This document shows, in pieces, positions 1 through 64,000 of a stretch of 64,000 bases of DNA. The notes under the pieces are model-generated. The model was not told where the DNA came from. It worked only from the letters and a program-made list of their open reading frames with translations, and did no database searches. A program made the translations under genes and the position numbers. Every line of letters begins with the position of its first letter. Position 1 is the stretch's first letter. The DNA is from Pseudonocardia autotrophica (lineage in GTDB: Bacteria > Actinomycetota > Actinomycetes > Mycobacteriales > Pseudonocardiaceae), in the NCBI RefSeq assembly GCF_000717175.1, contig NZ_JNYD01000003.1:248001-312000 (forward strand), in the 5' to 3' direction.

Positions 1-1
1 C

Positions 2-1093
2 GAGGCGCTGCGGCTGGCCGACTACGAGAAGCTCCGCGAGGAGCAGGTCACCCGCCGCGAGTCCGGCGACCCGGTGCAGCTGGGCATCGGCATGTCGGTC
101 TACGTGGAGATCACCGCGGGCGGCGGGGGCAGCGAGTACGGCTCGGTGCGGGTGCACCCGGACGGCACGGCCACGGTGCAGGCGGGGACCTCGGCGCACG
201 GGCAGGGCCACGCGACGTCGTTCGCGATGCTCGTCTCGGACCGGCTCGGCATCCCGATGGAGAAGATCACCTACGAGCAGTCCGACACCGCCAGCGTGCC
301 GCGCGGCGGCGGCACCGGCGGCTCGCGCTCGCTGCAGATGGGCGGGTCCGCGGTCCGGGTCGCGGCCGACGACGTGCTCAAGGAGGCCACCCAGCGGGCC
401 GCGGCGCTGCTCGAGGCGAACCCCGACGACGTCACGCTGACGGACGACGGGGAGTTCGGCGTCGCCGGCGTGCCGTCGGCCACCGTGACGTGGGAGCAGG
501 TGGCGGCGGAGGGCGAGATCTTCGCCGGCGTCGACGAGCAGCAGTCCGACGCGACCTACCCCTTCGGCGCGCACCTGTCCGTGGTCGAGGTGGACACGCT
601 GACCGGGCGCGTCCGGCCGCGGGCGCACATCGCGGTCGACGACTGCGGGCGGGTGCTCAACCCGCTGCTCGTGGAGGGGCAGCAGCACGGCGGGCTCGCG
701 CAGGGCATCGCGCAGGCGCTCTACGAGGAGGTCCTCTACGACCCGGAGGGCAACCCGACCACCGCGACGCTGGCGGACTACCACATTCCCACCGCGGCCG
801 ACCTCTTCTCGTTCCAGGCCGTCACGACCGAGACGCCCACACCGCGCAACGTGCTCGGGGCGAAGGGCATCGGCGAGTCCGCGACGATCGGCTCGACGCC
901 GGCGGTGCAGAACGCGATCGTCGACGCGCTGCGCCCGTACGGGGTCAGGCACGTCGACCTGCCGTGCACCCCGGAGCGCATCTGGCGGGCGATCCAGACG
1001 GGCGGCGGCGACCCGTGGCGGGAGCCGGCGGACGTCTTCGGCGGGCTGCCGCTGCGGGGCGGGGACTCGCAGGACGAGTCCGGGGCGATCTAG
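2..1093 (+). CDS. Xanthine dehydrogenase-family molybdopterin-binding subunit, C-terminal part (5' truncated by window edge)
   Basis: This is the C-terminal part of a large subunit of the xanthine dehydrogenase / CO dehydrogenase (CoxL) family, which binds the Mo-cytosine dinucleotide cofactor and hydroxylates or oxidises its substrate. The reading frame is open from base 2, so the true start lies upstream. The family glycine-rich segment (GGTGGSRSLQMGGSAV) is visible near the middle. The conserved GIGES motif close to the C-terminus carries the glutamate that acts as the active-site base in this family. The substrate cannot be told from this fragment. Two genes for breaking down ring-cleavage products follow about 150 bp downstream on the same strand, so an aromatic substrate is possible but only inferred. 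Small FeS and FAD subunits would be expected outside the window. Confidence 0.88.
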   Translation, partial: EALRLADYEKLREEQVTRRESGDPVQLGIGMSVYVEITAGGGGSEYGSVRVHPDGTATVQAGTSAHGQGHATSFAMLVSDRLGIPMEKITYEQSDTASVPRGGGTGGSRSLQMGGSAVRVAADDVLKEATQRAAALLEANPDDVTLTDDGEFGVAGVPSATVTWEQVAAEGEIFAGVDEQQSDATYPFGAHLSVVEVDTLTGRVRPRAHIAVDDCGRVLNPLLVEGQQHGGLAQGIAQALYEEVLYDPEGNPTTATLADYHIPTAADLFSFQAVTTETPTPRNVLGAKGIGESATIGSTPAVQNAIVDALRPYGVRHVDLPCTPERIWRAIQTGGGDPWREPADVFGGLPLRGGDSQDESGAI

Positions 1094-1240
1094 GACGCGG
1101 CCGTACGGCCGCATGATCGACAGGACGGTTCGGCCGTCCGGGGGTGGGTGCGCCGGGCACCCACCCCCGGGGCTGAAAACCGGCCCGGCGTGGCGCAGAC
1201 TCATGCCCGTGACGCGAGGATCGAGCGTGGAGCGCACGCG

Positions 1241-2065
1241 ATGAGGCTGGCCACCATCCGGACCGCCGCGGGGACCCGCGCCGTCCGGGTCGACGCGACC
1301 GGCGCGACCGAGACCGGCGACGCGGACCTGCGGGCCCTGTTGTCCCGCCCGGACTGGGCCGAGCACGCGGCGGCCGCGGCCGGCCCGTCGCACGCCGTCG
1401 AGGGGCTCGACTACGCCCCGCTGGTGCCCGCGCCGGAGAAGATCATCTGCGTCGGGCTGAACTACCGCGACCACGTCCTCGAGATGGGCAACGAGCTGCC
1501 CGAGTACCCCACGGTGTTCGCGAAGTACGCGCCCGCGCTCGTCGGCGCGTACGACGAGATCGAGCTGCCGACCGTCTCCGAGCAGGTCGACTACGAGGCC
1601 GAGCTGGCCGTGGTGATCGGCCGGCCGGTGCGCCACGCCGACGAGGCCGAGGCCGCGGCGGCGATCGCCGGCTACACGATCCTCAACGACGTCAGCGTGC
1701 GGGACTACCAGAACCGCACCAAGCAGTTCCTGCAGGGCAAGACGTTCGAACACAGCACCCCGCTGGGCCCCGTGCTCGTCACGCCGGACGAGCTGCCCGA
1801 GGGCGGCTGGGCGATCTCCTCGACGCTCGACGGCGAGGTCATGCAGGACTCGACCACCGACCAGCTCGTGTTCGGCGCGGTCGACCTGGTCGTGTACCTG
1901 TCGGCGATCCTCACGCTCAACCCGGGCGACGTCATCGCCACCGGTACGCCGGGCGGCGTCGGCCACGCGCGCCGGCCCCCGCGGTACCTGACCGACGGCG
2001 CGGAGCTGGTCACCGCGATCGCGGGCCTCGGCGAGTGCCGCAACGTCTGCCGGCTCGCGAAATGA
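1241..2065 (+). CDS. Fumarylacetoacetate hydrolase-family protein (possible fumarylpyruvate hydrolase)
   Basis: A 274-aa FAH-superfamily enzyme, which hydrolyses or isomerises beta-diketo or 2-hydroxydienoate acids with a divalent metal. The C-terminal catalytic fold is clear: KIICVGLNYRDH (about residues 66-77), the acidic metal-binding segment YEAELAVVIGRP (about 118-129), the QGKTFEHSTPLGP segment and LNPGDVIATGTPGGVG. The frame is open to 1148, but ATG 1241 is preferred because it has an upstream GGAG and the family N-terminus begins there. Its stop overlaps the next start by 4 bp (ATGA). That next gene is a maleylpyruvate isomerase-like enzyme, so fumarylpyruvate hydrolase of the gentisate pathway is the best guess. 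Gentisate dioxygenase is not in view. Confidence 0.88.
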   Translation: MRLATIRTAAGTRAVRVDATGATETGDADLRALLSRPDWAEHAAAAAGPSHAVEGLDYAPLVPAPEKIICVGLNYRDHVLEMGNELPEYPTVFAKYAPALVGAYDEIELPTVSEQVDYEAELAVVIGRPVRHADEAEAAAAIAGYTILNDVSVRDYQNRTKQFLQGKTFEHSTPLGPVLVTPDELPEGGWAISSTLDGEVMQDSTTDQLVFGAVDLVVYLSAILTLNPGDVIATGTPGGVGHARRPPRYLTDGAELVTAIAGLGECRNVCRLAK

Positions 2066-2799
2066 CCCGGACGCTCGAGCTGTCGCTGGCGTGGGCCGGC
2101 GACGGTGCGGCGCACCTCCGTGGGCTCATGGACCGGATGGGCGACGAGGCCTTCCGCGCCTCGTCCGGGCTGCCCGGCTGGACCCGTGCACACGTGCTCA
2201 GCCACGTCGCCCGCAATGCCGAGGCGATGATGAACCTGCTGCACTGGGCGCGGACGGGCGAGGAGACCCCCGCCTACGCCGACGACACCCAGCGGGACGC
2301 GGACATCGCGAGCGGGGCGCAGCGGGAGCCGGCCGCGATCCGCGAGGACGTGGTCGCGACCTCGGACAAGCTCGCCCAGGTCGTGAAGGCGATGCCCGAG
2401 GAGGCGTGGTCGCGCAGCATCCGCAACCGGCAGGGGCAGGAGGTGCCGGCGACCGAGATCGCGTGGATGCGGGCGCGGGAGATGTGGATCCACTCCGTCG
2501 ACCTCGACGTGGGGGCCTCGTTCGAGGACCTCCCGCAGCCGATGCTGTGCGAGCTCGTCGCCGACGTGGCCGGGAACCTGGCCGCCCGGTCCGGGGTGCC
2601 CGCGGTGCGGCTGGTCGCCAGCGACCGCAACCAGGCGTGGTCGACCGCGTCCGAGGGCACGGCGCCCGCCGTGTCGGTCGAGGCGCCCGTCGCCGACCTG
2701 GCGGCGTGGGTGTCCGGGCGCGGGCGCTCGCGCCGGATCCGGGCGGTCACGCCCGAGGGCGAGGCCACACCGGTCCCGGAGCTGCCCGCCTGGCTGTAG
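2062..2799 (+). CDS. Mycothiol-dependent maleylpyruvate isomerase-family protein (DinB-like)
   Basis: A 245-aa protein of the mycothiol-dependent maleylpyruvate isomerase (MDMPI) family. The characterised Corynebacterium enzyme converts maleylpyruvate to fumarylpyruvate using mycothiol and a zinc bound by His52, Glu144 and His148. The same triad is visible here at His48 (in VLSHVARN), Glu140 and His144 (in REMWIHS), all shifted by exactly four residues. The start ATG overlaps the stop of the FAH gene, so the two are almost certainly co-translated. Together they would perform two consecutive gentisate-pathway steps. Many members of this family have other mycothiol-linked roles, so the substrate is inferred from context. 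Confidence 0.87.
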   Translation: MTRTLELSLAWAGDGAAHLRGLMDRMGDEAFRASSGLPGWTRAHVLSHVARNAEAMMNLLHWARTGEETPAYADDTQRDADIASGAQREPAAIREDVVATSDKLAQVVKAMPEEAWSRSIRNRQGQEVPATEIAWMRAREMWIHSVDLDVGASFEDLPQPMLCELVADVAGNLAARSGVPAVRLVASDRNQAWSTASEGTAPAVSVEAPVADLAAWVSGRGRSRRIRAVTPEGEATPVPELPAWL

Positions 2800-2811
2800 T
2801 GGGCGGACCGT

Positions 2812-3549
2812 TCAGGGGCGGTCGCGGCGGGTGAGCTCGTCGAGCCGCGCCTGCACCTCCTCCAGCCGGGAGAGGGTCTCGTCGAGCCGGGCGTGCAGGA
2901 CCGCGACCTCGGCGGAGAGCACGGCGACCGTGCCCGGGTCCTCGGCCGGCACCTCCGGCGACGCGGCGACGGGGGCCTGCTCCTCGTCGTCGGCCAGGCC
3001 GGTCGGGCGGCCCTCGAGCACGACCTCCACCCCGCCGGCGAGCTCGGCGAACCGCTCCGGGCCGAGCACCGGGCGGTCGGCGGCGCAGTTGCGGCAGACC
3101 GGGAGGAGCCGCCGCCACCCGACGCTGCCGGCCCCCGAGTCGGCCAGCAGGTCGGCCGGGCGCCCGCACTCGCAGCGCCCGATGCGGACCGTCTTGACGC
3201 GCTGGCGGGCGTACCGCAGGCCGCGCTCGTAGCGCCGGTAGCGGCCCGACGCCGCGACCTCCAGCAGCACGGCGCTGCGGTGGTCCGGCTCGCACGCGAG
3301 ATCGCGCGCGGAGCCCATCTCGTGGAAGCAGTAGAACCCGCAGTCACACCAGCGCGACGGGCAGGCGTGCCGCGAGCCGTGCGCGCAGATGGCGTCGTCC
3401 ACCGCGCGGTAGACGTGCGCCCTGCCGAGGGTCACGCCGCTGAACCCGCAGCTCGCGCCGTCGGCGGCGAGCATCGGGTACGCGAGCTTGAACCCCGGCA
3501 GGGGCTCGTCGGAGTGTTCGCGCGGGCTGCGGGCGAAAGGACCGCCCAC
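2812..3549 (-). CDS. Cys-rich protein of unknown function with C-terminal coiled coil
   Basis: A 245-aa protein with no function I recognise. The first 90 residues hold closely spaced cysteines and histidines (CAHGSRHACPSRWCDCGFYCF), followed by CECGRP and CRNC, which look like zinc-ribbon or knuckle sites. The last 40 residues form a heptad-like Leu/Val pattern (LSAEVAVLHARLDETLSRL) that predicts a short coiled coil ending in a basic tail. I place the start at GTG 3549, 13 nt after the stop of the 53-aa gene upstream. The longer open frame to 3696 overlaps that gene and has an Arg/Pro-rich composition typical of shadow sequence. The two genes appear to form one operon. Confidence 0.7.
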   Translation of the reverse strand: MGGPFARSPREHSDEPLPGFKLAYPMLAADGASCGFSGVTLGRAHVYRAVDDAICAHGSRHACPSRWCDCGFYCFHEMGSARDLACEPDHRSAVLLEVAASGRYRRYERGLRYARQRVKTVRIGRCECGRPADLLADSGAGSVGWRRLLPVCRNCAADRPVLGPERFAELAGGVEVVLEGRPTGLADDEEQAPVAASPEVPAEDPGTVAVLSAEVAVLHARLDETLSRLEEVQARLDELTRRDRP

Positions 3550-3562
3550 CGACCCGGCCCGG

Positions 3563-3724
3563 TCAGACCCGGGCGGGACGCTCGGCCGGGGCGTCCTCCG
3601 CCAGGGCGGCGGTGACGACCGGGACCGTGTCGTGCGCCTGCGGTGCGGGTTCCCGCGTCTCGGCGAGGCGCTCGGCCTCCCGGTCGATCGCGACACCCTC
3701 CGCCAGCTTCCTGCCCAACCTCAT
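3563..3724 (-). CDS. Small hypothetical protein (53 aa)
   Basis: A 53-aa ORF beginning MRLGRKLAEGVAIDRE and ending APAERPARV. It is short, but it has one of the best ribosome binding sites in the area (GGGAGG, 4 nt before the ATG) and lies directly upstream of the Cys-rich gene at 2812-3549, with 13 nt between them. The N-terminal third could form a short basic amphipathic helix and the rest is Ala/Glu/Pro-rich and probably disordered. No transmembrane segment or signal peptide is seen. Function is unknown. It may be a leader or partner for its neighbour. The call rests on the RBS and operon spacing and not on homology. Confidence 0.6.
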   Translation of the reverse strand: MRLGRKLAEGVAIDREAERLAETREPAPQAHDTVPVVTAALAEDAPAERPARV

Positions 3725-4128
3725 GACGCCTCCCGGTCGTAGCGGTGAACGCTTGCGTACCAGGCTGATCCTTCGCCGCGAAGTTGTCCAGAGGAGGGGA
3801 TGACGACCGTGTTTCGCCTCGCCCGGACGGCGGCACCGCCGGGTGCGGCGGGTACGCGGTGGCTCCGACCCTCGCCCGTTCGAGGTGATGTGGGTGTGCG
3901 AGCAGGGCGATCGGCCGGCGGCGGGGGTGCTGCTCGGGTGACCGGCCGGCGCCAGCCCGTGGGATACGACCGCCCTCCGGCGGGTGGCCGGTCGCGAGCC
4001 GTCGGAGCTCGCACACCGCGTGGAGCGTCGCGCGGGTCGTCGACCGGGTGTGCGGCGACCGGGGCGTATGTGCGAGCGGGCAGCAGCGGGTGTGGCACGC
4101 CGCCGAGGGGTATGCGCGCCGGGCCGCG
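3725..4128. other. About 400 bp with no supportable gene
   Basis: This gap lies between the small-peptide start (minus strand) and the lipase stop (minus strand). It contains open frames on both strands, but they are Arg/Gly/Pro-rich and look like ordinary high-GC shadows. It should hold the promoter of the 3563-3724 / 2812-3549 operon and the end of the lipase transcript. I could not pick out convincing -35/-10 boxes or a strong terminator. Confidence 0.5.
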
Positions 4129-5280
4129 TCAGCAGGGGGTGGGGCGGGTGTAGCAGGGGAGGTCGGGTTCGGCGGGGAGGACCGCGGCGGTAGCGGCGGA
4201 CCGTGTCAGCGCCCGGTCCACCGCAGCGGTGCCCTGCCGCAGCTCGGCGGAGGTGATGCCCTGGGCCTGGGTCCGCTTGCACGTGGACGCCGCGATCCGG
4301 GCGGGGTCGGCCGGCCCCGGGTTCCGCAGCGCGTCGACGACGAGCGCGAAGGAGACGGCGTCGGACAGACCGAGCGGGCCGTGCTCGACCGTCCGGCCGG
4401 GGCAGACGTCCTGGACCGCGATCGCCCCGTTCCCCGCGACCGCCCCGCCGCCCGGTTCGGCCGGCAGCGCCGAGGCCTGCGGCTCGGGCGTGACGACGGT
4501 GTCCCCGGTCGACACCACGACCGTGTAGTCGACGCCGGCGAAGGTCCGCCGCTCCGAGTTCAGCGCCTCCTCGAACCGGGAGCCGCTGGACTGCTGCCAG
4601 AACGCGGCCGAGCAGCCCCGGGCGCACCCGGCGCGGAGGGCGTCGGAGCCGGCGTTGGTGGGGCCGAGGGCGACGAGGTCGGAGACGCGGTCGCGGACGT
4701 CGGGCCAGAACCGCAGCGCCCACCGCGGCACCATCCCGCCCTGGCTGTGCCCGACGACCGCCACCTTCCGCCCGGTCCGTTCGGCAATGGTGCGGATCGC
4801 GTGCACCACGTACTCCGCGCGGCGGGCGATGTCGCCGGTGTTGGCGTCGGGCGCGGTGGACAGACAGGTCGGAAAGCCCTCGGAGGCGAGCAGCGGCCGC
4901 AGCCCCCAGCGGAAGGCCGTGTCGGGGTCGGCACCGGTGCCCGAGAGCAGCAGCACGGTGTCGCGGTTCGCCTGCCCACGGGTGCAGACCAGGCTGGCGG
5001 TGAGGTCCGCGGCGGGAGCGGTGAGCGCGGGGCCGGGGCGGTCGACCGGGGCCCAGGCGGGCGCGGCGGGTACCGGGACCGCCGGTGCCCCGGCCGGACC
5101 CGCGGGCTCGGTGCGCAGGGACGCGCCGCTCACGGCGGCGTAGACCCCGAACACCAGCCCCACGACGACGACGACCGCCGTCGCCACGCGGACCAGGGCG
5201 GACGGCCGGGGCCGGGCGGAGGAGGCGGGGCGCGCCGGAGGCGAAGGGGGCTCGGTGGGCGCAGGGGACACGGTGCGCAC
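4129..5280 (-). CDS. Membrane-anchored lipase, Candida antarctica lipase B-like alpha/beta hydrolase
   Basis: A 383-aa exported esterase/lipase. A proline-rich cytoplasmic N-terminus of about 27 residues is followed by one hydrophobic segment (about 28-49), which serves as signal anchor. The catalytic domain has LLLSGTGADP (oxyanion region) and the nucleophile elbow GHSQGG with Ser179. Asp260 (STGDTVV) and His300 (TVEHGPL) complete a triad. Spacings of 81 and 40 residues are close to those I recall for CalB (Ser105, Asp187, His224), and the order of motifs matches as well. Start: GTG 5280 has GGAG 6 nt upstream. The frame runs on to 5613, but that part is antisense to the RNB gene. Divergently oriented from the RNB gene. 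The substrate is unknown. Confidence 0.83.
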   Translation of the reverse strand: MRTVSPAPTEPPSPPARPASSARPRPSALVRVATAVVVVVGLVFGVYAAVSGASLRTEPAGPAGAPAVPVPAAPAWAPVDRPGPALTAPAADLTASLVCTRGQANRDTVLLLSGTGADPDTAFRWGLRPLLASEGFPTCLSTAPDANTGDIARRAEYVVHAIRTIAERTGRKVAVVGHSQGGMVPRWALRFWPDVRDRVSDLVALGPTNAGSDALRAGCARGCSAAFWQQSSGSRFEEALNSERRTFAGVDYTVVVSTGDTVVTPEPQASALPAEPGGGAVAGNGAIAVQDVCPGRTVEHGPLGLSDAVSFALVVDALRNPGPADPARIAASTCKRTQAQGITSAELRQGTAAVDRALTRSAATAAVLPAEPDLPCYTRPTPC

Positions 5281-5386
5281 GGGCGGCTCCGTCCGGCCGG
5301 CGGGGAACTCGACGGATACGACAACACCCCGCGCTCCGCCGCACAAGTCGGTCCGCCCGACCGTAGGGTGCGCCCGTGAGCACGCC

Positions 5387-6790
5387 ATGAGCACGGCCCC
5401 GGACTTCGCCGCCGTCCGCGCCGAGTTCGGCCTGCCCGCCCACGGCGCGGCCTTCCCGGCCGCGGTGCTGGCCGAGGCCGAGCGCGCCGCGGCCGCAGGC
5501 CCGGACGGCCCGCGCGTCGACGCCACCGACATCCCGCTGGTGACGGTCGACCCGCCGGCCTCGAAGGACCTGGACCAGGCGGTCGGCATCACGCGGACTC
5601 CCCACGGGTTCACCGTGCACTACGCCATCGCCGACCTCGGCGCCGTCGTCGACCCGGGCGGCCCGCTCGACGCCGAGGTGCGCCGCCGCGGCCAGACCCT
5701 CTACCTGCCCGACGGCGCGGTCCCGCTGCACCCGCCGGTCCTGTCCGAGAACGCCGCGAGCCTCCTGCCCGACGGGCCCCGCGCCGCGGTGCTGTGGCGG
5801 ATCGAGCTCGACGGCGAGGGCGCCGTCCGGAGCGCCGACGTGCGCCGCGCGCTGGTCCGCTCGGTGGCCCGGCTCGACTACGCCGGCGTGCAGGCCGCGA
5901 TCGAGGCGGGCCGGGCGCACCCGGCGATCGCCGCCCTGGCCGAGCTGGGTCCGCTGCGCCGCGCCCGGGCCGTCGCGCGCGGGGCGATCGAGCTGGAGCT
6001 GCCCGAACAGGAGGTGGTGCCGGCCGGGACGGGGTGGACCGTCCGGACCCGCCGGCGGACGCCGGTGGAGGACTGGAACGCGGAGATCTCGCTGCTCACC
6101 GGGCAGGTCGCGGCGCAGATGATGCTCGACGCCGGGGTCGGGCTGCTGCGCACGCTCCCGGCGCCCGATCCCGAGGCGGTCGCCGCGCTGCGGGCGACGG
6201 CGCTCGAGCTGGGCCTGGACTGGCCGGAGGGCGAGTCCCCGGCGAAGGTGCTCGCGGCGTTGCCGCGCCCGGCCGACGCCGATCCGCGCGCGCTGGCCGT
6301 CCGGCGGGCCGCCACGACCTTGCTGCGCGGGGCCGCCTACGCGTCCTTCGGGGCGGGCACCCCGCCGCCCGAGGACCCGGGCCACGGCGGGATCGGGGCG
6401 CCGTACGCGCACGTCACGGCCCCGTTGCGGCGGCTGGTGGACCGGTTCGGCAGCGAGATCTGCCTGGCGCTCGCGGCCGGGCGGGAGGTGCCGGACTGGC
6501 TGCTCGAGGCGCTGCCGGGGCTGCCCGGCCTGATGAGCGCGTCGGACACCCTGGCCGCCCGCGTCGACCGCGCCTGCACGGACCGGACCGAGGCCGCGGT
6601 GCTGGCCGGCCGGGTGGGGGAGGAGTTCGCGGTCGTGGCGCTGCGCCGCGAGCCCGGCGAGGTCTTCCTCACCGATCCGCCCGTCCTGGCCAGGTGCGAG
6701 GGTGAGCTGCAGCCCGGGGCGACCGTGCGGACCCGGCTGGTCGAGGCCGACCCGGTGACCGGCCGGGTCAGGTTCGCCTTACTGGACTGA
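5387..6790 (+). CDS. RNB-domain ribonuclease (RNase II/R superfamily, short form)
   Basis: A 467-aa protein built around an RNB exoribonuclease domain, which degrades RNA 3' to 5' with two metal ions. The catalytic segment TVDPPASKDLDQAV supplies Asp55, Asp61 and Asp63, in the spacing of RNase II Asp201, Asp207 and Asp209. The fourth position (Asp210 in RNase II) is Gln64. From memory, DLDQA is common in the short actinobacterial RNB subfamily, so this may be a subfamily trait and not a defect. Recognisable cold-shock domains are not seen at the N-terminus, and the C-terminal part is too short for a full S1 domain. ATG 5387 is chosen because the nearby GTG 5376 runs into a stop. Confidence 0.9.
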   Translation: MSTAPDFAAVRAEFGLPAHGAAFPAAVLAEAERAAAAGPDGPRVDATDIPLVTVDPPASKDLDQAVGITRTPHGFTVHYAIADLGAVVDPGGPLDAEVRRRGQTLYLPDGAVPLHPPVLSENAASLLPDGPRAAVLWRIELDGEGAVRSADVRRALVRSVARLDYAGVQAAIEAGRAHPAIAALAELGPLRRARAVARGAIELELPEQEVVPAGTGWTVRTRRRTPVEDWNAEISLLTGQVAAQMMLDAGVGLLRTLPAPDPEAVAALRATALELGLDWPEGESPAKVLAALPRPADADPRALAVRRAATTLLRGAAYASFGAGTPPPEDPGHGGIGAPYAHVTAPLRRLVDRFGSEICLALAAGREVPDWLLEALPGLPGLMSASDTLAARVDRACTDRTEAAVLAGRVGEEFAVVALRREPGEVFLTDPPVLARCEGELQPGATVRTRLVEADPVTGRVRFALLD

Positions 6791-6896
6791 CGGCGCCCGC
6801 TCAAGCCCGATCGGGTGTCCGCACCGACACGCACCGCGACGGTCCGCGCACGACTAGCGTCGTCCGCCGGCACGAACGCCGGGGTGGAGGTCGAGG

Positions 6897-7976
6897 GTGG
6901 CGCAGGTCAGGTACGGGATCGAGCACGAGGTGGCGTTCCGCCGCGCCGACGGCGCGTTCGCCGACTTCACGAACACGACCTTCGAGGAGCTGCAGGGGAT
7001 CGTCGACGCCCTGCCCGAGGACCCGGCCGACTACCCCGATCTGCGGATCGGCGACCAGGGCATCAAGCGCAAGCGCTGGTACGTCGAGGGCTTCGAGCGT
7101 TTCGACGACGCGGGCGGCCTGGTCCGCTGCGACCCGAAGGGGATCGAGATCCGCACCCGGATCCACGACTCGGTGGAGGGGGCCGTCGCGGCGCTCGCGG
7201 CGGACCTGCGGGCGCTGGAGTGCGAGGCGGCCGGGCGCGGGCTGGAGCCGTACCCGATCGGGTTCAACCCGGTGCGGTCGAGCTATCCCGTCGTCCCCGA
7301 GCTCAACGCCTGGGAGCGTGCCCACCGCACGGGCTCGCCGGAGGAGCGGACCGCCCACCTGCACATGGTCACCCACGGGCCGGATCTCAACCTGTCCGTC
7401 GCGGGTCTGGGGGGCGCGGAGCTGGTCGACGCCGGCGCCAAGCTCACCCACTACAGCCCCTGGCTCGTGCCGCTGGCGTTCTCCTCGCCGTTCCGCGACG
7501 GCGCGGCCTGGGGCGGGCTGTCGGCCCGGACGGCGGTGCGGACCGGACTGCGGCCCGCGGCGATGGTGTTCCTGGAGCCGGGATCGCCGCACGCGCTCGC
7601 CACCGATCCCTCGCTCACGCAGCCCGCGCGGCTGCCGGCGGAGGTCGGGCGGATCGAGTTCAAGGCGTTCGACGCCTGCCCGGACCCGGCGCTGTACGGC
7701 GAGCTGCTCAGCCTGCTCACCGGCCTCGTGCTCGACGACACCCTGCCGGGCCGGCGGCGGACGCCCGACGCCGCGCTGCACCGGCACGTCGCCGTCGAGG
7801 GGCTGGCGGACCCGGACACGCACGCGGGGACCGGCGTCCTCCTCGACGCGGCGGAGCGGGCGCTCGCCGACCGCCCGGCGGACCTGACCCGGTTGGCGGC
7901 GCTGCGGGAGCGGTGGCGGGCGCGCGAGTGCCCGGCCGCACGGATGCTCGCCGGGCCCGCCCTCGTCTCCCGCTGA
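6897..7976 (+). CDS. GCS2-type glutamate-cysteine ligase-like protein
   Basis: A 359-aa protein with the opening GIEHEVAF pattern of the glutamate-cysteine ligase / carboxylate-amine ligase superfamily, and later family-like segments such as GIEIRTRIHDSVEGAV and RIEFKAFDACPDP. Such enzymes ligate an amino acid to a carboxylate with ATP. In mycothiol producers, members include EgtA (ergothioneine synthesis) and YbdK-type ligases. It is shorter than EgtA, so I do not assign either. The start is GTG 6897 with a [13 protein letters not shown] region upstream. It stands alone, 106 bp after the RNB gene. Family membership is moderately supported and the substrate is unknown. Confidence 0.6.
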   Translation: MAQVRYGIEHEVAFRRADGAFADFTNTTFEELQGIVDALPEDPADYPDLRIGDQGIKRKRWYVEGFERFDDAGGLVRCDPKGIEIRTRIHDSVEGAVAALAADLRALECEAAGRGLEPYPIGFNPVRSSYPVVPELNAWERAHRTGSPEERTAHLHMVTHGPDLNLSVAGLGGAELVDAGAKLTHYSPWLVPLAFSSPFRDGAAWGGLSARTAVRTGLRPAAMVFLEPGSPHALATDPSLTQPARLPAEVGRIEFKAFDACPDPALYGELLSLLTGLVLDDTLPGRRRTPDAALHRHVAVEGLADPDTHAGTGVLLDAAERALADRPADLTRLAALRERWRARECPAARMLAGPALVSR

Positions 7977-8084
7977 TCCCGGACGGTCGGTTCCCGCCCG
8001 GCGGAACGGAGCATTTCCGGCGGGCCGATCGGCCCAGGACTGCGCTATCTTCTGCCCGACCTCGGCCAGGGAGGGACCACGGCC

Positions 8085-9287
8085 ATGACGGCGACCGCCG
8101 ACCCGAGCACGACGCCCGCGGAGGCCCGCGCGCTGGCGCTGGACTCGCTCGGCGTGCACCCGGCGGGGCGGGAGGGGCGGTTCGACCGGATCACCCGCCT
8201 CGCGCAGAAGCTCTTCGGCGTCGAGATCGCGGCCGTGACCGTCGTCGACGCGGACACCCAGTGGGTCAAGTCGGCGCAGGGCCTCGACATCCCGTACGTC
8301 CCGCTCGAGGACACCTTCTGCAGGGTCACGCTGGCCGCACCCGCGGAGCAGACGGTGATCGAGGACGCCCGCGCGGACGACCGCTTCGCCGACAGCCCCT
8401 TCGTCCGGGGCGATCCGCACGTCCGCTTCTACGCCGGTCATCCGCTGACCACCTCGTCCGGCGTCCGGGTCGGCACCTTGTGCCTGATCGACCCCGCGCC
8501 GCGCGGCTTCGGGCCCGTCGAGAGCGCGATGCTGGCCGAGCTCGCGGACTGGGCCGAGGCGGTGCTGCGGCGCACGTCGGAGATGGAGCGCGCGGCGCAG
8601 GTGCAGCAAGCCCTGCTGCCGCAGGCCGGGTCGATCGACGTCCCCGGTTACGAGGTGGTCGGCACGTGTGTGCCCGCCCACGCCGTCGGCGGCGACCTGT
8701 TCGACTGGTACCGCGTGGGCGACGACGGTGCCGACGTGGCGATGACCCTCGGCGACGTGATGGGGAAGGGGATCGGTGCCGCGCTGCTCATGGCGACCGT
8801 GCGGTCGGCGCTGCGCACGGCGGGGCGCGAGCTGCCGCCGGGTGCGGCGGTCCGGGACGCGGCGGTCGCCCTCGAGGCCGACCTGGAGCGCACGGGCACG
8901 CTGGTGACCCTGTGCCACGCGCGGCTCACGCCCGCGACCGGACAGCTGACCTGGGCCGACGCCGGCCACGGCCTGATGCTCCTCGTCCGCTCGGACGGCG
9001 GCGTCACCCGACCGCCCGCCGGCGGGCTCCCGCTCGGGACGCTGCCGGACGACCGGTGGTCCGAGCACGTCGCCGAGCTCGCGTCCGGGGACGCCGTCGT
9101 CGTCTTCAGCGACGGTCTCCTGGACCTGTACCCGACGCTGGACGCCGCTCTCGCCGACGTGGCACGCGGGGTCCGCGAGGTGCCCCCGGGCGGACTCGTC
9201 GAGTACGTGGACCGGGTGACCCGGCGTGCACGGTGCAGCGCGCTCGCCGACGATGTCACGATGGTGGTCGTCCGACGATGCCCGTGA
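8085..9287 (+). CDS. GAF-domain PP2C (SpoIIE/RsbU-like) serine phosphatase
   Basis: A 400-aa signalling protein. An N-terminal GAF domain (about residues 25-165, from RFDRITRLAQKLFGV to the CLIDPAPRGF region) is followed by a SpoIIE-type PP2C phosphatase domain (about 190-400). Metal-binding motifs VGGDLFDW, GDVMGKG and FSDGLLDL are intact, so it should be active. Enzymes of this type dephosphorylate STAS anti-anti-sigma proteins in partner-switching modules. ATG 8085 follows GGGAGGGACC. The stop overlaps the next gene, an RsbW-like ATPase, by 10 bp. A closely related GAF-PP2C gene lies at 13133-14353, and a STAS gene is at 9723-10058, so all parts of a switch except a sigma factor are present within 6 kb. 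Confidence 0.93.
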   Translation: MTATADPSTTPAEARALALDSLGVHPAGREGRFDRITRLAQKLFGVEIAAVTVVDADTQWVKSAQGLDIPYVPLEDTFCRVTLAAPAEQTVIEDARADDRFADSPFVRGDPHVRFYAGHPLTTSSGVRVGTLCLIDPAPRGFGPVESAMLAELADWAEAVLRRTSEMERAAQVQQALLPQAGSIDVPGYEVVGTCVPAHAVGGDLFDWYRVGDDGADVAMTLGDVMGKGIGAALLMATVRSALRTAGRELPPGAAVRDAAVALEADLERTGTLVTLCHARLTPATGQLTWADAGHGLMLLVRSDGGVTRPPAGGLPLGTLPDDRWSEHVAELASGDAVVVFSDGLLDLYPTLDAALADVARGVREVPPGGLVEYVDRVTRRARCSALADDVTMVVVRRCP

Positions 9288-9697
9288 TCGCCCGGAGCCT
9301 CCGGTACCCGGGGACGCCGAGGTGTCTGGACGTGGTGCAGGACGCCCTCGGCCGGCTCTGGGTCGACGCACCCGACGTCGCCGGGACCGACCGGATGCTG
9401 TTCGAGACGGCGCTGGTCGAGATCGTCGGCAACCTCGTCGAGCACGCCCGCCAGGGTGACGGCCGGCCGGTCGACGTGCAGATGCAGCTCCTGGTGCACC
9501 CGGACCGGATCGAGGCCCGGCTCGAGGACAACGGCGGCGCACCGCCCGCCGATCCCGCTGCGGCGGTGCTGCCGGCGGACGACCTGGCCGAGAGCGGACG
9601 GGGCCTGGCCCTCGCCGCGGCGGTGGCCGACCTCGAGCACGTCCGCTCCGAGGGCGGCAACCGCTGGACCGTCGTCCGGCGCCGCGGTACGGCCTGA
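9278..9697 (+). CDS. RsbW/SpoIIAB-like ATP-binding anti-sigma factor-type kinase
   Basis: A 139-aa GHKL-fold ATPase. The N-box helix (ALVEIVGNLVEHARQ, Asn52), the G1-like box DNGG (84-87) and the G2-like GRGLALA (108-114) are all present. These are the ATP-binding elements of serine kinases that phosphorylate STAS antagonists and bind sigma factors. The ATG lies within the end of the phosphatase gene (10-bp overlap), so the two are co-translated. The STAS gene immediately downstream is on the opposite strand and convergent, with 25 bp between the stops. No sigma factor gene is visible nearby, so the final target is open. Confidence 0.9.
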   Translation: MPVIARSLRYPGTPRCLDVVQDALGRLWVDAPDVAGTDRMLFETALVEIVGNLVEHARQGDGRPVDVQMQLLVHPDRIEARLEDNGGAPPADPAAAVLPADDLAESGRGLALAAAVADLEHVRSEGGNRWTVVRRRGTA

Positions 9698-9722
9698 CGC
9701 GCCCGCGTGGTCGGTCGCGCCG

Positions 9723-10058
9723 TCAGGTGGCGCCGAATGCGTCCCGGACACTGGCCGCGGGACGCAGGACCCGGTCGAGGTTCGTGAGCTGCAGGACGGT
9801 GCGCACCTGCTCCGTCGGCCGGGCGATCCGCAGGTCGCCGCCGGCCTGACGGGCGGTCTTCAGGCCGCCGACCAGCGCACCGAGACCCGACGAGTCGATG
9901 AAGTCGGTGGCGGCGAGGTCCACCACGATGTGGACGCGGCCACCCTCGACGAGCTCGCCGATCAGGTTCCTCAGTCCCGCGGTCGACACCATGGTCAGCC
10001 GGCCCTGGGGCGTGACCACGGCCGTGTCGTCGTCGAGGTGCTCCGTGCCGAAGTTCAT
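9723..10058 (-). CDS. STAS-domain anti-sigma factor antagonist
   Basis: A 111-aa SpoIIAA/RsbV-like protein consisting of a single STAS domain. The phosphorylation loop DFIDSSGLGAL is intact. By comparison with SpoIIAA, Ser57 is the expected phospho-acceptor. It begins 13 nt after the stop of the glycosyltransferase gene on the same strand, so it is probably the distal gene of that operon. Context suggests the ATPase at 9278-9697 phosphorylates it and one or both GAF-PP2C proteins dephosphorylate it. Its physical linkage to a polysaccharide synthase is the unusual point. Confidence 0.92.
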   Translation of the reverse strand: MNFGTEHLDDDTAVVTPQGRLTMVSTAGLRNLIGELVEGGRVHIVVDLAATDFIDSSGLGALVGGLKTARQAGGDLRIARPTEQVRTVLQLTNLDRVLRPAASVRDAFGAT

Positions 10059-10071
10059 GTCGATCGTGCCT

Positions 10072-12087
10072 TCACGTCGTCGGGGTCGGTTGCTCGTCGT
10101 CGGCCTCGGGGCCGGTGTAGGTCGCCGCCGAGATCACCACGGACAGGATGACCAGGTCGAAGACGACCCACACCAGGTTCACCCCGAGGCTCAGGAGAGT
10201 GAACTCGGCCGCGCCGAGCAGGTAGCGGACCGTGCCCACCACGGCCGCCAGGGCCAGCAGGGCCATCGCCGTGAGCTGGGGCCAGACCAGCCGCCACGGA
10301 GGACGGGTGCGCGCCTGCTTCGTCTTCGGGGTCACGACGAAGCCGAGCGGCCGCCCGAACCACACGTTGGCGCAGGCGGTCCACGCCGCCCGGATCCAGA
10401 GCGGGAACAGGGCCAGGCTGTACTGGGTCCCGCGCCAGGTCCGTCTGCCGTAGCCGATGACCAGGAACAGCAGCTGGTTGAGGACCAGGTAGGGGACCAG
10501 CCGGACCAGGAAGTCCGGGCCGTAGCTCACGACCGGCCGGACGTCGAAGCACAGGAAGAACACCGGGGCGGCGAGGTAGGCGAGGGCGAAGAACCCGCTC
10601 AGGTAGCTCCACATCGTCGCGAAGTACATGAGGCGCTGACCCGCGGAGAGCCCCTTCTGCACGAGCGGGTTCTCCTTGAGCATCACCTGGAGGGTGCCCT
10701 GGGCCCAGCGCAGCCGCTGGTGCAGCATCGTGCCGAGGTCCTCCGGCGCGAGGCCGTGGGCCAGGTTCTCGTGGTGGTACACGCTCTTCCAGCCCATGCC
10801 GTGCAGCCGCATCGCCGTTGCCATGTCCTCGGTGACCGAGAGCGTGGCCATCGGCATGACCGGCTGTGCCTCGTCCGGGCGGCTGACGTCCACGGCGTCG
10901 ACGAGGGTCCGTACGGACGACAACGCGGCCAGCGGGGACAGCTCCCGGTGCGAGAGCCGGGCCAGGGCGACCTCGTCGAGCACGGGAGGCACCGGCCGGG
11001 CGTGCCGTCCGTAGGTCTCCAGCTCGCCGAGCTCCTCCAGGTCGCGGGTCAGCGCGGCGATGTCGGCCTCGACGAGCCCGCGGGACGCCTCGTCGACGCG
11101 CTGCCGGAAGCGGTAGGTGACCTCCGACAGCGACGTGTCCCGGGAGCGCATCTCGGTCCGCGCCAGGCCGACCGCCGTCCGCACCGCGTCCACCGCCCTC
11201 AGTACCTCGGGACCGTGGTCGCGGGCCTCCCGCTCCGCGGTGTCGAGCAGCGAGTCGGCGGTCCTGAGGATCTGCGCGATGCTGCGCTCGACCTGCTTGA
11301 CGTAGCCGACGAGGCCCAGCTGCATGAGCGCCTCGCGGCGCAGCACCGCGTTGGACCCGCAGAAGAAGGCCGCGTTCCAGCCGTCCTTGCCCTTCTGGAT
11401 CGGCCCGTAGAACAGCGGCGCCTGGCTGCCGAGCGGGTCGGCCGCGGTGACGTTGGTGAAGAACTGCGGCGTCTGCACCACGGCGACGTCCGGGTCGCGG
11501 AACCAGCCCAGGACCCGGTCGAGGATCTGCGGGTCCGGTATCTGGTCCGCGTCGAGGATCAGCAGGAACTCGCCCTCGGTCTGCATCAGGGCGTTGTTCA
11601 GGTTGCCCGCCTTCGCGTGCCGGGGCATGTTCTCCCAGTTCGCGTCCCGGGTGACGTAGCCGATGCCGGCCTCGGCCGCGGCGGCGGCCATGTCGGGGCG
11701 GGCGCCGTCGTCGAGGACCCATGTCCGGTGCGGGAAGCGGATGTCCCGCGCGGCCCGCGCCGTGGTCATGACGAGGTCGACCGGCTCGTTGTACGTGGTC
11801 ACGAACACGTCGACGGTGGCGTCCGGATCGGGAGTCGGGGGCTCGCCGCGCTCCTTGATCCGCCACATCGTGATACCGAACAGGAACGCGTCGACGAGGC
11901 TGTAGGTCTCCGCGAGGACCAACGGGACGGCGATCCACCAGACGTTCCAGCTGACGGACTCGAACCAGCGCCAGACGACGTAGTTCACGCCCAGGGACAG
12001 CGTGAGGATCACGAGGATGCGGACGACGACCCGGTTGGCCGCCTTCGGGGCCCGGTGTCGGCGCACCGAGGAGGCATTCCCGGTCAT
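10072..12087 (-). CDS. BcsA-like processive family 2 glycosyltransferase with a large helical insert
   Basis: A 671-aa polytopic membrane protein. N-terminal membrane helices (about 20-75) precede a GT2 domain with DDG (126-128), the DxD-type DADQ (179-182), FFCGSNAVLRR (241-251), TED (419-421) and QRLRW (457-461). These are the processive glycan synthase motifs of cellulose synthase. C-terminal membrane helices lie at about 484-515, 530-548, 600-620 and 630-658. Between the FCGSN and TED motifs, BcsA has roughly 20 residues. Here about 155 extra residues (256-410) are charged and helix-rich. No PilZ domain is evident. Start: ATG 12087 with GGGGAG upstream. The product polymer (beta-glucan or mannan type) is unknown. 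Divergent from the GH26-like gene and cotranscribed with STAS. Confidence 0.9.
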   Translation of the reverse strand: MTGNASSVRRHRAPKAANRVVVRILVILTLSLGVNYVVWRWFESVSWNVWWIAVPLVLAETYSLVDAFLFGITMWRIKERGEPPTPDPDATVDVFVTTYNEPVDLVMTTARAARDIRFPHRTWVLDDGARPDMAAAAAEAGIGYVTRDANWENMPRHAKAGNLNNALMQTEGEFLLILDADQIPDPQILDRVLGWFRDPDVAVVQTPQFFTNVTAADPLGSQAPLFYGPIQKGKDGWNAAFFCGSNAVLRREALMQLGLVGYVKQVERSIAQILRTADSLLDTAEREARDHGPEVLRAVDAVRTAVGLARTEMRSRDTSLSEVTYRFRQRVDEASRGLVEADIAALTRDLEELGELETYGRHARPVPPVLDEVALARLSHRELSPLAALSSVRTLVDAVDVSRPDEAQPVMPMATLSVTEDMATAMRLHGMGWKSVYHHENLAHGLAPEDLGTMLHQRLRWAQGTLQVMLKENPLVQKGLSAGQRLMYFATMWSYLSGFFALAYLAAPVFFLCFDVRPVVSYGPDFLVRLVPYLVLNQLLFLVIGYGRRTWRGTQYSLALFPLWIRAAWTACANVWFGRPLGFVVTPKTKQARTRPPWRLVWPQLTAMALLALAAVVGTVRYLLGAAEFTLLSLGVNLVWVVFDLVILSVVISAATYTGPEADDEQPTPTT

Positions 12088-12150
12088 CGGCGGGTACTCC
12101 CCGCGTACGCCGGGTGCCGAACTGCACTCATGCCGGGAGAGGATAGGGAG

Positions 12151-13167
12151 ATGCGCCGCTCGGGGCCTGTCGGCAGACCGGAACGAGGCAGTCGCGTCCC
12201 CTGGACGGCGGCGTTCCTCACGGTGGGTGGTGGTGTGCTGGGGCTGTTGCTGCTCGCCGCGGCCGCGCCGGAACCCGCACCGCTCGCGGTCGGCGTCGCG
12301 GCCGAGGACCGGACCGGCGTCGCCGCGTTCTCGCGGAGCGCGGGGGTGCGTCCCGCGATCGAGGTCTGGTACGCCGCGTGGGCCGGGGAGCCGGGTTTCG
12401 ACCCGGCCCGCGCCGACGCCGCGGCCGCCGACGGGGCGCTGCCGATGCTCACCTGGGAACCCTGGGACCCGGCGGCGGGCGCGGTGCAGCCGGACTACAC
12501 CCCCGGGCGGATCGCCGCCGGGGCCCACGACGCCTACATCGCCTCCTTCGCCCGTCAGGTGCGGGACTGGGGAGGGACGCTGGCGCTGCGCCTCATGCAC
12601 GAGGCCGATGCGCCCCACTATCCGTGGAGCGTCGGGGTCGGCGGCACCACGGCGGCCGACCTCGTCGCCGCCTGGCGCCACGTCCACGACGTGTTCCGCG
12701 ACCAGGGCGCCGACGTCGTCTGGGTGTGGTGCGTCAACGTCCACTCCGTGGGGACGGCCGCGTACGGGCCGCTCTACCCGGGCGACGACGTGGTCGACTG
12801 GCTCGCCGTCGACGGCTACAACGGCGGTGACGCGCTCCCCTGGGGTGGCTGGCGGTCCCCGGCGGAGGTCTTCGCCGACAGCCTCGCCGACCTCCGCGCC
12901 CTCTCCGGCCACCCGATCGTGATCACCGAGACGGCCAGTGCGGAGGAGGGCGGCGACAAGGCCGACTGGATCCGCCGGCTGTTCGCCCTGGCGGAGCAGG
13001 AGCGCGTCCGCGGCCTGATCTGGTTCGAGGCGGACAAGGAGGCGGACTGGCGGATCTCCAGCTCGCCGGAATCCGCGGCGGCGTTCCGCGAGCAGGCGGC
13101 CGTCTCCGCAGAGCCGCCGTTGCCGGCGCGGTTCAGCGGGGAAGGCGCCGGGTGGCGACCACGGTGA
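12151..13167 (+). CDS. Exported GH26-like glycoside hydrolase (endoglucanase/mannanase type)
   Basis: A 338-aa protein with an N-terminal membrane anchor or signal (about residues 18-40) and a TIM-barrel resembling family GH26. Candidate acid/base Glu151 lies in LALRLMHEAD and candidate nucleophile Glu260 in IVITETAS, with DWLAVDGYNGG between them, matching the GH26 layout. Some beta-glucan and beta-mannan synthase loci carry such a hydrolase. It is divergent from the BcsA-like synthase by 63 bp, so the enzyme probably trims or releases that polymer. ATG 12151 is preferred, with GAGAGG 8 nt upstream; ATG 12130 in the same frame is an alternative. Its 3' end overlaps the convergent phosphatase gene by 35 bp. 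Confidence 0.82.
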   Translation: MRRSGPVGRPERGSRVPWTAAFLTVGGGVLGLLLLAAAAPEPAPLAVGVAAEDRTGVAAFSRSAGVRPAIEVWYAAWAGEPGFDPARADAAAADGALPMLTWEPWDPAAGAVQPDYTPGRIAAGAHDAYIASFARQVRDWGGTLALRLMHEADAPHYPWSVGVGGTTAADLVAAWRHVHDVFRDQGADVVWVWCVNVHSVGTAAYGPLYPGDDVVDWLAVDGYNGGDALPWGGWRSPAEVFADSLADLRALSGHPIVITETASAEEGGDKADWIRRLFALAEQERVRGLIWFEADKEADWRISSSPESAAAFREQAAVSAEPPLPARFSGEGAGWRPR

Positions 13168-14353
13168 CGTCGTCGGTCATGGTCCGGTGCCCGCTCAGCT
13201 CGACCACCGCGTCGACGAACGCACCCGCGGTGCCGGTGGTGCGGGCGAGTCCGATGATCTCGTCGAGGGCGGCGAACGTGCCCCCGAACAGGTCGAGGAG
13301 CCCGTCACTGCATGCCACGAGCACGTCGCCCGGCTCGAGGACGGTGGTGTGCGGCGTCCAGCGGTCCCCGGGCAGGGTCCCGAGCGGGAGGTCGCCCGAG
13401 CCGGACCGCTCGACGGACCCGTCCGCGCGCACCACGAGCTGGAGGCCGTGACCGGCGTCCACCCACTCGAGCAGGCCGGTCGCGGGGTCGAGGCGGGCGT
13501 GCAGCAGCGTGACCAGCGACTCCGTGAGCCGCAGGTCGTCCTCCAGCGCGGCGGCGGCCAGCCGGAGTGCCTCGGCGGGCGGCCGGCGCCGGCTCGCGGT
13601 GTGCAGCGCGGTCTTCACCGTCGCCGCCACGAGACCGGCCGCCAACCCCTTGCCCATGACGTCGGCGAGGGTCATGACGAGGCGGCCGTCGGGTTGGGCC
13701 TGCCAGTCGACGAAGTCGCCGCCGACGGATCGGGCGGGCCGGCAGGACGCGGCGAACTCCCATCCCGGCGCCGACGGGGCCGAGCGGGGCAGGAGGTTGC
13801 GCTGGATCTCCGCGGCGCGCTCGAGCTCGCTGTCGTGGTCGAGCTCCTGCTCGAGCGCTGCCGCCAGCTCCGCCAGCGCGGCCCGCTGCTCGGTGCTGAA
13901 GGCGTGCGGCCGGGTGTCGAGCAGGCACAGCGTGCCCACCCGCTCGCCGGAGGTGTGCAGCGTGCGGCCCGCATAGAAGCGGATCCCCAGCTCGGTCAGC
14001 ACGGGGTGCTGGTCGAACCGCGGATCGGCGGCGATGTCCTCGACGACGAGGTCCCCGGAGCGCCGGACGGTCTGGTCGCACATCGACCTCTCCCGTGGCA
14101 GGGAGGTCACCGTGTGCCCTTGGCGCGAGGTGAACCACTGCTGGTTCTCGTCGATCAGCGACACGCCCACCATCGGCACGCCGAACAGCCTCCGGGCGAG
14201 CCGGGTGATGCGGTCGAACCGCTCGTCGCCGACCTCGGGGCGCAGCCCGAGGCTCTCCACGGCACGCACGCGCGCGAGCTCCGCGGCGTCGAGCGCGGGT
14301 GCGGCGGGCTCCGGCGGGGTGCCCGGCAGCGACGTCGTGCCGATCTCGGCCAT
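13133..14353 (-). CDS. GAF-domain PP2C (SpoIIE/RsbU-like) serine phosphatase, paralogue
   Basis: A 406-aa paralogue of the protein at 8085-9287. A GAF domain (RFDRITRLARRLFGVP onward, about 40-190) is followed by a PP2C domain with VGGDFVDW, LADVMGKG and CSDGLLDLFGG. Metal ligands look intact. The start ATG 14353 has a textbook GGAGGAGGAC upstream; the frame continues to 14494 but without family sequence. The GAF inserts differ from the first copy, so the two phosphatases probably answer different cues while acting on the same STAS protein. Its end overlaps the GH26-like gene by 35 bp in convergent orientation, which could permit antisense interference. Confidence 0.92.
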   Translation of the reverse strand: MAEIGTTSLPGTPPEPAAPALDAAELARVRAVESLGLRPEVGDERFDRITRLARRLFGVPMVGVSLIDENQQWFTSRQGHTVTSLPRERSMCDQTVRRSGDLVVEDIAADPRFDQHPVLTELGIRFYAGRTLHTSGERVGTLCLLDTRPHAFSTEQRAALAELAAALEQELDHDSELERAAEIQRNLLPRSAPSAPGWEFAASCRPARSVGGDFVDWQAQPDGRLVMTLADVMGKGLAAGLVAATVKTALHTASRRRPPAEALRLAAAALEDDLRLTESLVTLLHARLDPATGLLEWVDAGHGLQLVVRADGSVERSGSGDLPLGTLPGDRWTPHTTVLEPGDVLVACSDGLLDLFGGTFAALDEIIGLARTTGTAGAFVDAVVELSGHRTMTDDVTVVATRRLPR

Positions 14354-14479
14354 GTCCTCCTCCGGGGCGCCGGGGTGCGTCACCGGCGACGGTACGCACC
14401 CCGGCTCCCGACGGCGCCCCGAGGTCGCCCGGACCTGGTCCCCGCGCGCCCCCTGACCCTCCACCGGACACAGGTCGAC

Positions 14480-14517
14480 GGCGCTCTCGCTCATCCCTCA
14501 TGATGAGCGGGAGCGCC
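14480..14517. terminator. 15-bp hairpin downstream of panB
   Basis: Arms GGCGCTCTCGCTCAT and ATGAGCGGGAGCGCC pair over 15 positions with one G-U, around an 8-nt loop. It lies just past the panB stop (minus strand) and 126 bp upstream of the phosphatase start. No U-tract follows, as is usual in actinobacteria. Terminator is the likely role; an operator for the phosphatase gene is possible. Confidence 0.55.
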
Positions 14518-14531
14518 GTTCACCGGGTGGG

Positions 14532-15437
14532 TCAGTGGTAGGTGTGGGCCTCGTCGGGGTAGGCGCCGCCCCGGACGTCGGCGGCGTAGGCGCGGGCCGC
14601 GTCGAGGAGGAGGCCGCCCAGGTCGGCGTAGGGCTTGACGAAGCGCGGCTTGCGGCCCCGGTTCATCCCGGCCATGTCGGACCAGACGAGCACCTGCGCG
14701 TCGCAGTCCGGGCCGGCGCCGATGCCGATCGTCGGGATCGTGAGCTCCGCGGTGACCCGCTTCGCGACCTCGCCCGGCACCATCTCCAGCACGACGGCGA
14801 ACGCGCCGGCCTCCTGCAGGGCGAGGGCGTCGTCGACCAGGCGCTGCTCGGCGGACTGGCCGCGGCCCTGGATCCGGAACCCGCCGAGGGCGTGCTCGCT
14901 CTGCGGGGTGAAGCCCAGGTGCGCCATGACCGGGATGCCGGCGGCGGTGAGCGCCTCGACCTGCGGGGCGTAGTGGGCGCCGCCCTCGAGCTTGACGGCG
15001 TGCGCGCCGCCCTCCTTCATGAACCGGAAGGAGGTCTCCAGGGCCTGGGCGGGGGAGATCTGGTAGCTGCCGAAGGGCAGGTCGGCCACCACGAGGGCGT
15101 GCTTCGCACCCCGGACCACCGCCTTGACCAGCGGCATCAGCTCGTCGACGGTGACGGGCAGGGTGTTGTCGTGGCCGAAGACGTTGTTGCCGGCGGAGTC
15201 GCCGACGAGCAGGACCGGGATGCCGGCCTCGTCGAAGATCTCCGCGGAGTAGACGTCGTAGGCGGTGAGCATCGGCCAGCGCTCGCCGCGCTGCTTCATC
15301 TCGGCGAGGTGGTGCACCCGGGTGCGCTTCTGCGGGGCGGCGCTGCGGTAGGGCGCCTGCACCTCGCCGTGCGCAGAGCCGTGGGCACCGTTCGCGGGGG
15401 TGCCGTGCGCGGGCGTGCCGGTGGTGTCGCGGGACAT
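14532..15437 (-). CDS. panB: 3-methyl-2-oxobutanoate hydroxymethyltransferase
   Basis: A 301-aa ketopantoate hydroxymethyltransferase, the first committed step of pantothenate and CoA synthesis (5,10-methylene-THF plus 2-oxoisovalerate). The family signature is strong: [50 protein letters not shown] and [12 protein letters not shown]. An N-terminal extension of about 40 residues rich in Gly, Ala and His precedes the core. ATG 15437 has GGGAGG upstream. The frame continues into the tandem repeat upstream, but that part is not protein-like. In M. tuberculosis panB (Rv2225) likewise adjoins S33 proteases and glnA2. Confidence 0.96.
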
Positions 15438-15488
15438 CGTCGTCCGTCCTCCCTCGAGGCCTGCACCGCAGGTCCCCGGGTCGTCTGG

Positions 15489-15549
15489 GTCTGGCTGGGG
15501 TCGTGCTCGGTCGTGCTCGGTCGTGCTCGGTCTGGCTGGGGTCGTGCTC
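15489..15549. repeat. Short tandem repeat in the panB / S33 peptidase divergent region
   Basis: Three copies of the 10-mer TCGTGCTCGG (15501-15530) are enclosed by two direct copies of the 20-mer GTCTGGCTGGGGTCGTGCTC (15489-15508 and 15530-15549). The block sits 52 bp upstream of the panB start, within the divergent promoter region. It may be slippage-prone. No protein-coding meaning is supported. Confidence 0.85.
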
Positions 15550-15683
15550 AAGGTCGTGCGCCGAAAGCGTGACACCCGGCGCTCACCGCACGCACGGTCC
15601 GGCGACGCACCTCACACGGCGGTGTGCGCCCCGCTCACCGCACCCCGGGTGGCGCACCGGGCCGCCGCTGTCATGCTGGCGCG

Positions 15684-17324
15684 GTGCTTGGCTCCGTGTC
15701 GTCGCGTCGTCGCTCCCCGTCCGGGCCGCCCCACCTGGGCGTACGGGCCCTGACCGCGCTGGTCGCGGTCCTCGCCTGCGTCGGTCTGTCCGCCTGTTCC
15801 GCCCCGACCGCGACCGCGCCGGCCGCGGCCACGGCCACCCCGCCGGGTGATCCTGCGCAGGACCCGGCGCTGGCCCGCTTCTACGGCCAGCAGCTGCAGT
15901 GGGGCCCCTGCACGGACTACGCGGCCTCGCCCGACGTCGCGGACCAGTACCGCGACCCGCGCTACCAGTGCGCCAAGCTCGAGGCCCCGCTCGACTACGC
16001 GCAGCCGGACGGCAAGACGGTGAAGATCGCCGTCATGCGGTCGAAGGCCACCGACCAGGCCAACCGGATCGGCTCGCTGCTGCTCAACCCGGGGGGTCCC
16101 GGCGTCTCGGGCACGCAGCTCGTGCCCGCCACCGTGAAGTCGACGGAGAACTCGCCGGTCCAGGCCCGCTTCGACCTCGTGGGCTTCGACCCGCGCGGGG
16201 TCGGGGTCAGCGAGCCGTCGATCGACTGCCTGACCGACGCCGAGCAGGACCAGTACCGGGCCACGGTCTACTCCGACCCGTCCCCGGCCGGCGTGGCCGC
16301 GCTGGAGGCGCACAACAAGGAGTACGCCGACCGCTGCACCGCCCGGATGGGCGCGGACGTGCTCGCGCACCTGGGCACCCGCGAGGTCGTCAAGGACCTG
16401 GACGTGCTGCGCGCCGCCCTCGGCGACGAGAAGCTGACCTACTACGGCTACTCGTACGGGACGTCGGTCGGCTCCACCTACGCCGAGGCCTTCCCGACCC
16501 GCGTCCGCGCGATGGTGCTCGACGGCGCCGTCGACCCCACGCAGGACACGGTGGAGACGAACATCGACCAGAGCGCGGGCTTCCAGCAGGCCTTCGACGC
16601 CTACGGGGCCTGGTGCACGACCCAGCCGAACTGCCCGCTCGGCACCGACCCCAAGGCCGTCACCGCGACCTGGCAGAAGATCGTCCAGCCGCTGATCGAC
16701 AACCCGGCCCGGACCTCGGACCCGACCCGCACGCTGTCCTTCTCCGACGCGATCACCGGCGTGCAGCAGGCGCTCTACCTGCGCTCGCTCTGGCCGGCAC
16801 TGTCGCTGGGCATCTCCAAGCTGGCCGCGGGCGACGGCTCGGTCCTGCTGACCCTGGCCGACTTCTACTACAAGCGCGTGAACGGGCAGTACGACAACTC
16901 GCTCGAGGCGTTCCAGGCCATCACCTGCATGGACAACGTCCGCATCACCGACCCGGCGCAGGTCGCGAAGCTCAACGAGGGCGTGGTGGGCGCCGCGCCG
17001 TTCACCGCGACCGGGCGCGGCGCGGTCAACGCGAAGGACCCGTGCGCCTTCTGGCCCGTCCCGCCGACCCTGGAGCCGCACCGGCCGCAGGCCGACGGGC
17101 TGGCCCCGGTCGTCGTCGTCTCGGTGACGGGGGACCCGGCCACGCCGTACCAGGCCGGCGTCGACCTGGCGGAGGACCTGAACGGGCGACTGCTGAAGGT
17201 CGAGGGGAACCAGCACACCGCCGGTTACCAGGGCAACGCCTGCATCGACGACAAGCTCACGGCCTACCTCGTCGACGGCACGCTCCCGGACGAGGGCGCC
17301 CAGTGCGTGCTGCCCGCCCAGTGA
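15684..17324 (+). CDS. Exported S33-family peptidase/esterase lipoprotein (tripeptidyl aminopeptidase-like, CaeA-type)
   Basis: A 546-aa alpha/beta hydrolase. The N-terminus is a lipoprotein signal with lipobox LSAC. The core holds LLLNPGGPG, FDPRGVGVSEP and the nucleophile elbow GYSYGTS. The C-terminal TAP-like domain contains the acid and base positions (TGDPATPYQAG, then NQHTAGY). M. tuberculosis has the paralogues Rv2223c/Rv2224c (CaeA) at this position, next to panB and glnA2; Rv2224c is a cell-envelope serine hydrolase. The start is uncertain: GTG 15684 or GTG 15696, neither with a strong RBS, and both leave a complete signal peptide. Substrate unknown. Confidence 0.88.
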   Translation: MLGSVSSRRRSPSGPPHLGVRALTALVAVLACVGLSACSAPTATAPAAATATPPGDPAQDPALARFYGQQLQWGPCTDYAASPDVADQYRDPRYQCAKLEAPLDYAQPDGKTVKIAVMRSKATDQANRIGSLLLNPGGPGVSGTQLVPATVKSTENSPVQARFDLVGFDPRGVGVSEPSIDCLTDAEQDQYRATVYSDPSPAGVAALEAHNKEYADRCTARMGADVLAHLGTREVVKDLDVLRAALGDEKLTYYGYSYGTSVGSTYAEAFPTRVRAMVLDGAVDPTQDTVETNIDQSAGFQQAFDAYGAWCTTQPNCPLGTDPKAVTATWQKIVQPLIDNPARTSDPTRTLSFSDAITGVQQALYLRSLWPALSLGISKLAAGDGSVLLTLADFYYKRVNGQYDNSLEAFQAITCMDNVRITDPAQVAKLNEGVVGAAPFTATGRGAVNAKDPCAFWPVPPTLEPHRPQADGLAPVVVVSVTGDPATPYQAGVDLAEDLNGRLLKVEGNQHTAGYQGNACIDDKLTAYLVDGTLPDEGAQCVLPAQ

Positions 17325-17369
17325 GACTCACCCGTTCGCGCTGCGGCGTCCCACACCCTGAGCAGCCAC

Positions 17370-17385
17370 GAAACATTCACGTAAC
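17370..17385 (+). promoter_or_regulatory. Candidate GlnR/MtrA-type half operator upstream of glnA2
   Basis: GAAAC-n6-GTAAC occurs 24 bp before the glnA2 ATG. Two adjacent boxes fit the actinobacterial GlnR consensus (alternating GTnAC and GAAAC every 11 bp). The outer two boxes are absent (TGAGC and TTCCT instead). A TAGCCT -10-like hexamer lies at 17396-17401, so the boxes fall around -20 to -35. Weak evidence compared with the glnA1 site. Confidence 0.35.
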
Positions 17386-17408
17386 ACGAGATTCCTAGCC
17401 TGGCGGCC

Positions 17409-18752
17409 ATGGACCGCCAGCAGGAATTCGTGCTGCGAACGCTCGAGGAACGCGACATCCGCTTCGTGCGGCTGTGGTTCACCGACGTGCTCGGCTATCT
17501 CAAGTCGGTGGCGGTGGCCCCCGCCGAGCTCGAGGGGGCGTTCGCGGAGGGCATCGGGTTCGACGGCTCGGCGATCGAGGGCTTCGCCCGGGTCTACGAG
17601 TCGGACATGGTCGCCCGTCCCGACCCCTCCACCTTCCAGGTGTTGCCCTGGGAGACCGCCAACGGCGAGCACTACTCGGCGCGCATGTTCTGCGACATCG
17701 CCATGCCGGACGGCTCGCCGTCCTGGGCCGACCCGCGGCACGTGCTGCGGCGCGCCCTGTCCAAGGCCGGCGAGGCCGGCTTCACCTGCTACGTCCACCC
17801 CGAGATCGAGTTCTACCTGCTGCGCGACCTGCCGTCGGACGGGTCGCCGCCGATCGCCGCCGACTCCGGCGGCTACTTCGACCAGGCCAGCCACGACGTG
17901 GCGCCGCACTTCCGGCGCAACGCCATCGAGACGCTCGAGTCGATGGGCATCTCGGTCGAGTTCAGCCACCACGAGGGCGGGCCCGGCCAGCAGGAGATCG
18001 ACCTGCGCTACGCCGACGCGCTCACCATGGCCGACAACATCATGACCTTCCGGTACGTGGTGAAGGAGGTGGCGCTGACCCAGGGCGTGCGGGCGTCCTT
18101 CATGCCCAAGCCCTTCACCGACCACCCCGGGTCGGCCATGCACACCCACTTCTCGCTCTTCGAGGGCGACCGCAACGCCTTCCACGACCCGGACGACCCC
18201 TACGAGCTGTCCGAGACGGGCAAGGCGTTCGTCGCCGGGGTGCTGCGGCACGCGCGCGAGATGAGCGCCGTGACCAACCAGTGGGTCAACTCCTACAAGC
18301 GGCTGATCACGGGCGGCGAGGCGCCCACGGCCGTGTCGTGGGGCCACGCGAACCGCTCCGCGCTGGTCCGGGTGCCGATGTACTCGCCCGGCAAGTCGTC
18401 GACCCGGCGGGTGGAGATCCGCACGCTGGACAGCGCCTGCAACCCGTACCTGGCGTTCGCGGTGATCCTGGGTGCCGGGCTGCAGGGCGTGCAGAAGGGC
18501 TACGAGCTGCCGGCCGCCACCGAGGACGACGTCTGGTCGCTCACCGACACCGAGCGCCGGGCGCTGGGCTACGAGGCGCTGCCGCAGAACCTCACCGAGG
18601 CCCTCGGCGCGATGGAGCACTCGGAGCTGGTCGCGGAGATCCTCGGCGAGCACGTGTTCGACTTCTTCCTGCGCAACAAGCGGGCGGAGTGGGACAACTA
18701 CCGGCGCAACGTCACGCCGTACGAGCTGGCGACCTACCTGCCCGTCCTGTGA
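17409..18752 (+). CDS. glnA2: Type I glutamine synthetase, GSI-alpha-like
   Basis: A 447-aa glutamine synthetase (glutamate + NH3 + ATP to glutamine). Hallmarks: GFDGSAIEGFARVYESDM, HPEIEFYLL, EFSHHEGGPGQQEIDL and SAMHTHFSLF. Length and order match GlnA2 of M. tuberculosis (Rv2222c), about 30 residues shorter than GlnA1. At the position of the GlnE target tyrosine of GSI-beta this protein has Trp (DDVWSLTDTE), so it is probably not regulated by adenylylation. It overlaps the next small gene by 4 bp (GTGA) and is followed by glnE, as in mycobacteria with respect to order. Leader length is very short (-10-like TAGCCT 7 nt upstream), so near-leaderless translation is likely. Confidence 0.96.
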   Translation: MDRQQEFVLRTLEERDIRFVRLWFTDVLGYLKSVAVAPAELEGAFAEGIGFDGSAIEGFARVYESDMVARPDPSTFQVLPWETANGEHYSARMFCDIAMPDGSPSWADPRHVLRRALSKAGEAGFTCYVHPEIEFYLLRDLPSDGSPPIAADSGGYFDQASHDVAPHFRRNAIETLESMGISVEFSHHEGGPGQQEIDLRYADALTMADNIMTFRYVVKEVALTQGVRASFMPKPFTDHPGSAMHTHFSLFEGDRNAFHDPDDPYELSETGKAFVAGVLRHAREMSAVTNQWVNSYKRLITGGEAPTAVSWGHANRSALVRVPMYSPGKSSTRRVEIRTLDSACNPYLAFAVILGAGLQGVQKGYELPAATEDDVWSLTDTERRALGYEALPQNLTEALGAMEHSELVAEILGEHVFDFFLRNKRAEWDNYRRNVTPYELATYLPVL

Positions 18753-19123
18753 CGGACGAGGTCGTCCGGCTCGAGCGCTACGCCGGGCCCTGGGAGCCGG
18801 ACGACCCGGACGCCAACTTCAAGGCCGAGGTGGCCGAGTACGGCCGCCTCGACCCGCTGCACACGCTCCACGGGCTCAGCGCGCACACCGGGATCCCGGT
18901 CGGCGCGCTGGTCCGGTACGTCCTCGCCCGGTTCGCGACGACGGGCTCGGGCGGGCTCCTCGAGCTCGGCCCGGCGATGGTCGAGCGGCTGCGCGAGCCG
19001 GTCCGCAAGGCCGAGGCGGAGGGCACGGACGGGGCGCGGCTCGCCGCGTACCGGGAGATCGCCGCCCTGCTCGGCTGGCTCGGCGCCCCGCTCGACGATC
19101 CCGATCTCTATCCCGGTCCGTGA
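18749..19123 (+). CDS. Small conserved hypothetical protein between glnA2 and glnE
   Basis: A 124-aa acidic protein (begins TDEVVRLERYAGPWEP). The GTG start overlaps the glnA2 stop by 4 bp, so translation is coupled. There is no signal peptide or membrane segment. A central helical region (HTLHGLSAHTGIPVGALVRY) resembles a small helix-turn-helix-like bundle, and the C-terminus ends DDPDLYPGP. I do not recognise a characterised homologue; it may belong to the actinobacterial DUF6027-type small proteins, but I am not certain. Its position suggests a role linked to glutamine synthetase. Function unknown. Confidence 0.75.
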   Translation: MTDEVVRLERYAGPWEPDDPDANFKAEVAEYGRLDPLHTLHGLSAHTGIPVGALVRYVLARFATTGSGGLLELGPAMVERLREPVRKAEAEGTDGARLAAYREIAALLGWLGAPLDDPDLYPGP

Positions 19124-19176
19124 CGGGCCGGGCACGACACCCGGAACCGGGCCCCGATAGGGCAGGATCGGTCGAC

Positions 19177-22100
19177 GTGGCGGAACGTACCCGGACCTCC
19201 CTCGCCCGCCTCGGCCTGACCGAGCCCTGGGCGGAGCAGACCCTCGCCGAGCTCGGCTGGTGGGCCGAGGACCGGCCCGTCGAAGGCGCGGAGCCGATCA
19301 TGTGGGCGCTGGCCCGCTCGCCCGACCCCGACCTCGCGCTGCGGCAGGTCGAGCGGTTCGCCAAGGCCGCGGGGGACTGGAGGACCGTCGACGCCGAGCT
19401 GCGCACCGACCTGGGGCTGCGCGGCCGGATGCTGGCGCTGCTCGGCGCCTCCACGGCGCTGGGCGACCACCTGGTCACCCACCCCGACCGCTGGCGGCTG
19501 CTCGCCGACGGCCCGGAGCGCGACGACCCGCCGCCGGACCTCGCCCGGCGCGCCGCCAACCTGCTCCGCGCCGTCGGCGCCGATCCCGACGAGCCCGCGT
19601 CGGGCGGCCCGGGCGGGGCCCGCGCCCAGATCACCGGGGCGGCGGCGATCACCGCGCTGCGCACGGCGTACCGCGACGAGCTGCTCGGGCTCGCCGGGGC
19701 GGACCTCGCCGCGGTCGGGGAGACGTCGCTGCCGGTGATGGAGGTCGACGAGGTCGCCGCGCAGCTCGCCGACCTGGCCGCCGCCGCGATCCGGGCCGCG
19801 CTGGCCGTCGCGCTGGAGGAGGTCGACCCGCCCGACGACGTCCGGCTCGCCGTGATCGGCATGGGCAAGTGCGGCGGGCACGAGCTCAACTACGTCAGCG
19901 ACGTCGACGTGATCTTCGTGGCCGAGGGGGACACGCAGGCCGCGTCCCGGCTGGCGAGCCGGGTGATGCGGATCGCGGGGGAGGCCTGTTTCCAGGTCGA
20001 CGCCAACCTGCGGCCGGAGGGCCGGCAGGGCGCGCTGGTCCGCACGCTCGACGGGCACGTCACCTACTACAAGCGCTGGGCCAAGACCTGGGAGTTCCAG
20101 GCGCTGCTCAAGGCGCGGCCGATCGCCGGGGACGAGGAGCTGGGCGCCGCGTACGCCGAGGCCGTCGCGCCGATGGTGTGGAACGCGGCCAGCCGGGACG
20201 ACTTCGTGCAGGACGTGCAGGCGATGCGCCGCCGCGTCGAGGAGCACGTGCGGCCGGACCACGCCGAGCGGGAGCTGAAGCTCGGCCGCGGCGGGCTGCG
20301 GGACGTCGAGTTCGCCGTGCAGCTGCTGCAGCTCGTGCACGGGCGCTCGGACGAGTCGCTGCGCTCCCCGTCGACGCTCGAGGCATTGGCCGCGCTGGCG
20401 GACGGCGGGTACGTCGGGCGGGACGACGGCGCCAACCTCGCCGCCTCCTACCGCTTCCTGCGGCTGCTGGAGCACCGGCTGCAGCTGCAGCGGATGCGCC
20501 GCACCCACCTGCTCCCGGCGAAGGACGACACGGACGCGCTGCGCTGGCTCGGCCGGGCTGCGCGGCTGCGCCCGGACGGCCGGCACGACGTCGTCGGGGT
20601 GCTGCTCGCGGAGTGGTCGCGCAACGCCCGGCGGGTCCGGCGGCTGCACGAGAAGCTGTTCTACCGGCCGCTGCTGCAGTCGGTGTCGCGGCTGTCGCCG
20701 GAGGAGTCCCGGCTGTCGGAGAAGGCCGCGGCGGCCCGGCTCAAGGCGCTGGGCTGGGCCTCGCCGGAGGGCGCGCTCGGCCACCTGCGGGCGCTGACCG
20801 GCGGGGTGTCCCGGGCGGCGTCGATCCAACAGACGCTGCTCCCGGTGCTGCTGGAGGAGCTCGCCGCCACACCCGACCCGGACCGCGGTCTGCTGGCCTA
20901 CCGGCAGGTGTCGGAGGCGCTGGCGAACACGCCGTGGTACCTGCGGCTGCTGCGCGACGAGGGCCTGGTCGCCGAGCGCCTCATGCGCCTGCTGGGCACG
21001 TCCGCGCTGGTCCCGGACCTGCTCGTGCGCGCGCCGGAGATCCTGCGCGTGCTGGCCGCGCCCAATCCCGGCCAGCCCGACGAGCTCAAGCGCGACCCGG
21101 CCGTCGTCGGGCAGTGGCTGCTCGCCTCCGTCGCCCGGCAGCACGACCTGACCTCCGCGGTCGCCTCGGCACGGTCGATGCGCCGGCACGAGATGCTGCG
21201 GGTGGCCTGCGCCGACCTGCTCGGTGCGGTCGAGGTGGCCGAGGTGTGCGAGGCGCTGTCCACGGTGTGGGTCGCGGTGCTGCGCGCGACGCTCGAGGCC
21301 ACGATCCGGGAGGTCGCCGCGGGGGCGCCGCCGAAGGCCCGGATCGCGGTGATCGGGATGGGCCGGCTCGGCGGCGCCGAGCTGGGCTACTCCTCCGACG
21401 CGGACGTGATGTTCGTGTGCGAGCCGGCCGACGAGTCGATCCCCGACGCCGACGCGGTCAAGTTCGCGACCAGCGTCGTCGAGACGGTCCGGCGGCGGCT
21501 CGGCGCGCCGAGCCCGGACCCGGCGCTGCAGGTCGACGCGGACCTGCGGCCCGAGGGGCGGTCCGGCCCGCTCGTGCGGACCCTGCACTCCTACCGCGAG
21601 TACTACGCCCGCTGGGCGGAGGTGTGGGAGTCGCAGGCGCTGCTGCGGGCCCGGCCGGTCGCCGGCGATCCGGAGCTGGGCCGGCGGTTCATGGAGCTGA
21701 TCGAGCCGATCCGGTACCCGGCCGAGGGGCTGACCACGGCGCAGGTCACCGAGATCCGGCGGATCAAGGCCCGGGTCGACGACGAGCGGCTCCCGCGCGG
21801 GGCGGACCGCTCCACCCACACCAAGCTCGGCCACGGCGGGCTCGCCGACGTGGAGTGGACCGTGCAGCTCCTGCAGCTGCAGCACGCCGGCGACATCCCG
21901 GAACTGCGCACGACCTCGACGCTCGAGGGGCTGCGCGAGGCGGCCGAGGCGGGCCTGATCAGCGGGGAGGACGCGGCGGAGCTGAAGGCCGGCTGGGAGA
22001 CCGCGACCCGCGCCCGCAACGCGATCATGCTGGTCAAGGGCAAGCCGGGGGACCAGCTGCCGCGCTCGGGCCGGGAGCTGGCGGCCGTCGCCGCGGCGTT

Positions 22101-22209
22101 GGGCTACCCGGCCGACGGCGACCCCGGCCGCTTCCTCGACGACTACCGCCGCACCACCCGCCGCGCCCGGGCCGTGGTGGAGCGGGTGTTCTACGGCTGG
22201 GACTCCTGA
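19177..22209 (+). CDS. glnE: Bifunctional glutamine synthetase adenylyltransferase/deadenylase
   Basis: A 1010-aa GlnE with two nucleotidyltransferase domains in tandem. The N-terminal deadenylylase domain has IGMGKCGGHELNYVSDVD and the C-terminal adenylyltransferase domain has IGMGRLGGAELGYSSDAD; each carries the G-x-G...D-x-D catalytic pattern. RDVEFAVQLLQL and ADVEWTVQLLQL mark the helical subdomains after each. It adenylylates the tyrosine of GSI-beta enzymes and so should act on GlnA1 (Tyr401) at 30275-31696. GTG 19177 has AGGA upstream. The long antisense frame across the gene is a high-GC shadow. A 40-nt palindrome follows the stop. Confidence 0.97.
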   Translation: MAERTRTSLARLGLTEPWAEQTLAELGWWAEDRPVEGAEPIMWALARSPDPDLALRQVERFAKAAGDWRTVDAELRTDLGLRGRMLALLGASTALGDHLVTHPDRWRLLADGPERDDPPPDLARRAANLLRAVGADPDEPASGGPGGARAQITGAAAITALRTAYRDELLGLAGADLAAVGETSLPVMEVDEVAAQLADLAAAAIRAALAVALEEVDPPDDVRLAVIGMGKCGGHELNYVSDVDVIFVAEGDTQAASRLASRVMRIAGEACFQVDANLRPEGRQGALVRTLDGHVTYYKRWAKTWEFQALLKARPIAGDEELGAAYAEAVAPMVWNAASRDDFVQDVQAMRRRVEEHVRPDHAERELKLGRGGLRDVEFAVQLLQLVHGRSDESLRSPSTLEALAALADGGYVGRDDGANLAASYRFLRLLEHRLQLQRMRRTHLLPAKDDTDALRWLGRAARLRPDGRHDVVGVLLAEWSRNARRVRRLHEKLFYRPLLQSVSRLSPEESRLSEKAAAARLKALGWASPEGALGHLRALTGGVSRAASIQQTLLPVLLEELAATPDPDRGLLAYRQVSEALANTPWYLRLLRDEGLVAERLMRLLGTSALVPDLLVRAPEILRVLAAPNPGQPDELKRDPAVVGQWLLASVARQHDLTSAVASARSMRRHEMLRVACADLLGAVEVAEVCEALSTVWVAVLRATLEATIREVAAGAPPKARIAVIGMGRLGGAELGYSSDADVMFVCEPADESIPDADAVKFATSVVETVRRRLGAPSPDPALQVDADLRPEGRSGPLVRTLHSYREYYARWAEVWESQALLRARPVAGDPELGRRFMELIEPIRYPAEGLTTAQVTEIRRIKARVDDERLPRGADRSTHTKLGHGGLADVEWTVQLLQLQHAGDIPELRTTSTLEGLREAAEAGLISGEDAAELKAGWETATRARNAIMLVKGKPGDQLPRSGRELAAVAAALGYPADGDPGRFLDDYRRTTRRARAVVERVFYGWDS

Positions 22210-22212
22210 CCC

Positions 22213-22252
22213 GTGAGTGCCTACTGCCCCTAGAGGGGCAGTAGGCACTCAC
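22213..22252. repeat. 40-nt GTGAGTG palindrome, copy 1 (likely bidirectional terminator)
   Basis: Perfect 19-bp arms (GTGAGTGCCTACTGCCCCT and its complement) around a 2-nt centre. It starts 4 nt after the glnE stop and ends 31 nt before the stop of the convergent DUF5685 gene. Related copies of the same length are at 39365-39404 and 53706-53745. The flank (GGCTGAGCTGCG) is shared with the third copy. Confidence 0.9.
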
Positions 22253-22283
22253 GACCTGGGCTGAGCTGCGAAAACGAGCCGGG

Positions 22284-23411
22284 TCAGCAGTCGCACCCGC
22301 AGCAGTCGCAGTCCGAGCAGCAGTCGCAGCAGTCGCAGCTCGCCTCGGAGCAGTCGCACCAGTTCGCACAGGTGTCGCTGCGGCAGAAGCCCTCCCGCGC
22401 CTCGCGGGTCCACGGGTCCTCGAAGGTGTCGGCGCAGCACATCTGGCAACTGCAGAACAGGCCGACGGCCACGGCGCAGCCCGCGAGCGCCCCGCGCGGC
22501 GGCCGCGGGCCGGGGCGGGAGGGCGGGGCGTCGGGATCGGGGTTGCCGGGCTTGCGCTCGGCGTGCGCGGCACCATCGGAGAAGGCGTGCCCGATCGACC
22601 GGTCGAGCTCGTGCACCAGCAGCCGGTGCGCCAGCCGGCGGTCGGTCCACCGCACCTCGTCGAGGGCGAGCCGGATGCCGAGCGCGGCGTCGTCGGCCAG
22701 GCCACGCGCCGCCGGGAGGTCCGTGCCGGTCGCGAGCAGCGGGTTCCAGGCGCCGGCGGCGGCGTCGGCGGGGAGGTCCTCGACGGCGTCGAGCAGGTGG
22801 GCGAGCCGGCCGAACAGCCGCCCGGCCTCGGCGAGCGGGGCCGCGTTGTCCGGCCGCCCGGCGAGGACGGCGGTGTGCCCGAAGGCGGCGGCGGTCGCCG
22901 TCTCGGTCGGCTCGGTCACGGTCAGCAGGGGCGAGCCGGCGTGTTCGAGCGCCGGCTGGCGGGCGACGGCGTCGAGCAGGACCGCCGGGTCGAGGCCCAG
23001 CCCGGCCGCACCCGTCGACGCCCGGTCGGCCCAGCCGGCGGCCAGCCGACGGGCGGCCGCGGCGACCGGACGGCGGGCGAAGGCGCCGTCGCGGTCGGCG
23101 ACGTGGTCGGCCAGTGTGGCCGAGGCCAGCACCAGGCTCACCGCGGCGGCCAGCCGGGCGCCGTCGCCGGTCGCGACCCGCGCGGTCCGCATCCCGCGCA
23201 ACGGGCAGGGCCCGGCGGTCCGGCGGCCCCGGGCCGGGGACTGGGCGTCGAGCAGGACCGAGATCAGCAGGCCGTCGTAGTTGGTGGCGATCCGCGCGGC
23301 CTGGCCGTACTCGTCGCGCAGCGCGTAGCAGAGCCCGCACAGGTGGCCGATCCACTCGGCGCGCAGGGCGGGGGAGAGGGTGTGCCGGCAGGGCCGGACC
23401 ATGCCGAACAC
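22284..23411 (-). CDS. DUF5685-type protein with a 14-cysteine C-terminal tail
   Basis: A 375-aa protein, probably of the actinobacterial DUF5685 family (family name from memory). The N-terminus has FGMVRPCRHTLS and HLCGLCYALRDEYG, followed by a helical all-alpha core with scattered conserved acids (ATLADHVADRD, DAVEDLPADA), then a Pro-rich linker and a hydrophobic Cys-containing stretch (GCAVAVGLFCSCQMCC). The last 33 residues contain 14 cysteines in CDC and DCC patterns, metallothionein-like in density. This could be a metal-binding tail or a substrate for thiol chemistry. It starts at ATG 23411, divergent from the GH172-like gene. Function unknown. Confidence 0.8.
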   Translation of the reverse strand: MFGMVRPCRHTLSPALRAEWIGHLCGLCYALRDEYGQAARIATNYDGLLISVLLDAQSPARGRRTAGPCPLRGMRTARVATGDGARLAAAVSLVLASATLADHVADRDGAFARRPVAAAARRLAAGWADRASTGAAGLGLDPAVLLDAVARQPALEHAGSPLLTVTEPTETATAAAFGHTAVLAGRPDNAAPLAEAGRLFGRLAHLLDAVEDLPADAAAGAWNPLLATGTDLPAARGLADDAALGIRLALDEVRWTDRRLAHRLLVHELDRSIGHAFSDGAAHAERKPGNPDPDAPPSRPGPRPPRGALAGCAVAVGLFCSCQMCCADTFEDPWTREAREGFCRSDTCANWCDCSEASCDCCDCCSDCDCCGCDC

Positions 23412-23530
23412 GCGCCGGATCGTAGCGGGGTACCCGGCCGTCCGGTGCGCGTCGGCTTCCCCGGTCCCGCGTGTCCTCAGTAGCCTCGGACCGCGTCGAG
23501 AGGGCGGTCCCGAGGACGAGGGGATGAGCG

Positions 23531-24448
23531 ATGGCGAACCCGCTGGCCTCGCTGCGGCAGGGCAAGCTCCGGATCGACAAGCTGGAGAACGTCCGGGTAC
23601 CGCCGAACACGGAGCGCACGGTGTTCGCCCGGACCGGTCCCGGGGTCGTCGTCTCCCTCTGGATGGCGCTCGGCGGCGGCAACGTGCCGGCCCTGGACGC
23701 CCGGCTGCGGGTCGCCTACGACGGCTCGCCGGCGCCCGCCATCGACATCGACATGGGCACGCTCCTGGCGACGCACTGGGGCGCCGGCAGCGCGAACACC
23801 AGCCACTCCTGCCCGCACCTGCACGTCGAGATCGACAGCGCGAGCTACCAGACGGCGTTCCTGTCGACCTACCCCCTGCCCTTCGGCAGCTCGATCAGGA
23901 TCTCCTACCTCAACATCGACGCCGGGCAGACCGCGAGCATCTACTCGATGGCGACGTACGGCCTGACCTCGACCGACGAGGCCGACGGCCGGCGCCTGCG
24001 CTGCCAGGGCGCGCGCTACGTCGACCAGAAGGTCACCCGCACGGCCGCATCCACCACCACACTCGCCCAGATCACCGGCGGCCCGGGGTCGATCGTCCAC
24101 CACTCCTACGTCGGCGGGGTCGGGGCCACGAACCTGTCCTGGCTCGAACGCAACTTCTCGGTCGCGGTCGACGGCGAGCCGACGCCGCAGATCGAGGCGA
24201 CGGGGACCGAGGACTGGTTCGACAGCGGGTGGTACTTCCACGGCCGCCGCGACTACGGCACCAGCATCCACAGCTACGTCGGCACGGACCGGCCGGCCGG
24301 CAACGTGAACGTGGTGGGCATGGCCACCGATCTGTGGTCGAAGTGGGGCGGGATCCCCTTCACGAGCTCCGCCGTCGTCAGGTCCCTGCCCGAGCCCGCC
24401 TGCACCACGGGCGACACCCTCTGCTGGTGCCTCCTCTACTACCAGTGA
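23531..24448 (+). CDS. DUF2961 / GH172-like protein
   Basis: A 305-aa protein with the DUF2961 core, now linked to glycoside hydrolase family 172 (fructofuranosyl/arabinofuranosyl-active enzymes). Diagnostic features are the N-terminal RIDKLENVRVPPN strand, VSLWMALGGG and the acidic motif EATGTEDWFDSGWYF (about residues 219-233), which holds candidate catalytic glutamates. No signal peptide is seen, so it may be cytoplasmic. It is short for the family, and the C-terminus ends soon after a Cys-containing segment, so loss of a C-terminal subdomain is possible. GH172 proteins usually form trimers. Substrate unknown; a D-arabinan or fructan link is only an inference. Confidence 0.75.
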   Translation: MANPLASLRQGKLRIDKLENVRVPPNTERTVFARTGPGVVVSLWMALGGGNVPALDARLRVAYDGSPAPAIDIDMGTLLATHWGAGSANTSHSCPHLHVEIDSASYQTAFLSTYPLPFGSSIRISYLNIDAGQTASIYSMATYGLTSTDEADGRRLRCQGARYVDQKVTRTAASTTTLAQITGGPGSIVHHSYVGGVGATNLSWLERNFSVAVDGEPTPQIEATGTEDWFDSGWYFHGRRDYGTSIHSYVGTDRPAGNVNVVGMATDLWSKWGGIPFTSSAVVRSLPEPACTTGDTLCWCLLYYQ

Positions 24449-24501
24449 CGGCCCGCGAAATGCGTGGCGCAGGCACGAACCACCGCCTTACGGTCACCGT
24501 C

Positions 24502-25137
24502 ATGCCCTCGACCGGCGCGATCCTCGCCTTCCTCGCCGCGTCGCTGGTCCTGGTGGCGATCCCCGGCCCGAGCGTGCTCTTCATCGTGGGCCGCGCCCTC
24601 GCGCACGGCCGCCGCGCGGCGCTGGCCAGCGTCGCGGGCAACACCACGGGCGTGGCCGTGCTGGTGGTGGTCGTCGCACTGGGGCTCGGGGCCGTCGCCG
24701 CGGCGTCGGCCGCGGTGTTCACCGTGATCAAGTTCGCGGGCGCGGTCTACCTCGTCTGGCTCGGCGTGCACACCATCCGCACCCGCGGCGACCTCGTGGC
24801 CGCGCTGGGCGCTCCCGGCGCCGTCGCCGACCGGCGGGTGTTCCTGCAGGGCGTGGTGGTCGGGCTGACCAACCCCAAGGCGCTGGTGTTCTTCGCGGCC
24901 GTGCTGCCGCAGTTCCTCGGCCCGCAGGCTCCGAACCCGTCGCTGCAGCTGCTGGTCTTCGGCCTGCTCTTCTGCGTGACGGCGGCGCTGCTGGACTCGA
25001 CCTGGGGCCTCGTCGCGGGCGCGGCGCGGGACTGGTTCGCGACGAGCCCGGCCCGCCTGCGCCGGATGGGCGGCGCGGGCGGGCTGGTGCTCGTCGGGAT
25101 GGGGATCGGGCTGGCCTTCACCGGCCGCCACGACTGA
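24502..25137 (+). CDS. LysE/RhtB-family amino acid exporter
   Basis: A 211-aa polytopic membrane protein with about six helices. The family signature is clear: LVAIPGPSVLFIVGRAL near the N-terminus, AVYLVWLGVHTIRTRGD in the middle and FLQGVVVGLTNPKALVFF, with the conserved Asn-Pro-Lys. It exports amino acids or related solutes by proton exchange. ATG 24502 is the first start that leaves the family N-terminus intact; the open frame upstream is a shadow of the GH172-like gene. There are 53 bp to the preceding stop, so it may be co-transcribed. Substrate cannot be told. Confidence 0.9.
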   Translation: MPSTGAILAFLAASLVLVAIPGPSVLFIVGRALAHGRRAALASVAGNTTGVAVLVVVVALGLGAVAAASAAVFTVIKFAGAVYLVWLGVHTIRTRGDLVAALGAPGAVADRRVFLQGVVVGLTNPKALVFFAAVLPQFLGPQAPNPSLQLLVFGLLFCVTAALLDSTWGLVAGAARDWFATSPARLRRMGGAGGLVLVGMGIGLAFTGRHD

Positions 25138-25216
25138 TCACAGGACCTGGGTCCCTTCTCCTCGGGAGCAGGACCCCTTAGCCTGTGTGCGGGTCGGGGA
25201 TGACCTGGGAGTTCGC

Positions 25217-26467
25217 ATGCCTGTTCGCCGAGTCGGCGTAGTCGTTGTCCTGCTCCTGCTGGTCGTCGCCGGGTGCGCGGGCGCTCCGGCCGAGCCCGCG
25301 CAGCAGCTCCGACCGCCTGAGGTCCCGGCCGGCGGCATCGCCCCGACCACGAAGTTCACGCCGCTCTCGGCCACCACGGTGACCACGCCCGGCCCGGTCC
25401 TGGGGACCGACGGCAGGACGCACGTGACCTACGAGCTGCTGCTCACCAACGCCACGCCCGCCCCGTTCACCATGGAGAGGGTCGACGTGCTGGCGGGCCG
25501 GCAGGTCGTGCTCTCGCTGAGCGGGGGCGAGCTGGCGGCCCAGGCCGACCTGCTCGCCGCGAGCACCGGGGACGAGCCCGTCGGCGACCCCACCGGGTCC
25601 GCCGCCCCGATCCCCGGTGGCGCCACCGCGGTCGTCTGGCTGGACGTCCTGTTCGACGGCCCTGGATCGACTTCGGTGCCGACCGCCCTGGCCCACCGGG
25701 TCACCGGCTCCGTCGGCGGCGGGCCCGCCACGGAGGTCGACGCCGGGTCGGTCGCGGTGAGCACCGCCGCGGCGCCCGTCCTCGGCCCGCCGCTGCAGGG
25801 CGGCCCCTGGTACGCCAGCGACGGCTGCTGCGTCGACGACACCCACCACCGCCGGGGGATCGCCCCGATGAACGGGCAGATGCTCGTCCCGCAGCGCTAC
25901 GCCATCGACTGGTACCTGCTCGACGACCAGCACCGCGCCTGGGTGGACGACCCCTCGACGATCACGAACTTCCTCGCCTACGACAAGCCCGCGATCGCGG
26001 TCGCGGACGGTGTCGTTGTCGACGCCACGGACGGGTTCGCCGACACCACGTCCCTGCCGCAGCCGCCGCCGATCCCGCCGATCGTCGAGACCGTCGGCAA
26101 CCACGTCACGCTGATGATCGCGCCCGGGGTGTACGTGATGTACGCCCACTTCAAGAAGGACTCGGTCGCGGTGAAGACCGGCCAGCAGGTGAGGAAGGGG
26201 GACGTGCTGGGCCACATCGGCAGCTCCGGCAACTCGACGGCCCCGCACCTGCACTTCCAGGTCAACACCGAACCGACGTTCTTCCCGACGGACAGCACGC
26301 CGTTCGCCTTCGACTGCATGCGGGTGAACGGCCAGGTCACCGAGCGGATCTGGGACGACGTGCTGGCCGAGCAGCCCACCCCGGTGCTGCCGTACACGGC
26401 GTCGACGGACACGGACGAGCGGCGGGGTCAGATGCCGCTCGACCGCAACGTCGTCACCTTCTGCTGA
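25217..26467 (+). CDS. M23-family (LytM-like) lipoprotein with altered first metal-binding motif
   Basis: A 416-aa exported lipoprotein: a signal of long Val/Leu run ending in lipobox VAGC, a beta-rich middle domain, then a peptidase M23 domain (about 210-370). The second motif HLHFQV is intact, and YVMYAHFKKDSVAVKTGQQV and GHIGSSGNSTAPHLHF are typical. The first motif, normally H-x-G-x-D, reads QRYAIDWYLLD: the Asp is kept but the first His is replaced. M23 enzymes cleave peptidoglycan cross-bridges; members with lost ligands usually activate other hydrolases. ATG 25217 has GGGAG upstream. The 3' end overlaps the convergent MerR gene by 14 bp. Confidence 0.85.
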   Translation: MPVRRVGVVVVLLLLVVAGCAGAPAEPAQQLRPPEVPAGGIAPTTKFTPLSATTVTTPGPVLGTDGRTHVTYELLLTNATPAPFTMERVDVLAGRQVVLSLSGGELAAQADLLAASTGDEPVGDPTGSAAPIPGGATAVVWLDVLFDGPGSTSVPTALAHRVTGSVGGGPATEVDAGSVAVSTAAAPVLGPPLQGGPWYASDGCCVDDTHHRRGIAPMNGQMLVPQRYAIDWYLLDDQHRAWVDDPSTITNFLAYDKPAIAVADGVVVDATDGFADTTSLPQPPPIPPIVETVGNHVTLMIAPGVYVMYAHFKKDSVAVKTGQQVRKGDVLGHIGSSGNSTAPHLHFQVNTEPTFFPTDSTPFAFDCMRVNGQVTERIWDDVLAEQPTPVLPYTASTDTDERRGQMPLDRNVVTFC

Positions 26468-27380
26468 GCAGGGCGGCGGCGAACCACTCGAAGGCCGGGA
26501 CGCTCGGCGGCCGCTCCGGCCAGCCGTTGAGCCGCCCGAGCAGGGTCCAGTACCGCTCGACCCGCCGGTCACTGAACGTGTGGACCGTCGCCGCCAGCGC
26601 GGCCCGGTCGGCGCTCTCGTCGACGCCGATCCGCTCCAGCACCGCGGCCGCCTCCGGGGAGGCGGGGTCGACGCCCTCCCGCAGCGCCGCGCCGGCGTGC
26701 TCCAGCACCGCCGCGGGGTCGTAGGGCGGCGGCGCGGCGGCCTCCGACCCTGCGACGGCCATCTCCCGGACCCGCGCCTTGAAGTCGGGATCGGCGACGA
26801 GGTCGGCGAGCTCGATCCACGCCTCCACCTGCTCGGTCGTCGGGTCGTCCGGCAGCTCGGCCGGCATCGTGCGCATGGCGGAGGCGATGCCCGCGCCGGG
26901 CGCCTCGGGGTCGGTGCCGGCGAAGGCCTCCGCCACGAACTCGTCGATCATCCGCTGCCGCTCCTCGGCGGACAGCCTGGCCAGGTCGTTCATCAGTCTC
27001 AGCTCCCTCGGTGCGGGATCCGTGCCGTCGCGGGCGAGCAGCGTGCACACGGCACGCTGCACCCGCAGGGCGCGGATCCGTTCGTCGATGGCCCGCACGT
27101 GCGCGGCGGCCACCTCGCCGACGCGGCGGCGACGCAGCAGCACCTCCCGCACGTCGTCCAGCCCCATCCCGAGCTCCCGCAGGGTGCGGACGAGATCGAG
27201 CCGGGCCACGGCGGCCGCGTCGTACCGCCGGTAGCCGGCGGGGCTCCGGTCGGTCTCGGGCAGCAGGCCCTCGTCCGACCAGAAGCGGATCGTGCGGACG
27301 GGCACCCCCGAGCGCCGGGCGAGCTGCCCGATCGTCAGCAGGGGGTCCGTCCCCTCGTGCGTCGCGGTCACGGGATCCAC
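26454..27380 (-). CDS. MerR-family transcriptional regulator
   Basis: A 308-aa regulator. The N-terminal winged HTH (LLTIGQLARRSGVPVRTIRFWSDEG, then YRRYDAAAVARLDLVRTLRE) is canonical MerR, followed by the dimerisation helix and an all-helical C-terminal domain of about 190 residues with no cysteine pattern for metals. It probably senses a small organic molecule. GTG 27380 is the longest start. GTG 27371 (residue 4) is also possible, because a promoter with a MerR-like inverted repeat lies at 27389-27409 and would place the transcript start close to it. Divergent from the M50 protease gene, 79 bp away, so that gene is a candidate target together with its own. Confidence 0.9.
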   Translation of the reverse strand: MDPVTATHEGTDPLLTIGQLARRSGVPVRTIRFWSDEGLLPETDRSPAGYRRYDAAAVARLDLVRTLRELGMGLDDVREVLLRRRRVGEVAAAHVRAIDERIRALRVQRAVCTLLARDGTDPAPRELRLMNDLARLSAEERQRMIDEFVAEAFAGTDPEAPGAGIASAMRTMPAELPDDPTTEQVEAWIELADLVADPDFKARVREMAVAGSEAAAPPPYDPAAVLEHAGAALREGVDPASPEAAAVLERIGVDESADRAALAATVHTFSDRRVERYWTLLGRLNGWPERPPSVPAFEWFAAALLSRR

Positions 27381-27388
27381 CTTCGAGG

Positions 27389-27409
27389 TTCCAGCGGCTG
27401 GAAGGTCAA
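27389..27409 (-). promoter_or_regulatory. MerR-type operator with adjacent -35 element
   Basis: The perfect repeat TTCCAG-CCG-CTGGAA (27389-27403) directly follows a TTGACC -35 hexamer (27404-27409) read on the minus strand. A dyad inside the spacer next to -35 is the classical MerR-family arrangement, where the regulator twists a long spacer. The matching -10 is not obvious. Likely autoregulation of the MerR gene. Confidence 0.5.
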
Positions 27410-27459
27410 GGTATTCGGGCCCTCAGCCCGCGCACAGCCGGCGCTGCCACACTCGGCGC

Positions 27460-28167
27460 GTGCTGCCATCCGAGGTCCAGGGCGTGCTCGACGCGATCGT
27501 CGACGGCCTCACCGCCCGCCCCGCCGAGCTCGCCGCGGCGGCCGCCGCACTGCTCGTCGTGCTGTGGACGGTGTCCTGGCGGACGACCAGGACGGTCGTG
27601 ACGATCGCGCACGAGGGCGGGCACGCGCTCGTCGCCGTGCTGGTCGGGCGCGGGCTCACCGGGATCCGGCTGCACTCCGACACCTCCGGCGTCACCCACT
27701 CGACGGGTGCGGGGCGCGGGCCGGGCGTCGTGCTGATGTTCCTCGCCGGGTACGTCTTCCCGCCGCTGCTCGGGCTGGGCGGCGCCGCGCTCGTCGCGGG
27801 CGGCCACACGAGCGCGCTGCTCTGGCTCGGCGTCGCGCTGCTGGTCGCGACGCTCGTGTACATCCGCAACCTGTTCGGGGCGTTCGCCGTGCTCGTGACG
27901 GGCGGCGTGCTGGGCGCGGTCGCCACGTGGGCGCCGCCGGACTGGCGCGCCGGCTTCGCAGCCGCGCTGTGCTGGTTCCTGCTGTTCGGAGGCCTGCGGG
28001 CGGTACGCGAGCTGCAGCGCAGCCGCCGCCGGCGCCGCACCACGACCTCCGACGCCGACCAGCTCGCCGCGATCACGGGGATGCCGGGGGGAATGTGGGC
28101 GGGGGTGTTCGGCTTGATCGGGCTGGGGGCCACACTGGCCGCTGCAGTGATCGTCTTCATGCCCTGA
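27460..28167 (+). CDS. M50-type membrane zinc metalloprotease
   Basis: A 235-aa polytopic membrane protein with the zinc-protease motif HEGGH (His51, Glu52, His55) inside the first long membrane region, typical of M50B family proteins. A further conserved segment YIRNLFGAFAVLVTGG sits in a later helix. Length and layout fit the small actinobacterial M50 proteins without a PDZ domain. Site-2 proteases cleave membrane-embedded anti-sigma factors or remnant peptides; whether this member is regulatory is not known. GTG 27460 is chosen as the first start after the promoter region shared with MerR. C-terminal region is basic ([10 protein letters not shown]) and probably cytoplasmic. Confidence 0.82.
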   Translation: MLPSEVQGVLDAIVDGLTARPAELAAAAAALLVVLWTVSWRTTRTVVTIAHEGGHALVAVLVGRGLTGIRLHSDTSGVTHSTGAGRGPGVVLMFLAGYVFPPLLGLGGAALVAGGHTSALLWLGVALLVATLVYIRNLFGAFAVLVTGGVLGAVATWAPPDWRAGFAAALCWFLLFGGLRAVRELQRSRRRRRTTTSDADQLAAITGMPGGMWAGVFGLIGLGATLAAAVIVFMP

Positions 28168-28191
28168 GCATGCTCGGCCGAGAGGAACGCA

Positions 28192-28617
28192 GTGCCCGAG
28201 GACTTCAACGCCCGCGTCATCCGTGAGTTCAAGGAGAACGATGGCAAGGTGGGCCCGCCCTTCGAGGGCGCCCCGATGATCCTGGTCCACCACGTCGGCG
28301 CCAGGTCCGGCGCGGTCCGCACCAGCCCGCTCGTGTACTTCGAGGACGGCGACCGCTACCTGATCGTCGCCTCCGCCGCCGGCGCCCCGTCGCACCCCGC
28401 CTGGTACCACAACCTCAAGGCCAACCCGCGCATCTCCGTCGACCTCGGCACCTCGGAGGGCGTTCGCGAGCTCATGGTCGAGGCCTCGGAGATCACGGGC
28501 TCCGATCGGGACCGGGCCTGGGAGAAGATCAAGTCCGCCGCCCCGGGCTTCGGCGACTACGAGAAGAAGACCGAGGGCATCCGCACCATCCCGGTCTTCG
28601 CCCTCACCGCCGCGTGA
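28192..28617 (+). CDS. Ddn-like F420-dependent nitroreductase-family protein
   Basis: A 141-aa protein of the deazaflavin (F420)-dependent nitroreductase family (split beta-barrel, Rv3547/Ddn type). Recognisable segments are ILVHHVGARSGAVRTSPL, YLIVASAAGAPSHPAWYHNL and the C-terminal IRTIPVFAL. It is expected to use F420H2 to reduce quinones or other substrates. GTG 28192 has GAGAGGAA upstream. It begins 24 bp after the M50 gene and may be cotranscribed with it. Substrate unknown. Confidence 0.9.
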   Translation: MPEDFNARVIREFKENDGKVGPPFEGAPMILVHHVGARSGAVRTSPLVYFEDGDRYLIVASAAGAPSHPAWYHNLKANPRISVDLGTSEGVRELMVEASEITGSDRDRAWEKIKSAAPGFGDYEKKTEGIRTIPVFALTAA

Positions 28618-28728
28618 CCTCGTCTCCGAACTCTCGGAGCCTGTCCACCGCCGACCACTGATCCCGTGCGAGCTGAGGAAGCGATCCCGGTCGCCAGGTG
28701 ACGGGGGCGTCTGAGAGGCTGGCCCCTC

Positions 28729-29163
28729 GTGAGCATCTCGCTGGAGCAGGCCCGCACGATCGTCGACGCCGCCCTCGCGCACGGCACCGAGCAGGGGTTC
28801 AACCCGCTGACCGTCGCCGTCCTGGACCCGGGCGGGGCGATCGTCGCCCTCGCCCGTCAGGACGGATCCGGCTACCTGCGGCCCGACCTGGCCGTGGCCA
28901 AGGCGAACGGCGTGCTGGCGCTGGGCATGACCAACCGCGCCATCGCCGCCCGCGCCGCGGACTCGCCCGAGTTCTTCACCTCGGTCGCGAACCTCGCCGG
29001 CGGGAAGATCTTCTCCGTCCCGGGCGGGGTGTTCGTCCGCGACGGCGAGGGCGCGCTGCTCGGGGCCGTCGGCGTGACCGGCGACGCCTCGCTCAACGAC
29101 GAGGCCGCCGCCGTCGCGGGGATCGAGGCCGCGGGCCTCGTCGCCGTCACCGGCGCGGAGTGA
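28729..29163 (+). CDS. GlcG/HbpS-family heme-binding-like protein
   Basis: A 144-aa protein of the GlcG/HbpS (DUF336) family: SLEQARTIVDAALAH, LTVAVLDPGGAIVALARQDG and GAVGVTGDAS. In Streptomyces HbpS binds heme and signals oxidative stress to a two-component system; other members are small-molecule binding proteins. There is no secretion signal, unlike secreted HbpS. The GTG start is in a near-leaderless position, and the stop overlaps the EamA transporter start by 4 bp (GTGA), so the two are translationally coupled. Confidence 0.85.
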   Translation: MSISLEQARTIVDAALAHGTEQGFNPLTVAVLDPGGAIVALARQDGSGYLRPDLAVAKANGVLALGMTNRAIAARAADSPEFFTSVANLAGGKIFSVPGGVFVRDGEGALLGAVGVTGDASLNDEAAAVAGIEAAGLVAVTGAE

Positions 29164-30131
29164 CTCCCGGGCGCAGCACCGCACCGTTGCCCGACGCCGA
29201 CCCCGCCGGACGTGCGACCCAGGTCGGTCTCGCGTTCGCCGTCGTGTCGGCGGTGTCGTTCGGGCTCTCCGGCCCGTTCGCGAAGGCGTTGATCGACGCC
29301 GGCTGGTCCTCCGCCGGGGCGGCGTTCGTCCGGATCGGCGGCTCGGCCGTCGTCGTGCTGGTGCTGCTCGCCGTGACGCGGCCGGGTGTCCTGGCCGCGC
29401 TGCGCGCCGACGCCCCGGCGCTGCTGCTCTACGGGCTGATGGCGATGGCCGGCGTGCAGGTCGCGTTCTTCAACGCCGTCCGGTACATGCCGGTGAGCAT
29501 CGCGCTCCTGCTCGAGTACCTGGGCCCGGTGCTGGTCATCGCCTGGGTGTGGGTGGTGCGCCGGCAGCCGCCGAGCCGCCGCACCCTCGCCGGCGCGGCC
29601 GTCGCGATCGCCGGGCTGCTGCTGGTGGTGCAGATCTGGTCGGGCACCGCGGTGCCGCCGGCCGGCCTGGCGTGGGGCCTGGTCGCCGCGGTCTGCCAGG
29701 CGAGCTACTTCCTGCTCGCCGACCGCGCGGGCGCGGCGACCCCGCCCCTGGTGCTGGCGGGCGTCGGGATGGCGGTGGGCACCGTGGTGGTCGGGGTGCT
29801 GGGCGTGGTCGGGCTGCTGCCGCTGGTCGTGACCACCCCGCCCGACGGGCCGGTGGTCCTCGCCGGCGCCGACGTCGGCTGGGTGGTCGCGGCCGGTCTG
29901 CTCGTGCTGGTCTCGACGGTCGTCGCCTACCTGACCGGCGTGCTGGCCATCCGGCGGATCGGGGCGGCCCGGGGCTCGCTCGTGGCGCTGCTGGAGGTCG
30001 TCACGTCCGCGGTGGCGAGCTGGCTGCTGCTGGGCGAGGTCCCCGCGGCGGTCCAGCTGGCCGGGGGAGTGCTGATCCTGGCCGGCGTCGCGCTGACCCG
30101 CTCCCGCCCGGCCGGCCTCGCGGAGCCTTGA
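29160..30131 (+). CDS. EamA-family (DMT superfamily) transporter
   Basis: A 323-aa membrane protein with ten predicted helices arranged as two EamA repeats (RhaT/PecM type). The first repeat begins at VGLAFAVVSAVSFGLSGPFA and the second at GLAWGLVAAVCQASYFLLAD; the conserved LLEYLGPVL and LLEVVTSAVASWLLLGE segments close each half. These are metabolite exporters or importers with unknown substrate. The start overlaps the HbpS-like stop by 4 bp. Convergent with glnA1, separated by a strong hairpin at 30164-30210. Confidence 0.9.
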   Translation: MTPGRSTAPLPDADPAGRATQVGLAFAVVSAVSFGLSGPFAKALIDAGWSSAGAAFVRIGGSAVVVLVLLAVTRPGVLAALRADAPALLLYGLMAMAGVQVAFFNAVRYMPVSIALLLEYLGPVLVIAWVWVVRRQPPSRRTLAGAAVAIAGLLLVVQIWSGTAVPPAGLAWGLVAAVCQASYFLLADRAGAATPPLVLAGVGMAVGTVVVGVLGVVGLLPLVVTTPPDGPVVLAGADVGWVVAAGLLVLVSTVVAYLTGVLAIRRIGAARGSLVALLEVVTSAVASWLLLGEVPAAVQLAGGVLILAGVALTRSRPAGLAEP

Positions 30132-30163
30132 GCCCGCGGCCGACCGCGAGAACCCGAGAACGC

Positions 30164-30210
30164 GGCGACGGCCCGCCACCCCAGCGGAAAGGGGTGCACG
30201 GGCCGTCGCC
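30164..30210. terminator. Bidirectional terminator between EamA and glnA1
   Basis: A 12-bp stem (GGCGACGGCCCG with CGGGCCGTCGCC) encloses a second 6-bp stem (CACCCC/GGGGTG) and an 8-nt loop. It lies 33 bp past the EamA stop and 64 bp past the glnA1 stop, so it can serve both transcripts. Confidence 0.75.
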
Positions 30211-30274
30211 CGGGCCGACCGTCCGACCGCCGCGGCCCGACCGCGTCACCGCAGGTCGGGCCGCGTCGACGCGA

Positions 30275-31696
30275 TCAGACGTCGTAGTACAGCGCGAACT
30301 CGTACGGGTGCGGGCGCAGCCGCAGCGGGTCGATCTCGTTCTCCCGCTTGTACGAGATCCAGGTCTCGATCAGGTCCGGGGTGAACACGCCGCCCTCGAG
30401 CAGGTAGTCGTGGTCCTCCTCGAGCTTGTCGATGACCGCACCGAGCGAGGCCGGGACCTGCGCGATGTCCTTGAGCTCCTCCGGCGGGAGCTCGTAGAGG
30501 TCCTTGTCGACCGGGGCGGCCGGCTCGATCTTGTTCTTGATGCCGTCGAGGCCGGCCATCAGCATGGCCGAGAAGGCCAGGTACGGGTTGCCGGACGAGT
30601 CGGGGCAGCGGAACTCGATGCGCTTGGCCTTCGGGCTGTCGCCGGACAGCGGGATCCGGATGCAGGCCGAGCGGTTGCGGGCCGAGTAGACCAGGTTGAC
30701 CGGCGCCTCGAAGCCCGGGACCAGGCGGTGGTACGAGTTCACCGTCGGGTTGGTGAAGGCCAGCAGCGACGGCGCGTGGTGCAGCAGGCCGCCGATGTAG
30801 TAGCGCGCGGTGTCCGAGAGCCCGCCGTAGCCGGACTCGTCGTGGAACAGCGGCTGGCCGTCCTTCCACAGCGACTGGTGGACGTGCATGCCCGAGCCGT
30901 TGTCGCCGAACAGCGGCTTCGGCATGAAGGTGGCGGTCTTGCCCGCCTGCCAGGCCACGTTCTTGACGATGTACTTGAACAGCATGATGTCGTCCGCCGC
31001 GTGGAGCAGCGTGTCGAACTTGTAGTTGATCTCGGCCTGGCCGGCGGTGCCGACCTCGTGGTGCTCGCGCTCCACGGTGAAGCCGGAGTCGATCATCGTC
31101 GAGACGATGTCGGCGCGCAGGTCGGCGTAGTGGTCCACCGGCGGGACGGGGAAGTACCCGCCCTTGTAGTTGACCTTGTAGCCGAGGTTGCCGCCGTCCT
31201 CCTCGCGGCCGGTGTTCCACCAGCCCTCGGAGGAGTCGATGTGGTGGTAGGTCTCGTGCGGGTTCGAGCCGAAGCGGATCGAGTCGAACACGTAGAACTC
31301 GGCCTCGGGCGCCATGTAGGCGGTGTCCGCGATGCCCGACGCGGCCAGGTACTCCTCCGCCTTGCGCGCGATGTTGCGCGGGTCGCGGGAGTACGGCTCG
31401 CCCGTGATCGGGTCGTGCACGAAGAAGTTGATGTTCAGCGTCTTGTGCTTGCGGAACGGGTCCAGCCGCGCGGTCGCCGAGTCCGGCAGCAGGGCCATGT
31501 CCGACTCGTTGATGGCCTGGAACCCGCGGACCGACGAGCCGTCGAACGCGGCGCCGTTCTCGAGCAGGTCACCGGCGGTGGAGGCGGGGACGGTGAGGTG
31601 CTGCATCACGCCGGGCAGGTCGCAGAACCTGATGTCGACGTACTCGACCTTCTCGTCCGAGATGTACTTGAGTACCTCTTCGGAGTTGTTGAACAC
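30275..31696 (-). CDS. glnA1: Type I glutamine synthetase, GSI-beta
   Basis: A 473-aa glutamine synthetase, the main ammonium-assimilating enzyme, a dodecamer in this class. Motifs: [19 protein letters not shown] (substrate loop), [23 protein letters not shown] and GMHVHQSLW. The adenylylation site Tyr401 is present in [11 protein letters not shown], so the GlnE encoded at 19177-22209 should regulate it. GTG 31696 has AAGGAG 7 nt upstream. The true start is well inside the longer open frame, which runs through the promoter. Four GlnR-type boxes lie 56-93 bp upstream. Matches M. tuberculosis glnA1 (Rv2220) in context. Confidence 0.98.
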
Positions 31697-31751
31697 GCGC
31701 GCTGGCTCCTTCGATCGTCCTCTGGATTGGCCGCGACGGTATGGCTGCCGT

Positions 31752-31789
31752 GTTGCCCGTTCATCACTCGCGGGTTTCACAGACGTTAA
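31752..31789 (-). promoter_or_regulatory. Four-box GlnR-type operator upstream of glnA1
   Basis: Read on the minus strand: TTAAC-n6-GAAAC-n6-GTGAT-n6-GCAAC, with exact 11-bp spacing. The actinobacterial GlnR consensus is GTnAC-n6-GAAAC repeated twice. The second box is perfect and the other three each have one mismatch. It ends 56 bp upstream of the glnA1 start, a suitable place for activation under nitrogen limitation. Confidence 0.7.
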
Positions 31790-31838
31790 CGGGCCCGGAT
31801 CGCGTCCTCTCTCACATGGGACAACTAGGGTAGGGGTC

Positions 31839-32297
31839 ATGGCGGGGTTCCTCGACTCCTGGACGGCAGGTTCACCGTCCGCGCACGACCAGGGTCACCC
31901 GGGTGAGCGGTTCGGCCTTCCGGCGGAAGGCGTGGGCGCGGTCGCCGGGTTCGGCAGGCGGCTGCTCGGCGTCACGGTCGACTGGCTGCTCGCGTACGTC
32001 CTCACCCTCGCCGTCATGGGGCTCGACGCACTGGGCGGCTCGGCCATCGGCTGGTGGGTCTGGGCGGTCTGGTTCGTGCTCACCGTGATCCCGACCGCGT
32101 TCTTCGGCATGACGCCGGGGATGGTCGCCGTCGGCATCCGGGTCGCCCGGGTGGACATGGCCGCGACGGTCGGCTTCCGGGCGATCCTGCGCACGGTCCT
32201 GCTCGGCCTGGTCCTGCCGGCGGTCGTCCGGGACGCCGACGGGCGCGGCTGGCACGACCGCGCCTCGCAGACCATCGTGATCCGCTCCCGCGCCTGA
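31839..32297 (+). CDS. RDD-family membrane protein
   Basis: A 152-aa membrane protein of the RDD family with three to four helices. The signature [17 protein letters not shown] (Arg and Asp in helix 1) and [17 protein letters not shown] are present, with a C-terminal [11 protein letters not shown] that matches the family ending. The soluble N-terminal 35 residues are Gly/Pro-rich. Function unknown; some relatives affect ion exchange. Divergent from glnA1. The equivalent mycobacterial gene is Rv2219A in the same position. ATG 31839 follows GTAGGGGTC. Confidence 0.9.
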
Positions 32298-32317
32298 CGG
32301 GCGCCCCTCGAACGACG

Positions 32318-32348
32318 GCGGCCGGGACCCGGATCGGGTCCCGGCCGC
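32318..32348. terminator. 14-bp GC hairpin between RDD and DUF4191 genes
   Basis: Arms GCGGCCGGGACCCG and CGGGTCCCGGCCGC pair perfectly around a 3-nt GAT loop. The element lies 20 bp past the RDD stop and 11 bp past the convergent DUF4191 stop, so it can end both transcripts. Confidence 0.8.
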
Positions 32349-32359
32349 GGTAGGTCGGG

Positions 32360-33088
32360 TCAGCGGCGGCGCACGGTGCGCTGCACGCTGCGCATCTTGG
32401 CGCCCTGGGGCATCGGGCCCTTGGGCAGCGCGGCGGCGCGGTTGCCGAGCGCGGCGAGCCGGGCGTCGAGCGACTCCATCTCGGCGGCGCTGATGTTGCG
32501 CGGCAGCTTCATCATGTGCCGCTGCAGGCCCTTGAGGGGGACCTGGCCCTCCTCGTTGCCCACGACGACGTCGTAGATCGGGGTCTGGCCGACGACCCGC
32601 GCCGTGCGCTTCTTCTCCTGCGCCAGCAGCGACTTGACCCGGTGCGGCGCGCCCTCGGCCACGAGCACGACACCCGGCCGGCCGACGACCCGGTGCACCG
32701 CGTCGAGGTGTGTGGTCCCGGCGACGCCCTGGGTCACCCGCCACTGCCCGCGCAGCTGGTCGAGCGCCCAGCCCGCGGCACCCGGCTGCCCGTCGGCCTG
32801 CGCGTACACGCTGCGCTGGACCCGGCGGCCGAAGATGCTGATCGCGATCATCACGCCGATCGCGACGCCGAAGACCAGGAAGATCCACTCCAGGCCGAAG
32901 ATCAGCCCGATCAGGAACGCGACGACGGCCGCGCCCACCACCGACCCGATCATCAGCGGCAGCAGGAGCTTGTCCTGCTTGCGCTGCATCTGGAACGCCT
33001 GCCAGATCTGCGCACGGCGCTGCTTGGACGCCGCGCGCTTCTCCGCCTTCAGGCGCTTCTGGGTCTCCTTGTCGGGCTTGCCGGCCAT
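32360..33088 (-). CDS. DUF4191-family membrane protein
   Basis: A 242-aa actinobacteria-specific protein of the DUF4191 family. A strongly basic N-terminus (KPDKETQKRLKAEKRAASKQRR) is followed by two membrane helices (about 44-66 and 68-88) and a soluble C-terminal domain (LDQLRGQWRVTQGVAGTTHLDAVHRVVGRPGVVLVAEG). A basic tail closes the protein. It stands immediately before lipA on the same strand in transcription order lipA then DUF4191, as in M. tuberculosis Rv2218-Rv2219. Function unknown; a link to lipoate synthesis is only by position. Confidence 0.9.
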   Translation of the reverse strand: MAGKPDKETQKRLKAEKRAASKQRRAQIWQAFQMQRKQDKLLLPLMIGSVVGAAVVAFLIGLIFGLEWIFLVFGVAIGVMIAISIFGRRVQRSVYAQADGQPGAAGWALDQLRGQWRVTQGVAGTTHLDAVHRVVGRPGVVLVAEGAPHRVKSLLAQEKKRTARVVGQTPIYDVVVGNEEGQVPLKGLQRHMMKLPRNISAAEMESLDARLAALGNRAAALPKGPMPQGAKMRSVQRTVRRR

Positions 33089-33151
33089 GCGGGCCAGGAT
33101 ACGTCCCGAGGGCCGGGTCGCGCCGCGAGGATCCGCGACGATCGGCGGACG

Positions 33152-34156
33152 TCAGCCGCGGGCGAGCAGCGACCGGGCCTCCTGGGCCGCCGGGGCCTCG
33201 GCGGCGAGGTGGGCGAGCTCGGGGGAGAGCTCCTCGCCGCGGTGCGCAACGGTCTGGGCGTAGAGCCGCCCGGCCCGGTAGGAGGAGCGCACCAGCGGCC
33301 CGGCCATCACGCCGGCGAACCCGATCTTCTCGGCGGTCTCGGCGTGCTCGACGAACTCCTCCGGCTTGACCCAGCGCTCGACGGGGTGGTGGCGCTTGGA
33401 CGGGCGCAGGTACTGGGTGATCGTGATGATCTCGCAGCCGGCGTCGTGCAGGTCCGAGAGTGCCTCGGTGACCTCGTCGGGGGTCTCGCCCATGCCGAGG
33501 ATGAGGTTGGACTTGGTGACCAGGCCGTCCTCGCGGGCGGCGGTGAGCACCTCGAGGGAGCGCTCGTAGCGGAAAGCGGGCCGGATCCGCTTGAAGATCC
33601 GGGGCACGGTCTCGAGGTTGTGCGCGAGCACTTCCGGACGGGACCCGAACACCTCGGCCAGCTGCTCCGGCTTGGCGTTGAAGTCCGGGATGAGCAGCTC
33701 GACGCCGGTGCCCGGGTTCATCGCGTGGATCTGCCGGACGGTCTCGGCGTAGAGCCAGGCGCCGCCGTCGGGCAGGTCGTCCCGGGCCACCCCGGTGACG
33801 GTGGAGTACCGCAGGCCCATCTGCTGCACGGACTCGGCGACCCGCCGGGGCTCGTCGCGGTCGAGGTCGGCGGGCTTGCCGGTGTCGATCTGGCAGAAGT
33901 CGCAGCGCCGGGTGCACTGCTCGCCCCCGATGAGGAAGGTGGCCTCGCGGTCCTCCCAGCACTCGTAGATGTTGGGGCAGCCGGCCTCCTCGCACACCGT
34001 GTGCAGACCGCCCGAGCGGACCAGGCCCTTGAGCTCGGTGTACTGCGGGCCGGTGCGGGCCTTCGTCCGGATCCACGAGGGCTTCCGCTCGATCGGGGTC
34101 TCGGCGTTGCGGACCTCGAGGCGGAGCAGCTTGCGGCCTTCCGGAGCGATCGTCAC
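33152..34156 (-). CDS. lipA: Lipoyl synthase
   Basis: A 334-aa radical SAM enzyme that inserts two sulfur atoms into protein-bound octanoyl groups. The N-terminal auxiliary cluster cysteines ([12 protein letters not shown]) and the radical SAM motif CTRRCDFC are both intact, along with [22 protein letters not shown] and the C-terminal [10 protein letters not shown]. It acts on lipoyl domains of 2-oxoacid dehydrogenase E2 subunits such as SucB (42485-44305). ATG 34156. In mycobacteria lipB directly precedes lipA; here a 5-kb insertion separates them. Confidence 0.98.
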
Positions 34157-34279
34157 GGCGACCAGCCTACGCCCCGGGATCAGTGCCGACGGTCGACTCC
34201 GCAGGCTACGTCTCCGGCGTGACGCCCGTCTCCGCGGCGGTCCGGCGGCTCGTCGCGGCCCGGGCTAGCGTTGCCCGCC

Positions 34280-35200
34280 GTGGACCTCCGGATCTTCACC
34301 GAACCGCAGCAGGGTGCCGACTACGACGACCTCCTCAGGGTCGCGAGGACCGCGGAGGAGGCCGGGTTCGACGCCTTCTTCCGCTCCGACCACTACCTCG
34401 CGATGGGCGGCAGCGGCGAGCCCGGTCCGACGGACGCCTGGCTGACGCTCGCCGGGCTGGCCCGCGAGACGTCCCGGATCCGCCTGGGCACGCTCGTGTC
34501 GTCGGCCACCTTCCGGCTGCCCGGGCCGCTGGCCGTCTCGGTGGCGCAGGTGGACCGGATGTCCGGCGGCCGGGTGGAGCTCGGCCTGGGTACGGGCTGG
34601 TTCGAGGCGGAGCACGCCGCCTACGGCATTCCCTTCCCGCCGCTGCGCGAGCGCTTCGACCGGCTCGCCGAGCAGCTGGAGATCGTCACCGGGCTGTGGG
34701 GCACGCTGCCGGGGGAGCGCTTCGAGTACTCCGGCGACCACTACACCGTCACCGACTCGCCGGCGCTGCCCAAGCCCGTCCAGCAGCCCGGCCCGCCGGT
34801 GATCGTCGGGGGCAAGGGGAAGCAGCGCACCCCGGCGCTGGCCGCGCGGTTCGCCTCGGAGTTCAACGTCCCCTTCTCCTCGATGGACGACGTCGCCGCG
34901 CAGTTCGGCAGGGTCGACGAGGCCTGCGCCGCGGCGGGCCGGGACCCGAAGGAGATCGTCCGCTCCATCGCCCAGGTGGTCTGCGTGGGCCGGACGGAGG
35001 AACAGGTGAAGGCCCGCGCGCTGGCCATCGGCCGCGAGGTCGACGAGCTCCGGGCCAACGGGCTCGCGGGCTCCCCGGAGGAGGTCGCCGACCGGCTGGG
35101 GCAGTGGGCGGAGCGGACCGGCATCACCCGCGTCTACCTCCAGGTGCTGGACCTCGGTGATCTCGACCATCTGGAGCTCATCGCCGCCCACCTCCTCTGA
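34280..35200 (+). CDS. LLM-class F420-dependent oxidoreductase
   Basis: A 306-aa luciferase-like monooxygenase family protein. Segments such as LARETSRIRLGTLVSSATFR, GGRVELGLGTGWFEAEH and PPVIVGGKGKQRTPALAAR are typical of the actinobacterial F420-dependent branch. It would transfer hydride between F420 and an unknown substrate. GTG 34280 is chosen (VDLRIFTEP); a TAGCGT -10-like element lies 11 nt upstream (34266-34271), so the message may be nearly leaderless. Divergent from lipA. It starts the segment inserted between lipA and lipB. Confidence 0.9.
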   Translation: MDLRIFTEPQQGADYDDLLRVARTAEEAGFDAFFRSDHYLAMGGSGEPGPTDAWLTLAGLARETSRIRLGTLVSSATFRLPGPLAVSVAQVDRMSGGRVELGLGTGWFEAEHAAYGIPFPPLRERFDRLAEQLEIVTGLWGTLPGERFEYSGDHYTVTDSPALPKPVQQPGPPVIVGGKGKQRTPALAARFASEFNVPFSSMDDVAAQFGRVDEACAAAGRDPKEIVRSIAQVVCVGRTEEQVKARALAIGREVDELRANGLAGSPEEVADRLGQWAERTGITRVYLQVLDLGDLDHLELIAAHLL

Positions 35201-35239
35201 GCCCCGCGCGGCGACCGCTCGGCGCGGATCGTCGCGGCG

Positions 35240-35256
35240 TCATCACTCCGTGATGA
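35240..35256. promoter_or_regulatory. Inverted repeat upstream of the exopolysaccharide operon
   Basis: TCATCAC-TCC-GTGATGA, 7-bp arms with a 3-nt centre, about 110 bp before the first gene of the operon at 35369-39358. It could be an operator. A promoter is expected between it and the start, but no clear hexamers were found. Confidence 0.4.
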
Positions 35257-35368
35257 ACCGTCCGTAACGGGCGCGTTCCCTCCGTCGATTGCCAGACGCA
35301 AGTGTCGGCCACTCTCCGTGAGTCCTCGGACGAACGGAGTAGGCCTTTTGTAGTACTGGTTCATTCGG

Positions 35369-36436
35369 ATGAGGGAAGACCTGCTCGTGCGTACGCACTC
35401 CCGCTCGGGGCGTCATCCGGCCCTGCTCACCCTGCTCGCCCTCCCGGCGCTGCTCCTCGCGGCGTGCGGGACCGGGCCGACGGGGGAGGGCACGGCCGGG
35501 AGCAGCGCTGCCGGCACCACCGCGACCGCCGGCACCACGGCGTCGGGCACGCGCGTTCTGCCGTACGTCGACGCGTCGCTCGCGCCCTCCCCGCTCCCCG
35601 CGATGGCCGACGCCAGCGGGGTCACCGACGCCGTCCTCGGCTTCGTCCTCGCCGGCGCCGGCGGCTGCACGCCCACGTGGGGCGGCACCCAGCCCGTGAC
35701 CGCGCCCGCCGTCGTGGCGGCCGCGCGGGACCTCACCGACCGCGGCGGCGCGGTCGCCGTCGCCACCGGCGGCGCCACGGGCGCCTACCTCGAGAGCGCC
35801 TGTCCCGACGCCGCGTCGCTGGCCCGCGCCTACGACGAGGCGCTCGACGCGGTCGGCAGCACCGAGCTCGTCGTCGACGTCGAGGCGGACGTCCCCGTCG
35901 CCACCGTCGTCGAGGCACTGCGGACCGTGCAGGACGAGCGGCACGCCACCGTCACGCTGACCCTCAAGGTCGACGACGCCGAGCGCGGCCTCACTCCGTC
36001 CGCCGTCGACCTCGTCCGTGCGGCCGACCGGGCCGGGGTCGACGCCCGCGTCGACGCCATGATCATGAACTTCCCCTACACCGGGTCGTGGGCCGACGCG
36101 ATGACCGGCGCCACGGACACCGTCCTCGGCCAGCTCGGCGAGGTGTGGTCGGGCTCCGACGAGGTCGCCGTCGCGGCCCGCACCGGCGCCGTGTTCATGC
36201 TCGGGCGGACCGACCTCGGTGCCGTCACCACGCTCGACGACGCCACCGCCGTGGTCCGCGACGCCCGCGGACGCGGCCTCGGCACCGTCGGCTTCTGGTC
36301 CGTCGGCCGGGACAACGGCGGTTGCCCCGACCGCCCCACCGCCTCCTTCGACTGCAGCGGCATCGCGCAGTCGCCCTTCGCCTTCACCCTGGCCGCCCGC
36401 GACGCGGCCGCGTCCCCCGAGGAAGGTCCCCGATGA
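35369..36436 (+). CDS. Chitinase-like (GH18-fold) lipoprotein
   Basis: A 355-aa exported lipoprotein with signal peptide and lipobox LAAC (Cys33), a Gly/Thr/Ala-rich linker (34-60) and a barrel-like domain resembling bacterial chitinase-like (GH18-type) proteins: TRVLPYVDAS at strand 1, ELVVDVEADV with Asp170 and Glu172 at the catalytic-strand position, and MIMNFPYTGSW later. A full DGxDxDxE motif is not present, so activity is uncertain; it may bind or trim an amino-sugar polymer. ATG 35369 is the longest start; GTG 35387 also leaves a full signal. Its stop overlaps the next gene by 4 bp (ATGA). First gene of a three-gene operon ending in a deacetylase-synthase fusion. Confidence 0.75.
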   Translation: MREDLLVRTHSRSGRHPALLTLLALPALLLAACGTGPTGEGTAGSSAAGTTATAGTTASGTRVLPYVDASLAPSPLPAMADASGVTDAVLGFVLAGAGGCTPTWGGTQPVTAPAVVAAARDLTDRGGAVAVATGGATGAYLESACPDAASLARAYDEALDAVGSTELVVDVEADVPVATVVEALRTVQDERHATVTLTLKVDDAERGLTPSAVDLVRAADRAGVDARVDAMIMNFPYTGSWADAMTGATDTVLGQLGEVWSGSDEVAVAARTGAVFMLGRTDLGAVTTLDDATAVVRDARGRGLGTVGFWSVGRDNGGCPDRPTASFDCSGIAQSPFAFTLAARDAAASPEEGPR

Positions 36437-37197
36437 ACGACGACGACACCCTCGCGTACCGGGAGGTCCCCGAGCGGGGCCCGGTGTTCGTCGACGGCAG
36501 CGGCCGGCGCCAGCGCCGGATCCGGATGGCCGTGTACGGGCTGGTCTCGATGTGCCTGGTGTTCCTGATCGTCGTCGGGACGAGCCTGGTGGCCGGGCAG
36601 CGCACGCCCATGCTCGACATCCCCGTGCTCGGCAACCTGCTGCCCGCGCCCGAGGCGGAGGCCGCGGACGACACGGAGGGCGAGCTGCGCCCGGAGGCGC
36701 CGCCGTCCCAGGGCGGCCTGATCGGCGACGTCACCACCACCTCGACCGGGACCACCGGCGGGACGACGACGGGTGGCGCCGCCGGCGTCATCGCCCCGCT
36801 GGCCGGGCTGCCCGCGGCCCCGCTCGCCCCGGCCCCTGCCCCCGCCGCGGTCGCCCCGGCGGCGCCGGTCCCGGCCGCCCCCGTGCCGGGCGCCCCGGTT
36901 GCGGTCGACCCGGCGGCCCCGGTCCCGACGACGCCGCCGCCGAACACCGAGGGCCAGCCGGACACTCCGCCGGCCACGACCACCCCGCCGACCAGCTCGA
37001 ACCCGCCGGTGACCACCATCCCGCCGACGACGAAGCCGCCCACGACCACGACCCCGCCGGCGACCACGACCAAGCCGCCGGTCGTCATCACGACCGTCAA
37101 GCCGACCGTCACGACGCCCCCGCCGGTGACCACCACGGTGCCGCCGACCACGCCCACGGTCGTGCCCACCACCACGACGACCCCGGTCCCGGCCTAG
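36433..37197 (+). CDS. Single-pass membrane protein with Pro/Thr-rich extracellular tail
   Basis: A 254-aa protein: a cytoplasmic N-terminus of about 30 residues, one membrane helix (about 32-56, VYGLVSMCLVFLIVVGTSLV), an acidic stretch, then about 160 residues of low-complexity Ala/Pro followed by Thr/Pro repeats (TTPP, TTKPP) to the end. The tail looks like a cell-wall-spanning or O-glycosylated stalk. The start overlaps the chitinase-like stop and the gene ends 13 bp before the deacetylase-GT2 gene. No domain recognised. It may tether the polymer or the synthase to the wall. The Thr/Pro codons make the DNA internally repetitive, so length may vary between strains. Confidence 0.8.
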   Translation: MNDDDTLAYREVPERGPVFVDGSGRRQRRIRMAVYGLVSMCLVFLIVVGTSLVAGQRTPMLDIPVLGNLLPAPEAEAADDTEGELRPEAPPSQGGLIGDVTTTSTGTTGGTTTGGAAGVIAPLAGLPAAPLAPAPAPAAVAPAAPVPAAPVPGAPVAVDPAAPVPTTPPPNTEGQPDTPPATTTPPTSSNPPVTTIPPTTKPPTTTTPPATTTKPPVVITTVKPTVTTPPPVTTTVPPTTPTVVPTTTTTPVPA

Positions 37198-37210
37198 GAG
37201 CACGCAGAAC

Positions 37211-39358
37211 ATGCCCAGTCGCATCCGCAGGCGCGGGAGCGGTTTCTCCCTCGGCAAGTTCGTCGTCGCCGTGGTGGTGCTCGCGACGTTCGTCGCCGTG
37301 CTCCTCCTCAACGGCGTCCTGACCGCGAAGACCTCCTCCGACGCGGAGGGCCACCTCCAGCGGGGTCCGGACGACCAGGTGCCCGTCGCCGTGCACGACG
37401 GCGGGTCGGCGATCGACACCATCCACGACCCCGTCCGCACCCTGAGCTACCCGGCGAAGACGATCGCCCTGACCTTCGACGACGGCCCGGACCCCGAGTG
37501 GACGCCGCAGATCCTCGAGGTCCTGGAGAAGTACCAGGTCCCGGGCACGTTCTTCGTGCTCGGCTCGCTGGCCGCGCAGCACCCCGACCTGGTCCGGGAG
37601 ATGCGCGCCACCGGGTCCGAGATCGGGTTGCACACCTTCACGCACCCGAACCTGGCCGAGGCGTCGACGAACCGGATCGACCGCGAGCTGACCCTCACCC
37701 AGCTGGCTCTCGCGGGCGCCACGGGCGAGATCTCGTACCTCGTGCGGCCGCCGTACTCCTCGCGCTCCGACGCGCTCACCAACAACGAGTACGAGGTCGT
37801 GCGGGAGCTCGGCGAGCGCGGGTACGTCACGGCGCTGACCGACTTCGACAGCCGCGACTGGGAGCGCAAGGGCGTCGAGGTCATCGAGAAGGCCTCCACT
37901 CCGAGCTCCGACGCCGGCGGCGCGCTGCTGCTGCACGACGCCGGCGGCGACCGGACGCAGACCGTCGCCGCGCTGGACCGGCTGATCCCGCAGCTGCAGG
38001 CGCAGGGCTGGCGGTTCACCACGGTGAGCGAGGGCCTGGGCCTGCCGACGGCGAACACGCCGGCCGACACCTGGGACCGCGTCTTCGGCACGATCCTGGT
38101 CGGCGCCGCGGGCGTCTCCACCTACATCGTCCGTGGGCTGGAGTGGCTGCTCCTGCTGGTCGGCGCGCTGGTCGTCGCGCGGCTGGCGATCATGGTCGTG
38201 GTCGCCCGCCGGCACGCGAAGCAGAGCCGCCTCGCCACCCGCAGCCGCAGCGGCCCGTGGTTCACCGACCCCGTGTCCGTCGTGGTGCCCGCCTACAACG
38301 AGAAGGAGTGCATCGAGCACACGGTGCGCTCGCTGGTCGCGAGCGACCATCCCGTCGAGATCATCGTGGTCGACGACGGCTCGACGGACGGGACGCCGGA
38401 CATCGTCGAGCGACTCGGCCTGCCCGGGGTGCGCGTGCTCCGGCAGCCCAACGGCGGCAAGCCGGCGGCGCTGAACGCCGGCATCCGGGCGGCGCGCCAC
38501 GAGATCGTCGTGATGATCGACGGCGACACCGTCTTCGAGCCGACGACGGTCGGGACCCTGGTGCAGCCCTTCGTCCGGCCCGAGGTCGGCGCAGTGGCGG
38601 GCAACGCGAAGGTCGCCAACCGGCGCAGCCTGGTGTCGCGCTGGCAGCACATCGAGTACGTGATGGGCTTCAACCTCGACCGCCGCGTCTACGACCTGTG
38701 GCGCTGCATGACCACCGTGCCCGGCGCGGTCGGCGCGTTCCGCCGCAGCGCCCTCCTCGAGGTCGGCGGCGTCAGTGACGACACCCTCGCCGAGGACACG
38801 GACCTCACGATGGCGCTGTGCCGGGCCGGCTGGCGCGTGGTCTACGAGGAGCGCGCCCGCGCCTGGACCGAGGCGCCGGGCACCCTGGGGCAGCTGTGGC
38901 GGCAGCGCTACCGCTGGAGCTACGGGACCATCCAGTCGATGTGGAAGCACCGGGCGTCGGTCGTGGCGCGCGGGCCGGCGGGACACTTCGGCCGCGTCGG
39001 ACTGCTGAACATCGCGCTGTTCCAGGTGGTGCTGCCGCTGCTCGCGCCGCTGGTCGACGTGTTCCTGGTCTACGGCCTGTTCTTCCTCGACCCCGTGACC
39101 ACGCTGGTGGCCTGGGGCGGCGTGCAGCTCATCCAGCTGTTCGCCGCGGTCTACGCGTTCCGGCTGGAGCGCGAGAAGATCGGCGTGCTGTGGCTGCTGC
39201 CCTTCCAGCAGATCGTCTACCGGCAGCTGATGTACGCGGTGCTCATCCAGTCGATCATGACCGCCCTGGCGGGCATCCGGCTGAAGTGGCAGAAGCTGCG
39301 CCGCACCGGCGACTTCGGTGGCGCGCCCGTCGAGCGGACGGTGGGCGCAGGCCTGTAG
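37211..39358 (+). CDS. Bifunctional polysaccharide deacetylase / family 2 glycosyltransferase (MatB-like)
   Basis: A 715-aa fusion. After a membrane anchor (about 15-38) comes a NodB-type deacetylase domain (80-280): LTFDDGPD, HTFTH (141-145), RPPY (179-182) and LLLHD (239-243). Two membrane helices (about 291-332) lead to a processive GT2 domain: VVVPAYNE, DDGS (388-391), DGD (437-439), AEDTD (527-531) and QRYRW (565-569), then C-terminal helices. Such a protein can polymerise and partially de-N-acetylate a beta-glucosaminan; from memory Streptomyces MatB, involved in poly-N-acetylglucosamine-like matrix, has this architecture. Third gene of the operon. A 40-nt palindrome follows its stop. 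Confidence 0.92.
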   Translation: MPSRIRRRGSGFSLGKFVVAVVVLATFVAVLLLNGVLTAKTSSDAEGHLQRGPDDQVPVAVHDGGSAIDTIHDPVRTLSYPAKTIALTFDDGPDPEWTPQILEVLEKYQVPGTFFVLGSLAAQHPDLVREMRATGSEIGLHTFTHPNLAEASTNRIDRELTLTQLALAGATGEISYLVRPPYSSRSDALTNNEYEVVRELGERGYVTALTDFDSRDWERKGVEVIEKASTPSSDAGGALLLHDAGGDRTQTVAALDRLIPQLQAQGWRFTTVSEGLGLPTANTPADTWDRVFGTILVGAAGVSTYIVRGLEWLLLLVGALVVARLAIMVVVARRHAKQSRLATRSRSGPWFTDPVSVVVPAYNEKECIEHTVRSLVASDHPVEIIVVDDGSTDGTPDIVERLGLPGVRVLRQPNGGKPAALNAGIRAARHEIVVMIDGDTVFEPTTVGTLVQPFVRPEVGAVAGNAKVANRRSLVSRWQHIEYVMGFNLDRRVYDLWRCMTTVPGAVGAFRRSALLEVGGVSDDTLAEDTDLTMALCRAGWRVVYEERARAWTEAPGTLGQLWRQRYRWSYGTIQSMWKHRASVVARGPAGHFGRVGLLNIALFQVVLPLLAPLVDVFLVYGLFFLDPVTTLVAWGGVQLIQLFAAVYAFRLEREKIGVLWLLPFQQIVYRQLMYAVLIQSIMTALAGIRLKWQKLRRTGDFGGAPVERTVGAGL

Positions 39359-39364
39359 TCCGTC

Positions 39365-39404
39365 GTGAGTGGCGATGGTCGCTCCAGCGACCATCGCCAC
39401 TCAC
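39365..39404. repeat. 40-nt GTGAGTG palindrome, copy 2 (likely bidirectional terminator)
   Basis: Arms GTGAGTGGCGATGGTCGCT and complement, 19 bp with a 2-nt centre. It starts 7 nt after the deacetylase-GT2 stop and ends 5 nt before the convergent lipB stop codon. Same total length and same outer 7 bp as the copies at 22213 and 53706, but a different inner core. Confidence 0.9.
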
Positions 39405-39408
39405 GGGC

Positions 39409-40170
39409 TCAGTGGAGCGAGGGGTGCAGCTGCAGGTCCAGGCCGGCGACGTCCGCAGCGACCGGGACCTCGCGCCGCGGGACCGCGTGCTCGCGGACCG
39501 GCAGGGCGCCCTCAAGGGCGGCGAGCACCGCGTCCGTGACGCCCGCCAGCACCTCGTCCGTGGTCACCTCGCGGCCCAGCTCGGCGGACAACGAGGTCAC
39601 GCCGGCGTCGGTGATCCCGCAGGGCACGATCCGGCCGAACTCGGCGAGGTCGGGGTCGCAGTTGAGGGCGAAGCCGTGCAACGTCACCCCGCCCTGCACC
39701 CGGACGCCGATGGCGGCGATCTTGCGCTCGGGGCGCAGGTCGTCGGCCGGGAGCCACACGCCGCTGCGGCCGTCGACCCGGCCGGCGGTGCTCACGCCGA
39801 GGCCGTGGCAGACCGCGATCAGGGCCTCCTCGAGCCGCCGCACGTAGTCGACGACGTCGAGGGGCTCGCCGAGCGAGACGATCGGGTAGCCGACGAGCTG
39901 GCCCGGGCCGTGCCAGGTGATCCGGCCGCCGCGGTCGACGTCGATGACGGGGCTGCCGTCCGTGGGACGGTCCTCGGGGCGGGTCCGCTTGCCCGCGGTG
40001 TACACCGACGGGTGCTCGAGGAGCATGAGCACGTCCGGTCCGGTCCCGGCGCGCCGCGCCTCGGCGTTGGCGCGCTGGACGTCCCAGGCGGTGAGGTAGT
40101 CGACCGTGCCGAGCAGGTCCACCCGAACGGGGTTGGGGGAGCGGCGGCACGAGGTTCCCTGGCTGGCCAC
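39409..40170 (-). CDS. lipB: Lipoyl(octanoyl) transferase
   Basis: A 253-aa octanoyltransferase that moves octanoate from acyl carrier protein to lipoyl domains, upstream of LipA. The signature [17 protein letters not shown] (80-96), the catalytic Cys184 in IVPCGI and Lys150 in RKIAAIGV form the expected Cys/Lys dyad. The start is somewhat uncertain: GTG 40170 gives a 15-residue lead-in before the family core (VDLLGTVDY); GTG codons a few residues later are possible. Separated from the FAD oxidoreductase stop downstream on the chromosome by about 75 bp. Confidence 0.96.
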
Positions 40171-40244
40171 CGGCCCAGGGTACGCCCGCGTTCCGGAGCG
40201 GCAGGGCGGGCGTGGCCACACCACAGGGACCTCACACCCGGCGC

Positions 40245-41474
40245 TCATGTCAGGGCGCGCAGCACCTCCGCGGCCGCCCGCCGCCCGCTGACCAGGGCGC
40301 CCTGGGTCGACGGGGTGTCCCGGTGGTCCCCGCACACGAAAAGTCCGTCGCCGAGCGCGACCCCGCTGCGCAGCGGGCGGCCGGGGAGGAAGGCGGGCAG
40401 CGCCCCGCGGATCTCGGCGAGGTGCACGAGCTCCCACCGGTAGGTGCCGGTGCCGTAGATCCGGGCCAGCTCGCGGCGCACCTCGGGCTCGGGGATCGCC
40501 GGGCCGACGACCGTCGAGGACACCAGCGGGCGGCCGGAGGCCGAGTACTCCGGGGCCGCCGGCGTGAGGACGACGGTGTTGGCGACGGGCCCGCCGGTCC
40601 CGTCGAGGTGCAGGACCGGCTCGTCGGCCGGGGGCTCCGGCATGGTGTGGTACCAGGTCGTGAGCGTTCTGGTCTCCGGTGCGGTGACGCCGGGGAGCAG
40701 CCGCGCGGCGGTCGCCGCGTCCGTCGCGACGACCACGGCGCGGGCGGTGACCTCGCCGGCCGCCGTCCGGACGACCGGGGTGGGCCCGCCGGTCACGGCC
40801 TCGACCGGGGTGTCCAGCCGGACCGGCACCCCGACGGCCAGGCGCCGGGGGAGGGCCTCCATGCCGTCGGCCGGCACGAAGACCCGGCCGAGCGCGAAGC
40901 TCCGCCACACCAGCCGGACGAAGCCCTCGCTCGTCGCGAGCTCGCGGTCGGCGAGCACGCCCGAGAGGAAGGGCCGCAGGAAGGTCTCGGTGGCCGTGCC
41001 GCCCAGCCCGGCGGCGGCCAGGTCCGCGGCCGCCGACCGGGCCGTGCGGAGGGCGGTGCGGCCCGGCGGGGTGCCGAGCACCCGGGCGGTCCACGCGGCG
41101 AGTTTCGCCAGGTCTGCGGGCGGGAGCGCGCGCAGCGAGGCGGGCGCCGCGGTGGGGGTGCGCAGTGGGTTGACGAACCGGCGAAGCGAGCCGTCGGCGG
41201 CCCGGATCGCGGCGCCCGGGACGAACGGCCGCATGGCCAGCGACTCCGGCCCGTCCGGCCCGAGGACCGTGCGCAACGCGGGATAGGCGGTGTTGAGGAC
41301 CTGGAACCCGCGGTCGCAGCGGAAGCCGTCGACGACGTCCGTCGCGATCCGGCCGCCGACCCGGTCGGCGGCCTCGAGGACCGTCACGTCGAGCCCGCGG
41401 CGGCGCAGGATCCGCGCGGCCCGCAGCCCGGCGACCCCCGCCCCGACGACGGCGACGTCCGTGTCGGTGCTCAT
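40245..41474 (-). CDS. FAD-dependent amine oxidase/protoporphyrinogen oxidase-like protein
   Basis: A 409-aa flavoprotein. The N-terminus has the Rossmann dinucleotide motif [17 protein letters not shown] and the GG motif VGGRIATD; the C-terminus has [20 protein letters not shown], the FAD-binding end typical of the NAD(P)/FAD amine oxidase superfamily. Relatives include carotenoid desaturases, protoporphyrinogen oxidases and lysyl-type oxidases; no carotenoid or heme gene is nearby, so the reaction is unknown. The ATG overlaps the stop of the SDR epimerase gene by 4 bp (ATGA), so the two are cotranslated. Confidence 0.85.
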
Positions 41475-42361
41475 GCCCGGACGGCGGCGGAGAGCGCGTC
41501 GGCGAGGGTGGTGTGCCGGAACGTGAAGCCGGCCCCGAGCAACGCCCGCGGCACCGCACGCTGCGAGTACAGCAGCATCTCCCGGCCCATGTCGCCGAGC
41601 ACGGTGCTCACCGCGAAGGCCGGGACGACCAGCGGCGCGGGCCGCCCGACGGCGCTCGCGAGGGTCTGGGTCAGGACCTTGTTGGTCACGGGGGCGGGCC
41701 CGGTGACGTTGACCGGGCCGCTCAGCGCGTCGTTCTCGACGGCGAACCGGATGGCCGAGACCTCGTCGTCGAGCGAGACCCAGGGCATGTACTGCTCGCC
41801 GCTGCCGATCCGCGCGCCCAGGAACGCCTTCCACACCGGGCGCATCAGCGCCAGCAGCCCGCCCGACGGCGACAGGACCAGCCCCGTGCGCAGCCGGACC
41901 ACACGGGCGCCGGCGTCCGCGGCCGGGGCGGTGGCGGCCTCCCAGTCCCGGCAGACCTCGGCCAGGAACCCCTCGCCCGACGGCGCGGACTCGTCGATCT
42001 CGTCCGGCCCGGCGTCGCCGTAGTAGCCGACCGCGGAGCCGCTGACGAAGGCCGGGACGCCGGCCCGGGCGACGGCGGTGGCCAGCACCTCGGTCGGGAC
42101 GTTGCGGCTGTCCCGGATGGCCTGCTTGCGCGCGCCGCTCCACGGCCGGTCGGCGATCCCGACGCCGCCGAGGCTCACCACGGCGTCGGCCCCGTCGAGG
42201 GCGCCCTCGTCGATCGCGCCCGACGGCGGGTCCCAGCCGCGCTCGTCCGGGGCCGACGGGGCGCGGCGGACCAGCCGCACGACCTCGTGGCCCGCCTCCC
42301 GGAGGCCGGCGACCAGGGCGGTTCCGATCAGGCCGGACGAACCGGCGACGACGACGCGCAC
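41471..42361 (-). CDS. TIGR01777-family (DUF1731) SDR epimerase
   Basis: A 296-aa atypical short-chain dehydrogenase. N-terminal [19 protein letters not shown] is the nucleotide-binding motif, [10 protein letters not shown] carries the YYG signature of this family, and the C-terminal DUF1731 extension ([20 protein letters not shown]) is intact. Corresponds to M. tuberculosis Rv2216, which also lies between lipB and dlaT. GTG 42361 is the natural start; upstream in-frame codons lie in a poorly conserved stretch. Members relate to cell-division inhibitor SulA only by old naming; real substrate unknown. Confidence 0.92.
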
Positions 42362-42430
42362 GGCCCGGATCCTTCCGAACCCGGCCGGAGCGCGCGACCC
42401 GGGCACGCCGACACGGGTGCGTGAGAACGG

Positions 42431-42464
42431 CCGGAGGGGCCCGCGACCTGCGGGACCCCTCCGG
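42431..42464. terminator. Hairpin terminator downstream of sucB
   Basis: CCGGAGGGG pairs with CCCCTCCGG (9 bp), extended by an inner 5-bp CCCGC/GCGGG stem after a single bulged A, with a 5-nt loop. It lies about 20 bp past the sucB stop on the minus strand, before the SDR gene. Confidence 0.7.
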
Positions 42465-42484
42465 GTGTGACGTTGCGGCGGGCG

Positions 42485-44305
42485 TCAGAGGCCGAGCTCG
42501 GCCTCGAACGCACCCTCCTCGAGCCGGGCGCGGATCGCGCTGACGAACCGGCCGGCGTCGGCGCCGTCGACGATCCGGTGGTCGTAGGTCAGCGGCAGGT
42601 AGCAGACGGACCGCACGGCGATGACGTCCTCGCCGTCCGGGCCCGCCACGACCTTCGGCTCCTTCGCGATCGCGCCAGTGCCGAGGATCGCGACCTGCGG
42701 CTGGTTGATGATCGGCGTGTCGAACAGCGCGCCGGCGCTGCCGATGTTGGTGATCGTGAAGGTCCCGCCGGACAGCTCGTCGGGCTTGATCGTGTTGTTG
42801 CGGGTGCGGGCCGCGACGTCGGCGATCTTGCGGGCGATGCCGGCCAGCGACAGGTCCTCGGCGTTCTTGATCACCGGGACGAGCAGGCCGCGCGGGGTGT
42901 CGACGGCGATCGCCAGGTGGACGTTGCCGTGGTACTCGATCTGCTTGCCGTCCTCGGAGATCGAGGCGTTGACGGCCGGGAAGGCCTTGAGGGCCTCGAC
43001 CGTGGCCTTCGCGAAGAACGGCAGGTAGGTGAGCTTGACGCCCTCGCGCTGCTCGAAGGCCGCCTTCGCCCGGGCCCGCAGCTTGGCGATCCGGGTGACG
43101 TCGACCTCCTGGACGGTGGTCAGCTGCGCCGAGACCTTGAGCGACTCGGTCATGCGCTGGGCGATGACCTGACGCAGGCGCGGCATCTTCACCGTGGTGC
43201 CCGGCTGCGGCCCGTCGGCGGCGCGCGACGGCACCGTCGTGGGCTCCTTCGGGGCACTGGTCGGGGCGCTCGGCGCGGCGGCGGCCGGCTGCTGCGGGGC
43301 CGCGGCGGGCTCCGGGGCCTTGGCAGACTCGGCGGCGGCCAGGACGTCCTGCTTGCGGATGCGGCCGCCGACGCCCGAGCCCTCGAGGGTGTCGAGGTCC
43401 ACGCCGTGCTCCGCGGCCAGCTTGCGGACCAGCGGGGTGACGTACGGCGGGGCGGAGGTGCCCTTGGTCTCGGCCTTCCCGTTGCCCGACGGGGCCGGCG
43501 CGGTCTCGGCGGCGCGGGCGGTGTCCTCGGTCTCCGGCTTCGCCGGCTCCGGCGCGGCCTGCTCCTCCTTGACCGGCTCCTTGGGGGCCTCCTGCTTCGG
43601 GGCCTCCTCCTGCTTCGGGGCCTCCTGCTTCGGGGGCTCCGGCGTCGGCTCCTCGGCCTGGGCGGGCGCGGCGTCGGCGTCGCCGATGACGGCGAGCTGG
43701 CCGCCGACCTCGACGGTGTCGTCCTCGCCGACGGACAGCTCGAGGACCGTGCCGGCGACCGGCGACGGGATCTCGGTGTCGACCTTGTCGGTGGAGACCT
43801 CGAGCAGCGGCTCGTCGACCTCGACGCTGTCGCCGACCTGCTTGAGCCAGCGGGTCACGGTGCCCTCGGTGACCGACTCGCCGAGCTCGGGCATGGTGAC
43901 CGGGGTGCCACCGCCGGAGGACTTGCCGGTCGAGGCCTTCGGGGCCTCCTGCGGCTCCTCGGCCTGCGGCGCCTCCTGCGGCTCCTCGGCGGGCTCCGGC
44001 TCGGGCTCCGGCTCGGCGGCCTCGGACTGCGGCTGGGCCTCGGGCTGCGCGGACCCCTCGTCGGAGCCGGCGTCGCCGATGACGGCGAGCTCGCCGCCGA
44101 CCTCGACGGTCTCGTCCTCACCGGCGACGATCTTCTGCAGCACGCCGGCGACCGGGGACGGGATCTCGGTGTCGACCTTGTCGGTGGAGACCTCGAGCAG
44201 CGGCTCGTCGACCTCGACGGTGTCGCCCTCCGCCTTGAGCCAGCGGGTGACGGTGCCTTCGGTGACGCTCTCACCGAGGGCGGGCATCTGGACGGAGAAG
44301 GCCAT
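42485..44305 (-). CDS. sucB: 2-oxoglutarate dehydrogenase/pyruvate dehydrogenase E2 dihydrolipoamide acyltransferase
   Basis: A 606-aa E2 subunit (SucB/DlaT type). Two lipoyl domains (1-78 and 134-210) carry lipoylated Lys43 and Lys174, each in STDKVDTEI. Long Ala/Pro/Glu linkers follow, then a peripheral-subunit binding domain ([17 protein letters not shown], about 290-325) and the catalytic acyltransferase domain ending with the DHR motif [12 protein letters not shown] (His576, Asp580). In mycobacteria the equivalent DlaT (Rv2215) serves pyruvate dehydrogenase and peroxide defence. lpdA lies 50 bp upstream on the same strand, so E3 and E2 are cotranscribed. LipA and LipB in this window supply its cofactor. 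Confidence 0.96.
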
Positions 44306-44355
44306 GTCTGCTCGGATCCTCTTTCGACGTGCGGTGGTGTGGTCCGTTCGGGACC

Positions 44356-45726
44356 TCAGCCGTGGGTGTGCAGGGGTTTGCCGGCCAGGGCGAGGTGTGC
44401 CTCGCCGAACGCCTCGTTCTGGGTGGGGTGGGCGTGGACGAGCGGGGCGACGTCGCCGGGCTCGGCTTCCCAGTTGTAGACGAGCTGGGCCTCGCCGATG
44501 AGTTCGCCGACGCGGGCGCCGACCATGTGGATCCCGACCACCGGGCCGTCCTTCGCGCGGACCAGCTTGATCGCGCCGGAGGTCTGCAGGATCTGCGACT
44601 TGCCGTTGCCGCCGAGGTCGTAGGTCAGGGTCTCGATCTCGCCGAACTTGTCCTTGGCCTGGGCCTCGGTGAGCCCGACGGAGGCGACCTCGGGCTCGCA
44701 GTAGGTGACCCGGGGGATGCCGGCCTCGTCGATCGGGGCCGGGTCGAGCCCCGCGATGTCCTCGGCCACGAAGATGCCCTGCTGGAAACCGCGGTGGGCC
44801 AGCTGCAGGCCCGCGACGATGTCGCCGACGGCGTACACGCCGTCGAGGTTGGTGCGGAGCCGCTCGTCGGCGGTGACGAACCCGCGCTCCATGGCCAGCC
44901 CGGCCTCCTCGTAGCCGTGGCCGGTGGTGTTCGGGCCGCGGCCGACCGCGACGAGCAGCAGGTCGGCCTCGATCTCCTCGCCGGACTCCAGGGAGACGGT
45001 GACGGTGTCGTTGACCTGCTTGGCCCCGGTGAACTTGACCCCGGTCTTGGCGGTGATCTTGCGGCGGCGGAAGGCGCGTTCGAGGAGCTTGGAGGCGAAC
45101 TCGTCCTCGTTGGGCACCAGCCGGGGCAGGGCCTCGACGACGGTGACCTCGGCGCCGAAGGAGCGCCACACGGAGGCGAACTCGACGCCGATCACGCCGC
45201 CGCCGAGCACGACGACCCGCTGCGGGACGTCGTCGAGGGTCAGGGCCTGGTCGGAGGTGATGACGCGGCCGCCGATCTCCAGCCCGGGCAGGGTCTTCGA
45301 GTAGGAGCCGGTGGCCAGCACGACGTTCTGCCCGGTGTAGGTGGTGCCGTCCACCTCGACCGACTTCGGTCCGACGAAGGTGCCGGCGCCCTCGACGAGC
45401 TCGATCTTGCGGGACTTCACCAGGCCCTGCAGGCCCTTGTAGAGGCGGCCGACGACGCCGTCCTTGTAGGTGTTGACCCCGGTCATGTCGATGCCGACCA
45501 GCTGGGAGAGCACGCCGACCTTGGCTCCGTCCCGGGCGGCGTCGGCGACCTCGGCCGCGTGGAGCAGGGCCTTGGTGGGGATGCAGCCGCGGTGCAGGCA
45601 GGTGCCGCCGAGCTTGTCCTTCTCGACCAGCACCACCGACATGCCCAGCTCGGCGGCCCGCAGGGCGCACGCGTAACCACCGGAGCCACCGCCGAGGATC
45701 ACCAGATCGGCAGTCCGTTCGGGCAC
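44356..45726 (-). CDS. lpdA: Dihydrolipoyl dehydrogenase (E3)
   Basis: A 456-aa flavoprotein disulfide reductase that reoxidises the lipoyl groups of E2 with NAD+. FAD site [18 protein letters not shown], redox disulfide Cys43/Cys48 in [12 protein letters not shown] site [17 protein letters not shown] and the C-terminal His433-x-x-x-x-Glu438 pair (HAHPTQNE) are all present. The start GTG 45726 has GAGGAG upstream. It is the promoter-proximal gene of an lpdA-sucB operon. This is not the mycobacterial arrangement as I remember it (lpdC is elsewhere there). Confidence 0.97.
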
Positions 45727-45879
45727 GTCGGTTCTCCTCACTCGCGGCGTCGGTGACCCGGTGCTCCTTCCGGGCGGCCCCATCTTGTCACTCGGCGACC
45801 GCAGTCGCTGGAACAGGTCCGGGAGAAATCCGGACAGGTCGCGCGTTGGGTGGGTGACGCCGAGAGCAGCGGAGGGCTC

Positions 45880-46233
45880 ATGGGACTGTTCGGCCGCAAG
45901 CGCGCCGGTGGGCGGCGTGGTGCCGCGGCCGAGGACGCCGAGCACCTGCGCGCCTGGACGGCGGTGCGCGAGGGCGTGGAGGCGTTCGTCGAGCCCCGTA
46001 CCGCCGTGACCGAGACGACGATGATCCTCGTGGCCAAGGACGGGGAGTGGACGCGGCGCCGGGTCGCCGGTCCGGACGGTGCCCGCAAGCTCGCGCGGTC
46101 GCTGCGGATCCCGGTCTACGACGTCCAGATCGTCGGCTACCCGAAGCGGATGCGCGACCACGACGCCCGGCAACGGGTGCTGCGCGAGCGGGAGCGCCGG
46201 CGGGGGCTGGGGGAGCTCGGCGGCTACAGCTAG
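45880..46233 (+). CDS. Small hypothetical protein divergent from lpdA
   Basis: A 117-aa basic protein. Gly/Arg-rich N-terminus (MGLFGRKRAGGRRG), a compact alpha/beta middle with TTMILVAKDGEWTRRRVAGP and IPVYDVQIVGYPKRMRDHD, and an Arg-rich helical tail. ATG 45880 has an excellent RBS (GGAGGG). There are only 3 bp to the convergent SDR stop, so the real end is fixed. I do not recognise the family with certainty. Divergent from lpdA across a 153-bp promoter region. Confidence 0.8.
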   Translation: MGLFGRKRAGGRRGAAAEDAEHLRAWTAVREGVEAFVEPRTAVTETTMILVAKDGEWTRRRVAGPDGARKLARSLRIPVYDVQIVGYPKRMRDHDARQRVLRERERRRGLGELGGYS

Positions 46234-46236
46234 CTC

Positions 46237-47046
46237 CTACCGAGTCTTGCGGGCGCCGATCGCCTGCATCACGGGAGCGGCGCGCAGCAGCGGGCCGGGG
46301 GCCAGGGCGGTCAGCCGCATCATCGCGCCGCGCCAGCCCGGGACCGTCTTGTAGACGCGCCCGGTGCCGAACAGCCCGACCAGCTCGGTGGCCACGCGGT
46401 CCGGGGTGAGCAGCACACCGGACCGGACGAGCGCCCGCGCCCGCGGTTCCATCGTGTCGAGCAGGGCCGTCGCGACGCCGTCGGGGTTGATCGCGTGCAC
46501 CCGGATCCCGTCCGCCCGCACCTCGGCCGACAGCGCGGAGGCGAGGGAGAGCACGGCGGCCTTCGTCGCGGCGTAGAGCGAGAGGCCCGGCACGGGCCCG
46601 AGCCCGGACAGCGAGGCGGTGATCGCGAGGTCGCCCCCGCCGCCCTGCTCGCGGAACGCGGCGATCGCGGCGCGCGAGCCCCACACCGGGCCCAGCAGGT
46701 TGATCTCGACCAGGGCCCGGGCCTCGGCGTCGGTCAGCTCGGCCAGCGGGCCGCCGGTGCCGACGCCGGCGTTGCTCACCCACGCGCCGAGGGGCGCCAG
46801 CTCACGGGCGCGGGCGGCGACGGCGTGCGCGGCGGCCGGGTCGGTGACGTCGTAGGCGGCGGACTCGCCGCCGATCTCCGCGGCCGTCGCCTTCGCCGCG
46901 GTCTCGTCGACGTCGGTCACCAGGACGCGGTAGCCGCGCCCGGCGAGCTCGCGGGCGATCGCCGCGCCGATGCCGCGCGCGCCACCGGTGACGACGGCCG
47001 AGCGGGAGCCTGTGGGGACCGAGTGGGCGACACGGCGGCGGATCAC
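46237..47046 (-). CDS. Short-chain dehydrogenase/reductase
   Basis: A 269-aa classical SDR. Cofactor motif AVVTGGARGIGAAIARELAG, NAG motif (SNAGVGTGG), catalytic Ser in TASLSG and the YxxxK pair in SLYAATKAAV are intact. The residue after the second strand is Asp (VTDVDETAA), which favours NAD over NADP. Start GTG 47046 is chosen; the longer open frame reaches upstream into sequence that is antisense and promoter for the membrane protein. Substrate unknown. Confidence 0.9.
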   Translation of the reverse strand: MIRRRVAHSVPTGSRSAVVTGGARGIGAAIARELAGRGYRVLVTDVDETAAKATAAEIGGESAAYDVTDPAAAHAVAARARELAPLGAWVSNAGVGTGGPLAELTDAEARALVEINLLGPVWGSRAAIAAFREQGGGGDLAITASLSGLGPVPGLSLYAATKAAVLSLASALSAEVRADGIRVHAINPDGVATALLDTMEPRARALVRSGVLLTPDRVATELVGLFGTGRVYKTVPGWRGAMMRLTALAPGPLLRAAPVMQAIGARKTR

Positions 47047-47158
47047 CGGCGTGACCTTACCCGCGGGTAGCTCTCGGGGGAGCCCCGAACGCCGATCCGG
47101 GGGATCACCGGATGTCCGGTCCGTCCCCGGCGGATGGACTCCGGGAGTGCCTCCCGCA

Positions 47159-47818
47159 ATGCTCTCCCGGTCGCGCCCGTCCACCTCCGCCCGTACCTGG
47201 CGGCGGCTCGCCGTCTGGGTCCACCTGCTGTCCTCGGTGGGCTGGATGACCTGCGCGCTCGCGCTGTTCGCGCTGCTCGTGCCCGCCCTGCGGGGTGGCG
47301 CGTCGTGGGCGGTCGAGGCGGCCCACCACCTCGACACCCAGCTGCTCGCGCCGCTGGCCAACACGTCCGCCGCGACCGGCCTGGTGCTCTCGCTCGGCAC
47401 CGCGTGGGGGCTGGCCGTGCACCGGTGGGTGTTGACGAAGCTCGTGATCACCCTGGTGCAGCTCTACCTCGGGATCTTCGTGCTGTCGGGGGCGCTGGAC
47501 ACCGCCTCCCACACGCTCCGCGTCTCGCCCGCCCTGGTCGTCGGCACGGCGCTGATGGCGAGCGCGATCGCTGTGCAGGCCTGGCTCTCGGTCACCAAGC
47601 CCGGCGGGCGCACCCGCTGGGGCACCCGGGGCGGGCGGCCGGTCACGCTCCCGACCGCGCCGCCTCGGGTGTTCGCGCTGGTCGTCGCCGCCCCGGTGGT
47701 GGACGTGACGCTCGGCCTGCTCCTCGGCTTCCCCTCGCCCCTGTGCTCGCTGACCGCGGTGCTCGTCGCCGCGGTGGTCCGCCACCGCACCCTCCGCCGC
47801 CGGGGCGTGCCGGCGTAG
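47159..47818 (+). CDS. Four-helix hypothetical membrane protein
   Basis: A 219-aa protein with four to five membrane helices (first: WVHLLSSVGWMTCALALFALL). His residues at membrane borders (VWVHLL, AHHLDTQLL, AVHRW) recall membrane heme-binding or DUF2269-like proteins but are not enough for assignment. Start ATG 47159 (GGGAG 11 nt upstream) or GTG 47147. Its stop codon is immediately followed by the first 22-bp repeat array. Function unknown. Confidence 0.75.
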   Translation: MLSRSRPSTSARTWRRLAVWVHLLSSVGWMTCALALFALLVPALRGGASWAVEAAHHLDTQLLAPLANTSAATGLVLSLGTAWGLAVHRWVLTKLVITLVQLYLGIFVLSGALDTASHTLRVSPALVVGTALMASAIAVQAWLSVTKPGGRTRWGTRGGRPVTLPTAPPRVFALVVAAPVVDVTLGLLLGFPSPLCSLTAVLVAAVVRHRTLRRRGVPA

Positions 47819-47820
47819 CT

Positions 47821-47940
47821 CCCGACTCGCGGTGCCAGAGCTCCCGACTCGCGGTGCCAGAGCTCCCGACTCGCGGTGCGGGAGCTCCCGACTCGCGGTG
47901 CCAGAGCTCCCGACTCGCGGTGCCAGATCTCCCGACTCGC
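47821..47940. repeat. 22-bp tandem repeat array 1
   Basis: Five units of CCCGACTCGCGGTGCCAGAGCT (with minor variants at positions 15-16 and 20) and a partial sixth. It starts 2 bp after the stop of the four-helix membrane protein gene. Same family and same orientation as array 2 at 48211-48310. Confidence 0.93.
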
Positions 47941-48210
47941 GGACGCGTGGGGGCGGCTCCCGGACGTCGGTGCGGCCCGACGCGCGACGCATGATCGCCG
48001 TCGCCGTGCGCCCAGGGCGGACAGTCGAACCGCGGATGCACGCAGGCGTCGATCATGGCGGCGCGCACGGGTTGGTGATCACCGTTTGCGTGCAGCGGCG
48101 GCCGCGGACACCACGCCCACCGCACACGATCGTCGATCTTCGACAGGAAGCGACCTCGAAGCGGCGTCGGGTACCACCACGGCCTTCGAGTCCGGCGCCG
48201 CGCCGGAGCT
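47941..48210. other. Intergenic sequence between repeat arrays 1 and 2; no gene seen
   Basis: About 270 bp between the arrays, between the membrane-protein gene and pepA (convergent). I see short open frames only, with no RBS-supported start and no protein-like composition. No hairpin comparable to the other convergent terminators was found. Confidence 0.5.
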
Positions 48211-48310
48211 CCCGACTCGCGGTGCGGGAGCTCCCGACTCGCGGTGCGGGAGCTCCCGACTCGCGGTGCCGGAGCTCCCGACTCGCGGTGCCGGAGCTCC
48301 CGACTCGCGG
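48211..48310. repeat. 22-bp tandem repeat array 2
   Basis: Four units of CCCGACTCGCGGTGCGGGAGCT / CCCGACTCGCGGTGCCGGAGCT and a partial fifth, in the same orientation as array 1. It ends 28 bp before the pepA stop codon, so arrays 1 and 2 lie at the two 3' ends of the convergent pair. Confidence 0.93.
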
Positions 48311-48338
48311 GAGCCCGGCTCGAGCCGCGAGCCGCGGG

Positions 48339-49874
48339 TCAGCCGTTGGCGGCGATGTCCTCGAGGAGGGCGACGAGGGTGCGGACCGGCACGCCGGTGC
48401 CGCCCTTGGGTGTGTAGCCCCAGGGGCCCCCGGTGTTGAACGACGGGCCGGCGATGTCGATGTGCGCCCACGGCAGCCCGTCCGCGACGAACTCGCGCAG
48501 GAAGATGCCGGCGGCGAGCATGCCGCCGAAGCGGTTGCCGGTGACGTTGGCCAGGTCGGCGATGCGGGAGTCGAGCTCGCCGCGCAGGTGCTCGGGCAGC
48601 GGCATGGCCCAGGCGTCCTCGCCGACGGACCGGCCGAGCGCGGCGACCCGGTCGCGGAAGTCGTCGCTGCCCATGACGCCCGCGGTGCGGGTGCCCAGCG
48701 CGACCATCTGCGCGCCGGTGAGCGTGGAGGTCTCGACGAGGTAGTCGGGGTCGTCCTCGGCGGCCCGGACCATCGCGTCGGCCAGGATCAGCCGGCCCTC
48801 CGCGTCCGTGTTGAGCACCTCGACGGTCTTGCCGCCGTACATCGACAGCACGTCGCCCGGCCGGTACGCGGTGTCCGACGGCATGTTCTCGGCCATCGGC
48901 ACGGTCGCGGTCACGGCGACGGGCAGCTGCAGCTTCGCGGCGAGCACCGTCGTCGCGATCACCGCGGCGGCGCCGGACATGTCCGACGTCATGTGATCCA
49001 TGTTGGCGGCGGGCTTGATCGAGATGCCGCCGGTGTCGAACGTGATGCCCTTGCCGATCAGCGCGACCTTCTTCGCGGGGTTCTCCCCGCCCGACCAGCG
49101 CAGCCGGACCAGCCGCGGCAGCCGCGACGAGCCCTGCCCGACGCCGAGGATGCCGCCGTACCCGCCGGCGGCCAGCGCCTCGTCGTCGAGCACCTCGACC
49201 GCCAGCCCGGCGGCCTCGCCCAGCTCGCGGGCCCGCGCGGCGAAGGTCTCGGGGTAGAGCGCGTTGGGCGGGGTGTTGATGAGGTCCCGCGCGGTGCTCA
49301 CCGCCTGGGCGACGGCGAAGGCGTGCTCGAGGACGTCCGCGTCCGCCCCCGGGAACTCCACGGACTCGATCGGCTTCTTCCCGGCCGTCGGGTCGCCCTT
49401 GAACGCGGTGAACCGGTAGGCCCCGAGCAGCACGCCCTCCGCGGCGGCGGTCAGGTCGACCGCGCCCAGGGTGCTGACCACGCGGCCGCTGCCGGCCAGG
49501 GCCCGGGCCACCGCGCCCGACGCCCGCCGCACCTGGTCGGCGGGGATCGCGCCGGACTCGTCCGGCTTGCCGAGCCCCACCCCGACGACGAGCGGGGAGC
49601 CGACCGCCCCGCGCGAGGGCAGCTTCACGACCTCCTCGACCTTGCCGGTGGCGCCGGCGAGCGCGAGCAGCCCGGCGAGCGTGCCGTCGAAGGCGGCGTC
49701 GATCTCCTCGGCGCCGGGCGCGAGGACCGGCTCGGCGCCGTTCCCGTTCGAGCCCTCGCCGTTGCCGTTCGCGCCCGGGAGCAGGCCGACGACGAGGACG
49801 TCGGCCTCGGCCGCCGCGGCGGGCCCCTCCAGGGCGCCGATGCGGGTGCCGGTCTGCGGGACGGTGGTCGTCAA
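48339..49874 (-). CDS. pepA: Leucyl aminopeptidase (M17)
   Basis: A 511-aa M17 aminopeptidase that removes N-terminal residues using two metal ions, normally a hexamer. The metal and substrate sites are clear: [15 protein letters not shown] (Lys, Asp) and [13 protein letters not shown] (Asp, Glu, Arg). The N-terminal domain has an unusual Gly/Asn/Glu-rich loop ([11 protein letters not shown]). TTG 49874 is the likely start because GAGGAG lies 7 nt upstream and no better start is in frame; the frame continues to 49973 without protein-like sequence. Corresponds to M. tuberculosis PepB (Rv2213). Confidence 0.94.
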
Positions 49875-50065
49875 GGCGGGTCTCCTCGGTCGGGGTCGGG
49901 CGCCGCCCGGCGGTCCCGGGGCGGGGTACGGCGGCGTGAGCGGGTTGGCATCGCCGGGCCCGGGGCGCCGCACCGCCCGTCGACGAGCGGTCCGAGCGCC
50001 CGGCGAGACCTCTTCGAAATGCTAATGACACCGTCGCGGGGCCGTTTCGCACAGGGTCGGATGCA

Positions 50066-51424
50066 ATGGTGGTGACCGTGGCAACGACCCTCGGACGCCG
50101 CCTGGGTACCGCCGACGTGGTGGTGCTCGGGCTCGTCGCCATGCTCGGGTCCGGGGTCTTCGCCGTCTTCGCACCCGCCGGCGCCGCGGCGGGGCCGTGG
50201 CTGCTCCTGGCGGTGCTGCTGGCCGCGGTCGTCGCGGGGACCTGCGTGCTGTCCACCGCGGAGCTGGTGCTCGCGGGCGGCTCGGGCGGGGCGAGCTTCT
50301 CCGCCGGGTACACGGCCGGCTACGTCGCGGCCCGGGACCGCCTGCACCCCGTCGCGGGCCGGCTCGCCGGCGTCACGCTGCTGATCGGCGGGGTCGCCTC
50401 GGCGGCGGCGGCCGCGGGCGTGTTCGGGGCGTACGTGCTGCCGTCGAACCCGCTGGTGGCCGGGATCGTCGTGATCGTCGCGGCCACGGTGCTCAACGTC
50501 GTCGGGGTCCGGACGACCGCCCGCTCCTCCTGGCTGCTGGCCGGCGGGACGCTCGCGGTGCTGGTCGTGGTGGTGGTCGTCGGGCTGCTGGGCCCGGGTG
50601 GGGAGCAGACGGTCTCGGCGGCGGTCACGGCAGCGGGCGAGGCCCGCGGGGTCGCGGTGCCCGTGCCGCAGGCCTCGCCGGGTGCGCTGGGCGTGCTCTC
50701 GGCCGCGGGGCTGGTGTTCTTCGCGTTCGTCGGGTTCGCCAACGTGGCGACCTACCGCGAGGAGGTCCGCACCCCGGCCCGCACCCTGCGCCGCGCGATC
50801 CCGATCGCCCTCGCCGTCTGCACGCTGACCTACCTCGCCGTCGCGGGGGCGCTGCTGATGGGACTGGGCACGGACCGGATCGGCGAGGAGCACGCGCCGC
50901 TGGTCGCGCTCGTCGACACCGGCCAGGCGCCCGCGCTGGGCGTGCTGGTGCGCATCGGCGCCGCGGCGGCCGCCGGCTCGACGCTGCTCGCCGTGCTGAT
51001 CGGGATCAGCCGCACGGCCATGGAGATGGGGGCCCGGGAGGACCTGCCCCGCTCGTTCGCGAAGGTCTGCGGCAGCGGCGCCCCCTGGCGGTCCGACGTC
51101 CTCGGCGCGGCCCTGGCGATCCTCGTCGCCGTGCTCGCCGGGCCGGTGGCGTCCATCGCGCTGTCGGCCTGCGCGATGCTGCTGCACTACGCGCTCGTGC
51201 ACGCGGCGGCGCTGCGGGTCCCCGACCGGCGGACCCCGGCCTGGGTGGCGGCCGTCGGGTTCGTGCTGTGCCTGGGGCTGGCCGCGCTGCTGCCGCGGAC
51301 GTCGGTGCTGATCACCCTCGGCGCCCTGGCGGTGGGCTGGGGGCTGTCCGAGCTGTCGGCGCTGCGGGCCCGCCGGAGACCGCCGCCGCCGCAGGAGGAG
51401 GCACCGGGGGAGCAGGCGGCCTGA
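50066..51424 (+). CDS. APC-superfamily amino acid permease
   Basis: A 452-aa transporter with about 12 helices. The N-terminal helix 1 [13 protein letters not shown] contains the broken-helix Gly motif of APC transporters, helix 6 [21 protein letters not shown] is the family signature, and the C-terminus is a basic/Pro-rich tail. Substrate likely an amino acid or amine. ATG 50066 is used; GTG 50072 is an alternative. The next gene gcvT starts 13 bp after the stop, so the permease and gcvT probably form one operon. Confidence 0.88.
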
Positions 51425-51437
51425 GTACGGTTTGCCC

Positions 51438-52538
51438 GTGACCGACGAGCTGATCACGGGACCGCTGCACGACCGGCACGTCGCGCTGGGGGCGACCCTC
51501 GGCGCCTTCGGCGGCTGGTCCATGCCGATCGCCTACCCGGCCGGCACCGTGGCCGAGCACACCGCCGTCCGCGAGGCGGTCGGGGTCTTCGACGTCAGTC
51601 ACCTCGGCAAGCTGCTGGTCCGCGGGCCGGGCGCGGCGGACTTCGTCAACTCCTGCCTCACCGCCGACCTCGGGAGGATCACGCCGGGGAAGGCGCAGTA
51701 CACCTTGTGCTGCACGGAGTCCGGCGGCGTGGTCGACGACCTCATCGCCTACCTGGACGGGCCGGACGAGGTCCTCCTGGTCCCGAACGCCGCCAACGCC
51801 GCCCGGGTCGCCGAGCTCCTGCGCGCGGCGGCGCCGGCCGGGATCGAGATCGTCGACCGGCACCGCGAGCTCGCCGTGATCGCCGTGCAGGGGCCGCGCT
51901 CCGCCGAGCTGTTCCACACCATGTTCGCCGGGTTCTCCGGCGTCCCCGGGCTGGACTACATGGCATTCGCCGACGCCGGCGCCGTCCGGGTCTGCCGCAC
52001 CGGCTACACCGGCGAGCACGGCTACGAGCTGCTCGTGCCGGCCGCGCAGGCCCCCGAGGTCTGGGAGGGGCTCCTCGCCGGCGCGGAGCCGCTCGGCGGG
52101 CGGCCGTGCGGGCTGGGCGCGCGGGACACGCTGCGCACGGAGATGGGCTACCCGCTGCACGGCCAGGACCTCAGCGAGGAGATCACCCCGGTGCAGGCGG
52201 GCAGCTCGTGGGCGGTCGGTTGGTCGAAGCCGGCGTTCTGGGGCCGCGAGGCGCTGCTGGCCGAGCGCGAGGCCGGGCCGGCGCGGCGGCTGCGCGGGCT
52301 GCGGGCCACCGGGCGCGGGATCCCGCGGGCCGGGATGACGGTCCTGGCCGGCGGCGAGCCGGTCGGCGTCACGACCTCGGGCACCTTCTCGCCGACGCTC
52401 AGGACCGGCATCGCGCTGGCGCTGATCGACACCGCGGCGGGGGTGTCCGCCGACGACGTCGTGACCGTCGACGTCCGAGGTCGCTCACTCGAGACGCAGG
52501 TGGTGAAGCCCCCGTTCGTCCCGTCGCACGTCCGATGA
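51438..52538 (+). CDS. gcvT: Glycine cleavage system T protein (aminomethyltransferase)
   Basis: A 366-aa aminomethyltransferase transferring the methylene carbon from the H-protein lipoyl arm to tetrahydrofolate. Motifs: [49 protein letters not shown] and the C-terminal TSGTFSPTL. The start is GTG 51438. gcvP and gcvH are not in the window, as in mycobacteria, where Rv2211c stands alone. It lies 13 bp after an APC permease and 53 bp before ilvE. Confidence 0.95.
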
Positions 52539-52591
52539 TCGGGCACCCGACCGGCTGACACGCGCCTTGCCCCGCGGGTTACCGTTCATTC

Positions 52592-53701
52592 ATGAACGCG
52601 CCGCTGTTCACCCGCATCCCGAACCCCGCGCCGGCCTCCGACCAGCGGCGCAGCGAGATCCTGGCCGCACCGGGGTTCGGCCGGCACTTCACCGACCACA
52701 TGGTCTCGATCCGCTGGACGGTCGGCGAGGGCTGGCACGACTTCACGGTGGAGCCGTACGGGCCGATCGCGCTCGACCCGGCGACGATGGTCCTGCACTA
52801 CGGGCAGGAGATCTTCGAGGGCCTCAAGGCCTACACCCAGCCGGACGGCACGATCGCGTCGTTCCGGCCGGAGGAGAACGCGGCGCGGTTCCGCCGGTCC
52901 GCGGTGCGCCTGGGCATGCCCGAGCTGCCGGACGAGCTGTTCATGGCCGCGCTGCGCGAGCTGGTCGACGTCGACCGCGCCTGGGTGCCCCCGGCCGGCG
53001 GCGAGGAGTCGCTCTACCTGCGGCCGTTCATGATCGCTACCGAGGTCGGACTGGGCGTGAAGCCCGCCGACTCGTACCTCTTCCTGCTCATCGCCTCGCC
53101 CGCCGGCGCGTACTTCCCGGGCGGGGTCAAGCCCGTCGACGTCTGGCTGTGCACGGACTTCACCCGGGCCGCGATCGGCGGGACCGGCACCGCGAAGTGC
53201 GGCGGGAACTACGCCGCCTCGCTGCTGCCGCAGGCCCAGGCCGCGCAGCACGGGTGCGCGCAGGTCGCCTACCTCGACGCCGCGGAGAGGCGCTGGGTCG
53301 AGGAGATGGGCGGGATGAACCTGTTCTTCGTCTACGGCTCCGGGGAGTCGGCCGAGCTGGTCACGCCGGAGCTGTCCGGCAGCATCCTCGAGGGCGTCAC
53401 CCGGCACTCGCTGCTCACCCTGGGCAAGGAGATCGGCTGCCAGGTCACCGAGCGCAAGATCTCCGCGCGGGAGTGGCTCGTGGGGTGTGCGGACGGGGCC
53501 ATCACCGAGGTGTTCGCCTGCGGCACCGCGGCAGTGATCACACCGGTCGGCAACGTCAAGTTCAGCGAGAACACCGGCGTCGGGTCGATCCGCGTGGCCG
53601 ACGGCGAGCCCGGTGCGGTCACCATGCGCCTGCGCACTCTGCTCACCGACATCCAGCGGGGCACCGGCACGGACACCCACGGCTGGATGACCGCCCTCTG
53701 A
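52592..53701 (+). CDS. ilvE: Branched-chain amino acid aminotransferase
   Basis: A 369-aa fold-type IV PLP aminotransferase, last step of leucine, isoleucine and valine synthesis. Pyridoxal lysine is Lys202 in [12 protein letters not shown]; other landmarks are [21 protein letters not shown] and [13 protein letters not shown]. Length and spacing match the mycobacterial enzyme (Rv2210c). ATG 52592. A 40-nt palindrome begins 5 bp after its stop and separates it from convergent cobS. Confidence 0.97.
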
Positions 53702-53705
53702 CCCC

Positions 53706-53745
53706 GTGAGTGCCGACTGCCCCTAGAGGGGCAGTCGGCACGCAC
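53706..53745. repeat. 40-nt GTGAGTG palindrome, copy 3 (likely bidirectional terminator)
   Basis: GTGAGTGCCGACTGCCCCT pairs with its complement over 19 positions with one mismatch (CGCAC instead of CTCAC at the right end) and a 2-nt centre. It differs from copy 1 at only a few positions, and the next 20 bp are also nearly the same. Starts 5 nt after ilvE and ends 30 nt before the cobS stop. Confidence 0.9.
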
Positions 53746-53774
53746 GACCCCGGCTGAGCTGCGCGGATGCCGGA

Positions 53775-54509
53775 TCAGGCCGTGGCGAGGACCAGCAGGA
53801 CCGCGGCGGCGCCCAGCTCCGCCGCCGCGCCCAGGACGTCCCCGGACATCCCGCCGAACCGGCGCGCCGTGTGTGCGGACAGCGCCACCACGAGAACGGC
53901 CGCCAGCGCGACGCCGGCCGGCCCGCGCCAGCCCGCGACCGCGTAGCCCGCGGCGGCCAGCACGGCCCACCACACCGGCGCCACCCACGCGGCCTGCGAC
54001 TCGGCGACCATCGCGCCGAGCCCACCGGGCCGTGCGGCGGGCACGCCGCGGCGGGCGACCCAGCAGAATCCGGCCCGGCCCGTCGCGACGGCGATCGCGC
54101 TCCCGGCCACGGCGTGCCAGCTCGTCAGGGCGCCCAGCGATCCCGCCTGGACCCCGAGGACGACCAGCAGCGTCACCGCGGCGAAGGGCCCCGCGCCGCC
54201 GTCCTTCATCACGGCGAGCGCGCGCTCGGGCGGGCCGAAGCAGCCCAGCCCGTCGGCGGTGTCCGCGAGCCCGTCGACGTGCATCCCGCGCGTGCCGAGG
54301 GCCAGCACCCCGACGGCGAGCAGGCCGGCGACCAGCCCGGGCACGCCCACCGCGGTGAGCCCCCGGACGACCAGCCCGGCGACGCCACCCAGCAGGGCCC
54401 CGACCAGGGGAGCCCAGCGCAGCGCCCCGGCCGCGGTCCGCGCCGACGGGATCCCAGTCCGGACGGGCAGGACGGTGAGCCAGCTCAGCGCGAGGGCGAG
54501 CGCGCTCAT
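53775..54509 (-). CDS. cobS: Adenosylcobinamide-GDP ribazoletransferase
   Basis: A 244-aa membrane enzyme joining adenosylcobinamide-GDP to alpha-ribazole (phosphate) in the last steps of cobalamin synthesis. The acidic motif GTRGMHVDGLADTADGLGCFG is the substrate-binding site of the family, next to MKDGGAGPFAA. Remaining sequence is hydrophobic helices. Located downstream of cobT, with which it is 7 bp apart (cobT stop 54517), so cobU-cobT-cobS form one operon with the DUF3043 gene in front. Confidence 0.95.
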   Translation of the reverse strand: MSALALALSWLTVLPVRTGIPSARTAAGALRWAPLVGALLGGVAGLVVRGLTAVGVPGLVAGLLAVGVLALGTRGMHVDGLADTADGLGCFGPPERALAVMKDGGAGPFAAVTLLVVLGVQAGSLGALTSWHAVAGSAIAVATGRAGFCWVARRGVPAARPGGLGAMVAESQAAWVAPVWWAVLAAAGYAVAGWRGPAGVALAAVLVVALSAHTARRFGGMSGDVLGAAAELGAAAVLLVLATA

Positions 54510-54516
54510 CCGGCTC

Positions 54517-55578
54517 TCACCCCGCGACGGCGCGCACGGGCGCGATCCCGCTCGCCTCCGCGGTCGTGGTCTCGCCGAGCAGCCGGGCGGCCGCCTGGAT
54601 CAGCGGCAGCACCGCGACCGCGCCCGTGCCGTCCCCCTGGCGGACCTGCAGGTCCAGCACCGGGACGAGCTGCAGGTGCTGGAGGACGAGCGTCATCGCG
54701 GGTTCGGGGGAGTTCTGGGCGGCGAGCCACCAGTGGTGCGCGCCGGGGGCCAGCTCGTCGGCCAGTAGGGCCGCGGCGCCGACCACGAGGCCGTCGAGGA
54801 GCACGGGGGTGCGGCGCAACGCGGCCTGCACGAGGAACCCGGTGAGGACGGCGAGGTCGGCGCCACCCGCCGTGCGCAGCAGCGCGTGCGGGTCGCGGAC
54901 GTGCGGCTTCGCGCGGCGCAGGGCGTCGCGGATCGCGGCGGCCTTGCGCATCCACGCGTCGTCGCCGATGCCGGACCCCCGCCCCACGACGGCGACCGGC
55001 TCGGCCCCCGTCACCGCCGAGACCAGTGTCGACGCGGGCGTGGTCGCGCCGACCCCCAGGGAGGCGGGGACGAGCAGATCGGCGCCGGAGTCGACCTCCT
55101 CGTCGGCCAGCGCGCGGCCGATGCGGATCGCGGTCTCGACCTCGGCGGTCGTGAGGGCGTCCTCGCGGTCGATCCGGCCGCTGCCCCGGCGGACCTTGAA
55201 CCGCTCCTGGCCGGGCAGCAACGCCTCCCGGTCCAGCCCGGCGTCGACCACCCGGACCGAGGCCCCGGACACCGAGGCCGCCACCGCGACCGGCGCGGAC
55301 TGCTCCAGCGTGGCCGCGACCTGCCGCGCGGTGACCTCCGGCGGATAGGCGGAGACCCCGGCGGCCGCGATCCCGTGGTCGGCCGCGACGACGACCACGC
55401 GCACCCGCGCGGGCGGCCGCGGCGGGCAGGTGCCCTGCATCGACGACAGCCACAGGCCAAGGTCGGCGAGCACGCCCAGCCCGCCCGCGGGCACCGCCAG
55501 CGCCTCGTACCGGGCGACGGCCTCGCGCCGCGCCTCGAGGTCGGGTGCGGGCACGGCGGGGAAGGGACTCTCGCTCAC
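54517..55578 (-). CDS. cobT: Nicotinate-nucleotide-dimethylbenzimidazole phosphoribosyltransferase
   Basis: A 353-aa CobT making alpha-ribazole phosphate from the lower ligand base and nicotinate mononucleotide. Recognisable segments: VVAADHGIAAAGVSAYP, RVVDAGLD, LGVGATTPAST (phosphate-binding Gly/Thr), AGGADLAVLTGF and PVLLDGLVVGAAAL. The start is GTG 55578. It lies between cobU and cobS in the same direction, with short gaps. Full length for the family. Confidence 0.95.
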   Translation of the reverse strand: MSESPFPAVPAPDLEARREAVARYEALAVPAGGLGVLADLGLWLSSMQGTCPPRPPARVRVVVVAADHGIAAAGVSAYPPEVTARQVAATLEQSAPVAVAASVSGASVRVVDAGLDREALLPGQERFKVRRGSGRIDREDALTTAEVETAIRIGRALADEEVDSGADLLVPASLGVGATTPASTLVSAVTGAEPVAVVGRGSGIGDDAWMRKAAAIRDALRRAKPHVRDPHALLRTAGGADLAVLTGFLVQAALRRTPVLLDGLVVGAAALLADELAPGAHHWWLAAQNSPEPAMTLVLQHLQLVPVLDLQVRQGDGTGAVAVLPLIQAAARLLGETTTAEASGIAPVRAVAG

Positions 55579-55625
55579 GCGCCCTTCCTACCGTCCGCCC
55601 TGCGCAGGCGTCGCGGCAGCCCTGG

Positions 55626-56156
55626 TCACGGGCCCTTCAACCGCAGCGGCAGGCCCGCCACCAGCAGCACCACCTCGTCGCACACCTCGGCGAGGGCGGC
55701 GTTGAGGGCGCCGAGCTCGTCCCGGAACAGTCGCCCGGCGCGGGTCGCGGGGACCACGCCCAGCCCGACCTCGGCGGACACCAGCACGCACGACGCCTCG
55801 GACCGGGCCTGCCGCACGCTCTCGACCAGCGTCGCGACGGCGTCCTCGACCCCGGGCGGGGTGGTGGGCGCCTCCCAGGCCTCGGTGTCGTCGAGCACGC
55901 CCGTCAGCCAGGTGGCGAGGTCGTCGATCAGCAGCGGGCCGCCGCGGGCGAGCTCGGCGACCAGGTCGGGCTCCTCGACGGTGGTCCAGCAGGCCGGCCG
56001 GCGCGCGGCGTGCCGGGCGATCCGGGCCTCCCACTCGAGGTCGTCCGGCCGGCGGCGGGCGGTGGCGGCGTAGCGGACCGGGGCGTCGGCGGGCAGCAAC
56101 GCCTCGGCGTACCCGGACTTGCCCGACCGGGTGCCGCCCAGGACGAGGGTCCTCAG
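55626..56156 (-). CDS. cobU: Adenosylcobinamide kinase/guanylyltransferase, apparently CTG-started
   Basis: A 176-aa CobU phosphorylating adenosylcobinamide and attaching GMP. P-loop GGTRSGKS (7-14), then the RRRPDDLEWEARIARH segment with the catalytic His (RIARHAARRP) and DDLATWLTG. The frame upstream has no ATG, GTG or TTG close to the P-loop; the only sensible start is CTG 56156, whose CTGA overlaps the TGA of the DUF3043 gene by 3 bp. This copies the ATGA/GTGA couplings seen elsewhere. If so it is a rare CTG initiation; otherwise the product must be translated by coupling at another codon. Confidence 0.9.
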   Translation of the reverse strand: MRTLVLGGTRSGKSGYAEALLPADAPVRYAATARRRPDDLEWEARIARHAARRPACWTTVEEPDLVAELARGGPLLIDDLATWLTGVLDDTEAWEAPTTPPGVEDAVATLVESVRQARSEASCVLVSAEVGLGVVPATRAGRLFRDELGALNAALAEVCDEVVLLVAGLPLRLKGP

Positions 56157-56797
56157 ACCTGCGCCCCGCGCTGGACCCGCGGCTTCGGCACCCGCAGCTT
56201 GCGGATCTGGCTGGCCCGGGTGAAGGCGTACCACCCGGTGCCGAGCCCGCTGATCTGCTCGTCCGGGAACTTGGCCCGCGCCTGCTTCGTGACGCGCATC
56301 CCGAGCGTGACGCCCTCGACCACCATCACGAACAGCACGACCAGGCTGAACAGGCTCAGGTACTGCTGCACCGCCGGGATCGGCAGCAGCACCGAGATCA
56401 GCACCACCACGGCGAGCGGCATGAACAGGCCCATCAGGTGCGGCCGCGAGTCCACGACGTCCCGGATGTAGGCCTTCACCGGACCGCGGTCGCGGGGGAG
56501 GAGCACCCGGTCGTCGCCGGCGTCCATCCGCGCGCGGCGCTCGGCGGCCTGGGCGCGGCGCTCGTCCTTGCTCGGGCGGTTGGCCTTGGCCAGGCGGGCG
56601 GCCTCGCGCTGGGTCTTCGGCGGGGGCGGGGCCGGGCCGCGACGCTTGGTCTCGGCGTCGCGGCGCTTCGGCGTGGGCCGGCCCTTGCCCTGCGTCCAGC
56701 GCGGATCGAGCGGCTTCTTCTCCTGCGTGCCCTCGGCCTCGTCCGTGTCGACGGACGCGGATGCCGGGGAATCGTCGGAGCGGCGCAGGAACCTCAC
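56153..56797 (-). CDS. DUF3043-family membrane protein
   Basis: A 214-aa actinobacterial protein: an acidic then strongly basic disordered N-terminal half (KKPLDPRWTQGKGRPTPKRR), a conserved DRGPVKAYIRDVVDSRP segment, two adjacent membrane helices (about 120-165) and a short basic C-terminal domain (IRKLRVPKPRVQRG). Matches M. tuberculosis Rv2206 in position. GTG 56797. Divergent from the glycerate kinase across about 34 bp and overlapping cobU at its 3' end. Function unknown. Confidence 0.92.
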   Translation of the reverse strand: MRFLRRSDDSPASASVDTDEAEGTQEKKPLDPRWTQGKGRPTPKRRDAETKRRGPAPPPPKTQREAARLAKANRPSKDERRAQAAERRARMDAGDDRVLLPRDRGPVKAYIRDVVDSRPHLMGLFMPLAVVVLISVLLPIPAVQQYLSLFSLVVLFVMVVEGVTLGMRVTKQARAKFPDEQISGLGTGWYAFTRASQIRKLRVPKPRVQRGAQV

Positions 56798-56831
56798 AGG
56801 TCCACAGGGTACGGGCGATAGCGTGCGCGGT

Positions 56832-57962
56832 GTGCGTGTGGTCGTCGCTCCCGACTCCTTCGGCGGAACACTGAGCGCGCGGGCCGCGGCCGGCGCCATC
56901 GCGGAGGGCTGGTTGCGCGCCGTCCCCGACGCCCGGATCGACCGCCTCCCGCTGGCCGACGGCGGCACCGGCTTCGTCGACGTCCTGCAGGAACGGCTGG
57001 GCGGGGCTCTGCACGAACCGCAGGTCACCGGCCCGTTCGGCGATCCGGTGACCGCCCCGTGGCTGCAGGTCGGCACGACCGCCTACGTCGAGTCGGCGGC
57101 CGCGTGCGGGCTGCACCACGTGCCCCGGGAACGGCGGACGCCGGACGTGGCGGGCCGTGTCACCACGCGCGGGGTCGGCGAGCTGCTGCGCGCGGCGCGG
57201 GCCGCGGGCTGCACCGAGGCCGTCATCGGGCTCGGCGGCTCGGCCACCACGGACGGCGGCGCGGGCATGCTCGCCGCGCTCGGGGCCGCCCCGCTCGACG
57301 CGTCGGGCGCCGAGCTGCCACCCGGCGGGGCCGACCTGGGGCGGTGCGTGCGGCTCTCCGGCACCCCGGACGTCGGGATGACGCTGGTCGCGGCTGCGGA
57401 CGTCGACAACCCGCTGCTCGGCCCGCACGGCGCCGCCGCGGTGTTCGGGCCGCAGAAGGGGGCGGACGAGGGCGCGGTCGCGGCGCTCGACGCCGCCCTG
57501 GCCGTGTGGGCGGACGTCCTCGCGGAGGCGACGGGCCGGGACGTCCGCGACGAGCCCGCCGCCGGAGCCGCCGGCGGCCTGGGGGCGGCGCTGCTGGCGC
57601 TCGGTGCGCGCCGCGAGTCCGGGGCGGGTCTGGTCCGCCGCCTGCTGGGGCTCGACGAGGCGCTCGACGCCGTCGCCGCCGAGGGCGGGCTGGCGATCAC
57701 CGGCGAGGGCAGCTTCGACTGGCAGTCGCTGCGCGGGAAGCTCATCACCGCGGTGGCCGGGGCGGCCGCCGAGCGCGGCGTGCCGTGTGTCGTCCTGGCC
57801 GGGCAGGTGAGCGTCGGGCGGCGCGAGGCGGCCGCGGCAGGTGTCGACGCCGCGTACTCGGCCTCGGAGCACGCCGGCGGGATCGAGGCCTCGATGGCCG
57901 ATCCGGCGGGCACGCTGGCGGCACTCGCCGAGCACGTCGCGCGCCGGTGGGGCTCGTCCTGA
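56832..57962 (+). CDS. Glycerate kinase-family protein
   Basis: A 376-aa GlxK-family enzyme phosphorylating D-glycerate (to 2-phosphoglycerate in characterised class II-like members). Signature VVVAPDSFGGTLSARAAA at the N-terminus, LADGGTGFVDVL, GLGGSATTDGGAG and the C-terminal GQVSVGRREAAAAGVDA. The start is GTG 56832 (or GTG 56823). Equivalent to Rv2205c in context. Divergent from the DUF3043 gene. Other hydroxy-acids are possible substrates. Confidence 0.93.
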   Translation: MRVVVAPDSFGGTLSARAAAGAIAEGWLRAVPDARIDRLPLADGGTGFVDVLQERLGGALHEPQVTGPFGDPVTAPWLQVGTTAYVESAAACGLHHVPRERRTPDVAGRVTTRGVGELLRAARAAGCTEAVIGLGGSATTDGGAGMLAALGAAPLDASGAELPPGGADLGRCVRLSGTPDVGMTLVAAADVDNPLLGPHGAAAVFGPQKGADEGAVAALDAALAVWADVLAEATGRDVRDEPAAGAAGGLGAALLALGARRESGAGLVRRLLGLDEALDAVAAEGGLAITGEGSFDWQSLRGKLITAVAGAAAERGVPCVVLAGQVSVGRREAAAAGVDAAYSASEHAGGIEASMADPAGTLAALAEHVARRWGSS

Positions 57963-58108
57963 CCGTCCGGTGACCCGGATCACCCGATCCGGGGGCGGCG
58001 GATTCCCGCAGGCCCCGGAGGGTGTCGGCGGGAGGGCCTACTATGGGTCGAGGCACGACTCCCGGGTCGCCGGGAACAGTTCCGCCACGTGCGCTGTTGG
58101 GAGAGTTC

Positions 58109-58477
58109 ATGACCGTCGAGAACACCGTCGAGGCCGGCGCCGCCGAGGAGACCCACGGCGTCGAGCTGACCGACAACGCCGCCCTCAAGGCGCGCTCCCT
58201 GCTCGAGCAGGAGGGCCGTGACGACATGCACCTGCGCATCGCCGTGCAGCCCGGTGGCTGCGCCGGTCTGCGCTACCAGCTCTTCTTCGACGACCGTTCG
58301 CTCGACGGCGACCTGTTCCGTGACTTCCACGGCCTCAAGGTCGGCGTGGACCGGATGAGCGCGCCGTACCTGCAGGGCGCGGTCATCGACTTCGTCGACA
58401 CGATCGAGAAGCAGGGCTTCACCATCGACAACCCGAACGCGGGCGGCTCCTGCGCCTGCGGCGACTCCTTCAACTGA
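58109..58477 (+). CDS. HesB/IscA-family iron-sulfur carrier protein
   Basis: A 122-aa A-type carrier that delivers Fe-S clusters to apoproteins. The three conserved cysteines are Cys51 (GGCAGLRY), Cys115 and Cys117 (SCACGDSF). ATG 58109 has GGGAG upstream; the longer frame to 58022 covers promoter sequence. Corresponds to Rv2204c. It stands alone between glycerate kinase and adoK and is followed by a terminator. Confidence 0.95.
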   Translation: MTVENTVEAGAAEETHGVELTDNAALKARSLLEQEGRDDMHLRIAVQPGGCAGLRYQLFFDDRSLDGDLFRDFHGLKVGVDRMSAPYLQGAVIDFVDTIEKQGFTIDNPNAGGSCACGDSFN

Positions 58478-58493
58478 GTCTCGGCGTCGCGGA

Positions 58494-58533
58494 CCCCCGG
58501 GTCGAGGAAGATCACCTCTTCTTCACCCGGGGG
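58494..58533. terminator. Hairpin terminator after the IscA-like gene
   Basis: CCCCCGGGT pairs with ACCCGGGGG (9 bp), with additional weak pairing inside the 22-nt loop (GAAG with CTTC), and is followed by TTTCGTC, one of the few T-rich tails in the window. It separates the IscA-like gene from adoK. Confidence 0.78.
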
Positions 58534-58558
58534 TTTCGTCATGTCTGACGTAAGGTGA

Positions 58559-59542
<984 letters not shown>

Positions 59543-59558
59543 CCCCGACCACACCCCC

Positions 59559-59698
59559 CGAGTCGCGCTCTGGGCTGTGGCGAGTCGCGAGTTCTGGCAT
59601 CGCGAGTCGCGAGTTCTGGCACCGCGAGTCGCGAGTTCTGGCACCGCGAGTCGCGAGTTCTGGCACCGCGAGTCGCGAGATCTGGCACCGCGAGTCGG
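59559..59698. repeat. 22-bp tandem repeat array 3 (inverted orientation)
   Basis: Six units of CGAGTCGCGAGTTCTGGCACCG (the first degenerate) and a partial seventh. The reverse complement matches the units of arrays 1 and 2 with two changes, so it is the same family in opposite orientation. It begins 16 bp after the adoK stop. Confidence 0.93.
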
Positions 59699-59754
59699 CA
59701 TCTTCGGGAGACCGGCCCGGGGCCGCCGATCCACAGCGCCCGCCCAGCCCCGGC

Positions 59755-60167
59755 GCCGAGCTGGCCCGGGCGACTACGTCGGCGCAGTTCGCGCTGGCCG
59801 GGCGCTCGGCCGTCGAGGGGCTGCACCACCTGCGCGCCGCCCGGACCGCGCTCGCCATGGATCCGGGACCCGAGATCCCCTTGCTCGCGCGACCGGCCCT
59901 GGCGTGGTGCGCGTCGGCGAGCGGGAGTACGCGTCGTCGCCGCAACGGGGCGCGGCCACGCCCTACTACTTCGCGGGCGGCACCGTGCAGGGGCGACAGG
60001 TACCGGCGGGCTGGTACGCCACGCCCTGGTGGAAGACCGCGCTGCTCGGCGGCGCGGCCGGCCTGGGCGGCGCAGTGCTGTTCGACGCCCTCTTCGACGG
60101 GCCCGGCCATCACCACGGCCCGGGCCCGTTCGACGGATTCGGCGGCCCCTTCGGCCCCGGCTTCTGA
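59755..60167 (+). pseudogene. Frameshifted gene remnant between repeat arrays 3 and 4
   Basis: Two protein-like stretches lie in adjacent frames. Frame of 59755: AELARATTSAQFALAGRSAV and EGLHHLRAARTALAMDPGPE. Then, after about 59905, the other frame gives VRVGEREYASSPQRGAATPY, YFAGGTVQGRQVPAGWYATP and a Gly-rich membrane-like segment (LLGGAAGLGGAVLFDALF) to a stop at 60167. Read together they look like one protein with a helical N-terminal part and a hydrophobic C-terminus, broken by a frameshift near 59905 and lacking a start because array 3 lies in front. The second half alone could still be expressed from GTG 59910. I do not recognise the intact family. Confidence 0.5.
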
Positions 60168-60202
60168 CGCACCGGCCGCAGCGGCTCGCGGGAGCCCAGG
60201 GC

Positions 60203-60303
60203 GCGACTCGCGGAAGCCAAGAGCGCGACTCGCGCTGCCGGAACTCGCGACTCGCGCTGCCGGGCCGACTCGCGCTGCTGGAACTCCCGACTCGCGGTTA
60301 CAG
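60203..60303. repeat. 22-bp tandem repeat array 4, reaching into the asnB stop
   Basis: Four to five more diverged units of the same family (core GCGACTCGCGCTGCCGGAACTC; one unit is 18 bp) in the orientation of arrays 1 and 2, inverted relative to array 3. The last partial unit runs over the asnB TAA stop (60298-60300). Confidence 0.85.
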
Positions 60304-62250
60304 GGTGACGGGGTAGGCGGGCTCGGGGACCTCGGGGGTGATCCGGCGCTCGACGAAGATGCCGTACCAGATCAGGAAGACCAGCAGCGTCCAGATCCGA
60401 CGGCTGTGGTCGACGGGCCCCTCGCGGTGGGCGTCGAGCATCGCCTGGACCGCGGGCAGGTCGACCAGGTGGCCGGCCCCCGAGTCCCGGATGATCTCGC
60501 GCGCCCAGGCGTACATCTCGTCCCGCAGCCAGTGCCGGATCGGCACCGGGAAGCCCAGCTTGCGCCGGTTGAGCACGTGCGACGGCACGATCTGCGACAG
60601 CGCCCCGCGCAGCGCGTACTTGGTGGTGCCGCTCGCGCCGCCGGTGATCTTCTGCGCCAGCGGCAGCGCCGAGGCGACCCGGAACACCTCGGGGTCGAGG
60701 AACGGCACGCGCAGCTCGAGCGAGTTGGCCATGGTCATCTTGTCGGCCTTGACCAGGATGTCGCCGCGCAGCCAGGTGAAGAGGTCGACGTGCTGCATCC
60801 GCGCCACCGGGTCCCACTTCTCCGACGCGGCGTAGTGGGGAGCCGTGACGTCCGTGTGCGAGACCCGCGGGTCGTACTGGCGCAGGATCTCGTGCAGCTG
60901 GTCGTCCCGGAAGATCCGGGCGTTGCCGTAGTAGCGCTCCTCGAGCCGCAGCGAGCCCCGGCGCAGCAGGTCCTTGCCGCGCATGCCTTCCGGCAGCCGG
61001 CGCGACGCCCGCCCGAGCAGCGGCCGCAGCGTGCCCGGCACCTTCTCGAACGGCGACAGCGACAGCGGCTCGCGGTAGATCGTGTAGCCGCCGAACAGCT
61101 CGTCCGCCCCCTCGCCGGACAGCACGACCTTGACGTGCTGGCGGGCCTCGCGGGCGATGAACCACAGCGGGACGAGCGCCGGGTCGGCCACCGGGTCGTC
61201 GAGGTACCAGACGATCAGGGGCAGCGCCTCCATCATCTCGTCCGGCTTGACGGTGCGGACGACGTGCCGGACGCCGATCGCCGCCGCGGACTCGGCCGCG
61301 ACGTCGACCTCGGAGTAGCCCTCGCGCTCGAAGCCGGTGGTGAAGGTGATGAGGTCCGGGTTGTGCTCCTTGGCCAGCGCCGCGATGGCCGTGGAGTCGA
61401 TGCCACCGGAGAGGAAGGCGCCCACGGTGACGTCGGCGCGCATGTGCTTGGCCACGGAGTCCCGCAGGACCTCGGTGATCTCGCCGTGCACGATCGCCTC
61501 CGCCTCGGCGCTGGCCGGGGCGTGCGAGGGCAGCGACACGAACTTCGGGTGGAAGTAGCGGTGCTGCACGGGCTGCTGCCCGGCCTTCACCGTGACGTAG
61601 GTCCCGGACTCGACGCGACCGATCGCGCGGTGCAGCGTCTCGGGCTCCGGGACGTACTGCAGGATCAGGTAGTGCTGCAGCGCGGCCGGGTCCAGCTCGT
61701 CCGAGCCGGCGATACCCAGCTCGGGGGCCAGCTCCAGGAGGCTCTTCTTCTCGCTCGCGAACGCGACGCCGGTCGGCCCGGACGCGAGGAACAGCGGCTT
61801 GATGCCGAACGGGTCCCGCGCGACGAACAGCTGCCGCTCCCGGGCGTCCCAGATCGCGAAGGCGAACATCCCGCGCAGCCGCGTGACGGCCTCGGCGCCC
61901 CAGTGGTGGTACGCCGCGACGACGGCCTCGGTGTCGCCCTCGGTCGCGAACTCCGCGCCCAGCCCGGCGAGCTCCTCGCGCAGCTCGAGGTAGTTGTAGA
62001 CCTCGCCGTTGAAGACGATGGTGTACCGGCCCGCGTCCTCGGCGGGTGCCGGCGGCCAGTGCAGCGGCTGGTGGGAGCCCGCCACGTCGATGATGGAGAG
62101 CCGGTTGAAGCCCAGCACCACGTCGTCGTCGTTCCAGGTGCCGCTCTCGTCCGGCCCGCGGTGCCGAGCGCACCTCAGGGCGCCGGCGATGGCATCGGTT
62201 CGGTCGGCCGCGTCAGCGCCGGCGGTCAGCAGTCCCAGCAGTCCGCACAC
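60298..62250 (-). CDS. asnB: Asparagine synthetase (glutamine-hydrolysing)
   Basis: A 650-aa class II amidotransferase/synthetase. Translation from GTG 62250 gives MCGLLG, putting the glutaminase nucleophile at Cys2 as required. Further motifs: RHRGPDESG, NRLSIIDV, FNGEVYNY in the glutaminase domain and LSGGIDSTAIAAL (PPi loop) and SGEGADELFGGY in the synthetase domain. Corresponds to M. tuberculosis AsnB (Rv2201). Divergent from ctaC. The final codons lie next to repeat array 4. Confidence 0.96.
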   Translation of the reverse strand: MCGLLGLLTAGADAADRTDAIAGALRCARHRGPDESGTWNDDDVVLGFNRLSIIDVAGSHQPLHWPPAPAEDAGRYTIVFNGEVYNYLELREELAGLGAEFATEGDTEAVVAAYHHWGAEAVTRLRGMFAFAIWDARERQLFVARDPFGIKPLFLASGPTGVAFASEKKSLLELAPELGIAGSDELDPAALQHYLILQYVPEPETLHRAIGRVESGTYVTVKAGQQPVQHRYFHPKFVSLPSHAPASAEAEAIVHGEITEVLRDSVAKHMRADVTVGAFLSGGIDSTAIAALAKEHNPDLITFTTGFEREGYSEVDVAAESAAAIGVRHVVRTVKPDEMMEALPLIVWYLDDPVADPALVPLWFIAREARQHVKVVLSGEGADELFGGYTIYREPLSLSPFEKVPGTLRPLLGRASRRLPEGMRGKDLLRRGSLRLEERYYGNARIFRDDQLHEILRQYDPRVSHTDVTAPHYAASEKWDPVARMQHVDLFTWLRGDILVKADKMTMANSLELRVPFLDPEVFRVASALPLAQKITGGASGTTKYALRGALSQIVPSHVLNRRKLGFPVPIRHWLRDEMYAWAREIIRDSGAGHLVDLPAVQAMLDAHREGPVDHSRRIWTLLVFLIWYGIFVERRITPEVPEPAYPVTL

Positions 62251-62493
62251 AGCGAGCAAGTATGGCGGTCCCGGACCGGGGACCCCCGGACGGGTCACGC
62301 GGCACGGCCCCGACCCCCGGGGGCGCGTCGGACCGATCTGCTCGGCTAGTCTCTACGCGTGGTCGAAGGTCCGCCCCGTCCCGGGCGTCCGGACCCTCGG
62401 CCGGACCGGCCGGACCCGAATGGGTTCGTGCTGGTCGGAACGAGGCAAGGGTGTGGTGGGAGCACCACGCGGACGAGGGGAAGGCGGCGGGCA
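62251..62493. promoter_or_regulatory. Divergent asnB/ctaC promoter region
   Basis: About 240 bp between the asnB and ctaC starts. A TAGTCT -10-like element at 62347-62352 (plus strand) would put a transcript start near GTG 62359. That GTG is in frame with ctaC but would add 45 Arg/Pro-rich residues before the signal peptide, so the region is more likely leader RNA. No other element stood out. Confidence 0.45.
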
Positions 62494-63465
62494 GTGAGCC
62501 GATCGGAGCGCGGCGGCACGACCGTGCGTGGCCGTACCGGGTACGTCCGGGCGGCGAAGCTCGCCGGCCTCGGGCTGCTGACGATTCCGCTCCTGGCCGG
62601 GTGCTCGGTCGAGGAGGTCATCCGCTTCGGGTGGCCGGTGGGCGTCACGCCCGAGTCCGAGCAGATGCGTCACCTGTGGACCTGGTCGGCGATCGCCGCC
62701 CTCGTCGTGGGTGTCATCACCTGGGGCGCAATGTTCTGGGCGGTGGCGTTCCACCGCAAGAAGAAGGGCGACGACGAGTCGGTCCCGCGGCAGACGCAGT
62801 ACAACCTGCCGGTCGAGATCGTCTTCACGGTGATCCCGACGATCATCGTCGCGGTGCTCTTCGGCTTCACGGTCGCCGTGCAGCAGTACGTGGACAAGGA
62901 CAAGCCGGCCGACCTGGCGGTCGACGTCACCGGCTTCCAGTGGAACTGGGCCTTCAGCTACCCGGACCAGATCGCGGCCGACGGCAAGCCGGTCGAGACC
63001 ATCGGGACGTCGAACACGATCCCGCTGCTCGTCCTGCCGACGCAGCGGTCGATCGAGTTCACCATCGCGTCCAACGACGTGATCCACAGCTTCTACGTGC
63101 CGGAGTTCCTCTTCAAGCGGGACGTCTTCCCGATCCCGGAGAAGAACGACACGGACAACACCTTCGTGATCGACCGGATCGACCAGGAGGGCGCGTTCGT
63201 CGGCCGCTGCGCCGAGCTCTGCGGCACCTACCACGCGTCGATGAACTTCGAGGTACGCGCCCTGAACCCGGACCTGTACGACCGGTACATCGCGCTCCGC
63301 AAGCAGAGCAACCCGACCACGGGCGTGCCGTACACCGCCCAGGAGGCGCTGGCCACGCTGAACTGCGGCCAGTGGTGCGCCCCGGAGGCCATCACGACCC
63401 GTCCGTTCACCGACCGCGGGCAGCGCGCCCAGGCCGACGCCCAGCCCGTCGCGGCCGGGAACTGA
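62494..63465 (+). CDS. ctaC: Cytochrome c oxidase subunit II
   Basis: A 323-aa subunit of the aa3 oxidase that accepts electrons at the CuA site. A lipoprotein signal with lipobox LAGC is followed by two membrane helices (about 60-85 and 105-130), then the cupredoxin domain: DVIHSFYVPEF and CAELCGTYHASMNFEV, which together supply the His, Cys and Met ligands of CuA. GTG 62494 has GGGGAAGG upstream. Matches Rv2200c. The next gene, ctaF, follows after 13 bp. Confidence 0.97.
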   Translation: MSRSERGGTTVRGRTGYVRAAKLAGLGLLTIPLLAGCSVEEVIRFGWPVGVTPESEQMRHLWTWSAIAALVVGVITWGAMFWAVAFHRKKKGDDESVPRQTQYNLPVEIVFTVIPTIIVAVLFGFTVAVQQYVDKDKPADLAVDVTGFQWNWAFSYPDQIAADGKPVETIGTSNTIPLLVLPTQRSIEFTIASNDVIHSFYVPEFLFKRDVFPIPEKNDTDNTFVIDRIDQEGAFVGRCAELCGTYHASMNFEVRALNPDLYDRYIALRKQSNPTTGVPYTAQEALATLNCGQWCAPEAITTRPFTDRGQRAQADAQPVAAGN

Positions 63466-63478
63466 GGGAGGACCAGCG

Positions 63479-63877
63479 ATGAAGGTCGAATCCCGGATCT
63501 TCGAGATCTGCACCGCCTTCTTCTTCGTCGCCGCGATCGTCTACACGATCCTGACTCACGAGGCCGTGGGCATCGCCGCGCTGTTCCTCACCGGCGGGCT
63601 GTCGCTGATCATCGGCACGTACTTCCGGTTCGTGTCCCGCCGGCTCGAGGAGCGCCCCGAGGACAACCCGGAGGCCGAGGTCTCCGACGGCGCGGGCGAG
63701 GTCGGCTTCTTCTCGCCCGGCAGCTACTGGCCCATCGCCGTGGCCGCCTGCGCCGCGCTGGTCGGTGTCGGCCTGGCGTTCTTCTTCTGGTGGCTGATCG
63801 TGATCGCCGGCGTGCTGCTGCTGATCGCGGTCGGCGGGCTGGTCTTCGAGTACCACATCCGCCCCGCGGACCACTGA
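63479..63877 (+). CDS. ctaF: Cytochrome c oxidase subunit IV, actinobacterial type
   Basis: A 132-aa membrane protein with four helices (about 9-27, 33-49, 82-98 and 102-122) and the family opening MKVESRIFEICTAFFF. In actinobacteria this subunit is part of the cytochrome bcc-aa3 supercomplex. Equivalent to Rv2199c and in an operon with ctaC. GAGGAC lies upstream of the ATG. A terminator hairpin follows at 63887-63923. Confidence 0.95.
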   Translation: MKVESRIFEICTAFFFVAAIVYTILTHEAVGIAALFLTGGLSLIIGTYFRFVSRRLEERPEDNPEAEVSDGAGEVGFFSPGSYWPIAVAACAALVGVGLAFFFWWLIVIAGVLLLIAVGGLVFEYHIRPADH

Positions 63878-63886
63878 GTTCCCGCT

Positions 63887-63923
63887 CGACGGCGCCGGTT
63901 CCCCTCGGGGTCCGGCGCCGTCG
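63887..63923. terminator. Terminator hairpin after ctaF
   Basis: CGACGGCGCCGG pairs with CCGGCGCCGTCG (12 bp) around a loop that contains a nested CCCC/GGGG stem. Located 9 bp past the ctaF stop and 15 bp before the stop of the convergent partial ORF at the window edge. Confidence 0.8.
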
Positions 63924-63938
63924 GCGTTCTCGGGTCGT

Positions 63939-64000
63939 TCAGAGGGTGCGGTGCATGATGTGCAGCCCGACCAGCCCGTCCCGCGGGTGCCGGAAGGCCT
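63939..64000 (-). CDS. C-terminal end of an unidentified convergent gene (partial)
   Basis: A reading frame open from the window edge ends in TGA at 63939-63941 and encodes AFRHPRDGLVGLHIMHRTL. The composition is protein-like and the position, immediately past a terminator that would serve both strands, fits a convergent gene. Only 19 residues are visible, too few to name a family. Confidence 0.4.
   Translation of the reverse strand, partial: AFRHPRDGLVGLHIMHRTL

Follow-up and report, generated by a model that had tools for sequence, protein, structure and literature searches.

What do tandem arrays of a 22-bp unit do at the 3' ends of genes, and how did they come to lie there? This question is raised by a stretch of 64,000 nucleotides from the genome of Pseudonocardia halophobica (G000), referred to here as the window, in which one such array is found at each end of two gaps between convergent genes (Table 1).

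The 22-bp Arrays of the Window

An initial annotation had described four arrays with a period of 22 bp, array 3 being inverted relative to arrays 1, 2, and 4, and had noted a quasi-palindrome within the unit. All of this was borne out, the arrays and their period through Tandem Repeats Finder; this program places array 3 at 59580-59697 (5.4 copies, period 22), and degenerate units extend it from 59557. We speak of the rule orientation when the transcript of the gene ending at the array reads CGCGAGTCG. Three arrays are in the rule orientation: array 2, which lies 29 bp from the stop codon of pepA; array 3, 14 bp past that of adoK; and array 4, with its last core 1 bp from that of asnB. Array 1, whose first core is 4 bp past the stop codon of the membrane-protein gene, runs counter to this rule. 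Genes were called with a purpose-written codon-usage script and not with a standard caller.

Table 1. Arrays, intervening segments, and adjacent genes, in window coordinates.
Feature	Position	Strand	Description
Membrane-protein gene, 219 aa	47159..47818	+	ends at array 1; name from the initial annotation
Array 1	47817..47942	+	about 6 units; period 22, 5.7 copies (Tandem Repeats Finder), unit GAGCTCCCGACTCGCGGTGCCA
Unique segment between arrays 1 and 2	47943..48201	.	79% identical counterpart in P. terrae (G030)
Array 2	48202..48310	+	5 units (5.0 copies, Tandem Repeats Finder)
pepA (Peptidase_M17)	48339..49874	-	3' end at array 2
adoK-like PfkB-family kinase	58565..59542	+	3' end at array 3; Pfam: PfkB family; name adoK from the initial annotation
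Array 3	59557..59699	-	5 exact and 2 degenerate units (up to 7)
Segment between arrays 3 and 4	59700..60180	.	weakly coding 87-aa ORF at 59904-60167
Array 4	60181..60297	+	about 6 units, one 18-bp step (Tandem Repeats Finder 60181-60296)
asnB (asparagine synthase)	60298..62250	-	3' end at array 4

The window contains the core CGACTCGCG 21 times, in comparison with 7.4 times in shuffled versions, none of which reached 21 in 100 shuffles; when a less strict 11-mer was searched with one mismatch, its count did not exceed that of the shuffles (44 versus 38). Among the Rfam models, none scored above its gathering threshold between positions 47000 and 61000, where just two sub-threshold matches to microRNA models were obtained. 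The segment between arrays 1 and 2 has no match in P. kujensis (G066) and no full copy elsewhere in its own genome. Neither the membrane protein nor the 87-aa ORF has a match in Pfam; the former likewise gave no tblastn match at the P. terrae or P. kujensis loci, and a 3' remnant of its gene is present in P. kujensis. Variation in copy number between strains, raised by the initial annotation, was not seen for the four window arrays, which are unchanged in G065, a genome of the same species. At one orthologous gap, P. halophobica has four units and P. terrae has two.

Extent of the Repeat Family and Its Species Dialects

The arrays of the window belong to one repeat family, as had been proposed. 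Genome-wide, G000 contains CGACTCGCGGTGCC 130 times and its reversed control once, and the paired core CGACTCGCG-N13-CGACTCGCG 270 times, with no occurrence of the reversed control. This paired core is present in 38 of 62 Pseudonocardia genomes and in three of 394 other genomes drawn from the order. Core distances below 100 bp were exactly 22 bp in 241 of 261 cases, with 44 bp the next most frequent value (overlapping regions led to a few cores being counted twice). In five species, each position of this near-perfect dyad core carries 1.1-2 bits, a conservation that is partly a matter of construction because the search for first-family arrays relied on core copies that were exact or nearly so.

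The 13-bp linker between the cores is species-specific, with an identity between arrays of 0.57-0.79 within and 0.21-0.46 between species; adjacent linkers are more similar to each other than distant ones in four of the five species. Hence, the linkers are common property of the arrays of a species and not unique spacers, and with arrays present at many gene ends, a CRISPR array was rejected, in agreement with the initial annotation. Array numbers differ strongly between sister species, with many in one member and few in the other of the pairs G009/G071, G022/G033, and G016/G008; the CobT tree used for such comparisons covers 30 of the 62 genomes, and the pairing of G016 with G008 in it is weakly supported.

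A second core family, GGCGAGTTYGCC, has the same 22-bp period and the same place and orientation as the first, and the cores CGCGAGTCGCG and GGCGAGTTYGCC both contain GCGAGT. Of its 18 intergenic arrays, 13 are close to a 3' end; 12 of these follow the rule orientation and one does not. These counts carry no permutation null; two further arrays overlapped called genes. The search pattern for this family restricted one core position to C or T by design. A candidate third family in P. nigra, an 18-bp repeat behind pepA, was rejected as a single local repeat with two overlapping matches in one of 62 genomes.

Position and Orientation of the Arrays Relative to Genes

We sampled 100 arrays from five species (39 from G000, 36 from G009, 12 from G020, seven from G448, and six from G013); four were dropped as duplicates or for lying at region edges and six were counted as in-gene, so that 90 are intergenic. 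Twenty extra G000 regions and those of the other species were picked for holding the core, and array density is therefore unbiased in contig C3 alone. The repeats can be described as dispersed extragenic palindromic units, with a quasi-palindromic core and 90 of the 96 sampled arrays in intergenic positions.

The association with 3' ends that the initial annotation had suspected holds across the five species: 65 of the 90 intergenic arrays lie at most 30 bp from a stop codon, in comparison with 11.2 ± 3.2 expected from 500 permutations. Fifty-two of these 65 are in the rule orientation and 13 in the other orientation only (binomial p 1e-6). The framing in terms of convergent gaps was partly justified, with 33 of the 90 arrays in such gaps (16 expected) and seven in divergent gaps (25.7 expected), but 3'-end arrays are also common in tandem gaps.

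Units inside genes had been named beforehand as an indication that the placement is due to chance. Five of the sampled arrays do lie within genes (six of 96 were counted as in-gene in the placement test), yet the 3'-end association is far beyond chance. Three of them, in murD, in a gene for an amine oxidoreductase, and in one for an ABC transporter, are rule-oriented; a strong terminator at such places would be harmful unless masked by translation, a point against a terminator-like reading. The murD array corresponds to extra residues in some relatives that are missing in frame from two relatives 96-97% identical. Some genes are bracketed by arrays, and the interiors of the inverted pairs of G000 are ordinary, unrelated genes.

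Arrays, Hairpins, or Neither at Orthologous Gene Ends

At the pepA 3' end, P. halophobica and P. terrae (2-3 units) have units of the first family, and P. oceani has an array of the second. Altogether, 19 distinct pepA 3' ends comprise three arrays, one single unit, one unrelated local repeat, and 14 with none of these, the latter being hard to align with a terminator-like role. In the adoK/asnB gap, plain hairpins are found in P. oroxyli and in MAG RYN_120, and one inverted unit pair in P. terrae. One G009 gene flanked by an array has an ortholog in G063 that is followed by a hairpin with a stem of 20 bp, as recognized by eye.

At collinear loci that are about 90% identical, G009 has first-family arrays that its sister G071 lacks, and inspection by eye of filled and empty sites in this pair revealed no clear target duplication. 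At one gap, G071 has no element at all and just 7 bp between the convergent stop codons, which again speaks against a terminator-like reading. Arrays also occur at some gene ends that are orthologous between species with proteins 59-70% identical, an observation without a formal null.

In G000, a stem of at least 12 bp is present in 39 of 80 convergent gaps without an array and in two of 13 with one (p 0.034). Both stems of the latter class consist of array letters, and excluding them leaves 0 of 13 (p 0.0005). The same test has no power in G009 (0/7 versus 3/24) and G020 (0/1 versus 4/15), and the G030 and G069 stretches contained no array gaps. Among the three roles originally suggested, the one at transcript ends appears to be the best supported on these comparisons, because arrays and ordinary hairpins tend toward mutual exclusion in the convergent gaps of G000, and at several orthologous gene ends the one is found in place of the other. 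Direct support for a role in recombination does not extend beyond the array-bracketed genes. For a chromosome-scale, strand-polar role no support was obtained: the G009 matches listed (first 3.4 of 6.3 Mb) comprise 16 arrays per strand, a by-eye count and a weak test, since the origin was not located.

Search for a Mobilizing System

REP units are short, palindromic, dispersed, and intergenic, often located at gene 3' ends and sometimes arranged as inverted pairs. The arrays share this character and position but are direct, phased repeats of 22 bp. The RAYT family PF01797 (Y1 transposase) was found in five of the 62 genomes (G003, G008, G015, G020, and G022); of the 24 genomes with at least 50 first-family pairs, 23 lack it and G022 has one. 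A REP/BIME system with RAYT was consequently rejected. The same holds for a MITE or transposon end, since many arrays lack an inverted partner, the interiors of the G000 inverted pairs hold ordinary, unrelated genes, and no clear target duplication was seen in the G009/G071 sites. The 171 neighboring genes led back to shared orthologous gaps and not to a recurrent mobile gene family, so that a neighboring protein as mobilizer was rejected as well. Viral contigs gave no match to the first-family pattern, and blastn with array 3 gave no plasmid or phage match, a weak search because linkers differ and repeats were possibly filtered.

These results bear on whether the arrays are selfish micro-repeats without a host function. 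A putative machinery would insert 22-bp units that prefer, or survive only, positions just behind stop codons, insertion would be coupled to the direction of transcription, and slippage would alter copy number. Presence and absence of arrays at orthologous places among close relatives are in line with such an origin, as are insertions within genes (including the in-frame murD residues), the linkers common to the arrays of one genome and most alike between neighbors, and the very different array numbers of sister species. It is countered by the agreement of two core families in period, place, and orientation, by the lack of a mobile carrier and, in nearly all array-rich genomes, of RAYT in the searches above, and by the arrays shared at some orthologous ends of diverged proteins, although most pepA ends have none. 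We regard a purely selfish nature of the arrays as somewhat unlikely.

Predicted RNA Folding

For segments of two units, 10-13 base pairs are predicted. The second family is predicted to form a 14-bp stem with an 8-nt loop, and its transcripts fold better in sense than in antisense (z -3.2 versus -1.3) and better than versions with shuffled linkers (-18.3 versus -14.9). In G000, G020, and P. kujensis/terrae, too, folding is better for sense than for antisense; antisense is the more stable strand in the first-family arrays of G009 and in G448, and no significant difference was found in G013. Shuffling of the linker hardly weakens folding in the first family, and the shuffled versions are slightly more stable in G000, G448, and G013. 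One constant RNA fold was therefore rejected as inconsistent between species. The arrays are not followed by a T-tract, with 14-21% T in the next 25 nt; intrinsic terminators without a U-tract exist, and it is absent from some actinobacterial terminators. Folding that is not consistently sense-specific, the missing T-tract, and the 13 of 65 arrays in the other orientation only weigh against a terminator-like function. A Rho utilization site was rejected, the sense strand being C-rich in G009, G448, and the second family and not in G000, G020, and G013.

The lack of a stereotyped fold would suit an element that acts as DNA. A sequence-specific dimeric protein might bind the dyad core every 22 bp, that is, about every two helical turns and on one face of the helix, and form a polar roadblock, an insulator, or a nucleoid anchor at gene ends. 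The conserved dyad (with the reservation on construction made above) and the strict phase, with 44 bp in second place, are consistent with this proposal. No candidate protein was found, the array numbers of sister species differ strongly, and the G009 matches listed show no strand bias. Furthermore, murD is essential in bacteria, and rule-oriented arrays in it would act as roadblocks to its own transcription. On this evidence, we consider such a DNA-protein array improbable.

Comparison with Other Repeats

MIRU/VNTR loci are small tandem direct repeats dispersed in actinobacterial intergenic DNA that are oriented to the neighboring genes and have units several times longer than 22 bp. The 22-bp arrays resemble them as small, dispersed, gene-oriented tandem direct repeats of intergenic DNA that differ in copy number between species (the four versus two units of P. 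halophobica and P. terrae), and are distinct in their 22-bp phase, dyad core, and species dialects, none of which is, to our knowledge, a feature of MIRU.

Rickettsia palindromic elements are described as in-frame insertions of about 150 bp in metabolic genes (PMC10969869); insertion in frame is a likeness between the arrays and these or other MITEs, from which they differ as arrays of a 22-bp unit located mostly behind stop codons. The TAACTGA direct repeats reported for marine Beggiatoaceae are likewise genome-wide, intergenic, built on a short core, mostly in two to six copies, and fixed in place relative to genes, but they have 7-bp units and are mostly just upstream of start codons (PMC4679880), whereas the arrays follow stop codons and have a period of 22 bp. 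Borg tandem repeats evolve rapidly and also occur within proteins, as the arrays do, yet are described as arising independently (PMC9879509), while here one core family is dispersed along the chromosome. Ribosome termination structures are reported directly downstream of stop codons (PMC7518266); with these and with intrinsic terminators lacking a U-tract the arrays share their place and hairpin potential, and differ in the fixed-core direct repeats, the dialects, and the predicted pairing between neighboring units.

According to the account in PMC3630211, the DNA uptake sequences (DUS) of Neisseriaceae have short cores with species dialects and form inverted pairs at terminator positions. A recognition signal for uptake or recombination of the DUS/USS type, incidentally placed at terminator positions, would be in line with the dialects, the inverted pairs near gene ends, and the array-bracketed genes, but is very improbable, as DUS are described there as single short words present by the thousands and also in genes, in contrast to the few hundred units in phased direct arrays seen here. 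In the open-licence literature, mostly at the level of titles and abstracts, we found no account of such arrays in Pseudonocardia, and we, like the initial annotation, could not match them to a known element.

Origin and Possible Function of the Arrays

The reading that we tentatively prefer, from sequence comparison, is that small, self-spreading direct repeats settle right behind stop codons and are kept there as terminator-like 3'-end elements that form tandem hairpins. The units would be copied from array to array inside one genome, because linkers are common within species and not between them. Neighboring units may pair in the transcript, since each core is nearly self-complementary; an array would therefore offer several redundant 3' hairpins that may terminate transcripts or protect them, and may keep convergent genes separate. 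A more far-reaching version, possible but open to doubt, is a genus-wide punctuation of gene ends. In it, dyad cores of at least two families (CGCGAGTCGCG and GGCGAGTTYGCC), placed behind stop codons with an exact 22-bp period and set to the direction of transcription, would be copied from end to end within each genome by a putative recognition and copying machinery, acquire a dialect per lineage, and replace ordinary terminator hairpins.

Dispersed bacterial repeats are usually attributed to a transposase (REP/RAYT, MITEs) or to uptake. For the 22-bp arrays neither link has been found so far, yet they have apparently spread, with a strict 22-bp phase, with respect for the direction of transcription, with a dialect that changes from species to species, and with entry into coding frames. 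The G009/G071 pair allows direct tests of how the arrays arose and of what they do to transcript ends, and the orthologous gene ends with an array, a hairpin, or nothing constitute a natural experiment on how transcripts end in GC-rich genomes.

Distribution of the repeat

All four arrays of 22-bp units that the initial annotation had described in the window (C3 248001-312000; C3 is contig NZ_JNYD01000003.1 of the 8.02-Mb P. halophobica genome, G000) were recovered. The CobT of G000 is 100% identical to one encoded in a record named P. halophobica. Each unit combines a core, CGACTCGCG, with a 13-bp linker. An exact search of this genome gave 130 copies of the 14-mer CGACTCGCGGTGCC and one of its reversed control; the tandem pattern CGACTCGCG-N13-CGACTCGCG occurs 270 times and its reversed control not at all. 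We found this pair in 38 of 62 Pseudonocardia genomes, the reversed control being absent from all 62; 24 genomes carry at least 50 pairs and 24 carry none. Among 397 genomes sampled across the order, five had the pattern, including two of three Pseudonocardia; the carriers among the 394 genomes outside the genus were G448, from another genus of the same family (128 pairs), and two genomes with 2 and 1. Array numbers differ greatly between sisters in a CobT tree of 30 genomes: 178 pairs in G009 versus 0 in G071 (putatively P. petroleophila), 85 in G022 versus 10 in G033, 25 in G011 versus 0 in G004 and, for a sister pairing weakly supported in the tree, 286 in G016 versus 5 in G008.

Tandem Repeats Finder revealed period-22 arrays with a different core in G071. 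The pattern of this second family, GCGAGTTYGC-N12-GCGAGTTYGC, is present in six of the 62 genomes (G071, 87; G009, 71; G063, 38; G068, 21; G005 and G076, 2 each), and its reversed control in none. The first four form a single clade in the CobT tree, in which G076 is placed elsewhere and from which G005 is absent. GCGAGT in the sense strand is common to both cores, and at least 39 of the 62 genomes contain the first or the second family.

Placement and orientation at gene ends

The proposed association with gene 3' ends was borne out when 90 intergenic arrays from five species, with genes called by our own caller, were set against 500 random placements in the gaps of the same regions: 65 are no more than 30 bp from a gene 3' end (expected 11.2, SD 3.2) and 5 no more than 30 bp from a start (expected 14.8). 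Convergent gaps hold 33 arrays (16.3 expected) and divergent gaps 7 (25.7 expected). The transcript of the gene ending at the array reads the sense core, CGCGAGTCG, in 52 of the 65 cases and only the other way in 13 (p = 1e-6); tandem gaps alone gave 37 rule-oriented arrays versus 13. In the window, arrays 2 (pepA), 3 (adoK) and 4 (asnB) follow this rule, and array 1, at the membrane-protein gene, runs against it. Two of 20 second-family arrays in fetched sequence overlap called genes; by raw counts, 13 of the other 18 are found 30 bp or less from a 3' end, 12 of them rule-oriented and one not.

Overlap with a called gene was seen for six of 96 sampled arrays (see table); five are truly internal, since the one in G013 coincides with a 3' end. 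Of the six, five contain three cores and one contains five; three periods make 66 bp, which is divisible by three. At the array site, the P. halophobica MurD (P0121) has 21 residues more than P0122. Among 14 aligned MurD proteins, a related insert is found in P0121, P0123, P0125, P0126 and P0127, and, as read from protein alone, the relatives' inserts may derive from array DNA. P0130 and P0134 carry inserts of other wording; P0122, P0124 and P0128 have none, the first two being 96-97% identical overall to P0121. P0122, a public protein labelled P. halophobica, is 97% identical to P0121 and lacks the insertion; its source and G000 are perhaps not one species. CobN has a length-variable loop at its array site.

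Repeat features and arrays overlapping genes
Feature	Genome	Position
CGTGAGTGGCGATAGTCGC/GCGACTATCGCCACTCACG hairpins	P. halophobica	window ~39358-39411, 22209-22285; C3 634694, 126990, 736102, 752967, 162205
Hairpins, arms like CACGAACGGCACTCTCGT / GGCGAACGGCGCTCTCGCTCACC	P. halophobica	C3 340155, 242117, 769031
Membrane-protein gene	P. halophobica	window 47159-47818
35-bp tandem repeat, ~6 copies, unit starting GCGAGTGCGC	P. oroxyli (G069)	C8 129099-129311
Two 31-bp arrays, related units (GCTGAGCGGAGCTTGCGAAGCGAA...)	P. asaccharolytica (G020)	joined L160-L169, 61860-61969 and 66723-66822
18-bp array directly behind pepA	P. nigra	L192 10645-10746
Array overlapping murD	P. halophobica	
Arrays overlapping amine oxidoreductase and acyltransferase genes	G009	
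Array overlapping cobN	G020	
Array overlapping ABC transporter gene	G448	
Array overlapping histidine kinase gene, 3' end	G013	

Orthologous gene ends

The adoK/asnB gap holds two inverted arrays in P. kujensis, one inverted unit pair within 106 bp in P. terrae, and unrelated hairpins in P. oroxyli and the MAG RYN_120; the remaining four gaps (L184, L188, L194, L195) are longer and without a first-family array. At the pepA end, P. terrae retains 2-3 units as well as the segment separating arrays 1 and 2, and array 1 and the membrane-protein gene (no tblastn match in this locus) are missing; P. kujensis has no arrays and keeps only a 3' remnant of that gene. Gene content thus changes beside the arrays. 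Among 19 distinct pepA 3' ends, arrays occur in three (P. halophobica, P. terrae and P. oceani, where a second-family array lies directly behind the gene), and 14 have neither an array nor a single unit nor an 18-bp repeat. The G063 end carries one second-family unit and that of P. nigra an unrelated 18-bp repeat, whose core pair occurs nowhere else in the 62 genomes.

Another convergent gap contains four units in P. halophobica versus two in P. terrae, with little else between the stops. G009 and G071 are collinear at ~90% DNA identity; the G071 counterparts of two G009 arrays are short array-free gaps, one with 7 bp between both stops, and that of a third site, an inverted pair, measures ~47 bp. 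Behind the same genes, both of the first two arrays are missing in G063 and one, at the single site compared, in G068. One of these G063 ends has a hairpin (20-bp stem read by eye; the far-side gene did not align there). A further convergent gap has arrays in G000, G013 and G009 with differing linkers, the proteins being 59-70% identical.

Unit anatomy and probable spread

In G000, G009, G020, G448 and G013 the core carries 1.1-2 bits per position, mostly at least 1.5, a conservation that is partly by construction, the core itself having been used to find arrays; conservation of the linker is weak, with a tendency towards GGAA-like sequence. Exact cores that neighbour each other gave 261 spacings below 100 bp, of which 241 measure 22 bp and 7 measure 44 bp. 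Linker identity between arrays is 0.57-0.79 within a species and 0.21-0.46 across species, near background (0.29 expected from G000 composition). In G000, G009, G448 and G013, and not in G020 (3 pairs), adjacent linkers of one array resemble each other more closely than linkers from separate arrays do.

Copying of units between arrays is indicated by the linkers that a genome shares across its arrays and by the relatives' array-free sites; that the arrays are a purely selfish repeat and nothing else strikes us as rather unlikely. Of the 24 genomes with at least 50 pairs, 23 lack the RAYT transposase (PF01797), a candidate spreader; the genes beside arrays include no recurrent mobile family, and the stretch that separates arrays 1 and 2 is not a repeated element. 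The first-family pattern had no match in IMG/VR viral contigs, nor had array 3 in PLSDB plasmids and phage records.

The gene-end arrays are dispersed bacterial repeats; the open-licence papers searched yielded no description of such arrays. Nearest in kind are the TAACTGA repeats of Beggiatoaceae (PMC4679880), RPEs (PMC10969869), DUS dialects (PMC3630211) and Borg tandem repeats (PMC9879509). The 35-bp repeat of P. oroxyli is possibly a further relative of the gene-end arrays.

Hairpins, RNA folding and possible function

Several P. halophobica convergent gaps are filled by hairpins of one recurring family, CGTGAGTGGCGATAGTCGC ... GCGACTATCGCCACTCACG with its near variants; 11-mers of this family lie behind 8-10 of 461 C3 gene ends (~0.03-0.16 expected), and similar hairpins occur in the pepA and adoK/asnB gaps of P. 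oroxyli (L181). A second convergent-gap hairpin also recurs (see table).

A stem of at least 12 is present in 39 of 80 array-free convergent gaps of 40-700 bp in P. halophobica versus 2 of 13 with an array, both built of array letters (p = 0.034; 0.0005 leaving out those two). This hairpin exclusion and the orthologous replacements suggest that arrays stand at the site of a terminator. Neighbouring units can pair, each core being almost self-complementary; for a second-family array a 14-bp stem including G-U pairs is predicted in the sense transcript. Sense folds better than antisense in 11 second-family arrays (z -3.2 versus -1.3), in G000 (-2.2 versus -0.3), in G020 and in P. kujensis/terrae; antisense folds better in G448 and the first-family arrays of G009, and G013 showed no significant difference. 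Linker shuffling left first-family fold energies almost unchanged, and no T-tract was found at the arrays.

An array acting as DNA bound by protein is improbable in our estimation. That the arrays are terminator-like gene-end elements is our tentative reading, held back by the inconsistent folding, the lack of a T-tract and the masking that gene-internal arrays would require. As terminators, arrays at gene ends would act through pairing of neighbouring units in the transcript, and those within genes would have to be masked by translation.
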